Shown: piece by piece, positions 1 to 40,474 of the stretch | Layout: each line of letters opens with the position of its first letter | Numbering within the stretch: the first letter of the stretch is position 1 | From: an uncultured Eubacterium sp. | GTDB taxonomy: Bacteria; Bacillota; Clostridia; Lachnospirales; Lachnospiraceae | Direction: 5' to 3' | DNA length: 40,474 nt | Assembly: GCA_947385775.1 (NCBI GenBank) | Contig: CANDMI010000031.1 | Coordinates: 1-40,474 of the forward strand | The notes under the pieces: generated by a model | What the model was told of the DNA's origin: nothing | The model's database searches: none | Seen by the model: the letters and a program-made list of their open reading frames with translations, nothing else | Translations under genes and position numbers: made by a program

Positions 1-225
1 ACTGTAAGATGGGCGAATCATGCTTGCAAGAATGAGCGCGTCTTACAGTCGATGAACGGAGCGCCGATTATGAGCAAAGTTAGCTGCGAAGCAGCGGGAA
101 AGCGCGTAAGCGCGACTTTGCGAATGGCGCGGGCTGAACTGTAACACAGCCATCGACTGTAAGATGGGCGAATCATGCTTGCAAGAATGAGCGCGTCTTA
201 CAGTCGATGAGCGGAGCGCTTAATT
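1..225. repeat. Duplicated hairpin-rich intergenic repeat
   Basis: Positions 1-64 and 156-219 are the same 64 nt sequence with one difference (A56 versus G211). Each copy is an inverted repeat; in the second copy the stem CATCGACTGTAAGA (151-164) pairs perfectly with 196-209, and CTTGCAAG forms a small palindrome inside. The spacer between copies holds further hairpins: GCTGC/GCAGC, GCGCG/CGCGC, GCAAAGT (74-80)/ACTTTGC (114-120) and GGCTG/CAGCC. There is no open frame of interest. This looks like a composite REP-type palindromic element; the left edge is cut by the window, so the full unit may be larger. Confidence 0.75.
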
Positions 226-267
226 TAACAATCGGATTTTTCGATTTATAAAAAAGGAAAAAGATGA

Positions 268-1335
268 ATGGATTGGGATAAAAAAAGAACGTCAGATGGC
301 TATCGCCTGGTAGAGGCGCTGCGGCGCGACCAGACGCTTTCGGTAGAAGGGTTCCGGGAATTGTTAAGGATAGAGGATGAGCCGGTATTGGAATGCCTGT
401 ATCAAAATGCGAGGGAAGTCCGTCATATGCACTACGGGAAAAAAGTGTATACCCGCGGACTTATAGAATTTACGAATTATTGCAGAAACAATTGCTATTA
501 CTGCGGCATACGAAAAGGAAATCAAAAGGCGAAACGCTATAGGCTGAAAGAGGAAGAGATTTTCTCCTGCGTGGAGGAAGGGTATCGTTTAGGGTTTCGG
601 ACATTTGTGTTGCAGGGCGGCGAGGATGGCTTTTACACCGTAGAAAAGCTGGGGGAGATCATAAAAAAGATCAAACGGGCGCATTCAGACTGCGCGGTGA
701 CGCTGTCTTTTGGAGAATGGGACGGTGACGCGTACCAATACTGGTTTGATTGCGGCGCGGATCGCTATTTACTGCGCCATGAGACGGCGAACGCTTCGCA
801 TTACGCGATGCTGCATCCAAAGGAAATGCGGTTTTCTCATCGTATGGCGTGCCTTAAAAGGCTAAAGGAGATCGGCTACCAGGTGGGGGCGGGTTTTATG
901 GTAGGCTCTCCTGGACAGACATTGGATCATCTGATCGAGGATCTTTTGTTTTTAAAGAGCTTTCAGCCACATATGATCGGGATTGGCCCGTTTATTCCAC
1001 AAAAAGACACCCCGTTTGGCGAAAAAGCCAGCGGTTCCTTTATGATGACCTTAAAGCTGTTGGCGGTTCTTCGTTTGATGCTTCCCAAAGTATTGCTGCC
1101 ATCGACGACCGCGCTTGGCTCGATCCACCCAAAGGGGCGCGAGCTTGGGATATTATCCGGCGCAAACGTGATCATGCCAAATCTGTCTCCAATGGGGGTT
1201 CGGGAGAAATATTTGTTATATGACAATAAAATATTTTCGGGCGATGAATCGGCGCAGAGTATTAGCCATTTGCGCGATAGGATGGATGCGATTGGATATG
1301 TGCTGTGCGTCGAGCGTGGAGACAGCTTAATGTAG
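268..1335 (+). CDS. hydE: [FeFe] hydrogenase H-cluster radical SAM maturase HydE
   Basis: Radical SAM enzyme needed with HydF and HydG to build the H-cluster of [FeFe] hydrogenase. The 355-residue length fits the family. The 4Fe-4S motif CX3CX2C is C72, C76, C79, inside the stretch FTNYCRNNCYYCGIRKGN that is typical of HydE. The rest reads as a TIM-barrel radical SAM domain (GAGFMVGSPGQT around 210) followed by the HydE C-terminal region. The start is ATG268; an ATG at 264 closes at once, and AAGGAAA at 254-260 is the only ribosome site. The gene is 52 nt upstream of the TtcA-like gene, so co-transcription is likely. hydF, hydG and hydA are not in the window. The related PylB/BioB-like enzymes are the alternative, but the motif context favours HydE. 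Confidence 0.92.
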   Translation: MDWDKKRTSDGYRLVEALRRDQTLSVEGFRELLRIEDEPVLECLYQNAREVRHMHYGKKVYTRGLIEFTNYCRNNCYYCGIRKGNQKAKRYRLKEEEIFSCVEEGYRLGFRTFVLQGGEDGFYTVEKLGEIIKKIKRAHSDCAVTLSFGEWDGDAYQYWFDCGADRYLLRHETANASHYAMLHPKEMRFSHRMACLKRLKEIGYQVGAGFMVGSPGQTLDHLIEDLLFLKSFQPHMIGIGPFIPQKDTPFGEKASGSFMMTLKLLAVLRLMLPKVLLPSTTALGSIHPKGRELGILSGANVIMPNLSPMGVREKYLLYDNKIFSGDESAQSISHLRDRMDAIGYVLCVERGDSLM

Positions 1336-1387
1336 ATATAAAAAATCATATATAACATAAATAGCGGTTGAAAAGAGGAAAATTATA

Positions 1388-2326
1388 TTGCAGATTACAA
1401 ATAAAACATCCCTCGGGCAAGAGGAAATGGCAGTAAGCCAGATTGAGCTAAGCCTTCGGAAAAAATTTCATAAAAAAATTTTCAGCAGATTTGCAAAAGC
1501 CATCAATGAATATGAGATGCTAAAGGAAGGGGATAGGGTCGCGGTCTGCATTTCCGGCGGCAAGGATTCGATGCTTTTGGCGAAATGCTTTCAGGAAATA
1601 CAAAGGCACAGGAAATTTTATTTTGAATTGATCTTTCTGGTTATGGATCCGGGATATCATGCGCGAAACCGCAGGATGATCGAGCAAAACGCGAAAACGC
1701 TTGGGATCCCGCTTACGATATTTGAAACGCAGATCTTTGACGCGGTGGAAAATATCGAAAAATCCCCCTGCTATTTATGCGCGCGCATGCGCCGCGGCTA
1801 TTTATACAGCAAGGCAAAGGAGCTTGGATGCAATAAGATCGCGCTGGGGCATCATTTTGACGATGTGATCGAAACCATTTTAATGGGGATGCTTTATGGC
1901 GGGCAGGTGCAGACGATGATGCCAAAGCTGCACAGCACGAATTTTCCCGACATGGAATTGATACGCCCGCTTTACCTTGTGCGTGAAGCCGATATTATGC
2001 ATTGGAGAGATTATCACGGGTTGCAGTTTCTCCAATGCGCCTGTCATTTTACCGACGCGTATACAAACCAAAATGACGCGGAAGTATCTTCAAAGCGCCA
2101 GGAAGTAAAACAGCTCATCCGGCAGTTAAAAGAAAAAAATCCATACATTGAATTTAATATTTTTAAAAGTGTGGAAAATGTAAATCTAAATACAATTATC
2201 GCATATAAGAAAAATGGAGTCCGGCATCATTTTTTAGAAGAATACGACGAAAAAGATGCAAAAGACATAAAAAAAGTTGCAAAAGATATAGAAAGTGGTG
2301 GCATTCCTTATCCCCACTTTGCATGA
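1388..2326 (+). CDS. TtcA-like tRNA 2-thiolation ATPase (PP-loop)
   Basis: PP-loop ATPase of the TtcA/TtuA family, which thiolates tRNA bases using an Fe-S cluster. The PP-loop SGGKDS lies at residues 56-61. The cluster cysteines are C128 and C131 (CYLC) and a third near C217/C219 (LQCACHF). The conserved GHHFDDVIETILM segment is near 155-166. I chose the TTG start at 1388 because GAGGA (1375-1379) is well spaced from it; an internal ATG near 1427 (MAVSQIEL) is possible. The C-terminal 50 residues are lysine-rich and less conserved. E. coli TtcA makes s2C32 in tRNA; the exact target here cannot be read from sequence. It follows hydE by 52 nt and is closed by the inverted repeat at 2327-2383. 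Confidence 0.83.
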   Translation: MQITNKTSLGQEEMAVSQIELSLRKKFHKKIFSRFAKAINEYEMLKEGDRVAVCISGGKDSMLLAKCFQEIQRHRKFYFELIFLVMDPGYHARNRRMIEQNAKTLGIPLTIFETQIFDAVENIEKSPCYLCARMRRGYLYSKAKELGCNKIALGHHFDDVIETILMGMLYGGQVQTMMPKLHSTNFPDMELIRPLYLVREADIMHWRDYHGLQFLQCACHFTDAYTNQNDAEVSSKRQEVKQLIRQLKEKNPYIEFNIFKSVENVNLNTIIAYKKNGVRHHFLEEYDEKDAKDIKKVAKDIESGGIPYPHFA

Positions 2327-2383
2327 GATCTGCGCCAAATTCCGGTTGCATAGTATACATACGCCATTCATTTGGCGCAGATC
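2327..2383. terminator. Inverted repeat between convergent ttcA-like and trx genes
   Basis: GATCTGCGCCAAAT at 2327-2340 pairs perfectly with ATTTGGCGCAGATC at 2370-2383 (14 bp, 29 nt loop). It starts right after the stop codon of the plus-strand gene and lies 10 nt beyond the end of the minus-strand thioredoxin gene. On the plus strand it is followed by CAACGATTTTT, a weak T-tract, and there is no T-run on the minus side. A shared terminator is likely but it is not a classic intrinsic one. Confidence 0.6.
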
Positions 2384-2392
2384 CAACGATTT

Positions 2393-2701
2393 TTACTGAA
2401 CTAAATTTTGGATTTCACTTTTGGAAACCAGGCCCACTGAGGTGTTATGCACCTTTCCGTCCTTAAATGCGATCAGGGTCGGGATGCTCATAATGTGGAA
2501 GCGGGAAGCTAGGTCAGGCTGCTCGTCGATATTTACCTTACAGAATTTTACATCCGGGATTTCTTCTGACAGCTGCTCCACAATAGGGGACAAGCGTTTG
2601 CACGGGCCGCACCAATCCGCCCAAAAGTCAACGATGACCGGAACGCTTGATTTTAAGGTTTCGTTTTCAAAATTTTCGTTGTTTAATTCAATAACTGTCA
2701 T
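2393..2701 (-). CDS. trxA: Thioredoxin
   Basis: Small cytoplasmic dithiol-disulfide oxidoreductase. The active site WCGPC is at residues 30-34 (C31, C34), preceded by VDFWAD, with the cis-proline segment MSIPTLIAFKDG near 72-83, all canonical for thioredoxin. At 102 residues it is full length. The start is ATG at 2701 on the minus strand, with AAAGGAG about 9 nt upstream. It is a single gene, convergent with the TtcA-like gene and divergent from acylphosphatase. No thioredoxin reductase is in the window, so its electron donor is unknown. Confidence 0.95.
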   Translation of the reverse strand: MTVIELNNENFENETLKSSVPVIVDFWADWCGPCKRLSPIVEQLSEEIPDVKFCKVNIDEQPDLASRFHIMSIPTLIAFKDGKVHNTSVGLVSKSEIQNLVQ

Positions 2702-2752
2702 TGCTGCACTCCTTTCGTTTTCGTACTGAATAAAGTATTTGCGCTATGTTGG

Positions 2753-2807
2753 TTTTTATTATAATATTTTTATTATAACTTTTTTTATTATAATGTTTTT
2801 ATTATAA
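2753..2807. repeat. Four copies of a 12-mer at 14-15 nt period in the trx/acyP divergent region
   Basis: TTTTTATTATAA occurs exactly at 2753, 2767, 2782 and 2796. The spacer is AT only and carries several TATAAT-like hexamers that could serve as -10 boxes for the divergent trxA and acyP genes. This is one of several short-period intergenic repeats in this window. Confidence 0.85.
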
Positions 2808-2840
2808 CAATTATTATTATTTTTGCCAAGGAGAAGAAAA

Positions 2841-3113
2841 ATGAAAGCTGTAAGAAAACATATCGTATTTACCGGAAGAGTACAGGGCGTTGGCTTTCGT
2901 TATCGCGCCTCTCACGCTGCAAGGGGGATTGGGGTCAGTGGATGGGTCACAAACAACTGGGATGGCTCTGTGGAAATGGAAGCGCAGGGAACGAAAGAGC
3001 AGATCCAAAAAATGTTAGTTTTACTAAACCAGGGAAATTATATCCATATTGACAATATGGATATAAAAGAAATTCCGCTGGTGGAAAAAGAAAAGGGGTT
3101 TCATATAAGATAA
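2841..3113 (+). CDS. acyP: Acylphosphatase
   Basis: Hydrolyses acyl-phosphates such as acetyl phosphate or carbamoyl phosphate. The signature GRVQGVGFRYRA (near residues 12-23) supplies the phosphate-binding loop and catalytic arginine, and GWVTNNWDGSVE (34-45) supplies the catalytic asparagine. It has 90 residues, the usual size. I chose ATG2841 over an upstream in-frame TTG at 2823 because AAGGAG at 2828-2833 lies between them and fits ATG2841. Its last 13 nt overlap the end of the convergent minus-strand transporter gene (3101-3113), so the two transcripts must be antisense at their 3' ends. Confidence 0.93.
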   Translation: MKAVRKHIVFTGRVQGVGFRYRASHAARGIGVSGWVTNNWDGSVEMEAQGTKEQIQKMLVLLNQGNYIHIDNMDIKEIPLVEKEKGFHIR

Positions 3114-3799
3114 CGCTCATATATTTTCCTTGCCGCGTAGATAAACGGCGTATCCGTAAGGCTTGTTACGATAAAGATCACATAGCTGGATACGGCGATG
3201 GAAATTAATGTTTTTGTGTCATAGATTCCGTAAAAGGCCGACCAGGTAAATAAAAATGCATTTAATAATTGCGATAGCAATGTGGAGCCGTTGTTGCGAA
3301 GCCAGAGGAAGCTTTTTTTGCTTCCCGATTTTTTGGCTGTGATATTCCACCAAAAGTGGTACAGCCATACGTCGAACATCTGTACAAACGCATATACCAG
3401 TAACGAAGCAAGCATCATACGCGGGGTTGTGGAAAAAATCTCACGGATCGCAGGAGCCGCCCAGTCTGTTTTTGCCGGCTCATACATCATCCAGGACTGC
3501 GTAATGAAAATAAAAACGATCGAGGTTGTGATTCCTAGCGTTACCGTTTTTTGCGCAGTCTGCTTTCCGTAGGTTTCGCTTGCAATGTCCGTCACAAGGA
3601 AGGTGGACGCAAAGAGGATGTTTCCAAGCGTCATTTCCATCCCAAACGCCTGCACAACGATCAAAGCTTCGATGTTGGCGGCAATCGTTGCGACGATCGT
3701 CCAAAGGAAAAGTCCTTGCTCTTTTAAAAGCCGGAATAATGCCAGCACAGCTGCGTATGTGATAAATAAAGATAAGACCAAAACGAGATTGTTATTCAT
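3101..3799 (-). CDS. Queuosine precursor transporter (YhhQ/QPTR family)
   Basis: Integral membrane protein of about six hydrophobic segments, 232 residues, matching the YhhQ (DUF165) family that imports preQ0, preQ1 or queuine. Family-like features are the loop ASTFLVTDIASETYGKQTAQ near 84-103 and the polar helix LASLLVYAFVQMFDVWLYH. Its start overlaps the last 8 nt of the upstream radical SAM gene (3792-3799), which indicates translational coupling. Its end overlaps acyP on the other strand. E. coli YhhQ moves preQ0/preQ1 and the chlamydial one queuine; which substrate is used here cannot be decided from sequence. The linked radical SAM gene makes a queuosine-salvage role plausible. Confidence 0.88.
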   Translation of the reverse strand: MNNNLVLVLSLFITYAAVLALFRLLKEQGLFLWTIVATIAANIEALIVVQAFGMEMTLGNILFASTFLVTDIASETYGKQTAQKTVTLGITTSIVFIFITQSWMMYEPAKTDWAAPAIREIFSTTPRMMLASLLVYAFVQMFDVWLYHFWWNITAKKSGSKKSFLWLRNNGSTLLSQLLNAFLFTWSAFYGIYDTKTLISIAVSSYVIFIVTSLTDTPFIYAARKIYERYLI

Positions 3800-4520
3800 A
3801 AGAGCCTCCTATTCCAAAGTCTGTGTTATTTAATAAAATGTCAACCCTTGGATGATTGATATAAACCGGATAGATTTCTTTTTGAAAAAGTTCGATAATT
3901 TTTTTGTCAGGCTGGATCGGGCTGGAGTTTTCGGTCATGATATTGACGCAGACCCGCTCAAAATTAGCCAGCCCGATTTCAATATCGCGCCGCATGCTTT
4001 CCTTTGTCTGCCCTGGAATGCCCTGGAGCAGGCAGACTTCCTGAAAATATTTCGCGATTTCTTCTGGATTTTCTTCATCGATCCCTTTTTCGAGGTAGCA
4101 TTCCCGAAACAGCGGGTCAAAAGTCTCCACACCCGTTTTTATTTTCAGCGTAATGCCGCATTTTGCAAAGCGCTTACGAAAATCGGCAATCTGGCGGCGG
4201 TGCATCCAATGGCATTCAAAATGCAGCTGCGCGATCTGATGATCCTGGCAGATCTTTTCAATGAGCGATATGGTATTTTCATCTAAATCCACGAAGCTGC
4301 CGGAATTAATGACCTCAAGCTTTTGGAATTGCCCGGTCACGTTTGCAAGGACTTGTTTATTCAATAAAAAATTAGCCGCCTCGTCCCTGGAGGAATCCAG
4401 ATGGTAATCGCAGAACCTGCAACGGCGCCAGGCGCAGCCGCGGCCGCGTAGCATTACGATTTCACGTTTATTTTTTTCTAAGATCACGCTGTAGCGTATC
4501 GGTTGGGATACGGTGTCCAT
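3792..4520 (-). CDS. Small radical SAM protein, candidate queuosine-salvage enzyme
   Basis: A compact 242-residue radical SAM protein. The cluster-binding cysteines are C29, C34 and C37 (RGCAWRRCRFCDYH), giving CX4CX2C rather than the usual CX3CX2C. A later segment, KIKTGVETFDP, resembles the barrel strand motifs of the superfamily, and there is no auxiliary cysteine cluster. The start is ATG at 4520 on the minus strand with AAAGGAGT (4528-4535) upstream. The gene overlaps the queuosine-precursor transporter by 8 nt, so the two are one operon. A radical SAM subgroup that frees queuine from queuosine (QueL) has been reported in gut clostridia; the size, odd cysteine spacing and partner gene fit this, but assignment is inference. 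Confidence 0.75.
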   Translation of the reverse strand: MDTVSQPIRYSVILEKNKREIVMLRGRGCAWRRCRFCDYHLDSSRDEAANFLLNKQVLANVTGQFQKLEVINSGSFVDLDENTISLIEKICQDHQIAQLHFECHWMHRRQIADFRKRFAKCGITLKIKTGVETFDPLFRECYLEKGIDEENPEEIAKYFQEVCLLQGIPGQTKESMRRDIEIGLANFERVCVNIMTENSSPIQPDKKIIELFQKEIYPVYINHPRVDILLNNTDFGIGGSYE

Positions 4521-4547
4521 TTGTTTTACTCCTTTCTTATATCAGAT

Positions 4548-4583
4548 CGGGCAGGGAAGAAATGAGACAGCTTCTCCTGCCCG
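4548..4583 (-). promoter_or_regulatory. Leader hairpin upstream of the radical SAM/transporter operon
   Basis: On the minus strand CGGGCAGG-A-GAAG pairs with CTTCCCTGCCCG: a 12 bp stem with one bulged A and an 11 nt loop. It ends 12 nt before the ribosome binding site of the radical SAM gene. Such a stable stem in a leader could be a regulatory element. I do not recognise a known preQ1 riboswitch consensus, and there is no T-run, so it is not an intrinsic terminator. Confidence 0.55.
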
Positions 4584-4641
4584 CGAGCTTCCCCTGTCCG
4601 TCGGCTTCTGCCATAAATTTCACTTGGGCGCCCGTGCGCAT

Positions 4642-4666
4642 AAAAAAAGGGCGTTTTATAACGCCC
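4642..4666 (-). terminator. Intrinsic terminator of the ABC importer operon
   Basis: Read on the minus strand: stem GGGCGTT/AACGCCC with a 4 nt loop, followed by seven T residues (plus-strand A-run 4642-4648). It lies 75 nt past the stop of the ATPase gene and separates this operon from the downstream radical SAM operon. Confidence 0.88.
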
Positions 4667-4740
4667 ATCAAAGCAGCCATAAAACAGGCTGCAAAATCCA
4701 TAGTTTTGTTTATAGACAGGATGGTCGCGAACTGTCTGAT

Positions 4741-5526
4741 TCAGTTTTGTTGGAAACGCGATAAAAACTGGCGCGTGCGTTCTTCCTTTGGATGCTCGAT
4801 GACCTGGATCGGGTCGCCCTGCTCCAAGATGTATCCGTCATCCATAAAAATAACGTGGTTTGCAACGTCCCTTGCGAATGCCATTTCGTGGGTGACGATG
4901 ATCATCGTTGTCTGCTGCTTCGCCAGCCCGCGGATGACCTTTAGCACTTCCCCGGTCAGCTCCGGATCCAGCGCGGAGGTTGGTTCGTCAAAGCAGAGGA
5001 TGTCCGGAGCAAGGGCAAGAGCGCGGGCGATCGCGACACGCTGGCACTGACCGCCGGAAAGCTGGTGCGGGTAATTATTCATCCGCTCGGAAAGCCCCAT
5101 CTGGTGAAGCAGCGATTCGGCGTGCGCCTGGATTTCCTCATGGATTTCCTTTTTCCTGGACTGGTACTCTGGCAGTTCTTTCGCAAGCAGCTCCTTTGCG
5201 AGTATCACGTTTTGTAAGGCGGTGTACTGCGGAAACAGATGAAAGGACTGGAAGACCAGCCCAAAGTGAAGCCGTTTTTTTCGGATCTCACTTTCCTTTT
5301 GCGTCGCGATGTCCGTCGCGTCAAATAAAAGCTCCCCGTTTACGCGGATACAGCCGTGGTCCGGGCGTTCTAAAAAATTCAGGCAGCGAAGCAGGGTAGT
5401 CTTTCCACTGCCGGAAGAGCCGATGATGGACACGACCTGGCCTTTGTTTAGCGTAAAGCTAATATCTTTTAACACCTGCGTATGTTCAAAGTTTTTGCTG
5501 ATATGTTCCACTTCTAAAATTGGCAT
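4741..5526 (-). CDS. Polar amino-acid ABC transporter, ATP-binding protein
   Basis: ATPase of a polar amino-acid uptake system (GlnQ/HisP type), 261 residues. Walker A is GSSGSGKTT near 36-44, the Q-loop VFQSFHLFP near 91-99, the ABC signature LSGGQCQRVAIARAL (usual form LSGGQQQR; here Q to C) near 155-169, Walker B ILCFDEPTSALDPE near 175-188, and the switch histidine is in IIVTHEM. It is third in the operon, 19 nt after the permease, and is followed by the terminator at 4642-4666. The substrate could be glutamine, cystine, arginine or another polar amino acid. Confidence 0.95.
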   Translation of the reverse strand: MPILEVEHISKNFEHTQVLKDISFTLNKGQVVSIIGSSGSGKTTLLRCLNFLERPDHGCIRVNGELLFDATDIATQKESEIRKKRLHFGLVFQSFHLFPQYTALQNVILAKELLAKELPEYQSRKKEIHEEIQAHAESLLHQMGLSERMNNYPHQLSGGQCQRVAIARALALAPDILCFDEPTSALDPELTGEVLKVIRGLAKQQTTMIIVTHEMAFARDVANHVIFMDDGYILEQGDPIQVIEHPKEERTRQFLSRFQQN

Positions 5527-5545
5527 GGTTTCCTCCCTCGTATGC

Positions 5546-6232
5546 TTAACGGAAGTAGCTTAATTTTTTCTCCAGCCGCCCAAGCAGCACTGTAAGCAGG
5601 CCGTTGCAGATCAGGTAATAAAACGCGGTAAAAAACAACGGCCACATAACGCCGGAAATTCCCTGGGAGCCTTTCATAAAGGACTGGCCTGCCCAGATGA
5701 CCTCCTGCAAGGCGATGATGCGGGCAAGCGAGGTGTCTTTTACAAGCGTGATGATCTCGTTGGACATCGGAGGGACGATACGCTTGATCATCTGCAACAG
5801 CGTTACTTTAAAGAAAATCTGGGATTTTGTCATGCCAAGCACAAGCCCCGCTTCCGTCTGCCCCACCGGGATCCCTTCAATGCCGCCCCGGTAGATCTCG
5901 GAAAAGTAACAGGCGTAATTGATAATAAAAGAAACGCTTGCCGCCATAAAACGTCCCGTTTCTCCGCCGCCCCAGATCGGATTATGTAATATCAGGCCCG
6001 GAAAATAAAAAATGATCAACAGCTGGATCATCAAAGGAGTTCCTCGGATGATCCAGACAAAAATCTTTGTGACAAAGCTTAGCGGCTTAAACCGGGACAT
6101 GGAGCCAAAAGAGATCAAAAGCCCCAGCGGAAACGCGCCGATCAAAGTCACAAAAAATAGTTTTAAGGTCTGTAAAAAGCCAACATTTAAAGAATGGATT
6201 ACAATTGGAAGCTGTTTTAAAATCAATTCCAT
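5546..6232 (-). CDS. Polar amino-acid ABC transporter, permease protein
   Basis: HisM/GlnP-type membrane subunit, 228 residues, with about five membrane segments. The EAA loop that docks on the ATPase is recognisable as QTEAGLVLGMTKSQIFFKVTLLQ near 135-157, and WIIRGTPLMIQLLIIFY near 60-76 is the typical family stretch. It is the second gene of the operon, 12 nt after the binding-protein gene and 19 nt before the ATPase. A single permease gene suggests a homodimeric channel. Confidence in the family is high, in the substrate none. Confidence 0.95.
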   Translation of the reverse strand: MELILKQLPIVIHSLNVGFLQTLKLFFVTLIGAFPLGLLISFGSMSRFKPLSFVTKIFVWIIRGTPLMIQLLIIFYFPGLILHNPIWGGGETGRFMAASVSFIINYACYFSEIYRGGIEGIPVGQTEAGLVLGMTKSQIFFKVTLLQMIKRIVPPMSNEIITLVKDTSLARIIALQEVIWAGQSFMKGSQGISGVMWPLFFTAFYYLICNGLLTVLLGRLEKKLSYFR

Positions 6233-6244
6233 GGCGCGTCCTGC

Positions 6245-7135
6245 CTATTTCACTAAAGCTGCCTGCACGCCGTATTTTTTCGCTGTCTTTTCAATGCTGC
6301 CGTCCGCGTAGCCATCCTCAAAAAATGTGTTCAACGAAGCGGCAAGGTCTGAGCCTTTTCGAAAGCCTACGCCGTATTCTTCGCTGTTTAAAGCTACGGT
6401 ATGAGTCAGATCCGTGTAACCGGTGCCTTCCCCGACCATCGCGTCAGCCATTAAAGAGTCGATGATGGCCGCGTCCGAGGTGCCGGAGGCCACTTCCATT
6501 AATGCGCTTGCCTGGTCTTTTACCGACGTATAGGTTAAATTATGTTCCGAAGCCTGCGCTTCTCCGGCGCTTCCGGTTTCTACGGCAAAGGAAAGATCCG
6601 TAAGGCTGTCCGCGTCCTGGTATTTGTCCGCGATCTTATTTGGCAATACGACTACCTGCGCGTTGTTGCAGTAAGCGTTGGAGCATTCCATAGAGCTTGT
6701 GACCTCATCGGTCAGCGTCATGCCGTTCCATACGCAGTCGATGGTTTTCCCATCCAGCTCCATGATCTTGTTGTCCCAGTCGATTTCGATAAATTCCGCG
6801 GTAACGCCCAAGCTTTTCGCAAACGCCTTTGCCATATCCGCGTCAAAGCCGATCCAGTCGCCGTTTTCATCGGTATAATCCATTGGCTCAAAATCGGTAA
6901 CGCCTACAACGAGCGTTCCTTTTTCCTTTACGTATTCCATATCGCTGCCGCTGTCTGCGTTGTCCTTTTCGTCGCTGTCAGATTTTGTATTTGCATTGTC
7001 TGCATTGTCCGATACGGTTTCGTTTGAAGAGCCGGCGCTATCCTTTGCATCCGAGCCGGCGTTGTCTGCGCTGCCGCAGGCGGTTAATGAAAAGGACAAC
7101 AAAAAGGTTAACGTAAGCGCTTTTAATTTTTTCAT
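6245..7135 (-). CDS. Amino-acid ABC transporter substrate-binding lipoprotein
   Basis: Family 3 extracellular solute-binding protein, 296 residues. A lipoprotein signal peptide ends in the lipobox SLTAC with C20 as the predicted lipidation site, followed by an Asp/Asn/Ser-rich linker to about residue 65 that tethers it to the membrane. The binding domain begins at GTLVVGVTDFEPMDYTDENG and includes DWDNKIMELDGKTIDCVWNGMT, typical of this family. It is first in the operon. A TATAAT hexamer reads on the minus strand at 7168-7173, but no good -35 box is seen. Its lipidation would depend on the Lgt encoded at 19659. Confidence 0.93.
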   Translation of the reverse strand: MKKLKALTLTFLLSFSLTACGSADNAGSDAKDSAGSSNETVSDNADNANTKSDSDEKDNADSGSDMEYVKEKGTLVVGVTDFEPMDYTDENGDWIGFDADMAKAFAKSLGVTAEFIEIDWDNKIMELDGKTIDCVWNGMTLTDEVTSSMECSNAYCNNAQVVVLPNKIADKYQDADSLTDLSFAVETGSAGEAQASEHNLTYTSVKDQASALMEVASGTSDAAIIDSLMADAMVGEGTGYTDLTHTVALNSEEYGVGFRKGSDLAASLNTFFEDGYADGSIEKTAKKYGVQAALVK

Positions 7136-7252
7136 TTTCTAACTCCTTTGTGTAATTTTTTTATTTCATTATAAAAGCAATTTTTGCATCGATGTGGAAA
7201 ACACAATGCATTCCCATATTAACAGGTTAAAGAGATAAAGTCAATATCTGAT

Positions 7253-7266
7253 AAACTCTTGAGTTT
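7253..7266. promoter_or_regulatory. Palindrome in the divergent intergenic region
   Basis: AAACTCTTGAGTTT is a dyad (AAACTC 7253-7258 / GAGTTT 7261-7266) between the divergent ABC importer operon and the small gene at 7392. It could be an operator for either side. No regulator can be assigned. Confidence 0.4.
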
Positions 7267-7315
7267 CTATAAGCATTCTTGAGATAAGATTGTAATAGAT
7301 TTTGCGTTCTTGATA

Positions 7316-7324
7316 TGTTATACT
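7316..7324 (+). promoter_or_regulatory. Extended -10 promoter for the 61-residue gene
   Basis: TGTTATACT matches an extended -10 (TG-n-TATACT, hexamer 7319-7324). The -35 position carries only a weak TAGATT. The predicted transcript starts near 7331 and would run through the small gene to the terminator at 7586-7626. Confidence 0.5.
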
Positions 7325-7391
7325 GAATCCATTAAGAGGATCGTTTCTATAAATAGTTGGGGTGGTTTTCATTACGAGGAGGTGAATCCAT

Positions 7392-7577
7392 ATGCCGTCT
7401 AATGAAAAAGAGTTAAATTGTAATTTGTTTGATCAATTATCTATTATTGAAGAAGCGCAAGAGATTGCAAAAGAAGAAAATGCGGAAAAAACTTTAAGGT
7501 TTCTTGAAATGAAAAAACGACAGATAGAACGAAAGCTATATCAGAAACCGCCGCTTCTTATTGAAAAAACAGAATAG
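7392..7577 (+). CDS. Hypothetical 61-residue acidic/helical protein
   Basis: I do not recognise this family. The protein is small, charged and probably all-helical (long run from IIEEAQEIAKEENAEK to MKKRQIERKLYQ), with no signal peptide or membrane segment. A strong AGGAGGTG ribosome site about 8 nt before ATG7392, an extended -10 promoter upstream and an intrinsic terminator just downstream make it a convincing single-gene transcription unit. It is divergent from the amino-acid ABC operon and precedes the LytTR regulator gene. Confidence 0.75.
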   Translation: MPSNEKELNCNLFDQLSIIEEAQEIAKEENAEKTLRFLEMKKRQIERKLYQKPPLLIEKTE

Positions 7578-7585
7578 CAAGAATC

Positions 7586-7626
7586 AAAAAAAGAGAGTGT
7601 TACGTTAAGACAGCATTCTCTTTTTT
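7586..7626 (+). terminator. Intrinsic terminator after the 61-residue gene
   Basis: AAAAAAGAGAGTG pairs with the downstream CATTCTCTTTTTT through a stem of at least 13 bp including a G-U pair, ending in a six-T run at 7621-7626. The symmetry of A-run and T-run may allow it to work in both directions. Confidence 0.85.
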
Positions 7627-7784
7627 GATTATAAAAAAGTAATATCAGGCGGAATTTGTTAACGAAGATTAATGAAAAAGTAATATCATCCGATATAGTC
7701 TATAAAATAAGAATCAGTTTTTTGAAATCAGCTAAGGAAAGCGTTTGCGGCCACGGAAGGCGAAAGATCAGGGGGATACGGAAG

Positions 7785-8150
7785 TTGGAAACGGCTGCAA
7801 AAGAAATCATTGTTGTAAATCAAAACGGGAAAATCCGCTATATTGCAGCAAAAAGCGTCATTTATATCGAAAGTTATGGAAGGAAGGTTTTGCTGCATCT
7901 GGAAAATGAGGTCATTGAATACTATGCGAAAATAAGCCAGCTTGAGGCGCAGCTTGAGCCTGGTTTTTTTCGCGTCCACAGGGCGTATCTGGTGAATTTG
8001 GGCTGCGTTTTAAATTACAGTAAAAGAGAAGCGAAAATGCGCAATCAAGATCTTTTGCTCATTTCCAAATACCGTTTTGCCCAGTTCCAAAAAGCGATGC
8101 GCAAATATGCCGAAAATGCTTGCAAAATGACAGAAGAAAGGCTAAAATGA
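7785..8150 (+). CDS. Stand-alone LytTR DNA-binding domain protein
   Basis: About 121 residues making up a LytTR DNA-binding domain: IVVNQNGKIRYIAAKSVIYIESYGRKVLLHL, then FFRVHRAYLVNLGCVL and a C-terminal ISKYRFAQFQKAMRKYA. No receiver domain or membrane segment is present, so it is not a classic AgrA/LytR response regulator. The start is uncertain. I chose TTG7785 because GGGGG at 7771-7775 is well spaced; the frame stays open upstream to TTG7656, which would add 43 residues of unconserved sequence. It lies 81 nt upstream of pncB in the same direction. LytTR proteins usually bind imperfect direct repeats near promoters; no target was identified. Confidence 0.8.
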   Translation: METAAKEIIVVNQNGKIRYIAAKSVIYIESYGRKVLLHLENEVIEYYAKISQLEAQLEPGFFRVHRAYLVNLGCVLNYSKREAKMRNQDLLLISKYRFAQFQKAMRKYAENACKMTEERLK

Positions 8151-8231
8151 AGCAAATATAAAAACAGTATTGGGGATGTGATTTTGCACATACTGTGGAT
8201 GATTGGCACAATGGATAAGGAGCGGATGCAA

Positions 8232-9680
8232 ATGCAGCATAGTGAGAGAAATTTGTCCATGGTCATGGATTTTTATGAAATGACGATGAGCAATGGCTAT
8301 TTTCAAAGCAAGGGATTGGATTCCAGGGTGGCTTTTGATGTGTTTTACCGCAAAAACCCGGATAAGGCAGGGTTTGCGATTTTTGCGGGATTAGAGCAGA
8401 TGATAGAATATATTTCAAACCTTCATTTTTCCGAGGAGGATATCGCTTATTTCAGGGATCAGAGACTTTTTTCGGAAGAGTTTTTAAACAGCCTTAAGGA
8501 TTTTCAGTTTAAAGGGGACTTGTACGCTTTTCCGGAAGGGACGGTAATGTATCCAAACGAGCCGGTGGTGACGGTCGTTGCGCCGCTGATTGACGCGCAG
8601 CTGATTGAAACGGCGATCTTATTAGAGATCAACCACCAGTCTTTGATCGCCACAAAGACAAGGCGGATTGTAAAAGCGGCAAAGGGGCGCGCGGTATCTG
8701 ATTTTGGCGCAAGGCGCGCTCATAATATGGACGCGGCGGTATACGGCGCAAGGGCCGCTTATATCGGCGGCGCGGTTAGCACGGCAACCGTGCTTGCGGG
8801 CCAGATGTTTGGCATTCCGGTAAGCGGCACGATGGCGCATAGCTGGGTGATGTATTATGGGGACGAATATGTGGCGTTTCAAAAATACGCCCAGGCTTAC
8901 CCGGACGCGGCGGTGCTTTTGGTGGATACGTACGACGTGCTCCAAAGCGGGGTTCCAAACGCGATCAAAACAGCCAAGGAGGTTTTAGAGCCGATGGGCA
9001 AGCGGCTAAAAGGGATCCGTTTGGACAGCGGGGATTTGGCGTATTTATCCAAGCGAGCAAGAAAGATGTTAGACGAAGCGGGGTTGACGGACTGCAAGAT
9101 CATCGTTTCCAACAGCCTGGATGAATATACGATCACTTCGATTTTAGACCAGGGCGGGTGCATCGACAGCTTTGGCGTAGGGGAGCGGCTGATCACCTCG
9201 AAATCCGAGCCGGTGTTTGGCGCCGTATATAAGATCGTTGCGGTAGAAGAAAATGGAAAATTTAAACCAAGAATTAAGATTTCTGAAAATCCTGAAAAAA
9301 TAACAGACCCGGGACTGAAAAAAATTTATCGCGTATACGATGAGGAAGGACATGCGATTGCGGACCTCCTTGCGAAAGCGTCCCAGGAGCTTGATTTTCA
9401 AAAGCCGTTTCGATACGTCGACCCGGTAAAGCCGTGGAAAAACCGTTATTTTGAGCGCTGCACGGCAAAAGAGCTTCAGATACCGATCTTTAAAGAGGGA
9501 AAGCTTGTTTACAAAAAACCTGGCATGGACGAGATTGCGGCTTATGTAAAAAAACAGCTGGACAGCGAAATCTGGGAGGAGGAGCAGCGCTTTGAGAACC
9601 CGCATATCCATTATATGGATATGACGCCGGAATTATATGAAGAAAAGATGAACCTTTTGTATGAATCCAGGATGGCATAA
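8232..9680 (+). CDS. pncB: Nicotinate phosphoribosyltransferase
   Basis: Salvages nicotinate to nicotinate mononucleotide with PRPP and ATP (Preiss-Handler pathway of NAD synthesis). The 482-residue length fits the long bacterial form. Family segments include MDFYEMTMSNGYF near the N-terminus, INHQSLIATKTRRIVKAA, SDFGARRAH, GTMAHSWVM, the PRPP-site region GIRLDSGDL and the active-site loop FGVGERLITS. I chose ATG8232: AAGGAG (8217-8222) is 9 nt away, whereas ATG8226 would leave only 3 nt and the GTG at 8178 has no ribosome site. nrdD follows after 12 nt, so the pair is probably an operon linking NAD salvage and deoxynucleotide supply. Confidence 0.94.
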   Translation: MQHSERNLSMVMDFYEMTMSNGYFQSKGLDSRVAFDVFYRKNPDKAGFAIFAGLEQMIEYISNLHFSEEDIAYFRDQRLFSEEFLNSLKDFQFKGDLYAFPEGTVMYPNEPVVTVVAPLIDAQLIETAILLEINHQSLIATKTRRIVKAAKGRAVSDFGARRAHNMDAAVYGARAAYIGGAVSTATVLAGQMFGIPVSGTMAHSWVMYYGDEYVAFQKYAQAYPDAAVLLVDTYDVLQSGVPNAIKTAKEVLEPMGKRLKGIRLDSGDLAYLSKRARKMLDEAGLTDCKIIVSNSLDEYTITSILDQGGCIDSFGVGERLITSKSEPVFGAVYKIVAVEENGKFKPRIKISENPEKITDPGLKKIYRVYDEEGHAIADLLAKASQELDFQKPFRYVDPVKPWKNRYFERCTAKELQIPIFKEGKLVYKKPGMDEIAAYVKKQLDSEIWEEEQRFENPHIHYMDMTPELYEEKMNLLYESRMA

Positions 9681-9692
9681 TGGAGGGAGAAA

Positions 9693-11816
9693 TTGAAAGT
9701 AATCAAACGTGACGGGCGGATTGCGGATTATAATGGAAGCAAGATCATCATGGCGATACAAAAAGCCAACGCGGAAGTAAATTCAAAAGACCGGATTACC
9801 GAGCAAAAAACGTATGATATTGAAAAGATGATTTCTAAGCTGCCGCAAAGTAAGATCCAGGTGGAAGAAATCCAGGATTTAATCGAGCATCAGCTCGTGC
9901 AGGAGCAAAAGTACGAGCTTGCGAAAAAATATATCATTTATCGCTATAAGCATGCGCTTGTGCGAAAAGCGAACACCACCGATGAATCCATATTGTCGCT
10001 GATTCGCAATGACAACAAGGAGCTTGCGGAGGAAAACTCGAATAAAAACACGCTGCTTGCGTCTACACAAAGAGATTATATCGCCGGGGAGGTGTCCAGG
10101 GATTTAACGAAACGGGTGCTTTTGCCGGAAAAGATCGTAAAGGCGCATGAAACCGGGGCGATCCATTTTCATGACGCGGACTATTTTTTACAGCCGATAT
10201 TTAATTGCTGTTTAATTAATATTGGAGATATGCTGGATAACGGGACTGTCATAAATGGAAAATTAATAGAGCGGCCAAAAAGCTTTCGGGTGGCATGCAC
10301 TGTGACGACGCAGATCATAGCGTCTGTCGCTTCCAACCAATACGGCGGGCAGTCGGTGGATGTCAGGCATTTGGGAAAATACTTACGCTACAGCGAGGAA
10401 AAGTTTCGAAGGAAAGCCAAGGAGGAGCTGCCTGGATTTACAGACGAGCAGATTGAGCAGGTTGTGGCGATGCGCACGAAAGAGGAGCTGGAAGCGGGCG
10501 TTCAGACGATGCAGTACCAGATCAATACGCTTATGACGACAAACGGGCAGTCGCCGTTTGTCACCCTGTTTTTGCTTGTGGATGACAACGACCCATATGA
10601 AAAAGAAAACGCGCTTATAATAGAAGAAATTTTTAAAACAAGATATCGCGGCATTAAAAATGAAAAGGGCGTGTACGTTACGCCGGCGTTTCCGAAATTG
10701 ATCTATGTGCTGGATGAAAACAACTGCTTCAAAGGTGGGAAATACGATTACCTGACGAAGATTGCCGCAAAATGCTCCGCCAAACGGATGTATCCGGATT
10801 ATATTTCCGCAAAAAAGATGCGGGAAAATTATGAGGGCAACGTGTTTTCCTGTATGGGATGCCGCAGCTTTTTATCTCCATGGAAGGATGCGCAGGGCAA
10901 TTATAAATTTGAAGGCAGATTTAACCAGGGAGTCGTAAGCATCAACCTTCCGCAGGCCGCGTTATTGGCAAAAGGGGACGAAGGAAAGTTTTGGGAGATT
11001 TTAGACGAGCGCCTTGCGCTTTGCCATGAAGCGCTGTTGTGCCGCCACCGCGCGTTGGAGGGCACAAGATCGGACACAAGCCCGATACACTGGCAGTACG
11101 GCGCGATTGCGCGGCTGGAAAAAGGAGAGGTCATAGACCCGCTGCTTCATAACGGTTATTCCACGTTATCGCTTGGGTATATCGGCATTTATGAAACCAC
11201 GATTTTAATAAAGCATTGCAGCCATACTGCGCCGGAAGGGGAGAAATTCGCATATAAGCTGATGCGTCATATGCGCCACACCGTCGACCAGTGGAAAAAA
11301 GAGTCGGGCCTTGGATTTGCGCTATATGGCACGCCGGCGGAAAGCCTTTGCTACCGCTTTGCCAAAATTGACCAAAAGCGGTTTGGAGACGTAAAAGATG
11401 TGACGGATAAAGGGTATTATACAAACTCCTACCATGTGGATGTGCGGGAAAAGATCGACGCGTTTTCCAAGCTCGTTTTTGAAAGCGGGTTTCAAAAAAT
11501 ATCCTCCGGCGGGTCGATCTCCTTAGTTGAGATCCCAAATATGGAGCATAATTTAGAAGCGTTGGAAACCGTCATCCAGTTTATTTATGACAATATCCAA
11601 TATGCGGAATTTAACACGAAATCCGATTATTGCCAGTGCTGTGGCTACAGCGGGGAAATTTTGATCAACGATGATTTTGAATGGGAATGCCCACAGTGCG
11701 GGAATAAAGACCACGCAAAAATGAACGTCGTGCGCAGGACATGCGGCTATTTGGGCGAAAATTTTTGGAACGAAGGGAAAACAAAAGAGATCCGTTCCAG
11801 AGTTTTACATTTATAA
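9693..11816 (+). CDS. nrdD: Anaerobic (class III) ribonucleoside-triphosphate reductase
   Basis: Glycyl-radical enzyme that reduces NTPs to dNTPs without oxygen, 707 residues. An ATP-cone regulatory domain occupies about residues 1-95 (KVIKRDGRIADYN). The catalytic body follows, with CTVTTQIIASVASNQYGGQS and FSCMGCRSFLSPW. The C-terminal zinc site is C647/C650 and C666/C669, and the glycyl-radical loop RRTCGYLGENF places the radical at G685. The TTG start at 9693 is supported by GGAGGGAG just upstream and the 12 nt gap to pncB. The activase NrdG, often encoded just downstream, is absent from this window, so it must be encoded elsewhere. Confidence 0.96.
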   Translation: MKVIKRDGRIADYNGSKIIMAIQKANAEVNSKDRITEQKTYDIEKMISKLPQSKIQVEEIQDLIEHQLVQEQKYELAKKYIIYRYKHALVRKANTTDESILSLIRNDNKELAEENSNKNTLLASTQRDYIAGEVSRDLTKRVLLPEKIVKAHETGAIHFHDADYFLQPIFNCCLINIGDMLDNGTVINGKLIERPKSFRVACTVTTQIIASVASNQYGGQSVDVRHLGKYLRYSEEKFRRKAKEELPGFTDEQIEQVVAMRTKEELEAGVQTMQYQINTLMTTNGQSPFVTLFLLVDDNDPYEKENALIIEEIFKTRYRGIKNEKGVYVTPAFPKLIYVLDENNCFKGGKYDYLTKIAAKCSAKRMYPDYISAKKMRENYEGNVFSCMGCRSFLSPWKDAQGNYKFEGRFNQGVVSINLPQAALLAKGDEGKFWEILDERLALCHEALLCRHRALEGTRSDTSPIHWQYGAIARLEKGEVIDPLLHNGYSTLSLGYIGIYETTILIKHCSHTAPEGEKFAYKLMRHMRHTVDQWKKESGLGFALYGTPAESLCYRFAKIDQKRFGDVKDVTDKGYYTNSYHVDVREKIDAFSKLVFESGFQKISSGGSISLVEIPNMEHNLEALETVIQFIYDNIQYAEFNTKSDYCQCCGYSGEILINDDFEWECPQCGNKDHAKMNVVRRTCGYLGENFWNEGKTKEIRSRVLHL

Positions 11817-11889
11817 ACCAGGCATAATTATTTTCAATCTGCGAATACTGACATGGTAAGACAAACAGAAGAAGAAGGGAGTGTCAGTA

Positions 11890-12072
11890 TTGGATTTTAA
11901 TAGTTTGCCGATTGGGTTCGCCATGAATATGGCGAAGCATAAAGACGCGTTGGACGCTTATAACAGCCTTACAGAGTACGAAAAGGAAAAAGTGATCCTG
12001 GAATGTAAGGACGCAAAAAGCAAAGAGGACATGGAGCATATTATCGACCGTTTGACCGGAAACTGGTTTTAA
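11890..12072 (+). CDS. Hypothetical 60-residue protein
   Basis: Small soluble, charged protein (begins MDFNSLPIGFAMNMAKH, ends with SKEDMEHIIDRLTGNWF). The pattern LPxGF, then a helix, then SKEDM near the end recalls a group of uncharacterised small clostridial proteins, but I cannot name a function. TTG11890 is preferred: GGGAGTG at 11877-11883 gives a 6 nt spacing, whereas GTG11881 would overlap the ribosome site. It lies 73 nt after nrdD and is closed by the terminator at 12079-12123, so it may be co-transcribed with pncB-nrdD. Confidence 0.7.
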   Translation: MDFNSLPIGFAMNMAKHKDALDAYNSLTEYEKEKVILECKDAKSKEDMEHIIDRLTGNWF

Positions 12073-12078
12073 AAAAGG

Positions 12079-12123
12079 GCTGTGGGACGCAGGGGAAAAA
12101 CGCCGCTTCCCACAGCTTTTTTT
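12079..12123 (+). terminator. Intrinsic terminator after the 60-residue gene
   Basis: GCTGTGGGA (12079-12087) pairs with TCCCACAGC (12108-12116), followed by a seven-T run at 12117-12123 and preceded by an A-run. It likely ends the pncB-nrdD transcript. Confidence 0.9.
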
Positions 12124-12149
12124 AATTTGTGTTTTTGCACATAATATAG

Positions 12150-12178
12150 TTGACTCTGATTGAAATTTTTGGTACATT
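12150..12178 (+). promoter_or_regulatory. Sigma-A-type promoter for the polyphosphate kinase gene
   Basis: TTGACT (12150-12155), a 17 bp spacer and TACATT (12173-12178). The transcript would start near 12185 and carry a leader of about 120 nt that contains the 14 nt repeats. Confidence 0.65.
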
Positions 12179-12204
12179 TATTGTATAAAAGAAAGCTACG
12201 AATG

Positions 12205-12292
12205 ATAATCTTTGATGACAGTCTTTGGATGACAGTCTTTTCATCATAGTCTTTTCATAAAAATCTTTACATAAAAATCTTTACATATAGAA
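12205..12292 (+). repeat. 14 nt tandem repeat in the leader of the polyphosphate kinase gene
   Basis: The anchor TCTTT recurs at 12209, 12222, 12236, 12250, 12264 and 12278 (spacing 13, 14, 14, 14, 14). Two sub-families are visible, GATGACAGTCTTT and CATAAAAATCTTTA. The array ends about 10 nt before the ribosome binding site. Confidence 0.85.
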
Positions 12293-12308
12293 AGAGAGGG
12301 TAAAGCGT

Positions 12309-13778
12309 ATGTTAAAACAATGGATTGAAACCGAAAAGCCGCAGGAGGAGGCGTTGTCCGCCAGGTTAAAGGCAGTCAGGGAAAAGCTCGCGGGGCAGCA
12401 GATGCAGGTGAAGGATATGAAGCTTCCGGTTTTGGTGCTGGTGGAAGGCTGGGGGACTTCCGGAAAAGGTTCTTGCATCGGCAAGATTATAAAAGATATC
12501 GACCCGCGCTTTTTCAAGGTCGCTTCCATGGAGGAGCCGTCTGTGGAAGAACAGCGCAAGCCGTTTTTATACCGTCATTTCGTAAAAATCCCGGAAGCGG
12601 GGAAGTTCCAGTTTTTAGACTCCGGCTGGATGGATGAGCTGATGAAGGAAAAGCTGAATCACAATATGGACGCCGCCGAATATGCCAACCGCGTGGAATC
12701 GGTAAAGCGTTTTGAGCGCCAGTTAACGGACAACGGCTATCTGGTGATGAAATTTTTCCTCCATATTTCCAAAAAGGAGCAAAAAAAGCGTATCCAAAAT
12801 TTAATGCAGAATAAAGATGCGAAATGGCGCATTAACCAAAACGACCTGTGGCAGAATAAGCATTACGAAAAATGTATGGACGCATACGACAGCTATCTTA
12901 CGGATACAAACCTGCCGTCCGCGCCTTGGTATATTATCGACGCGAAATCCAGGAAATGGACGGAGCTTCAGATTTTGGAGATTTTAACGCGTGGCATCGA
13001 CATCGCGCTAAACAACCATTCTTTAGCGGTGCCGTTATTGCAAAATGTATTCCCGCTTGTGCCAATGCCAAAGCTTTCGGAAATCCCGTTGGATAAAAAA
13101 GTGGAGGAGGAATTATATAAGCCGGAGCTTAAGCGGCTGCAACATAGGCTTGGGGAGTTGCATAACCGGCTGTACCGCAAAAAGGTTCCGGTGATCATCG
13201 CATACGAAGGCTGGGACGCGGCGGGAAAGGGCGGCAATATCAAACGCCTGACGGAAGCCTTAGACCCGAGAGGCTATGAAGTCCATCCGATCGCAAGCCC
13301 GGAGCCGCATGAAAAAGCAAGGCATTATTTGTGGCGTTTTTGGAACCGGATGCCAAAAACCGGGCATATCGCTATTTTTGACAGGACCTGGTATGGGCGC
13401 GTGATGGTAGAGCGGCTGGAGGGCTTTTGCAGCGAAAACGACTGGATGCGCGCTTATAATGAGATGAACGAATTTGAAAAGGAACTGCATGACTGGGGCG
13501 CGGTCATTATCAAATTCTGGGTGCAGATCGATAAGGACACCCAGCTGCAACGGTTTACAGAACGCCAGAATACGCCTGAGAAGCAGTGGAAGATCACGGA
13601 TGAGGACTGGCGCAACCGGGAGAAATGGGACCAGTATGAGGAAGCCATAAATGAAATGATCCAAAAGACAAGCACGGAATACGCGCCTTGGTATATCCTG
13701 GAATCGGTAGATAAAAAATATGCGCGCATCAAGGCGTTGCAGATCGTAGTAGAGCAGCTGGAAAAGGCATTAAAATAA
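12309..13778 (+). CDS. pap: Polyphosphate:AMP phosphotransferase (two-domain PPK2, class II)
   Basis: Uses inorganic polyphosphate to phosphorylate AMP to ADP. Two tandem PPK2 domains occupy about residues 1-235 and 270-489. The C-terminal domain has an intact Walker A with the catalytic aspartate (EGWDAAGKGG, 300-309) and Walker B/lid FDRTWYGRVMVERL. In the N-terminal domain the aspartate is replaced by glycine (EGWGTSGKGS, 46-55) and the lid reads LDSGWMDELM, so it is probably non-catalytic, as in other class II enzymes. The RBS GAGAGGG lies upstream of ATG12309, after a repeat-bearing leader. aroB follows after 25 nt and is likely co-transcribed. No polyphosphate synthase (Ppk1) is in the window. 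Confidence 0.92.
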   Translation: MLKQWIETEKPQEEALSARLKAVREKLAGQQMQVKDMKLPVLVLVEGWGTSGKGSCIGKIIKDIDPRFFKVASMEEPSVEEQRKPFLYRHFVKIPEAGKFQFLDSGWMDELMKEKLNHNMDAAEYANRVESVKRFERQLTDNGYLVMKFFLHISKKEQKKRIQNLMQNKDAKWRINQNDLWQNKHYEKCMDAYDSYLTDTNLPSAPWYIIDAKSRKWTELQILEILTRGIDIALNNHSLAVPLLQNVFPLVPMPKLSEIPLDKKVEEELYKPELKRLQHRLGELHNRLYRKKVPVIIAYEGWDAAGKGGNIKRLTEALDPRGYEVHPIASPEPHEKARHYLWRFWNRMPKTGHIAIFDRTWYGRVMVERLEGFCSENDWMRAYNEMNEFEKELHDWGAVIIKFWVQIDKDTQLQRFTERQNTPEKQWKITDEDWRNREKWDQYEEAINEMIQKTSTEYAPWYILESVDKKYARIKALQIVVEQLEKALK

Positions 13779-13803
13779 ATTTAGTTCAAAAAAGGAGAAA
13801 CCA

Positions 13804-14940
13804 ATGAGCGCCTTTCGCGTGCAATTAAAAAAAGTAGTCGACGACAGCTATGACATTGAAACCGGTTTTGGCTTAGCGAATTCGTTAGTCCATGACCTGC
13901 AAAACGGCTTGGTGGGAAAAACGAAACGGATCGCAGTCATTACCGATACCACCGTAAAAGACCTTTACGCGTCAAAAATCATGGAAAACCTGCTTCATGC
14001 CGGGTTTTCCTGCGACCTGTTTGCGTTTGAAGCCGGGGAGATGAGCAAGACCCGAAAGACGAAGGAGCGGATAGAGGACGCGATGCTTGAGGCGGGATAC
14101 CGCAGGGATTGCTGCGTCCTTGCCATAGGCGGCGGGGTGGTAACGGATCTGGCCGGGTTTTTAGCGGGCACCTTTGGGCGCGGCGTGCCGTTTCTCAATT
14201 ACGCGACTACCCTGCTTGCCGCCGCGGACGCGTCCATTGGCGGAAAAACGGCGGTGGACACTCCGTTAGCGACGAATCTGATCGGGATGTTCCACCAGCC
14301 AAAAAAGGTCTACATCGACCTGGAAACCTGGAAAACGCTGCCAGCGCGCCAGCTTGCAAGCGGTATGGCGGAGACGATCAAGCACGCGTGCCTGGCCAGC
14401 GCAGAGTTTTTCGAGTATCTGGAAGAAAATATCGATGCGGTGTGGGCGTTTGATAAGGATGTGTGCGCGCATATCGCGGAGGAAAACTGCAAGATCAAAT
14501 ATTCGGTCGTTATGAAAGATGAGCGGGAAAGCGGGCTTCGCGAGATCTTAAATCTCGGGCATACGGTAGGCCGCGCGATTGAAACCGAAAGCGACTACAG
14601 GCTGCTTCATGGCGAAGCGGTTTCCATCGGGCTTGCGGCGCAGGCGGCGCTGGCGGTCAGACTTGGATATCTGTCCAAAAAGGAGCAGGAAAGGGTAACC
14701 GCGCTATTGGAAAAAGCAAAGCTTCCGACCGCGATTCCATCCTACATCGACAAAGAAAAGCTGGTGCAAAAGCTGTATACGGATAAAAAGGTGCGGGATG
14801 GAAAATTGCGTTTTGTGGTTCAAAAAGGGATTGGAGATATCGTGGAATTTGAAAATGGCGTTTTCGCCGCTCCGATTGAAGAAGATTTGGCGCGGTCGAT
14901 CATTTTGGAAATGCCCGTAAAAGAGATCGGTATTAAATAG
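13804..14940 (+). CDS. aroB: 3-dehydroquinate synthase
   Basis: Second step of the shikimate pathway: DAHP to 3-dehydroquinate with transient NAD oxidation. It has 378 residues. NAD-binding glycines are in IGGGVVTDLAGF (108-119), the substrate lysine in ASIGGKTAVD (K148), the metal ligand E190 in AETIKH (K193 following), and the metal histidines in LNLGHTVGRAIE and LLHGEAVSIG. One oddity: the family GKN segment after GGKTAVN reads ATN here (DTPLATNLIG), so one lysine is missing. This leaves some room for a divergent sugar-phosphate cyclase, though all metal ligands are intact. No other shikimate gene is nearby; its operon partner is the polyphosphate phosphotransferase. Confidence 0.88.
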   Translation: MSAFRVQLKKVVDDSYDIETGFGLANSLVHDLQNGLVGKTKRIAVITDTTVKDLYASKIMENLLHAGFSCDLFAFEAGEMSKTRKTKERIEDAMLEAGYRRDCCVLAIGGGVVTDLAGFLAGTFGRGVPFLNYATTLLAAADASIGGKTAVDTPLATNLIGMFHQPKKVYIDLETWKTLPARQLASGMAETIKHACLASAEFFEYLEENIDAVWAFDKDVCAHIAEENCKIKYSVVMKDERESGLREILNLGHTVGRAIETESDYRLLHGEAVSIGLAAQAALAVRLGYLSKKEQERVTALLEKAKLPTAIPSYIDKEKLVQKLYTDKKVRDGKLRFVVQKGIGDIVEFENGVFAAPIEEDLARSIILEMPVKEIGIK

Positions 14941-14957
14941 AAAAATAGAAGAAGCGG

Positions 14958-15027
14958 TTTTTGAAACATAAAATCACGCCCTGCTTGGAATGGCGGCCAG
15001 CCGGGGCGTGATTTTATGTTTCAAAAA
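14958..15027. repeat. 24 bp perfect inverted repeat after aroB
   Basis: 14958-14981 and 15004-15027 are perfect reverse complements (24 bp) around a 22 nt loop. The stem begins with TTTTTGAAACATAAAATC and ends with the matching A-run. This is the reverse of a normal intrinsic terminator, where As lead and Ts trail, so it would not leave a U-tract on either strand. It sits 17 nt after the aroB stop and could be a processing or RNA-stability hairpin. Confidence 0.85.
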
Positions 15028-15098
15028 ACGCATATGGAAGTTTACCGCGTAAAATTTCTTTCGATTTTCTTAAAAATTTATGTATTGCGCATTTTTGG

Positions 15099-15127
15099 TT
15101 GTCATGGACTTCGTTTTTGACTATAAT
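15099..15127 (+). promoter_or_regulatory. Sigma-A-type promoter for the AI-2E family gene
   Basis: TTGTCA (15099-15104), a 17 bp spacer and TATAAT (15122-15127), 50 nt upstream of the start codon. Confidence 0.75.
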
Positions 15128-15177
15128 GGAATCGTTCGGATATCCATGAAAAAACGAAGGAAAGGTAGAGACTGTTT

Positions 15178-16344
15178 ATGAATAAAGGCATAAAATATCT
15201 GAAGATACTTTGTAATTTGGTCGCGCTTGCGTTTGTCGTTTTTATCCTCGTATTTTTGTTGCCAAAGCTGCTTGTTTTTTTCATGCCTTTTGTTGTAGGG
15301 TTCGTACTGTCTTTGATCGCAAATCCGCTAGTGCGTTTTTTGGAGAAAAAAATTAAGATCAAACGAAAATACGGAACGGTGCTTATGATCGCCATGGTCA
15401 TTGGCGTGCTTGTGCTGGCGTGTTATGGAGGGATTTTGCTTTTGGTAAGCGGCGTGCGCGGATTTATGGAATACATGCCGACGATGATAGAAGACGCGGA
15501 AGGTGAGCTGACAGCCGCGGTTGACCAGCTACAGGCTCTTTTACATAAGGTGCCTGCGCTATCGCGCATAAAGGTCGGCGAGCTTGGAGCCATGTTGCAA
15601 GGGGCGTTAAACGACGTTTTAGATAATTACAAAGAGCCGACGGTTTCAGCCATTGGCGGGTTTGCAAAAAGCATCCCGGACATTTTAGTCAGCGCGGTCA
15701 TGGGGCTGCTTGCCACCTACTTTTTTATCGCCGACCGGGATAAGATCATGGCAGCCGTAAGACTTCATGCGCCAAAATCGATACAGGAAAAATGCATGGT
15801 GATCTATAATTACTTTGTACGCGCGGTCGGAGGATATTTTAAAGCGCAATTTAAAATTATGGGCGTGATCTATGTGATCATTACGGTCGGGCTGATGCTG
15901 TTGGGGCAAAGCTTTGCGTGGCTGATCGGCTTTGGGATCGCCTTTTTGGATATGCTTCCGGTATTTGGGACAGGCACCGTGCTGATCCCCTGGGCGATCG
16001 TGAAGATATTTTCGGGAAATGTGTCGACAGCCGTTGGGATGGTCGTTTTGTATGCGGTTTCGCTGCTCGTGCACCAGCTGATCCAGCCGTCTATGGTAGG
16101 GGAGTCTATTGGATTAGACCCGTTTGCGACGCTGTTTTTTATGTACATCGGATACGAAGTGCAGGGCGTTGTGGGCATGATCATCGCAATCCCGATCGGA
16201 ATGGCTTTATGTATGCTGTACGAAGCGGGAGCTTTTGACCATATTACCTGGTGCGTAAAAGAGGTCGCCTCCGATATTTCCGATTTTTGCAAGATCACCC
16301 CCGGTTCTGCGGGCGATATGGTGGAAAAGGAAGAGGATAAATAG
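15178..16344 (+). CDS. AI-2E family transporter (membrane protein)
   Basis: Integral membrane protein of 388 residues. A hydrophobic hairpin lies at about 8-50, a further helix near 62-85, an amphipathic soluble stretch at about 95-165, then four or more membrane segments to about 350, followed by a short acidic tail (EKEEDK). The late segment GFGIAFLDMLPVFGTGTVLIPWAI and the closing HQLIQPSMVGESIGLDPFATLFFMYIGYEVQGVVGMIIAIPIG pattern are typical of the AI-2E/TqsA/YtvI/PerM family. Members have been linked to autoinducer export, Na+/H+ exchange and sporulation, so the substrate is open. It has its own promoter, and AAGGAAAGG is the ribosome site region. Confidence 0.88.
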   Translation: MNKGIKYLKILCNLVALAFVVFILVFLLPKLLVFFMPFVVGFVLSLIANPLVRFLEKKIKIKRKYGTVLMIAMVIGVLVLACYGGILLLVSGVRGFMEYMPTMIEDAEGELTAAVDQLQALLHKVPALSRIKVGELGAMLQGALNDVLDNYKEPTVSAIGGFAKSIPDILVSAVMGLLATYFFIADRDKIMAAVRLHAPKSIQEKCMVIYNYFVRAVGGYFKAQFKIMGVIYVIITVGLMLLGQSFAWLIGFGIAFLDMLPVFGTGTVLIPWAIVKIFSGNVSTAVGMVVLYAVSLLVHQLIQPSMVGESIGLDPFATLFFMYIGYEVQGVVGMIIAIPIGMALCMLYEAGAFDHITWCVKEVASDISDFCKITPGSAGDMVEKEEDK

Positions 16345-16360
16345 GATAAAAACATAGATG

Positions 16361-16455
16361 GGTAAAGTAAAGATAGATCAGATAAAGACAGATCAGATAA
16401 AGACAGATCAGATAAAGACAGATCAGATATAGATAGATCAGATAAAGATAGATTG
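16361..16455. repeat. 15 nt tandem repeat between AI-2E and SDR genes
   Basis: GATCAGATAAAGACA and close variants repeat with the GATCA anchor at 16376, 16391, 16406, 16421 and 16436, with a degenerate unit on each side. Three adjacent units are identical. The array fills the gap between the stop at 16344 and the next ribosome site. Confidence 0.9.
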
Positions 16456-16510
16456 AAATAAAGAAAATTAGAAATAAATATAACTAATGGATACAGGAAA
16501 AGGAGCGGAT

Positions 16511-17275
16511 ATGAAAAAATATGCGGTCATTACAGGGGCAAGCTCCGGCATCGGCTCGGAATTTGCGAAATGCCTGGCGAAAAAAGGCTATGCGCTGATC
16601 TTAATCGCGCGCCGCAAAAATCGGCTGCAAAAGCTTGCGGACAGCCTTCATACAGAGTGCGAGATCATCTGCGCGGATTTAACAAGCCAAAAAGAGTGTG
16701 AACGGGTATATGAGATCTTAGAGCCGAAAAAAATCGCGGTGTTTATCAACAATGCAGGTTTTGGGGACTGCGGCCCGTTTTTAAATGGCGATTTAGATAA
16801 AGAGCTTCGGATGATACAGTTAAATGTGCAGGCGATGCATTTCTTTTGCAAACGTATGCTGCAAAAAATGCAAAAGGCGGATTACGGCTATCTGCTAAAT
16901 GTCGCGTCCGTTGCGGGCTTGCTGCCAGCCGGCCCTTATATGGCTTCGTATTACGCGTCCAAAGCCTATGTCACAAGCCTGACCCGGGCGGCGGCAGTCG
17001 AGCTTCGGGATACAAAAAGCAGGGTGTATGTAGGCTGTCTTTGCCCAGGCCCGGTGGATACGGAATTTAACCAGGTGGCGAATGTGGAATTTGCGTTAAA
17101 AGGCATCAGCCCTTCTTACTGCGCCAGATACGCGCTGGCGCAGATGCGAAAGCGAAAGACGGTCATTATACCAAAGCTTCATGTAAAGCTTTTGGCATAC
17201 GTTGGGAACCGCCTGCCGGCAAGAGTGTTGATCTGGATGATCTCTTTCCAGCAAAAGAAGAAGATTTATTTATAG
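16511..17275 (+). CDS. Short-chain dehydrogenase/reductase
   Basis: Classical SDR, 254 residues, NAD(P)-dependent. The cofactor motif TGASSGIG is at 8-15, an arginine pair after the second strand (IARRKNR) suggests NADP(H), NNAG is at 80-83, and the catalytic triad is S133, Y147 and K151 (SVAGLL, YYASK). CPGPVDTEF follows. I chose ATG16511 because AAAAGGAG (16498-16504) precedes it; an in-frame ATG at 16487 has no ribosome site. It resembles the DltE/YqjQ-type oxidoreductases of unknown substrate. It stands alone between repeat-rich spacers. Confidence 0.9.
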   Translation: MKKYAVITGASSGIGSEFAKCLAKKGYALILIARRKNRLQKLADSLHTECEIICADLTSQKECERVYEILEPKKIAVFINNAGFGDCGPFLNGDLDKELRMIQLNVQAMHFFCKRMLQKMQKADYGYLLNVASVAGLLPAGPYMASYYASKAYVTSLTRAAAVELRDTKSRVYVGCLCPGPVDTEFNQVANVEFALKGISPSYCARYALAQMRKRKTVIIPKLHVKLLAYVGNRLPARVLIWMISFQQKKKIYL

Positions 17276-17284
17276 AAGTTTTGT

Positions 17285-17312
17285 TTCATAGAAGATTGTT
17301 CCATAAAAGATT
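17285..17312. repeat. Two-copy 15 nt repeat downstream of the SDR gene
   Basis: CATAGAAGATT at 17287 and CATAAAAGATT at 17302 are imperfect direct repeats at 15 nt spacing, just after the SDR stop codon. This is a minimal example of the short-period intergenic repeats seen across the window. Confidence 0.5.
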
Positions 17313-17390
17313 TGGGCGCGCGCAGGCTCATATTTTTACGAAGCGCGCATAAAATTAGGATAAGAACATTCCCTTAGGAAGCCTGATTTT

Positions 17391-18215
17391 ATGAATTTAA
17401 AAAAGACGACAGCCCTGATCCTTATTCTGGCGGCGGTATTTTTTGCCGGAAGGTATACCGCCTCCGGCGTAAAAAAGTGGCAGAGCACATACGCCGTGCT
17501 CCCCCAGGCGGACAGCTGGGGGCTTGGCTTTGGCGAGGACGGAAGCGGCAGACAGCCAACCGGCAATGCCTCGGCGGAGGAGTTAAAGCAGTACGACGCT
17601 TATTTTGTAGGGCCGGCGCAGGAAAAAAACATTTATCTGACGTTTGACTGCGGGTATGAAAACGGCAATACGAAAAATATTTTAAAAGCGCTGAAAAAGC
17701 ACCATGCAAAAGCGACCTTTTTCGTCGTCGGCCATTTCCTGGAAACAAGCCCGGATCTGGTAAAGCAGATGCTAAAAGAAGGGCATACGGTCGGCAACCA
17801 TACCTACCATCATCCAGACATGACTTCGATCGCGACGATGGACGCGTTTCAAAAAGAAATGGAAGATAACGCCGCGCTGTTTTCACAGATTACCGGAAAA
17901 GAGATGTCCAAATACTACCGCCCGCCTCAGGGAAAATACAGCACCGTAAATTTAAAAATGGCAAAAGAGCTTGGCTATCACACCTTTTTTTGGAGCCTTG
18001 CCCATGTAGACTGGTACGAGGACAAACAACCCTCCCACGAGGAAGCGCTCACAAAACTGACCGCGCGTATCCATCCGGGAGCGATCGTGCTGTTACATAA
18101 TACCTCAAAGACAAATGGGGAGATCTTAGATGAGCTTTTGACGAAATGGGAGGAAATGGGGTATCAGTTCCAGCCGTTGTCCGGGTTAACCGGGGAAAGC
18201 ACTGCCAAAAAGTAA
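17391..18215 (+). CDS. Polysaccharide deacetylase, PdaA-like
   Basis: NodB-homology carbohydrate esterase (CE4) of 274 residues. A single N-terminal hydrophobic segment (about 8-21) is a signal anchor or signal peptide, placing the enzyme outside the membrane. Motif 1 is TFDCGYEN (D86), motif 2 GNHTYHHP (H137, H141 as metal ligands), motif 3 RPPQGKYS, and motif 5 GAIVLLHN. The YENGNT form of motif 1 matches PdaA, which deacetylates N-acetylmuramic acid for muramic-delta-lactam in spore cortex; a general peptidoglycan or polysaccharide deacetylase is the alternative. The ribosome site is weak (AGGAAG). Operon partners are not evident. Confidence 0.88.
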   Translation: MNLKKTTALILILAAVFFAGRYTASGVKKWQSTYAVLPQADSWGLGFGEDGSGRQPTGNASAEELKQYDAYFVGPAQEKNIYLTFDCGYENGNTKNILKALKKHHAKATFFVVGHFLETSPDLVKQMLKEGHTVGNHTYHHPDMTSIATMDAFQKEMEDNAALFSQITGKEMSKYYRPPQGKYSTVNLKMAKELGYHTFFWSLAHVDWYEDKQPSHEEALTKLTARIHPGAIVLLHNTSKTNGEILDELLTKWEEMGYQFQPLSGLTGESTAKK

Positions 18216-18268
18216 AGCCCGGGAGTTTGCATTTACTGCAAAGTCCGTAGGAGAAAGAAGAGGTTGTG

Positions 18269-18315
18269 GGAATCCGGTTCTTTGCCAAACGCAAACTTCC
18301 AATGAGCCGGATTCC
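18269..18315. repeat. Inverted repeat between the deacetylase and lipoprotein genes
   Basis: GGAATCCGGTTC (18269-18280) pairs with GAGCCGGATTCC (18304-18315), 12 bp with one G-U pair and a 23 nt loop. No T-run follows, so it is at best a weak terminator for the deacetylase gene. The remaining 140 nt to the next start are AT-rich and probably hold its promoter. Confidence 0.55.
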
Positions 18316-18456
18316 GTTACAGGCAAGCGGGAACTGTTGCTTTATTTCTATGTATATTCAAAAATAACTATTGTGAATCCCTCAAAAATATGCTATTTTA
18401 TTCTATATAGGTAAATCGTGGCTCATTCAGCTCACACTTCAAGGGGGAACACATAT

Positions 18457-19542
18457 ATGAAAATAGCAAAGGTAAAAAAAGAAGTCAGCCTGTTTCTTGT
18501 TTTGGCGTTGTTTTTTGCGGTTCTGACCGGATGTACGGATATTTCCACGATCCGTATCCAGGAAGATGGATCTGGCAGTTATGCGGAAACCTTTTCCGTT
18601 TCCAAAAAGCTTTGGGACATGGTATACGCGGGCCTTGGAAATGACGATATGGTAAAGCAAACGCTGGAGGACGCATATCCTGGCGCAACGGCCACCGTAG
18701 AAGATGGCGTTGTGGAAGGTGTTGAGACAAAAAATTTGAAATTGGCGATGGATTTTACCGGGATAGAGGGGTTACAGACGTTACTGAATTCCATGGGAAT
18801 GTATTCCATGCAGTATAACGAGAAATATTTTTCCAGAAGCATGATCGTTACGCCAGGCGACGGCGCAAGCGATGGGGCGGATTCGATGTTCGACGGCTTA
18901 GAAGGCGTTTTAGGCGAAAATGAAGAGCTTTTGAATCTGCTTACGGATGAAATGAAAAATATGGAAGTGAGAATGACCATTGCGTTTCCATACGCTGTGA
19001 TCGATACCAATGGCGTGGTGCAAGAAGACGGCAAAACCGTAGTCTGGGATGGAAAGCAGGAGTCGCAGGACAGTTCGCCGCGCATGTACGCGTCGTTTGC
19101 AAAGCAGGATTCCAAACAGGCACCGAAATTTGACGGCGTGAAATCAGGAAAAAGCTACAATACGGCGGTTGCCGTAAAAGTCGTATCGGACAACCTGTTG
19201 GATTACGTGACCGTTGACGGGGAAAAATATGAATCTGACTACCTGGCGATTTCGGAAGAAGGCGAGTATCAGGTTGTCGCGGTGGATAAAAATAAGAACC
19301 AGAGTACGGTAAAATTCCGCGTTGATATGACAAAGCCGCAGGTAAAGGGCATAAAGAACAATAAGACTTATAAAAAAGCGGTCGTTGTGAAATTCTCGGA
19401 TAAAGGCAGCGGCATGAAGAAAGCGACGTTAAATGGAAAAAAGGTTTCCAGTGGCGTTAAGGTTTCGAAAAAAGGAAGCTATACGTTAAAAGTGACAGAC
19501 CGCGCCGGAAACAGCAAGACGGTAAAATTTAAAATCAGTTAA
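18457..19542 (+). CDS. Lipoprotein with C-terminal Ig-like repeats
   Basis: Surface lipoprotein of 361 residues. The signal peptide ends in VLTGC (C26), so it should be lipidated and anchored outside. The middle (about 30-220) resembles the YabBC-like lipoprotein domain seen in clostridia (IRIQEDGSGSYAETFSVSKK), of unknown role. Two bacterial Ig-like repeats follow, each ending in a similar pattern (EYQVVAVDKNKNQSTVKFRV and SYTLKVTDRAGNSKTVKFKI). I chose ATG18457, preceded by AGGGGG at 18442-18447; an upstream GTG at 18418 would hide the signal peptide behind 13 extra residues. The function is unknown. Confidence 0.8.
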   Translation: MKIAKVKKEVSLFLVLALFFAVLTGCTDISTIRIQEDGSGSYAETFSVSKKLWDMVYAGLGNDDMVKQTLEDAYPGATATVEDGVVEGVETKNLKLAMDFTGIEGLQTLLNSMGMYSMQYNEKYFSRSMIVTPGDGASDGADSMFDGLEGVLGENEELLNLLTDEMKNMEVRMTIAFPYAVIDTNGVVQEDGKTVVWDGKQESQDSSPRMYASFAKQDSKQAPKFDGVKSGKSYNTAVAVKVVSDNLLDYVTVDGEKYESDYLAISEEGEYQVVAVDKNKNQSTVKFRVDMTKPQVKGIKNNKTYKKAVVVKFSDKGSGMKKATLNGKKVSSGVKVSKKGSYTLKVTDRAGNSKTVKFKIS

Positions 19543-19580
19543 ACGTAAAAGATTCAGAAAATAAAACATTTTGTTAAGAT

Positions 19581-19604
19581 ATAGCCGCTCTTATGGGCGG
19601 CTAT
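19581..19604. other. Small hairpin upstream of lgt
   Basis: ATAGCCGC (19581-19588) pairs with GCGGCTAT (19597-19604), 8 bp with an 8 nt loop, 38 nt after the lipoprotein stop codon. There is no following T-run. It is a possible transcript-end hairpin of the upstream gene or a leader hairpin of lgt. Confidence 0.45.
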
Positions 19605-19658
19605 TGGAAAATTAACGGTTTTTAAACCAGAAAGCGTTTAGGCAGAGGAGAGTGGGGC

Positions 19659-20423
19659 ATGTTAAATGAAATACAGATAGGGCCAGTTACCATACATATG
19701 TATGGGTTAATGGTAGGGATCGGATTTCTCGCGGCTTATTTGATATGCTGCCATCGCGCAAAAAAGCAGGGGTTAAGCGAGGATATATTGTGGGGCGTTT
19801 TGATTTGCTCGATTTTGGGCATGCTGGTCGGTTCCAGGCTTCTTTTTTATCTGGTGTCCCTGCCGGATATATTAAAAGACCCTTCGATTTTATGGGATTT
19901 TCGAAATGGATATGTCGTTTACGGAGGGCTGATCGCCGGAATTTCCTTTTCCGGTTTGTATTGTAAAAAAAAGCGGGGTTCGTTTTTTGAATATTTTGAC
20001 CTTGTTATGCCCTCGGTGTCGGTTGCCCAGGGGTTTGGCAGGGTTGGCTGTTTTTTTGCGGGCTGCTGCTATGGCAGGCAGACGGATTCCTGGTTTCACA
20101 TTATGTACACCCACTCGCAGTTTGCGCCAAACAATGTGTGGTTGATCCCTACCCAGCTGATATCCAGCGCCGGTAATTTTGCGATCGCCGCAATATTGTT
20201 TTGGTATGCAAAGAAAAACAAGGTAACGGGTATGGTAGGCGCGATGTATCTGGCGCTTTACAGCATTGGCAGGTTTTTTATCGAAATGCTGCGAAACGAT
20301 TATCGCGGCTTTGTCGGGTCGTTTTCCACGTCGCAATGGATTTCCATAGGGATGGTCGCGCTTGCAGGCGGTTTGATGTATTATTTGCGCAGACGCCATC
20401 AAAAAGAGCTGGCGGTCAAATAG
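19659..20423 (+). CDS. lgt: Prolipoprotein diacylglyceryl transferase
   Basis: Membrane enzyme that adds diacylglycerol to the lipobox cysteine of prolipoproteins. It has 254 residues and about seven membrane segments. Family landmarks are the N-terminal HMYGLMVGIGFL, YGGLIAG, the signature region GRVGCFFAGCCYGR (corresponding to GRxGNFxN in E. coli), and IGRFFIEMLRNDYRG. A strong GAGGAGAG ribosome site precedes ATG19659. At least three lipoproteins in this window (6245, 18457, 20589) would be substrates. The gene stands alone, with no lsp nearby. Confidence 0.94.
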   Translation: MLNEIQIGPVTIHMYGLMVGIGFLAAYLICCHRAKKQGLSEDILWGVLICSILGMLVGSRLLFYLVSLPDILKDPSILWDFRNGYVVYGGLIAGISFSGLYCKKKRGSFFEYFDLVMPSVSVAQGFGRVGCFFAGCCYGRQTDSWFHIMYTHSQFAPNNVWLIPTQLISSAGNFAIAAILFWYAKKNKVTGMVGAMYLALYSIGRFFIEMLRNDYRGFVGSFSTSQWISIGMVALAGGLMYYLRRRHQKELAVK

Positions 20424-20489
20424 AAATAGATGTAGTTGGAAAAGCCGCTGTAAAAAGCTGGAAAAAATAGAAAGTAAGAAAATAGGAAA

Positions 20490-20535
20490 AAGGAAAGATA
20501 TAAAAAAGAAAGATATAAATAAGATATAAATTTAG
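20490..20535. repeat. A-rich degenerate repeat after lgt
   Basis: AGATATAAA recurs at 20496, 20511 and 20522 within a purine-rich, almost C-free spacer (20440-20580). No gene or clear promoter is seen beyond a TATAGTATAAA stretch near 20560. Confidence 0.5.
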
Positions 20536-20588
20536 GAAGCAAGAAAACTATCAATATAGTATAAACAAAAAAAATGAAAGCTTAGAAA

Positions 20589-21143
20589 ATGAAAATATTA
20601 AAAAATATGGAAAATCGTGTAAATATCATAAATAAAAGAAAATTAAAAAATTTAAAGAGCTTTAAAATGCTTGCGCTGTTGGCGGCGGCTATGCTGTTTT
20701 GCGCTTGTGGAAGCAAGGCTTCGACGGAAACGAAAGAGAGCGTTTCGATATCAAAGCTTCAGGAAACCATGCTTGCGGCGGATACGACGCTGCCGGAAAT
20801 GGTCGTTGTATCGGATGGGGACGAGCAGGCGGATTTAAATTTCAGTTATTTATCGGATTTAAGCTATGAAATGGTGGATTCCTATTTTTATGCGTATGCA
20901 AAGGACGGGACAGCCGAAGAAATAGCGGCGGTAAAATTAAAGGATAAAGGGGACGCGGCAGCGATGATGGATTCCTTTCACGAGCATATCAAGCAGCGCA
21001 AAGGGACGTTTCAGGAATACGACCCGCAGCAGGTGGAGATGGTTGAACATGCGGTTGTTACAAGGCAGGGTAATTATGTTACGCTGATCATCAGTCAAAA
21101 AAACGGCCTGGTGCAAAAGGCGTTCCAGCAGTCCTTGGAATAA
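20589..21143 (+). CDS. DUF4358-type lipoprotein
   Basis: Predicted lipoprotein of up to 184 residues. The hydrophobic stretch MLALLAAAMLFCAC ends in a lipobox (FCAC, cysteine at about residue 40). The basic n-region before it is unusually long, and neither ATG20589 nor the internal ATGs at 20607 and 20667 has a good ribosome site, so the start is uncertain. The body matches the small DUF4358 family often encoded beside MBOAT acyltransferases in clostridia; its function is unknown. MBOAT follows after 48 nt and a DHHW protein after that, so a shared role in surface acylation is a context inference. Confidence 0.78.
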   Translation: MKILKNMENRVNIINKRKLKNLKSFKMLALLAAAMLFCACGSKASTETKESVSISKLQETMLAADTTLPEMVVVSDGDEQADLNFSYLSDLSYEMVDSYFYAYAKDGTAEEIAAVKLKDKGDAAAMMDSFHEHIKQRKGTFQEYDPQQVEMVEHAVVTRQGNYVTLIISQKNGLVQKAFQQSLE

Positions 21144-21191
21144 AGCGGATGGGAGTTTATTCAAACATGCTTGAACAAGGGGAATGGAATT

Positions 21192-22601
21192 ATGGTTTTT
21201 AGCAGCATTGTATTTTTGTGTATATTTTTTCCGGTTGTGATCATCTTATATTATCTTTGCCCGTCAAAGCTCCGTAATTTTTTCCTGCTTCTAGCCAGCC
21301 TGTTTTTTTACGCCTGGGGCGAGCCGAAATATATTTTGATCATGTTGTTTTCCACAGTTTTTGATTATTGCAACGGAAGGCTGATCGCTTATTTTACCTC
21401 AAAAGAAAATCACGCTTTAAAAAAGGTCGTATTGACCGTATCAGTGGTCGGAAATCTGGGGATTTTATTTTTCTTTAAATATACGGATTTTGTGCTAAAC
21501 GCGATCAATTCGGTAACCGGAAGCGGCGTTTCATTACTGGGGCTTGCTTTGCCGATCGGCATTTCCTTTTATACGTTCCAGACTATGTCGTATACGATAG
21601 ACGTATATCGCGGAAATGTAAAGGCGCAGAGCAATCTGATCTCCTTTGGCATGTATGTGTGCATGTTCCCGCAGCTGATCGCGGGGCCGATCGTCCGCTA
21701 CAGCCATATCGAAAATGAGATCGATGCCCGAAGCCATTCCCCTGCGCTGTGCGCGAAAGGGATGCAGCGGTTTTTACTCGGGCTTGGCAAAAAAGTGTTG
21801 CTCGCAAACCAGATTGGCGCGCTTTGGGATGAGATTTCGAATATGCAGGCTGCGGATATGTCGGTGGCGCTGGCGTGGCTTGGCGCGCTTGCTTATACAT
21901 TCCAGATTTATTTTGACTTTTCCGGTTATTCGGATATGGCGATCGGGCTTGGAGAAATGTTTGGGTTCCATTTTCCGGAAAACTTTGCTTACCCATATGA
22001 GTCTAGGAGCATTACGGAATTTTGGCGGCGATGGCATATGACCCTTAGCGGCTGGTTTCGGGAATATGTTTACATACCCCTTGGGGGCAGCCGAAAAGGG
22101 GCGGGGCGGCAGGTGTTGAATTTATTTCTTGTCTGGTTTTTAACGGGGCTTTGGCATGGCGCCGGATGGAACTTTATTTTGTGGGGGCTTTATTTCTTTG
22201 TCCTGCTTTGTCTGGAAAAGTTTTTTTTAAAAAATTGGCTGCAAAAGCTTCCGGCTTTCGCGCAGCATTTATATGCGCTGCTTGCGATCGTTGTGGGCTG
22301 GGTGATCTTTGCCTGCGACGAGCTTGGAAAATTAAAAGGATATTTGAAAATGCTTGTTGGCATCGGTGTTCCGGCATACAACCGCCTGGCGCTTTATGAA
22401 TGGACGACGCATGCGCTTTTTTTACTGATCCTTGCCGTCGCGTCAGTTTCGTTTGCGTCCAAAGCAGCCGGAAAATTGGCAAGGTTCGGGGATGCGGCGG
22501 CGTTTTGGCTAAAAAGCGCCTGGTGTTTTATCGTGCTTTTGCTGTGCCTTGCGATGCTCATTAGCAGCAGCTATAACCCGTTTTTATATTTTCGGTTTTA
22601 A
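21192..22601 (+). CDS. MBOAT family O-acyltransferase (AlgI-like)
   Basis: Polytopic membrane O-acyltransferase, 469 residues, about ten or more membrane segments. Hallmarks are TEFWRRWHMTLSGWFREYVYIPLGGSRKG in the middle and FLTGLWHGAGWNFILWG containing the conserved active-site histidine. This is the AlgI/PatA type that moves acyl groups across the membrane onto an exported glycan or wall polymer. I chose ATG21192 (begins MVFSSIVFL, the usual start of the family) with AAGGGG at 21176-21181; TTG21171 would lie before the ribosome site. The acceptor glycan is unknown. Confidence 0.92.
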   Translation: MVFSSIVFLCIFFPVVIILYYLCPSKLRNFFLLLASLFFYAWGEPKYILIMLFSTVFDYCNGRLIAYFTSKENHALKKVVLTVSVVGNLGILFFFKYTDFVLNAINSVTGSGVSLLGLALPIGISFYTFQTMSYTIDVYRGNVKAQSNLISFGMYVCMFPQLIAGPIVRYSHIENEIDARSHSPALCAKGMQRFLLGLGKKVLLANQIGALWDEISNMQAADMSVALAWLGALAYTFQIYFDFSGYSDMAIGLGEMFGFHFPENFAYPYESRSITEFWRRWHMTLSGWFREYVYIPLGGSRKGAGRQVLNLFLVWFLTGLWHGAGWNFILWGLYFFVLLCLEKFFLKNWLQKLPAFAQHLYALLAIVVGWVIFACDELGKLKGYLKMLVGIGVPAYNRLALYEWTTHALFLLILAVASVSFASKAAGKLARFGDAAAFWLKSAWCFIVLLLCLAMLISSSYNPFLYFRF

Positions 22602-22610
22602 ACGGGAAGG

Positions 22611-22652
22611 AAGCTTAAGTAAAATTAAATAAAAGCTTAAGAAATAAAGCTT
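22611..22652. repeat. AAGCTT-centred short repeats between MBOAT and DHHW genes
   Basis: AAGCTT recurs at 22611, 22633 and 22647 within AAGCTTAAG/AAGCTTTAG contexts, filling most of the 69 nt gap. The spacing is 22 and then 14 nt. Confidence 0.5.
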
Positions 22653-22670
22653 TAGGAAAGAAGGAAAGAC

Positions 22671-23801
22671 ATGAAAAATGAATCCAGTCTTATCTTTTTT
22701 GCTGGCATTACGGCTATGCTTTTAATTTTGGGCGCTGCTTTCATTTGTATGCCGCAAGCGTCGTTTTCGGAAACGGAAAACCGTTATCTTACGAACTTTG
22801 AAAAACCGTCGGTTTCCGGCTTTTTAGATACGTCCTTTCAGGATAAACTGACAAAGGGGGCAAACGACCAGTTTCCGGCGCGGGACGTTTGGATGAAACT
22901 TTCTGTGGAGTTGCAGCGGGCGATTGGCCTGTCCGATGTCGGCGGAGTCTATTTTGGAAAGGACGGCTGTTATTTTGAGCGCGTATTAGACAGCCAGATT
23001 TCGGAAAGCAGATATTTAAACCAGCTGCGTTATTTAGAACAGTTTTGCGAAACGTCAAACGCATCGGTGACCTTTTTGCCGGTTCCGTCCGCGGGCGCGG
23101 TTTTAGCGGATAAATTGCCAAAAAACGCGCCGCTTTACGATTCGGATAAGCTTTATGGGCGGGCAGGACAAAGGCTAAAACAGGTAAGATTTTTGGATAT
23201 CCGCCCACAGTTGCAAAAAGAGCGTGAAAGGAGCCAACTATATTTTAAAACAGACCATCATTGGACGATGGAGGGCGCGTACCAGGCATACGCCGCATGG
23301 TGTCAGGAAAACCAGATCGCGCCAAAGGAGCTTGGATATTTTAAGCCAAAAAAGCAAAGCGACGCGTTTTTCGGCACGCTTTATTCCAAAGCGCCGGTAT
23401 TTGGGGCAAAGCCGGATAAGCTTACTCTTCCAATGAACCTGCCGGGGGCGGAGGTGTCTATCGATGAAAAAAAGAGGGATGGCCTGCGTATCATTTATGA
23501 TTGGGAAAAGCTTTATACAAAGGATAAATACGGCGTTTATTTTGGCGGGAATTTTGGCAGGGTTGACATACATACGGGCAATTCAAATGGAAAGAAACTT
23601 CTTATTATAAAGGATTCCTTTGCAAACAGCTTTGTGCCGTTTTTGATGCCGCATTATGAGACGATCACGATGCTGGATTTTCGTTATTTCAATGAGTCCG
23701 TCCTTAAGTTGGCGCAGCGGGAACGGTTCGGGGAAGCGCTTGTATTGTATGAAATGAGCAATTTCGCCCAGGATATGAATTTTTTTAAATTATTAAAATA
23801 A
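22671..23801 (+). CDS. DHHW family protein (AlgJ/AlgX-like partner of MBOAT)
   Basis: 376 residues with one N-terminal membrane anchor (about 6-28) and an extracytoplasmic domain. The family motif is TDHHWT near residue 194-199, and the later IKDSFANSFVPFL near 315 carries the serine of an SGNH-hydrolase-like fold. Such proteins act with AlgI-like MBOATs to transfer acyl groups onto extracellular polysaccharide. GAAGGAAAG precedes ATG22671. It is the last gene of the DUF4358-MBOAT-DHHW set. Confidence 0.88.
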   Translation: MKNESSLIFFAGITAMLLILGAAFICMPQASFSETENRYLTNFEKPSVSGFLDTSFQDKLTKGANDQFPARDVWMKLSVELQRAIGLSDVGGVYFGKDGCYFERVLDSQISESRYLNQLRYLEQFCETSNASVTFLPVPSAGAVLADKLPKNAPLYDSDKLYGRAGQRLKQVRFLDIRPQLQKERERSQLYFKTDHHWTMEGAYQAYAAWCQENQIAPKELGYFKPKKQSDAFFGTLYSKAPVFGAKPDKLTLPMNLPGAEVSIDEKKRDGLRIIYDWEKLYTKDKYGVYFGGNFGRVDIHTGNSNGKKLLIIKDSFANSFVPFLMPHYETITMLDFRYFNESVLKLAQRERFGEALVLYEMSNFAQDMNFFKLLK

Positions 23802-23825
23802 TCGGGATAATTAAAAATACATCCA

Positions 23826-23854
23826 TTGACAAGTTGCCACAAAGTATTTAAAAT
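23826..23854 (+). promoter_or_regulatory. Strong sigma-A promoter for the chemoreceptor gene
   Basis: A perfect TTGACA (23826-23831), a 17 bp spacer and TAAAAT (23849-23854), about 50 nt upstream of the chemoreceptor start. Confidence 0.8.
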
Positions 23855-23906
23855 AAAATACAGGGTTTCAATTACGGGAAAAGCATGAGGAGGTTCGAAG
23901 AAAGAA

Positions 23907-25199
23907 ATGCAAATGGATCAGGAGCGAAAAAAACAGTTATTGACAGCGTTGGCGATCGTCATAAGCGTGCCGGTTTTGGTTGTCGGCATTTGGTCTGCGG
24001 TCATTACCTTATTTGTGTCCCATGGAAGCATCCTCGGCCTGGCATTAATTATCGCAGGCTCTTTAGTCGGGTATCTTGCGTCGCTTATCGTGGCAAAGTT
24101 AGCCGCGGACGCCGTCCAGCATTTTTTTGCCAATGTATCGGATATTGCGGACGGGTCTTTTTCGTCTGAAATATCTGACCTTTCATCGAAATTGGAAGGG
24201 AACAAAAAGGTAAACCAGATCATGCAGTCGATACAGGAAATGGCTGTTTCCTATGCGAAGGTGGTTTCTTCGATTGAAAAAGCAAGCGGAGAATTAGAGG
24301 ATGTCAGCAAGGATTTTCTCGGGCTGTTTCAGGAAATGGCGCAGGCGGAAGAGGATATGAGTGAAAACGTCAATACGATTTCCGAAAATATCATATCCCA
24401 GGCGGATAAGATGCAGATGATCAATCGGGATATTGACGAGATCAGCACAGAAATTGAAAGCATATCGTCGAACGCTTCGGAGCTTGCGGACAGCGCAAAT
24501 AAAATGAAGGAAGTCAATAAATCCGTAGAGACTTATATTTCCGAGCTCATAGATTTAAATGATGAAAACAGCGTTTCGATCGAAAAGGTGCGCAGCCAGA
24601 CGGAGCTTACGAATAAATCGGCGATGAATATCCGTACGGCGACGGAGATCATTGCAAGCATTTCCAGCCAGACAAACCTGCTTGCGTTAAATGCCAGCAT
24701 TGAGGCGGCGCGTGCGGGGGAAGCCGGAAGAGGGTTTGCGGTTGTTGCGGAAGAGATCCGAAACCTTGCGGACCAGTCCAGGGAATCTACGGAGCAGATC
24801 AATGAAAGCGTCAATGAATTGATCGGCAACGCCCAGTTTAGCGTGGAGGTGACGCAAAAGGTGACGACCGCGTTTGCGGAGCAGACCGAAAAGATCATGT
24901 CCACAAGCAAGCTTTTTGAAAATCTGCGGGCGGAGGTAAACCATGTAGCCAGTTCCATTAGCGGAATTGAATCGGACATTCAAAATCTGAATCATAATAA
25001 AGGCTCGATCCAATCTGAAGTGCAGGAGGTTACGGATTTCTCGAATGAAAATCAGGAGAGCGCGAAAATGACGCTGAACCATGTGGGACGCTTTGAGCAG
25101 ATCATTACGGAATGCAGGAAGGCGACAGACCATATCACTTCTGTTTCCAATGATCTGGTACATAACATTAATAAGGTGACAGACCGGCTTAGCCGTTAA
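23907..25199 (+). CDS. Methyl-accepting chemotaxis protein without an extracellular sensor domain
   Basis: 430 residues. Two adjacent membrane segments (about 10-36 and 41-63) are joined by a very short loop, so there is no extracellular ligand-binding domain. The remainder is a long cytoplasmic coiled coil ending in the signalling hairpin, with the conserved tip segment [35 protein letters not shown]. Sensing must be cytoplasmic or membrane-based, or through a partner. GAGGAGG at 23887-23893 is 13 nt from ATG23907, a long spacing, but no closer in-frame start exists. It is a single gene with a strong promoter and its own terminator; no che or flagellar gene is in view. Confidence 0.92.
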
Positions 25200-25211
25200 C
25201 GGATAGAGCGG

Positions 25212-25257
25212 AAAAAAGCTTGTGCAGGAAAGCTTTGCGGACTGCGCAGGCTTTTTT
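25212..25257 (+). terminator. Intrinsic terminator after the chemoreceptor gene
   Basis: AAAAAAGCTTGTGCAG (25212-25227) pairs with CTGCGCAGGCTTTTTT (25242-25257), a 16 bp stem with two G-U pairs and a six-T end. Confidence 0.9.
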
Positions 25258-25290
25258 CGGCTTTTGCAACGTTTAAAAAAGGAGAGCGTG

Positions 25291-26337
25291 ATGCAAAGCA
25301 TTTCAGAAAGGGTTTACAAACGGCGGGAAGAAGATAAGATCTTTCGTATCTTTTGGGAAAAAACGGCGCAGGGGGCAAGGGTTTTGCGTATTTTTGGACA
25401 GACTCCTGTCGTAACCGTTCCAGATGAGATCGAGGGCTTGGCGGTCACAGAAATCGGAGATTATTGCTTTTCAAAAACGGCGCGGCTGCCGGCTGCCGGG
25501 TTTTTTGTAAGCGATGGTTTGGGTGATGGCAGGATGCGCCAAGCGAATTTAAAAGAGCGGGATTGCCAGCAGGCGGAAGGCATTACCGAATTGTGCGGCG
25601 GTTTTGCAGAAAGCGTCAGCCTGCCGGATTCGGTTGTAAAAATTGGAAGCTACGCGTTTTATAACTGTAGGAATCTCGCAAAGCTGGAGCTTGGAGGGCG
25701 GATAAAGGCGATCGGAAGCGACGCGTTTATGAACTGCTATAAGTTAAAGAAGCTGATCTTTCGATGCAGCGCATTCCAACCAACCTGCCTGCAAAAAATG
25801 CTCGTGCAGATTTCGTGGGATGTGGAAGTGTTCTTTAACGCACGGGGGGAGCAGGCGGCGCTTTTTTACCCTGAGTATTACGAAGCCTATGACGAGATCG
25901 CGCCGGCGCATATTTTTGAGCGTCGGATTACCGGAGAGGGATTTCGGGCGAGACAGTGCTTTTTGAATCATTTGGTGGATTACGAAAAGTACGATGCTGT
26001 TTTTTTGCAGTCCGCTTGCGCGGAAACAAAACAGGCTATGTGTCATCTGGCTTTATGCCGCCTGCGTTATCCGGTATGTTTGCCGCCACAGGCAGAGATG
26101 TTTTATCGGGATTATATTTATGAAAACAGTGTCGAGCTTGCGGGGCGCCTGGTGCGGGAAAGGGAGCGGGATATGCTGGAGTTTTTATTTTGCCAAAAGC
26201 TTTTGTCGCAGGAAGCGGTAAACGGAGCGCTTTTTTGGGCGGTAGAGGCAGGATGGACGGAAGGCAGCGCGTTTTTGCTTCAGTGGCAACAGGTTGAGGC
26301 GGGAAAGTCGGTGGAGGAGAGGTATGCATTTGAATAA
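25291..26337 (+). CDS. Cytoplasmic BspA-type leucine-rich-repeat protein
   Basis: 348 residues, no signal peptide. Two or three LRR_5 (BspA-type) repeats are visible: VTEIGDYCF near 50, SLPDSVVKIGSYAFYNCRNLAKLEL near 110-135, and IKAIGSDAFMNCYKLKKLIF near 140-158. The repeats are interrupted by a cysteine- and glycine-containing insert. The C-terminal half is helical, unlike the LRR part, and I do not recognise it. I chose ATG25291 with AAGGAG 6 nt upstream; a GTG at 25222 lies inside the terminator. It lies upstream of the VWA/MoxR pair in the same direction but is separated by 242 nt, so a shared function is only possible. Confidence 0.75.
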   Translation: MQSISERVYKRREEDKIFRIFWEKTAQGARVLRIFGQTPVVTVPDEIEGLAVTEIGDYCFSKTARLPAAGFFVSDGLGDGRMRQANLKERDCQQAEGITELCGGFAESVSLPDSVVKIGSYAFYNCRNLAKLELGGRIKAIGSDAFMNCYKLKKLIFRCSAFQPTCLQKMLVQISWDVEVFFNARGEQAALFYPEYYEAYDEIAPAHIFERRITGEGFRARQCFLNHLVDYEKYDAVFLQSACAETKQAMCHLALCRLRYPVCLPPQAEMFYRDYIYENSVELAGRLVRERERDMLEFLFCQKLLSQEAVNGALFWAVEAGWTEGSAFLLQWQQVEAGKSVEERYAFE

Positions 26338-26496
26338 TAGGGGGCGTATATTTATTTCTAAATTTAATTATATATAAAATATATAGAAATTAAAATAAAA
26401 TATAACAAATATGGATAAAATTGGATATTTATGCCTTATCGCATGATCAGGAAAAAAAGAATAGAAAAACCAGAAAACAAACAGAAAATTTTGTAT

Positions 26497-26511
26497 ACAT
26501 TTAATAAATGT
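26497..26511. promoter_or_regulatory. 15 bp palindrome upstream of the VWA gene
   Basis: ACATTTAATAAATGT (ACATTTA-A-TAAATGT) is a perfect dyad overlapping TATACAT/TTAATA sequences that could be a -10 region. It lies 68 nt before the start codon in a 240 nt AT-rich spacer and is a candidate operator. Confidence 0.4.
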
Positions 26512-26579
26512 GAAAACTGTTGTTTTTAATCAGGATTTACAAAAAAACAACTTTATTTTCAGGAAAAGGAGAAGATTGG

Positions 26580-27884
26580 ATGCCGCATATACAGACGCAG
26601 ACAGAGTGGGAAGTGGAGATGTCCTTAAAGGCATTGCGATTGATACGGGATGAGCTGTATGTGGATCTGCGTTTTTTTGGAGCCGCGTTATCGCAGCTGG
26701 AGCCAAAAGAGCATGGCGCGGTCCGCACTTTCGCAACTGACGGGGTATATTTATATTACAATCCGGGGCGGACGCTTTCTGTTTTTCGGGACAATTCAAA
26801 ATTTTTATGCCGCGCATTTTTGCATAGCGTGTTTCACTGTATCTTTTCCCATTTATGGATCGCGGGCAGCCGGAAACCGGAGCTTTGGGATATCGCATGC
26901 GATATTATGGTGGAATATACAATCGACCGGCTGGAAAAGCCCAGCGTTAAGCGCATATTGACATGGACGCGCAGGCAGCTGTACCAAAAGCTGGAGGAAG
27001 AAAATCGTAACATTTCCGCGGCGGTGATCTACCGCGCGCTTCAAAAGCTGCCAAAGGAGCAGGCTCTTTCATTGCAGATGGAATTTTTTACAGACGACCA
27101 TTCCTTTTGGCGTAAAAAAGATCAGCCGGGCGCGAAAAAAAGCGCCGCGCAGGCGAAATGGGAAAAGCTCACGAGGCAGGCAAGCATCCAGCAGGATCGG
27201 CTTTTAAAAGGAGAATCGGAAGCGTTACGGCAGTTGGACTTAAGGCTTCAGGCGGAAAAAAGCCGCAGGAGCTATCAGGATTTTTTAAAGAAGTTTACGC
27301 GCATTCGCGAAGAAATGCACTGTGATCCGGACGCTTTTGATCTTAATTATTATACCTATGGGCTGCGATTATATCAGAACATGCCGCTGATCGAGCCTTT
27401 GGAGACAAGGGAGGAGCGAAAGATCCAGGAATTTATCATCGTTTTGGATACCAGCGATTCTACCAGCGGGAATCTGATACGCGGGTTTTTAACGGAAACG
27501 TTTCGCATATTAAAACAGCAGGAGAATTTTTTTCATACGTGTAAGATACGTATCATACAGTCGGACAACCAGGTGCGTAAAGACCAGGAAATCACGGATT
27601 TAAGCCAGGCGGAGCGGTTTTTAAGCAAATTTGAGATCGCCGGGGGAGGCGGGACGGATTTTCGTCCGGCGTTTTCCTACGTGAACCGCCTGATAGAGCA
27701 GGGGAGCCTGTCAAAGCCGGATGGGTTGTTGTATTTTACGGACGGGAAGGGCATTTATCCGAAAAAACGACCTGTTTATCAAACCGCGTTTTTATTTTTG
27801 GAGGAATACGACGAAACGGCGGTTCCTCCATGGGCGATGCACATCAGGTTGGAGCCGGAGCAGTTAAGGGCAAAAGAAAAATAG
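26580..27884 (+). CDS. DUF2201 family protein (degenerate metallopeptidase plus VWA domain)
   Basis: 434 residues. The N-terminal part resembles the putative metallopeptidase domain of DUF2201 proteins, but the zinc motif HExxH reads HSVFH (in FLHSVFHCIFSHLW), so the catalytic glutamate is lost. A charged linker runs through about 190-255. The C-terminal part is a VWA domain with the metal-site start FIIVLDTSDSTSG near 297 (DxSxS) and GGGGTDFRPAF. I chose ATG26580 with AAGGAG (26566-26571), not ATG26520. The MoxR-type ATPase follows after 13 nt; ATPase-VWA pairs commonly act as chaperone-like remodelling systems. The substrate is unknown. Confidence 0.82.
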   Translation: MPHIQTQTEWEVEMSLKALRLIRDELYVDLRFFGAALSQLEPKEHGAVRTFATDGVYLYYNPGRTLSVFRDNSKFLCRAFLHSVFHCIFSHLWIAGSRKPELWDIACDIMVEYTIDRLEKPSVKRILTWTRRQLYQKLEEENRNISAAVIYRALQKLPKEQALSLQMEFFTDDHSFWRKKDQPGAKKSAAQAKWEKLTRQASIQQDRLLKGESEALRQLDLRLQAEKSRRSYQDFLKKFTRIREEMHCDPDAFDLNYYTYGLRLYQNMPLIEPLETREERKIQEFIIVLDTSDSTSGNLIRGFLTETFRILKQQENFFHTCKIRIIQSDNQVRKDQEITDLSQAERFLSKFEIAGGGGTDFRPAFSYVNRLIEQGSLSKPDGLLYFTDGKGIYPKKRPVYQTAFLFLEEYDETAVPPWAMHIRLEPEQLRAKEK

Positions 27885-27897
27885 AAAAGAGGGAGCC

Positions 27898-29388
27898 ATG
27901 AATATTCAAGAAGCGAAGAAGGAAATTAAAAATACAGTTAAGGCTTATTTAGCAAAGGATGAGACGGGGGCGTATCGGATCGCATCCGTCAACCAGCGGC
28001 CGATTTTATTAATGGGGCCTCCTGGGATTGGGAAAACCCAGATCATGGAGCAGGTCGCAAGGGAGTGTGAGATTGGGCTTGCGGCGTATACGATCACGCA
28101 CCATACAAGGCAGAGCGCCGTGGGGCTTCCTTTTATAAAGGAAGAAACGTTTGACGGGTGCGCCTGTTCGGTTACCAAATATACAATGAGTGAGATCATC
28201 GCGGGCATTTATGAAAAAATGGAGCTGACCGGATGCAGGGAAGGGATTTTATTTTTGGATGAGATTAACTGCGTATCGGAGACGTTAGCTCCGACCATGC
28301 TGCAATTTTTGCAGTATAAGACCTTTGGAGGGCATAAGATCCCGGAAGGCTGGATCATCGCGGCGGCGGGCAATCCTCCAGAGTACAATCGCTCGGTGCA
28401 TGATTTTGACATGGTGACGTTAGATCGAATGCGCTATATGAGCGTGGAGCCGGATTTACAGATATGGAAGGCGTACGCCAAAACCGTGGGGGTGCACAGC
28501 GCGATTACAAGCTACTTGGAGCTTCGGCCGAAAAATTTTTACCGGGTGGAAAATGATGTGGACGGCCTGCAATTTGTCACCGCAAGAGGCTGGGAGGATT
28601 TAAGCAGTCTTTTGCAGACGTACGAAGCGCTTGGCATTTCGGCGGGAGAGGAGGTTTTTCATGAATTTATCCATCATCCAGATGTGGCGCAGGACGCTTT
28701 TTCCTTTTATGACCTGTATCATAAGTACGAGGAGGATTATGGGATCACGGAAATCTTAGAAGGAAAGGTTCGGCAAAATGTATACAGCCGCATCGCGCAG
28801 GCGGAATTTGACGAGCGTTTGTGCGTAGTCAGCCAGCTTTCGGATGGCTTAGGGCAGATCTTGCGTCAGGCGGCGCAGGAAAAGGAGCGCGCTGACCTTT
28901 GGTATCTGTTTTTAAAGGATTTTCAAAATCTGCAAGATGGCAAGAAACAGCCGACGGATCTGTATCATGAGCTGGTAGGCCGATTGGAGGAAGGATACCG
29001 GAAAAAGAAGCAGGGAGGCGTGTATGCAAAGGAGCGTCTTAGAAATGAGAAATGGCTTTGGATGCAGCTGAAAAACACGCCGCCGGAAAAAAATATGGAC
29101 GGCAAGGAAGCGTTTGATTATGAGAAAAAGAATTTTGACGCGCAGCTTAAAAAATTAGAGCAGGCGGAGCTTTGCGCGGAATTTGCGGTGGAATACGCGT
29201 TTGATTTTATGGAGCAGGCGTTTTTGGACGGTCAGGAAATCGTTGTATTTGTCACGGACTTAACGCTGAACCAGGAAGCAGTCTCATTTTTTGCCAAGCA
29301 TCCTTGCAGGCGTTTTACCAAATATACCCAAAGCCTGCTGATTGGAAGCCGTAAGGAGCAGCTGCTTTTGGAGTTAGAGCGGGGCTGA
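27898..29388 (+). CDS. MoxR-type AAA+ ATPase
   Basis: 496 residues. The AAA+ module is at the N-terminus: Walker A GPPGIGKT near 39-46, Walker B GILFLDEIN near 116-124, and sensor-1 AAAGNPPEYN near 155-164. After the lid, about 250 residues of helical, charged sequence form a C-terminal domain that is longer than in typical MoxR proteins (about 330 residues). GAGGGAG precedes ATG27898. It is paired with the VWA gene immediately upstream and probably forms a two-component remodelling machine with it. There is no terminator before the CarD gene, but that gene has its own promoter. Confidence 0.88.
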   Translation: MNIQEAKKEIKNTVKAYLAKDETGAYRIASVNQRPILLMGPPGIGKTQIMEQVARECEIGLAAYTITHHTRQSAVGLPFIKEETFDGCACSVTKYTMSEIIAGIYEKMELTGCREGILFLDEINCVSETLAPTMLQFLQYKTFGGHKIPEGWIIAAAGNPPEYNRSVHDFDMVTLDRMRYMSVEPDLQIWKAYAKTVGVHSAITSYLELRPKNFYRVENDVDGLQFVTARGWEDLSSLLQTYEALGISAGEEVFHEFIHHPDVAQDAFSFYDLYHKYEEDYGITEILEGKVRQNVYSRIAQAEFDERLCVVSQLSDGLGQILRQAAQEKERADLWYLFLKDFQNLQDGKKQPTDLYHELVGRLEEGYRKKKQGGVYAKERLRNEKWLWMQLKNTPPEKNMDGKEAFDYEKKNFDAQLKKLEQAELCAEFAVEYAFDFMEQAFLDGQEIVVFVTDLTLNQEAVSFFAKHPCRRFTKYTQSLLIGSRKEQLLLELERG

Positions 29389-29474
29389 AAATCAGAAAAA
29401 AGCGGTGAAAATCAAATATTGTATATATTTTTTTGAAATTCATAGCAAAAAACAGGAAATTTGAATAATTTATG

Positions 29475-29504
29475 CTTACATTGCCAAAAATAACTTGGTA
29501 TAAT
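29475..29504 (+). promoter_or_regulatory. Promoter for the CarD-like gene
   Basis: CTTACA (29475-29480), an 18 bp spacer and TATAAT (29499-29504) with an upstream TGG that makes an extended -10. The start codon is 38 nt downstream. Confidence 0.7.
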
Positions 29505-29542
29505 AAATATGTGCAAAAATTTTTCAAGAAAGGCGGTATGCT

Positions 29543-30073
29543 ATGATTCAAAAAAACGATTTTGTTGTTTATGGCTGTAATGGCGTATGCACGGTAGGGG
29601 ACATTGGGCCGTTGGAAATCCCGGGCGTTCCAAAAGAGCGGGTTTATTATACGCTGATTCCATATTATACGAAAGACAGCCAGATATTTGTGCCGGCGGA
29701 CAGCACGAAAGCCGTGCTGCGTCCGGTCATTTCCAGGGACGAGTTTTTAAAGCTGATGGACGAGATCCCATCGATGGACGTGCTTTGGGTGGATGAGGAA
29801 AAACAGAGGGATTTTATATACAAAGAAACCCTTCGCAAAAGCAGCTGCTTTGGGCTGCTCCAGATTATGAAAACAGTGGAGCGGCGAAGGCAGGAGCGTA
29901 CCGCGAAGGGAAAGAAAATGACCGCTACGGATGAAAAATACGCGCATCTTGCGGAAAAAAATTTATTTGAGGAAGGGGCCATTGCCCTTGGCGTGGCGCC
30001 GGCGCAGGTCAAAGAGCAGGTGAGGGCGAGGCTTTTACATGCCATGGAGACACAGCCTGTGGAAATATCTTAA
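29543..30073 (+). CDS. CarD-like transcriptional regulator
   Basis: 176 residues. The N-terminal CarD/TRCF-type RNA-polymerase interaction domain spans about 1-60 (FVVYGCNGVCTVGDIGPLEIPG, YYTLIPYY, IFVPADS), followed by a basic helical domain (KTVERRRQERTAKGKK) that in CarD proteins contacts upstream promoter DNA. CarD proteins bind the RNAP beta subunit and tune open-complex stability. AAAGGCGG precedes ATG29543. It has its own promoter and terminator. It could instead belong to the broader CarD_CdnL_TRCF group without a defined role. Confidence 0.9.
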   Translation: MIQKNDFVVYGCNGVCTVGDIGPLEIPGVPKERVYYTLIPYYTKDSQIFVPADSTKAVLRPVISRDEFLKLMDEIPSMDVLWVDEEKQRDFIYKETLRKSSCFGLLQIMKTVERRRQERTAKGKKMTATDEKYAHLAEKNLFEEGAIALGVAPAQVKEQVRARLLHAMETQPVEIS

Positions 30074-30136
30074 CCGATCAAGGTCATAAAAAGTATTCAA
30101 AAATCCGTGTAAAAAGCGCCCTAAAATCCACATAAG

Positions 30137-30174
30137 AAAGCCAGCCGCGAAATCCGAAAGCAGCCGGCTTTTTT
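30137..30174. terminator. Terminator shared by the CarD-like gene and the 50-residue gene
   Basis: AAAGCC (30137-30142) pairs with GGCTTT, extended by an inner GC-rich pairing, with a T-run to 30174 on the plus strand. On the minus strand TTTCTT follows. It lies between convergent genes ending at 30073 and 30178. Confidence 0.75.
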
Positions 30175-30177
30175 GTT

Positions 30178-30330
30178 TTAGAGTAAAATTTTTGATTTTT
30201 GCTTCAAAAGCTTCGAACCGCTTATGATCAACAAAACGCCCGACACAAGCCCTGTCGTCAAGATACAGATTCCAAGCACAAGGCTGTATATGGCAGTGGA
30301 ATTTATCGTTCTGTATACTTTTTCATTCAT
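30178..30330 (-). CDS. Small membrane protein, 50 residues
   Basis: A short minus-strand gene: ATG at 30330, stop at 30178. The product begins MNEKVYRTINSTAIYSL, carries two closely spaced hydrophobic stretches with glycines (LGICILTTGLVSGVLLIISG) and ends in a basic tail (SKLLKQKSKILL). A perfect AGGAGGA (plus-strand 30338-30344) is spaced 7 nt from the start, and the shared terminator lies just past the stop codon. Similar short proteins occur in clostridia but I know of no function. The coding logic and ribosome site make it more likely real than not. Confidence 0.75.
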   Translation of the reverse strand: MNEKVYRTINSTAIYSLVLGICILTTGLVSGVLLIISGSKLLKQKSKILL

Positions 30331-30495
30331 GGAATAATCCTCCTATTACTTGCTTTTTGTTTATTTTAGCATATTGTTGTGAAAAGATACAGCAAAAATT
30401 TCTTTTTGTGAGAGATTAGTTACGGTGAAGTCAGTTACAGTGAAGTAGGAGCTGGCTTTTAAATACGATACGGAAAGCCTTTTTTTGGAAATCAT

Positions 30496-30524
30496 TTGCC
30501 TGTATGGGAGAACGTGTGTATAAT
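30496..30524 (+). promoter_or_regulatory. Sigma-A-type promoter for the DUF4317 gene
   Basis: TTGCCT (30496-30501), a 17 bp spacer and TATAAT (30519-30524). The transcript would start near 30531 and carry a leader of about 120 nt made mostly of repeats. Confidence 0.7.
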
Positions 30525-30529
30525 AGTAA

Positions 30530-30605
30530 GCGTATTTTAACAGCAAGCGTATTTTAATAAGCGTATTTTAATAGCGGGGGTATTTTAATAAACGTTTTTT
30601 AATAG
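30530..30605 (+). repeat. Short-period repeat in the DUF4317 leader
   Basis: GTATTTTAA recurs at 30532, 30549, 30563 and 30580, with a variant (GTTTTTTAA) at 30594. The spacing alternates 17, 14, 17, 14 nt. The array sits in the predicted 5' untranslated region. Confidence 0.8.
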
Positions 30606-30630
30606 TAAGCATAAGTATGCTTATAAGCAT
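30606..30630. promoter_or_regulatory. Overlapping palindromes just before the DUF4317 ribosome site
   Basis: TAAGCATA (30606-30613) is inverted as TATGCTTA (30616-30623), and ATGCTTATAAGCAT (30617-30630) is a perfect 14 bp palindrome sharing its right half. The two alternative pairings end 5 nt before AGGAGGG. They could be an RNA switch between two hairpins or an operator. Confidence 0.5.
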
Positions 30631-30650
30631 CATAGCAGGAGGGAAACGCT

Positions 30651-31799
30651 TTGAATAAAAAAGAAGTATTGGAATTAAAAAAGAGGATGAAAAAAGACAG
30701 CTGCACGTTTACGAGGATGTGCGGATGTTATGTAGATGGAGAGCGAAACCGCGTCACGTATTTAAACAAAACCTTTTTAAATTTAGAAGACGAGGAGCTT
30801 TTTAAATATTTGGAGATCGCCAAAAAAACCTTGTCCGGCACGCTTGGCGACCATTTGTTGGAGCTGGAATTTCCGTTAGAGCAAGAGGAAGCCGGGGGGA
30901 GGCAACAGTTTTTATTGGGGCTAAGGGAAAGCAAATTGAAAAATGAAGACCTGCTGGAGCGGTTTTACGACCTTGTGATTGAAAATTACGAAGCGGCAGG
31001 AAATTACCTAATCCTGATTTTCCATGACGCTTATGACGTGCCGGTTAAGACGAAGGACAATTTAAAGCTGGATGAATCCGAAGAGATCTACGAATATCTT
31101 TTGTGCGCCATATGCCCGGTCGCATTGACAAAGCCGGGGCTTGGGTATTTAGAGGATTCCAATGAGATCGGGCCAAGGGTTCGGGACTGGGTTGTAAACG
31201 CGCCGGATGCGGGGTTTTTGTTCCCGGCGTTTACAGGGCGCAGTACGGACATACATAGCACATTGTTTTACACTCGGAATCCAAAGCTGCCGCCTGACGC
31301 GCTGATGGAAGGGCTGCTTGGCTGTCAAAAAAAGCTGACCGCGACCGAGCAAAAGCAGGTTTTCCGCTCTGTTTTAGAGGATTCCCTTGGCGAAGAATGC
31401 AGCTATGAGACGATCAAGGAAATCCACGATAAAATCCAGGATAAAATCCAGGACAAAATGGCGCTTGAAGAGGAGACGGAGGAAGAGGAGCCGGAGCCGA
31501 TCGAGCTATCCAAAGAATCTATCAAGTCGATTTTAAAGGACAGCGGCGTATCGGAGGAAAAGTTACAGATAACCGACCAGGTATTTGAGGAAAGGGTAGG
31601 GGAAAGCAACCATCTTTACGCGGAAAACGTTGTGGACAAGCGTAAGTTTGAAGTGAAAACATACGACGTTGTATTGCATGTAAAACCGGAAAAAGCAGTA
31701 AAAATTAAATCACAAATTATCGATGGGCAAAAATATTTGGTCATTCCGATGGATGAAAATGAAAATGTCAACGTAAATGGGATTCAAACTACGGTTTAG
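30651..31799 (+). CDS. DUF4317 domain protein
   Basis: 382-residue soluble protein matching the uncharacterised DUF4317 family of Firmicutes. The N-terminus is MNKKEVLELKKRMKKDSCTF with RMCGCYVDGERN. A highly acidic low-complexity linker (EEETEEEEPEP) is preceded by two direct repeats of DKIQDKIQDKM near 270, and a C-terminal domain follows. TTG30651 is the start, supported by AGGAGGG (30636-30642) at 8 nt. It has its own promoter and a repeat-bearing leader. No function is known to me; it is not linked to an obvious pathway here. Confidence 0.85.
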   Translation: MNKKEVLELKKRMKKDSCTFTRMCGCYVDGERNRVTYLNKTFLNLEDEELFKYLEIAKKTLSGTLGDHLLELEFPLEQEEAGGRQQFLLGLRESKLKNEDLLERFYDLVIENYEAAGNYLILIFHDAYDVPVKTKDNLKLDESEEIYEYLLCAICPVALTKPGLGYLEDSNEIGPRVRDWVVNAPDAGFLFPAFTGRSTDIHSTLFYTRNPKLPPDALMEGLLGCQKKLTATEQKQVFRSVLEDSLGEECSYETIKEIHDKIQDKIQDKMALEEETEEEEPEPIELSKESIKSILKDSGVSEEKLQITDQVFEERVGESNHLYAENVVDKRKFEVKTYDVVLHVKPEKAVKIKSQIIDGQKYLVIPMDENENVNVNGIQTTV

Positions 31800-31823
31800 G
31801 GAAGATCGTTTGTGAATTTCTGA

Positions 31824-31868
31824 AAAAAGAACCGGGATTTCGGCAGGACGAAGTTCCGGTTCCTTTTA
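31824..31868 (+). terminator. Terminator after the DUF4317 gene
   Basis: GAACCGGGA pairs with TTCCGGTTC, flanked by A-rich sequence on the left and CCTTTTA on the right. The T-run is modest. Confidence 0.6.
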
Positions 31869-31871
31869 TGC

Positions 31872-31973
31872 GCAGGCCCGCAAATGGAAATTAGCTGCAA
31901 GAGCAGCACGCGGGCCGCGCGGCGAGTAGTGGAGGAAAAAATTTCCTCTATTCGATTGACTGCGCGGGCCTGC
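31872..31973. repeat. Closed structured element between DUF4317 and parB
   Basis: GCAGGCCCGC (31872-31881) is perfectly inverted at 31964-31973 and closes a 102 nt segment. Inside are hairpins AGCTGC-AAG-AGCAGC and GAGGAAA-AAA-TTTCCTC and a GC-rich block. Both closing arms are followed by AAATGGAA, so the flanks are also direct repeats. Past it, CGGTTTTT (32034-32041)/AAAAACCG (32050-32057) forms a hairpin near the parB end. No gene is seen in 31800-32085. Confidence 0.65.
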
Positions 31974-32085
31974 AAATGGAATTTTGAATTTTCAGACATT
32001 CGCATAAAATAATTCGCGCGCACTAAAATTTGACGGTTTTTTATTCGTGAAAAACCGCCTGTATTATAAATATTTTTCTGTAAAA

Positions 32086-33288
32086 TTACATTTCGATTTC
32101 ATTATACAAGTCGATAATCCGATTTTTTAAGACCTCTAACCGGATTTTTAAATCTGCATCTGATTTTAAAAGCTTCTTATGGTTCTTTAAAACCGCAAAA
32201 TTTGTTTCTAATAATTGCAAAGTCTGCTCAGTTTTCGCAAATTGTGTGATGCGCTTTAGTTCGTCGCTGGAAACAGAGGTATTGCGCACTTCAAGTTCCT
32301 TTTGCTGCTGCTTCATTTTCTTTAATTGGCTTTGCAGTCGTTGCTTTTCATGCTCCGCTTTTTCTTTTGCGTCGGAAACATACTTAAGCTCTTCTTTTAA
32401 GTCGTGCTCCGGGAGCTGGGATTTTGAATCTTGAAGCTGTTGAATCCGCCGCTCTAATGCCGCGATGTGTCTGTCCCTTTCATCTAACTTTTCACGCGTG
32501 CGCGCAAGCTCTTCCTGGCTTCGTTTGTTTTCCAGCTCTTTTTCCTGGGAGATTTTTTTTATGCTTTCCAGCTCGCTTGGGTCGATGCTGCCTTTGGCGC
32601 TTAACAGCTCGACGATCTTTAATTGCGCCCACTCATCTAAACGGCTGAATTTGTTTGCATCCTCTAAACTGATGCCGTTTTGATTTAACAGGTCGCTTAA
32701 TTCCGGTATCAGCTTTTCAGCGTTTACGTATTTGATCGCCTGCCTTTGGGACATATTGAGCTGTTTTGCGATTTCTTTTGTGATATTTGTAATCTCCCCG
32801 GTTATTTTTTTTGTTTCGTATAATTCTTTTAACCTGCGGATTTCCCAGCGTTTTTCCTCGATGGTGGTCTCCCTGGTGTCGTGGTTTGCGGAGATCAGCA
32901 TGATCTCTTCGTCTATTTCGGATATGCTCGATTTTTCCACCTTGCAGGGAATGCCGGTGGGGAACAGCTCTTTGTATACGTTTTCATCCATAATGTCGAT
33001 CGCATGAAAACGACGTTCCCCGGAGACGATCCGGTACATATTTTTTTCTACGTCAAAAATGACAGAAAGGTTGTGGCGCAATCCGTTTACAGTTATGGAT
33101 TCACTTAACGCTTCAATATTATCCTGGGAATAATTTTTATTTTTTTCATTCGGGATGATCTTTTCCTTCGGGATAAATTGAAAATTATAGTTTGAGGTCG
33201 CCCTCATCTGTTTTAATTTATCGCCGCCTTTTGTGTCAAGGATGCCCGACGCCGTTTGCCCCGGCTTAAATACTTTCTTTGCGCCCAT
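32086..33288 (-). CDS. parB: ParB-like partition protein with a long coiled coil
   Basis: 400 residues. The ParB/Srx N-terminal domain covers about 35-125, with the nucleotide/partner motif GERRFHA at 90-96. A helix-turn-helix region follows at about 155-210 (ITKEIAKQLNMSQRQAIKYV). Residues about 240-350 are a highly charged coiled coil in place of the usual short linker, then a basic C-terminal segment. It is longer than chromosomal Spo0J (about 280-300). The start codon abuts the parA stop codon, so translation is coupled. It should load on parS-like sites and work with ParA. The length and coiled coil are more like plasmid or accessory partition proteins. Confidence 0.85.
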   Translation of the reverse strand: MGAKKVFKPGQTASGILDTKGGDKLKQMRATSNYNFQFIPKEKIIPNEKNKNYSQDNIEALSESITVNGLRHNLSVIFDVEKNMYRIVSGERRFHAIDIMDENVYKELFPTGIPCKVEKSSISEIDEEIMLISANHDTRETTIEEKRWEIRRLKELYETKKITGEITNITKEIAKQLNMSQRQAIKYVNAEKLIPELSDLLNQNGISLEDANKFSRLDEWAQLKIVELLSAKGSIDPSELESIKKISQEKELENKRSQEELARTREKLDERDRHIAALERRIQQLQDSKSQLPEHDLKEELKYVSDAKEKAEHEKQRLQSQLKKMKQQQKELEVRNTSVSSDELKRITQFAKTEQTLQLLETNFAVLKNHKKLLKSDADLKIRLEVLKNRIIDLYNEIEM

Positions 33289-34113
33289 TTACTTTTTCCC
33301 TTTCATGTAATGGATTAGTTTTTTATAATGGTCGTTATCCAATAGGCCAAGATAATTCACAAGCTCGATATAATCCTGGGCGGCGGTGCAGCGTTTATCG
33401 TACGTCAGCAATGGCACGAAGGATGTGTTGCTTTGGTTTACCGCGTCTGCCTGGCGGATGGATACAGGGATAAATTTATCTTCAAACATTTCCTCGTAGC
33501 TTTCAAACATTTGTTTAAACAAGTTAGTACGATTGGAAACCCGGGTCATGTAAATGCCGGTAAAGTTAATCGACAGGGAATAGGTTTCGTTTAACTGCTG
33601 GATCGTTTCGATTAGATCCATAAGCCCATCGTAAGAAAAATTATCTGCGTTGATAGGCGTTAAAACCCCGTTGCTTGCGCATAGCGAACAATTGGACAGG
33701 GCTGACTTAAACGGTGAGTTATCAATAATAATGTAATCGTAGTCCTCTTTGATGTATTCTAAATTGTTTCGAAACGTCAGTTCAACAGGATAATTTTTGC
33801 TTGCTTCGTGTATTTTATAAATCAGCTCGTAGTAATCCCTGCTTGCTGAAATCATGGAGATGCCAGGATGAGAGGTTGGCACAATAAATTCTTCCACAGA
33901 CGATTTCTGCGGCTGTTTTACGCAAAACAAGTGTTCTATATTTATATCCGGATTTTCGTTTTGACCATACATTTTCGTCGTATTCATTTGAGGGTCCAGA
34001 TCGATGATTAAAACTTCATAACCGGAAATAGCTAATATCTGTGCAATGGTAATTACAGAGGTTGATTTTGCAACTCCTCCCTTAGAATTATTAATGCTGA
34101 TCGTCTCGGCCAT
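33289..34113 (-). CDS. parA: ParA-type partition ATPase
   Basis: 274 residues. A deviant Walker A lies at the N-terminus (SKGGVAKST, K11-S17, with both signature lysines), Walker A' is VLIIDLDPQMN near 34-44, and Walker B DYIIIDNSPF near 125-134. There is no N-terminal HTH extension, so DNA-binding for autoregulation would have to come from ParB. It is the first gene of the parAB operon, with AGGAGGA upstream and a consensus promoter with a dyad at 34139-34167. parB follows without a gap. Chromosomal Soj and plasmid ParA cannot be separated from sequence alone. Confidence 0.9.
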   Translation of the reverse strand: MAETISINNSKGGVAKSTSVITIAQILAISGYEVLIIDLDPQMNTTKMYGQNENPDINIEHLFCVKQPQKSSVEEFIVPTSHPGISMISASRDYYELIYKIHEASKNYPVELTFRNNLEYIKEDYDYIIIDNSPFKSALSNCSLCASNGVLTPINADNFSYDGLMDLIETIQQLNETYSLSINFTGIYMTRVSNRTNLFKQMFESYEEMFEDKFIPVSIRQADAVNQSNTSFVPLLTYDKRCTAAQDYIELVNYLGLLDNDHYKKLIHYMKGKK

Positions 34114-34138
34114 TTTATCCTCCTAGTTTTTTGTTTCC

Positions 34139-34167
34139 ATTATACTTTCTTTGCGTATATTTCGCAA
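34139..34167 (-). promoter_or_regulatory. parAB promoter with dyad operator
   Basis: On the minus strand TTGCGA (plus coordinates 34162-34167), a 17 bp spacer and TATAAT (34139-34144). The -35 box and spacer contain the dyad TTGCG-7 nt-CGCAA (34151-34167). A repressor bound there would block RNA polymerase, as in autoregulated partition operons. Confidence 0.75.
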
Positions 34168-34187
34168 GTTTTTTTAAAAAATTTGGC

Positions 34188-34270
34188 AAAAGGGAGTTAC
34201 AGCTCAGTACGGGGCATTGTATTTACAGCAGAATTTGTATGAAAAAAGCGGCTGTAATAAAAGGGAGTTA
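34188..34270. repeat. Direct repeat of AAAGGGAGTTAC upstream of parA
   Basis: AAAGGGAGTTAC occurs at 34188-34199 and again at 34259-34270, each followed by a related G/C-containing stretch (GCTCAGTACGGGG, GCTACAGTTTAGTCCAGGGG). Confidence 0.5.
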
Positions 34271-34347
34271 CGCAGGAGCTACAGTTTAGTCCAGGGGGTT
34301 CGAGTACGATTGTATGAAGCGCTTCGTCATGGATGCGCGGAAGAAAG

Positions 34348-34560
34348 TGATGGGACAGAGTATGCGCCAGGGCAAGTTGATGGGACAGAATGTACGCCGA
34401 GAAGAGTGAATGGATAGAATATATGCGGGGGCAAGTGATTGGACAGAATATAAGCGAGGAGAGTGAATGGATAGAAAATGTGCTGGGGAGAGTGAATAGA
34501 TAGAAAATGTGCCCGGGGCGTGTGAATGGATAGAATATGTGTCAGGGGATGTGTGTGGAC
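34348..34560. repeat. Seven-copy 28-30 nt repeat array upstream of parAB
   Basis: The core TGAATGGATAGA (variants TGATGGGACAGA, TGATTGGACAGA) begins at 34348, 34378, 34407, 34436, 34464, 34493 and 34523. Each core is followed by AATATGTGC and a G-rich stretch. The spacing is 30, 29, 29, 28, 29 and 30 nt. The units are contiguous with no unique spacers, so this is not a CRISPR array. It is a candidate iteron or centromere array for the adjacent partition genes. Confidence 0.8.
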
Positions 34561-34770
34561 ATCATGCTGGCTTTTAGTGTGATTAGGATTTTAGATTTTG
34601 GATTTAAAATAATAGATTAAAAAAGTTATGGAACGGTAAGGCTGGTGAAGGGCTTCGTTTTGGGTATGACCGGTAGGGGAGTGTAGATTTAAACGCATCG
34701 GAGAGATGAAGGTTGCTTGTGGGCTTTAGGGAGATTTATAAAAAGTGATAAGGGTGTGTAAAGGAAAGAA

Positions 34771-34821
34771 GGGGGAGATAACTGGAAGGGGGAGATAACT
34801 GGAAGGGGGAGATAACTGGAA
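34771..34821 (+). repeat. Three perfect copies of a 17 nt G-rich unit
   Basis: GGGGGAGATAACTGGAA repeats exactly at 34771, 34788 and 34805 and decays after 34822 (GGGGAGA...). Four runs of four or five G at 17 nt spacing could form a long-loop quadruplex. Confidence 0.92.
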
Positions 34822-35372
34822 GGGGAGAAGAAAAGGAGATGACTGGAAGATGAGATGAGAGGAAAGGAAGGGAAAAGGAAAGAGGAAAGAAATGCAAGTG
34901 GATAAATATATAGAGATTTGATATGAAATAGAAACAGGAATCAGAAAAGCGTTTCATTTGGGTGTTATGAAAATATGGAGGAGAGGTGAAAAATACGCGA
35001 GGAGGAAATGCTTCAGTTGTATAAAGAAAGTTATATAAAGTTGAAATTTATCTTGAAAGTGGGTAGGAAGAAAGAAAAGGCGGAAAGCAAGAGAGTAGGA
35101 GACAGGAAAGAGGATGAGACGTGAAAAGCATGAGACGTGGAAACGGGAAGGGATGTGAAAAGCAGGAGATGAAAGATAGGAGAAAAAAATTAGAGAAAGG
35201 AAAGTAGAAGAAGGAGAAAAGAGAAAGGAGGAATATTCATAAGGGGAGAGAATATATGGAAAAAATTTAGTTGTATAAAGAATAGAAAGAAAAAGTAAGA
35301 TGGAAAAGAAAAAGAAGAGCTTCATTTAAGATGGATAGAAAGAAAATTTAATGCAATTTATAATAATTTCTT

Positions 35373-35507
35373 ATGCAGGAAGGAGATTTACAGATAAATA
35401 TACCCCTGTTATTTGCAATAAGAATTGGCTATTTTGTGGAATCAGACCAGTTTCACGTGTCATTGACCGGCGATAAAAGGGATTTAATCAAAGCTTTGCG
35501 AAAGTAG
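35373..35507 (+). CDS. Possible 44-residue ORF or gene remnant
   Basis: ATG35373 to TAG35507 encodes a sequence that looks more protein-like than its surroundings (contains IRIGYFVESDQFHVSLTG, then DKRDLIKALRK). The ribosome-site-like GGAAGGAG lies inside the frame, 9 nt before an ATA codon, so this may be a gene that has lost its start, or a fragment. I do not recognise it. It includes GTTTCACGTG (35450-35459), which matches the left ten bases of a parS site. Confidence 0.25.
   Translation: MQEGDLQINIPLLFAIRIGYFVESDQFHVSLTGDKRDLIKALRK
35450..35459. promoter_or_regulatory. Half parS-like site
   Basis: GTTTCACGTG equals ten contiguous bases of the bacterial parS consensus TGTTTCACGTGAAACA; the right half here (TCATT) does not match. 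It lies 1.3 kb upstream of parA. Isolated, imperfect sites may bind ParB weakly, or this may be chance. Confidence 0.3.
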
Positions 35508-35764
35508 GCGGCAATTATTCGCTATTTTCTGCGCCTGATATAGGATTTTGTTTGAAAATTGTCTCAAATTGATATTAAATATAGGTCAGAAGCTCTTCAT
35601 TCTGTTAATAGGTTCAAAAACAGAGGAAATTTAATCGTGCATCAAGTAGTGAAAAATCAATTTGAAGGAACGCGATAAATAAGATTGGTCTAAAGTTTTA
35701 TGTAAATAGTGAAAAGAGAGGGTAATAAAAAGCAAGAAAGTAGGAGACAGAAGCGGTAAAAATA

Positions 35765-35945
35765 TAAAACGAGATAAATGTAAAATCAAAATTAGAGGAA
35801 AAGAAGGAAGAACTTCACTAAATTTGCAGGCAATCATACTAAAAACAAAATTAAGATTTTATGAAAAAAGAAAAGAATTATAAAAATATGCATAGTGAGA
35901 TAAAACAAAATCAAAATTATAGGAACAAAAGAAGAGCTTCTTTAT
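35765..35945. repeat. Direct repeat of 124 nt spacing with GAAGNNCTTC motifs
   Basis: A segment with AAAATCAAAATTA and ending in GAAGAACTTC (35807-35816) is repeated 124 nt later, ending in GAAGAGCTTC (35931-35940). The same GAAGRRCTTC motif also occurs at 35314-35323 and 36345-36354, and GAAGCTCTTC at 35589. It is a dispersed motif specific to this non-coding region. Confidence 0.6.
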
Positions 35946-35970
35946 AAAAATACCGAGAAATAACACACAA

Positions 35971-36070
35971 AAAAATATGTAAAACAAAATATGTAAAGCA
36001 AAAAAATATATTTAAACGAAAAATATGTAAAACAAAAAACTATGTTTAAACGAAAAATATGAAAAATAAA
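35971..36070. repeat. AT-rich 14-17 nt repeat
   Basis: Variants of ATATGTAAAACAAA begin at 35975, 35989, 36006, 36023, 36040 and 36057 (spacing 14, 17, 17, 17, 17). The segment is almost entirely A and T. It could serve as a DNA-unwinding element next to the DnaA-box array 0.4 kb further on. Confidence 0.7.
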
Positions 36071-36441
36071 GAATTGACAAGCAAAAAGATCAGATTTAGG
36101 AAGATCGGTTAACGGAAAAGTGAATCGCTTCATAAGAGCAGGCATAGAGAAATATTTTCATTCACGAAATGTCAAGTCAGTAAATATCGTTATTTCAAGT
36201 AAGAAAAAAGAGGATTGGCAATTATGTATATGCATATGGGTTAGCTCCATTCGCCTATAAAATATATGAAAAGCTTCAAACAATTATCATGATTATTTTA
36301 TATATATACCAAAAAGTAAATTGTATCGTCCAAAAAATACAAGAGAAGAACTTCACTGGACATTTTTTAAACACGCTTTAAAATCACATGATTATATTTC
36401 ATTGTGAAACGAAACCGATGGTGTTTTGTAATGTATGCAAA

Positions 36442-36681
36442 TATGGATCAGTGATATTTTACGAAATATGAAAATGTGGATAAGTGAAGCTTCGAAAAAC
36501 ATGAAAATGTGGATAAGTAAAGTTTCTAGAAATATAAAAATGTGGATAAGTAAAGCTTCTGAAAATATGTAAATATGAATGGTTGAAGCTTCCTGAAATT
36601 TTCGAATGTGGATAAGTAATGTTTTCTTAAATATAAAAATGTGGATAAGTGAAGTGTCTAGAAAAATGCAAATGTGGATAA
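36442..36681 (-). repeat. 33 nt iteron array carrying six perfect DnaA boxes
   Basis: Eight units start at 36442, 36475, 36508, 36541, 36574, 36607, 36640 and 36673, with exactly 33 nt between each. Units 2, 3, 4, 6, 7 and 8 begin with TGTGGATAA, the reverse complement of the consensus DnaA box TTATCCACA. Units 1 (TATGGATCA) and 5 (TATGAATGG) are degenerate. After the box most units have GTRAAGYTTC and an A/T-rich stretch. All boxes point the same way, and 33 nt is close to three helical turns. No spacers, so not CRISPR. Confidence 0.9.
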
Positions 36682-36778
36682 AATGTGAATTCATATATTT
36701 ACGATAGAGGGGGAGTGGAGAGCTTTTTATTTTTATGATTTTATTACAGTTATACAAAAAATATAGTTGAAATATATC

Positions 36779-36798
36779 CAGGTGAATTACTTCACCTG
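36779..36798. promoter_or_regulatory. Palindrome beside the DnaA-box array
   Basis: CAGGTGAA (36779-36786) is inverted as TTCACCTG (36791-36798) with a 4 nt centre. It lies 98 nt past the last DnaA box and is a candidate protein-binding dyad or RNA hairpin. Confidence 0.45.
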
Positions 36799-37006
36799 AG
36801 AAAAAATATAGCATATACGGTTAGACTGTTTTATAAGCAGATAAAGTAAAACGGTGTCATCTTGCCAAAGCGGATAAACAGTTAAAGAAAATTTGTTCTG
36901 TTTTAAGGAAAGAGGAAAAGCAATTTATGACTAGGAGTTTTTGTATAGGGCATATTTTAATGTCATATAAAATTGTCAGAATATTTCGAAGGATGCAGAT
37001 GTATGT

Positions 37007-37142
37007 TTTGGATTTGGCAAAGGTTATACAAAATCGCTGTCAGCTGTCTGCAAATTTTCATATGAAAATCTATTTTTGGATTTGGCAGAGGTTATACAAA
37101 ATCGCTGTCAGCTGTCTGCAAATTTTCATATGAAAATCTATA
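37007..37142. repeat. 68 bp tandem duplication with a 16 bp palindrome
   Basis: The segments 37007-37074 and 37075-37142 are adjacent near-identical copies (one internal difference, AAAGG versus AGAGG, then divergence at the end). Each contains GCTGTCAGCTGTC and the perfect palindrome ATTTTCATATGAAAAT. Confidence 0.88.
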
Positions 37143-37148
37143 TTTGAT

Positions 37149-37460
37149 ACTGTTACAGGTTCCCTTCCGTTTCAGTAAAGCTGAAGGTTGAACGGGAGTA
37201 ACAGTTCGGATATGGCATTACAACTATAGCGAACCGAACGCTGAGGGATGGAGGACTGGTTTTCATAAGTTAAACACAATAAAACTTTAGCCATTAATCG
37301 AATCTCAAACTCAAATAATTTTGATTGTCTGCCTTACTTGCCTATATTCGAGTAAACTCGATACAGGCAAATGCGTCATACTATCTTTTTCATTTCTAAT
37401 TAGGAAGAAAAAGCTATTGCCTGCCTGATAGAAATTGCGTACAGTGATTTCTATTTCTAG
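37149..37460 (+). ncRNA. Candidate structured RNA region
   Basis: Successive hairpins suggest a folded RNA. ACTGTTAC (37149-37156) pairs with GTAACAGT (37198-37205), enclosing CCGTT/AACGG and TTCAG-5 nt-CTGAA. GTTCGG (37204-37209) pairs with CCGAAC (37234-37239). TCGAG-TAAA-CTCGA lies inside TTGCCT/AGGCAA near 37338-37372. CTTTTTC (37385-37391) pairs with GAAAAAG (37407-37413), and ATAGAAAT (37428-37435) with ATTTCTAT (37447-37454). It matches no RNA family I can recall (not tmRNA, 6S, RNase P or SRP RNA by their landmarks), and transcription is not shown. No coding frame is apparent. Confidence 0.4.
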
Positions 37461-37480
37461 TAGCGCTTGTGAAAAACAGC

Positions 37481-37714
37481 CTGGAGAGGGAACTGTCCGA
37501 CCTGGCTGGGGCGTATGGAGGAATGTTTAGAAGTTCTTCGTATTCTGCTTCATAAACAGGCGGCGAAGCCGTAAGCGGCTCCTTTCGCTTCTGGCGCAGC
37601 CAGTGCGATTGAGGAGTCGCGTCTGTCCGGTAGTGAAAACGTAAAATCAGAATACGTAGAACTTCTTACATTCTGGAATGGCCCAAGCCAGGCCGGGCAG
37701 CTTCCCTCTCCAAG
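37481..37714. repeat. Giant imperfect hairpin element 1
   Basis: The outer arms 37481-37512 and 37681-37714 are imperfect reverse complements of about 32 nt (GGAGAGGGAA...CCTGGCT). Inner arms 37521-37547 and 37648-37674 are also inverted and contain AGAAGTTCT and TATTCTG. The 100 nt apex is GC-rich with its own small hairpins (GCCGTAAGCGGC). It shares the core ATGTWAGAAGTTCTW and ATTCTG with element 2 at 40200. No open frame is present; it could be a MITE-like element or an RNA. Confidence 0.8.
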
Positions 37715-37765
37715 CGTCCTCTATCTCCAAGCGTCCCTCTATCTCTAAGCGTCCTCCTATTCCAA
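37711..37765. repeat. 17-18 nt repeat abutting giant hairpin 1
   Basis: AAGCGTCC with flanking CTATCTC repeats at 37712, 37729 and 37747, with a further AAGCG at 37797. It starts inside the end of the hairpin arm, as if the arm end had been amplified. Confidence 0.7.
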
Positions 37766-37836
37766 TCTCCAAATACCTCTATTTCTGAACTGCTCCAAGC
37801 GCCCCACACTTTTTACAATAAATATAAAAAAAGCTA

Positions 37837-37865
37837 TTGAAATCCTTATTCGAATGTGCTACAAT
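37837..37865 (+). promoter_or_regulatory. Promoter of the tRNA-Ala gene
   Basis: TTGAAA (37837-37842), a 17 bp spacer and TACAAT (37860-37865), 55 nt upstream of the mature tRNA 5' end. Confidence 0.75.
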
Positions 37866-37920
37866 AGTCCCATCGGTTGATTGATGGACATCAAAGCGGA
37901 TATCAATACCAAAGAAACGA

Positions 37921-37993
37921 GGGGCATTAGCGCAGTTGGGAGCGCGTAACATTCGCATTGTTAAGGCCACGGGTTCGAATCCCGTATGCTCCA
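37921..37993 (+). tRNA. tRNA-Ala (anticodon CGC)
   Basis: 73 nt cloverleaf: acceptor GGGGCAT/ATGCTCC with the G3-U70 pair that marks alanine tRNAs, D-stem GCGC/GCGC, anticodon stem TAACA/TGTTA with loop TTCGCAT (anticodon CGC), 5 nt variable loop AGGCC, T-stem ACGGG/CCCGT with TTCGAAT, and discriminator A. No CCA is encoded; TTTTT follows. It decodes GCG, which is abundant in genes of this window. A single-gene unit with its own promoter. Confidence 0.96.
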
Positions 37994-38050
37994 TTTTTAT
38001 CCAGTGAATTGTTTTTTCAAAGACCAACAGCAAATAGCATTTATACTTTC

Positions 38051-38100
38051 AAAACATCCCGTATTTTAGCGTGCAGCGCACATAAAATATGGGATGTTTT
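38051..38100. terminator. Strong terminator downstream of tRNA-Ala
   Basis: AAAACATCCCGTATTTTA pairs with TAAAATATGGGATGTTTT (one G-U pair), with an inner GTGC/GCAC, and ends in a T-run at 38097-38100. With A- and T-runs on both sides it may act in either direction. Confidence 0.85.
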
Positions 38101-38171
38101 AAACTTATGGAAAAAGTTTCAAAATTAAAATATGATAAAAAAAGCACATTTAGAAAGGAAAACAAACAAAA

Positions 38172-39968
38172 ATGGAAAATCTTGCAAAGCATCGGTTAAA
38201 AAAGCTTCGAAAGCTTATGAAGGAAGAAAAGATAGACGCGTATCTGGTTTTAAGCAGCGATTTTCATAATTCGGAATATGTCAGCGGGCATTTTAAATGC
38301 CGGGAGTTTTTGACCGGGTTTACAGGCTCGGCGGGAAGCGCGGCAGTCTTACAGGAAGAGGCGGTTTTATGGACGGATGGGCGGTATTTTTTGCAGGCGG
38401 AAAGTGAGCTGGCTGGAAGCGGGATCGAATTGTATCGTGAGGGAGAGGAAGGCGTAGAAGAGCTTGAGCAATATCTTGTAAGCCATCTGCCGAAGGGTGC
38501 GACATTAGGCGTGGATGGAAGGACGCTTAGCGTGGAAAGATACCGTGGGATAAAAAAGAAGCTGAAACAAAAGCAGATATCCATCCGCTTGGATTGTGAC
38601 CTCGTCGGCAGTATATGGAAAGACAGGTCCCAAATGCCCTGCGAGCCGGTATGGGGGCTGGAGCTTTCTTATGCGGGCAGATCAAGAAAGGAAAAGCTTG
38701 CGGATATCAGAAAGCAGTTAGAGGAAAAAGCCGATATGACCTTTATTTCTGCCCTGGAGGATATCGCCTGGGTTTTAAATATAAGGGGGAATGACGTGGA
38801 TTGCACGCCGGTCGCGCTGGGTTTTTTAGCGGTCGATATGGAGCGCGCGGTATGGTTTGTGCAGCCCAAGGCTGTGGGAGACGCTCTAAGGGAAGAATTA
38901 CTGGCGGATGGCGTGCTTATAAAAGATTACTGGGAGGCGTATGGATTTTTTTGCGAAAAATATAAAGGAAAGAGCGTATATCTGGATTTTTATAAGACCA
39001 ATACGATGATCTATAAAAAAGCAAAGCGGTTTATGCATGTGAAAAAGGGCAGGAATTTAACGATGCTGCCAAAAGCGACGAAAAATGAGACGGAAATTCG
39101 CAATGTAAAAAAGGCGCATATGAAAGACGCGGTTGCATGCGTAAAGTTTATTTACTGGCTGAAAACCCATGTTTTGGAAGAGCGGATCACAGAAATTTCC
39201 GCGGCGGAAAAATTAGAAGGATTCCGCCAGGGGCAGGAGCATTATATCGGGCCGAGCTTTCATACAATCGTAGGCTATGCGCAGCATGGGGCGATCGTGC
39301 ATTATTCCGCTACGGAGCAAACGAATGTGGCGTTAGAGCCTAAAAATTTTGTGCTGGTCGATTCTGGCGGGCATTATCTGGAAGGAACGACGGATATTAC
39401 AAGGACAATCGCACTTGGGGAGCTGGCATATGAGCAAAAGTATCATTATACGCTTGTCCTAAAAGGGCATATCAGGCTTGCGATGGCAAAATTTAAGTAT
39501 GGATGCAGCGGGATGAACTTAGATAGCATTGCAAGGCAGCCTTTATGGGAGCAGGAGCTGGATTTCAACCATGGAACCGGGCATGGGGTCGGATATCTGT
39601 TAAGCGTCCACGAGCCGCCAAACAGCTTTCGAAGCCGTATGACCAAAAGCATGGAGGAATGCGAAAAGCTGGAGCCTGGCATGATCACGTCAAATGAACC
39701 GGGCATATATTTGACAGGAGAGTACGGCGTTCGGATAGAAAATTTAATGGTGAGTAAACAAATTGGAGAAAGCTGCTTTGGAAAGTTTATGGGGTTTGAC
39801 ACGCTTACCCTTGTGCCGTATGAAAGAGACGCGATCTTAAAAGAGGAGCTGTCTGAAAAGGAAAGGGAATGGCTGAACGCGTATCATGAGAAGGTTTTTC
39901 GGACAATTGGGCCATGCCTGGACGAAAAGGAGCGCGACTGGTTAAAGGACGCGACGGAAAAGCTGTAA
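38172..39968 (+). CDS. Xaa-Pro aminopeptidase (M24B family)
   Basis: Removes N-terminal residues preceding proline. The 598-residue length matches the long, three-domain form (two creatinase-like N-terminal domains, then a pita-bread catalytic domain from about residue 315). The dinuclear metal ligands are all present: D397 (LVDSGGHY), D408 (TTDITR), H471 (HGTGHGVG), E509 (SNEPGIY) and E523 (RIEN). No signal peptide, so cytoplasmic. AGAAAGGA upstream of ATG38172 is the ribosome site. It is a single gene after the tRNA terminator. Confidence 0.95.
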   Translation: MENLAKHRLKKLRKLMKEEKIDAYLVLSSDFHNSEYVSGHFKCREFLTGFTGSAGSAAVLQEEAVLWTDGRYFLQAESELAGSGIELYREGEEGVEELEQYLVSHLPKGATLGVDGRTLSVERYRGIKKKLKQKQISIRLDCDLVGSIWKDRSQMPCEPVWGLELSYAGRSRKEKLADIRKQLEEKADMTFISALEDIAWVLNIRGNDVDCTPVALGFLAVDMERAVWFVQPKAVGDALREELLADGVLIKDYWEAYGFFCEKYKGKSVYLDFYKTNTMIYKKAKRFMHVKKGRNLTMLPKATKNETEIRNVKKAHMKDAVACVKFIYWLKTHVLEERITEISAAEKLEGFRQGQEHYIGPSFHTIVGYAQHGAIVHYSATEQTNVALEPKNFVLVDSGGHYLEGTTDITRTIALGELAYEQKYHYTLVLKGHIRLAMAKFKYGCSGMNLDSIARQPLWEQELDFNHGTGHGVGYLLSVHEPPNSFRSRMTKSMEECEKLEPGMITSNEPGIYLTGEYGVRIENLMVSKQIGESCFGKFMGFDTLTLVPYERDAILKEELSEKEREWLNAYHEKVFRTIGPCLDEKERDWLKDATEKL

Positions 39969-40199
39969 AATAAAATGCAAAAGCGCAGGAAGAAATAAGG
40001 GCAAACGGAAGGCTGGATTATGAAGGAAAAACTGTCAAAAAAATGAATGAATGCAAAAAATATTGCAAAATATGATGGAAATGGTCGAAAAAAGCAAGTT
40101 TTTGCGAAAAGTTACTTTTCACGGGTTGGGGCGCTAACGTGTAAATCATCAATAATAGAGCGTTATCCGGCAAAATATTGGGAAAATTCCACCCGGACG
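39969..40199. other. Non-coding stretch after the aminopeptidase gene
   Basis: AT- and purine-rich at first (39969-40110), then mixed. I see no ribosome site followed by a credible frame, no intrinsic terminator and no repeat. With the giant hairpin at 40200-40431 it makes a gene-free stretch of 506 nt to the window end. Confidence 0.5.
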
Positions 40200-40431
40200 C
40201 TGGAAACAGGCGGCAGGCCCGTTCGAATGTTCCGGCTCCGGGATGTAAGAAGTTCTAGGCATTCTGCGCAAGGGTTTCTATACCGGACGGACCGGGGACC
40301 TACCGCCATCCATGGCGCAATCCCCTTTTTCGGGCATCCATGCCCGAAAATCCTGTACGGAAAGCAGAATCCCAAGAACTTCTAACATCCCTGCACAGTC
40401 ACATCCGGACGGGCCTGCCGCCTGTTTCCGG
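40200..40431. repeat. Giant imperfect hairpin element 2
   Basis: The outer arms 40200-40230 and 40401-40431 pair at 28 of 31 positions, and two of the three mismatches are G-U pairs. The inner arms 40240-40267 and 40364-40391 match at 25 of 28 positions and contain GGGATGTWAGAAGTTCTW and ATTCTGC. The apex holds CGGGCAT-CCATG-type hairpins (40331-40347). The same core is found in element 1 in opposite orientation, with the A/T differences between arms at equivalent positions. No open frame of credible coding quality is present. Confidence 0.82.
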
Positions 40432-40474
40432 CTGTTTTTCAAAAGCTTCCCATTATTTTTCCCAAACAGCCACA

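Follow-up and report, generated by a model that had tools for sequence, protein, structure and literature searches.

Why should the genome of an uncultured Eubacterium species carry, in a largely noncoding stretch beside the partition genes parA and parB, a series of DnaA boxes repeated at a fixed interval of 33 nt? The locus lies in what is here termed the window, namely the whole 40,474-nucleotide stretch that was analysed, which constitutes contig C31 of an assembly (designated G000) of 152 contigs and 96% completeness. The original prediction offered several roles for these boxes, including a plasmid-type or secondary origin, a DnaA-titration locus, and a DnaA-controlled centromere.

Geometry and Statistics of the DnaA-Box Array

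The array is situated between parA and a pepP-like gene, and the features that define its position are the following:

36442..36681, minus strand: tandem array with a period of 33 nt and eight slots, six holding exact DnaA boxes and two degenerate
34114..38171, no strand: AT-rich, largely noncoding parA-pepP gap, the candidate centromere region of the replicon's ParABS system
33289..34113, minus strand: parA, an AAA_31/ParA ATPase of 274 aa, 87-88% identical to congeners (AAA_31, E 8.5e-39)
32086..33288, minus strand: parB, encoding 400 aa with a ParB_N domain and a coiled coil, at 76-78% identity to five congeners
38172..39968, plus strand: pepP-like M24 peptidase, the right border of the gap in congeners where assembled

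Examination of the array bore out the description of eight slots spaced at 33 nt, six of which carry error-free boxes in one orientation. Specifically, the exact 9-mer TTATCCACA starts on the minus strand at positions 36475, 36508, 36541, 36607, 36640, and 36673, each start being 33 or 66 nt from the next, such that all six copies fall within 207 bp (36475-36681), while slot 1 (36442; TATGGATCA) and slot 5 (36574; TATGAATGG) are degenerate, matching the box at 7/9 and 5/9 positions, respectively. A 33-nt period at 36434-36681 is also called by Tandem Repeats Finder, and the distance from the start of parA (34113) to the array is 2.33 kb, in agreement with the approximately 2.3 kb initially reported. 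Slot 8 retains its box within a flank that is mostly unlike those of the other units (7-12 of the 24 other columns in common), and the array is thus best described as seven tandem units followed by a terminal box. The proposal that the boxes are three helical turns apart and share one face of the DNA holds only roughly: 33 bp corresponds to 3.14 turns at 10.5 bp per turn, such that successive boxes rotate by about 50 degrees.

Matches to the box with no more than one mismatch number 19 across the whole window, as compared to 8.3 in shuffled sequence. When the parA-pepP gap minus the array is modelled as an order-1 Markov chain, only 0.041 exact boxes are expected per 4,058 bp, and the array thus exceeds chance; since tandem copies are not independent events, it is best described as one box that arose at P of about 0.04 and was then amplified. 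The box does not vary among the six intact slots, whose other columns agree at 60%. When columns are permuted over all eight slots, with the terminal box counted as a unit, the box columns are more conserved than the remainder (P 0.010); when only the seven true units are considered, the box window ranks 5th of 33 (P 0.096). Selection maintaining the boxes is accordingly weakly supported (P 0.01-0.10). Additional tandem arrays are present in the same gap at 34345-34541, 34768-34825, 35967-36070, and 37006-37146, their types being a 29-nt repeat, a purine-rich 17-nt repeat, an AT-rich 17/34-nt repeat, and a 68-nt duplication of 97% identity; the gaps of congeners contain tandem arrays that are short and weaker only.

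Conservation of the phase in relatives, which the original prediction had suggested looking for, was not observed: a pair of boxes at 33-nt spacing occurs in 0 of 12 congener assemblies, and conservation of the array is thus ruled out for the congeners searched. The same pattern is found in 4 of the 61 genomes searched, G000 counted among them. Similarly, the exact box is absent from eight other gap sequences, comprising those of six congeners (the G004 gap being represented twice and that of G011 in part) and one stretch from G020, a genome of another genus. In a scan of IMG/VR, 17 viral contigs (L122-L138) were found to carry at least three exact DnaA boxes at 33-nt steps, which indicates that the phase by itself is not unique; because the scan required a 33-nt phase, it is no measure of how unusual such a phase may be. 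The viral arrays are mostly denser than that of the window, mixing steps of 11, 12, 21, and 33 nt and reaching 22 boxes in one orientation (L123), while L133 presents just three boxes at 33-nt steps with none between.

The Host DnaA Box and Tests for an Origin

Within the G000 assembly, TTATCCACA occurs exactly 95 times, 6 of these in the array (a reversed-pattern control is found 4 times). The array is the densest cluster of exact boxes in the assembly, and the second densest place is the dnaA region on contig C61, where 3 boxes fall within 90 bp and 2 within 24 bp: three copies lie upstream of dnaA and two between dnaA and a dnaN-like gene. Here and below, genes without a family hit (rnpA, dnaN, murC, dnaD-like, dus, MATE, and others) bear the names of what we take them to be from their sequences. 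The presence of five copies of TTATCCACA flanking dnaA identifies it as the DnaA box of this host, as had been assumed for the array 9-mer. Organization of the boxes around dnaA in two clusters resembles the layout described for B. subtilis (PMC4447404), and TTATNCACA is the DnaA-box consensus given in the same source (PMC4447404). A further pair of abutting exact boxes is found at 102295-102312 of contig C1 (L051, 4296-4313), immediately before a DnaD-like and DnaC/DnaI-like gene pair; a DnaA-family match at this site falls in the DnaC/DnaI-like gene.

Several characteristics commonly sought at an origin are absent from the array. Firstly, no GC-skew switch is observed across it, the skew being positive on either side; the two dips in skew within the window (4-7 kb and 32-34 kb) fall where genes lie on the minus strand. 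Secondly, no DnaA-trio, here a run of at least five [TA]A[GA] triplets, starts between 36200 and 36950 on either strand. Thirdly, neither dnaA nor dnaN is located beside the array. Together these data make an active bidirectional origin unlikely, and the suggestion that the array serves as an active secondary or plasmid-type origin is unsupported. A role as the main chromosomal origin is ruled out by the location of dnaA and its own boxes on C61 and by the lack of a skew switch.

The Partition Locus and its Candidate Centromere

The ParB protein encoded in the window matches ParB_N with an E value of 4.9e-06, its score of 26.9 bits being just above the cut-off (26.3). Close relatives are found in 6 of 12 congeners at 76-78% identity, with the frameshifted copy of G004 reaching 80% over its first 248 residues; more distant relatives are found in G020 (56%) and on a 627-kb plasmid of L. 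eligens (55%), and no match suggestive of a phage origin was found among phages or viral contigs. Both ParA and ParB appear to be under purifying selection (pN 0.06-0.14, with synonymous sites saturated).

In the five congeners for which both sides are assembled, the parA-pepP gap is likewise AT-rich and spans 2.6-4.7 kb. In G011 the contig stops within the gap, and the surroundings of parA in G020 yielded no pepP. Not every gap is devoid of reading frames that begin with ATG: G005 contains three, of 153, 110, and 93 aa, and G002 one of 83 aa, while none of at least 80 aa is present in the gaps of G009, G003, or G004, or in the 1.1-kb part from G011.

From k-mers common to these gaps, an 18-bp palindrome, ARGTGAAGYRCTTCAYYT, was traced. 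A search of 14 whole genomes for its strict 16-bp core returned 21 distinct places (27 rows when strands are taken apart, with six places being the two assembled ends of G004 contig C6), and 21/21 of these lie in a parA-pepP gap or, in the case of G011, in the continuation of the gap, which is found at one end of the pepP-bearing contig C63. The strict palindrome is thus present in 6/6 congeners possessing a close ParB and in 0/6 of those without, and the reversed control yields one match. The strict core has no match in G000 or G020. A matrix built from 34 congener sites (training range 18.2-29.5 bits) was also applied to the window, in which the gap contains eight sites of at least 6 bits where 0.23 are expected (100 simulations) and the other 34 kb to the left of the gap contains one. 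Of the eight, one is strong, falling in the training range, and seven are weak (8.5-15.5 bits):

36780..36797, no strand: strong parS-like 18-bp palindrome AGGTGAATTACTTCACCT, 23.1 bits
36341..36358, no strand: degenerate parS-like palindrome AAGAGAAGAACTTCACTG, 12.8 bits
34643..34660, no strand: degenerate parS-like palindrome, 15.5 bits
35310..35327, no strand: degenerate parS-like palindrome, 14.4 bits
36118..36135, no strand: degenerate parS-like palindrome, 10.9 bits
35001, 34312, and 35803, no strand: weaker parS-like palindromes located by the matrix

The weak sites look decayed. The helix-turn-helix region of ParB is nearly identical between the window and the congeners. The presence of these predicted parS-like palindromes agrees with the earlier suggestion of a centromere beside parAB, but the further notion that this centromere is controlled by DnaA lacks evidence, as the candidate parS is an 18-bp palindrome and a different motif from the DnaA box.

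The canonical parS sequence, TGTTYCACGTGRAACA, occurs exactly in G000 on C61 only, at positions 3411 and 4884. Its confinement to C61 rules it out as the centromere of the window ParAB, which accordingly looks like a second partition system. An isolated half-site of the canonical parS, GTTTCACGTG, is found inside the gap at 35450-35459.

Chromid-Like Circles in Congeners

Comparison of gene content revealed that 26 of 31 window genes are located on one contig each in four congeners (57.0-65.4 kb), and that the gene orders of these four contigs are circular permutations of each other. The contigs concerned are C3 of G002 (57,514 bp, cut between parB and rep), C4 of G003 (57,026 bp, cut between the counterparts of the genes at window positions 25222 and 23907), C28 of G005 (63,129 bp, cut between those of the genes at 12309 and 13804), and C6 of G004, which is E. 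plexicaudatum ASF492 (NZ_AQFT02000006.1; pieces L047, L048, and L069-L071). In the last of these, positions 1-12,370 recur at 65,367-77,782 with 97-99% identity, a terminal redundancy of 12.4 kb that points to a circular molecule of about 65.4 kb. The contigs of G002, G003, G005, and G009 show no exact terminal overlap; the circularity of G002, G003, and G005 is hence deduced from permutation, and the true circles may be longer than their contigs. At E 1e-20, the four circles lack a match to each of the five window genes located at 3101-7135. Contig C50 of G009 carries two of the five and additionally links pepP, by way of gltX and dus, to the gene at window position 268.

In congeners, a gene encoding a Rep_3 initiator is positioned between DUF4317 and parB; in G003 the product is 428 aa in length and matches both Rep3_N (E 1.3e-20) and Rep3_C. 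Among 14 genomes searched, strong matches to this Rep were obtained in G002, G003, G004 (as frameshifted pieces), G005, and G011, and a weak match in G010; 8 of the 14 gave no match, G000 and G009 included, the contig of G009 ending at this point. The interval between parB and rep further contains arrays of 31-34-nt repeats, with 10.2 copies in G002, 8.0 in G004, and 10.6 in G005; G011 and G003 possess 2-3 copies only of this period, and G003 has a separate array based on 17 nt on the other side of rep. The circle contigs encode both this Rep_3 initiator and ParAB, and carry the 18-bp palindromes.

In addition to plasmid-type maintenance genes, these contigs carry core genes. At E 1e-60 or better, gltX is found nowhere but on the replicon contig in G002, G003, G004, G005, and G009, and in G011 it is on C63, the contig carrying pepP and gap palindromes; G000 has a 46% relative on C1. 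The sole close gene for glutamyl-tRNA synthetase in the congeners, including the model mouse-gut strain ASF492, thus seems to reside on a circle of 57-65 kb. Genes encoding Lgt, AroB, and PncB are likewise on the replicon contigs in G002-G005, the exception being a 29% AroB-like match on C1 of G004. Two of the properties by which chromids are recognized, namely plasmid-type replication and partition and core genes without a close chromosomal copy, are therefore found in the congener circles. Another such property, similarity in GC content, is not found in ASF492, where a 38.5-kb part of the circle has 37.3% GC versus 43.5-44.7% in three chromosome pieces, and "chromid-like" is accordingly the right word; for G002, G003, and G005, parts of the circle were each compared with a single 20-kb piece of a different contig and proved 1-2 points lower in GC.

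In G010, the same cargo is found on contig C18 (L120:14773-15972, 19146-19922) in the company of another Rep_3 and another ParA, and a Rep 81% identical to this Rep_3 is encoded on the 238-kb contig C4 of ASF492. Such an association indicates that replication modules change, and suggests that module swapping occurs among the congeners. Among the matches listed for G000 (8 of 9) to a query that includes the Rep of G010, none falls in the Rep part.

The Window Block: Undetected Initiator and Probable Integration

The relationship of the window to these circles is defined by three features:

268..31799, no strand: block collinear with the congener circles, as established by gene comparison
31800..32085, no strand: DUF4317-parB interval of 286 bp, in which neither the Rep_3 gene nor the repeats that congeners have there were found
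37921..37993, plus strand: tRNA-Ala(CGC) in the gap, between the array and pepP, a possible mark of integration

The block encodes a radical SAM protein, nrdD, pncB, a ppk2-type gene, aroB, lgt, MBOAT, MCP, VWA/MoxR, CarD-like, and DUF4317 genes. With the congener Rep as query, 0 matches were obtained in G000, a result to be read in light of the 96% completeness of the assembly, from which a Rep could be missing. No iteron-like repeats are present among the tandem repeats of the window, and no iteron core was detected in it by a pattern search that also missed the repeats of G003 itself. The portrayal of the locus as plasmid-type is thus upheld in that it is plasmid-related, but the type of origin used by its relatives, a Rep_3 gene with nearby repeats, was not found here.

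The window ends offer no proof of circularity, being dispersed repeats with many genomic copies and without exact mutual overlap: a TwoAYGGAY RNA (RF01731) at 40241-40395 and another family at 1-219, with 88 rows of matches between them, self-matches included. This RNA and the tRNA are the only Rfam matches in the window. Evidence of a junction is instead provided by contig C93 of G000, which ends in a repeat 96% like the window start, a dispersed repeat that is present on more than ten other contigs. C93 carries PTS-like (81%) and CDF (72%) genes which, in congeners, shortly precede the gene at window position 268; the HD and sigma-like genes that intervene in congeners are absent from C93. 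The left part of C93 encodes a hydrolase that resides on a contig without replicon genes in 8 of the 9 congeners searched (C1 in ASF492), and an FtsX-like gene whose counterpart is on C1 of ASF492 (6.35 Mb), the only one of the contigs with chromosome-type genes that is plainly chromosomal. C93 therefore runs from a chromosome-type hydrolase, through the replicon-type PTS-like and CDF genes, to the repeat that also starts the window, with adjacency of the two contigs deduced from gene order and a dispersed repeat rather than from exact overlap. No tRNA was found in C93 or in 24 pieces from relatives (23 from congeners and one from G020). Together the junction of chromosome-type and replicon-type genes and the tRNA gene in the gap make integration of the block into the chromosome probable, though far from assured. 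The alternative is that chromosomal genes were captured by a still separate circle, and the apparent purifying selection on ParA and ParB fits a still-partitioned replicon as well.

Proposed History and Competing Explanations

Our preferred reading, to which a probability of about 0.42 is assigned when taken as a whole, is that the window descends from a circular secondary replicon of 57-65 kb that is still separate in several congeners. Judging from its anatomy, the ancestral replicon would have replicated from a Rep_3 origin and been partitioned by ParAB acting at scattered 18-bp palindromic parS sites. The assembly of the window species yielded no Rep_3 gene, the majority of its parS-like sites are degenerate, and the block has most likely become integrated in the chromosome, as C93 and the tRNA gene suggest. 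In the putative old centromere region, a unit of 33 nt with a single consensus DnaA box has been amplified, which among the congeners searched is seen here only. DnaA would be expected to bind the six perfect boxes, and the role of the resulting array is most likely that of an accessory DnaA-binding cluster, possibly a sink for DnaA or else a local regulator, rather than that of an active origin.

A second reading, which we consider a serious possibility, is that of a neutral tandem repeat, in which slippage in a noncoding gap prone to repeats multiplied a 33-nt unit holding one box by chance, the result being without function. Such a history would readily accommodate the unrelated 29-nt, 17-nt, 34-nt, and 68-nt arrays in the same gap, the absence of the array from congeners, the loss of the box in 2/8 slots, and a box-column conservation that falls short of significance on the seven true units. 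It fits less well with the expectation of only 0.041 for a single exact box in the gap, with the retention of all nine bases in 6/8 slots that differ from one another at about 40% of positions elsewhere, and with the exact identity of the array 9-mer to the oriC box of the host.

A replicon maintained by DnaA alone outside the chromosome would compete with oriC. This counts against a third and unlikely reading, namely that the window is still a separate circle which, having lost Rep_3, switched initiators and now replicates from the DnaA-box array beside parAB. Points in its favor include the failure to find a congener-type Rep in G000 or an iteron core in the window, the apparent maintenance of ParAB by purifying selection, the presence of six exact boxes in the array as compared to five around dnaA, the resemblance of the array phase to the 31-34-nt repeats of congeners, and the example of G010, in which the cargo has changed its replication module; these are opposed by the missing skew switch and DnaA-trio-like run, by the chromosome-type genes at the C93 junction, and by the chance that another initiator lies on another contig of G000. 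That the array replaced the 31-34-nt Rep repeats, producing a small second replicon driven by DnaA or, if integrated, a latent second oriC, is similarly improbable. Were such a capture by DnaA true, the second replicon would share its initiator with the main chromosome.

Far less probable is a ParB-linked element, in which the units would form a degenerate ParB-loading array, some with AAGTGAAG half-sites, and the resemblance to DnaA boxes would be secondary. Although AAGTGAAG directly overlaps the box in units 2 and 7 and the array is flanked by the parS-like palindromes at 36341 and 36780, the second half-site of unit 2 is 2 bp out of register, no position of the array ranks among the top 15 scores that the parS matrix gives in the window, and the near-identical helix-turn-helix is shared with congeners whose gaps contain the 18-bp palindrome. 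Finally, a coding repeat, in which a minus-strand open frame of 140 aa (36392-36814) would encode a repeat protein, is scarcely credible and not favored, for while 33 nt equals 11 codons, the frame is open, and the third codon position is the most variable over all columns (0.21, 0.25, 0.34), the frame has no family match and codon positions outside the box vary almost alike (0.29, 0.30, 0.34).

Significance and Comparison with Known Systems

Extra-oriC clusters of DnaA boxes, Rep_3 plasmids, ParABS loci, and chromids are each known kinds of element. A search of open-licence PubMed Central returned no published report of boxes arrayed at 33 nt in one orientation within a former centromere, nor, among partly listed matches in the same collection, of a 57-65 kb circle in the genus of ASF492. 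The apparent circle of ASF492 stands beside a genome paper whose accessible portions describe 6 contigs and no evidence of plasmids (PMC9600240). The window species seems to represent the end of this arrangement, with the initiator gone, the centromere decaying, and boxes for the host DnaA amplified, and the system thereby opens to direct testing the way in which a secondary replicon is taken up, and whether DnaA boxes favor or impede that process.

Clusters of DnaA boxes outside oriC include those bound in vivo in B. subtilis, as well as datA and DARS of E. coli. As in these clusters, the window array comprises several consensus boxes in noncoding DNA far from dnaA; unlike them, it has a strict 33-nt phase and a single orientation, is not seen in congeners, and is located inside a plasmid-derived centromere region. 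The viral arrays described above share its 33-nt steps, though most are denser and of mixed step.

With respect to replication, the congeners resemble iteron plasmids of the Rep_3 (RepE/RepM) type in possessing a Rep3_N plus Rep3_C initiator and nearby 31-34-nt repeats, whereas neither a Rep_3 gene nor iterons were detected in the window. The inferred integration in the window species has a parallel in the fused V. cholerae strains NSCV1 and NSCV2, in which, as described in the available text, ori2, rctB, and parAB are intact (PMC6284228), unlike the window with its undetected Rep and iterons.

In being secondary and circular, with plasmid-type maintenance and core genes, the congener circles are similar to the chromids of Lachnospiraceae, namely BPc2 (302 kb; PMC2914790), BhuII (91.8 kb, called smallest in its paper; PMC5716241), and PxyII (88.9 kb, presented in 2020 as the smallest chromid; PMC7523725). 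At 57-65 kb the congener contigs are smaller than these three and also than the D. shibae chromid (72 kb; PMC4373377); pYEE4 of Paracoccus yeei is another small one (PMC6209633). Relatives of DUF4317 are encoded on large plasmids of Agathobacter rectalis (NZ_CP143948.1), L. eligens (NC_012780.1), and Butyrivibrio proteoclasticus (NC_014389.1). The 626,744-bp plasmid of L. eligens ATCC 27750 is about ten times larger than the congener circles, and its 15 exact DnaA boxes are scattered rather than arrayed, but it encodes relatives of ParA (64%), ParB (55%), DUF4317 (45%), GltX (45%), and Lgt (47%), and this shared set of genes suggests that the replicon family may be old in Lachnospiraceae.
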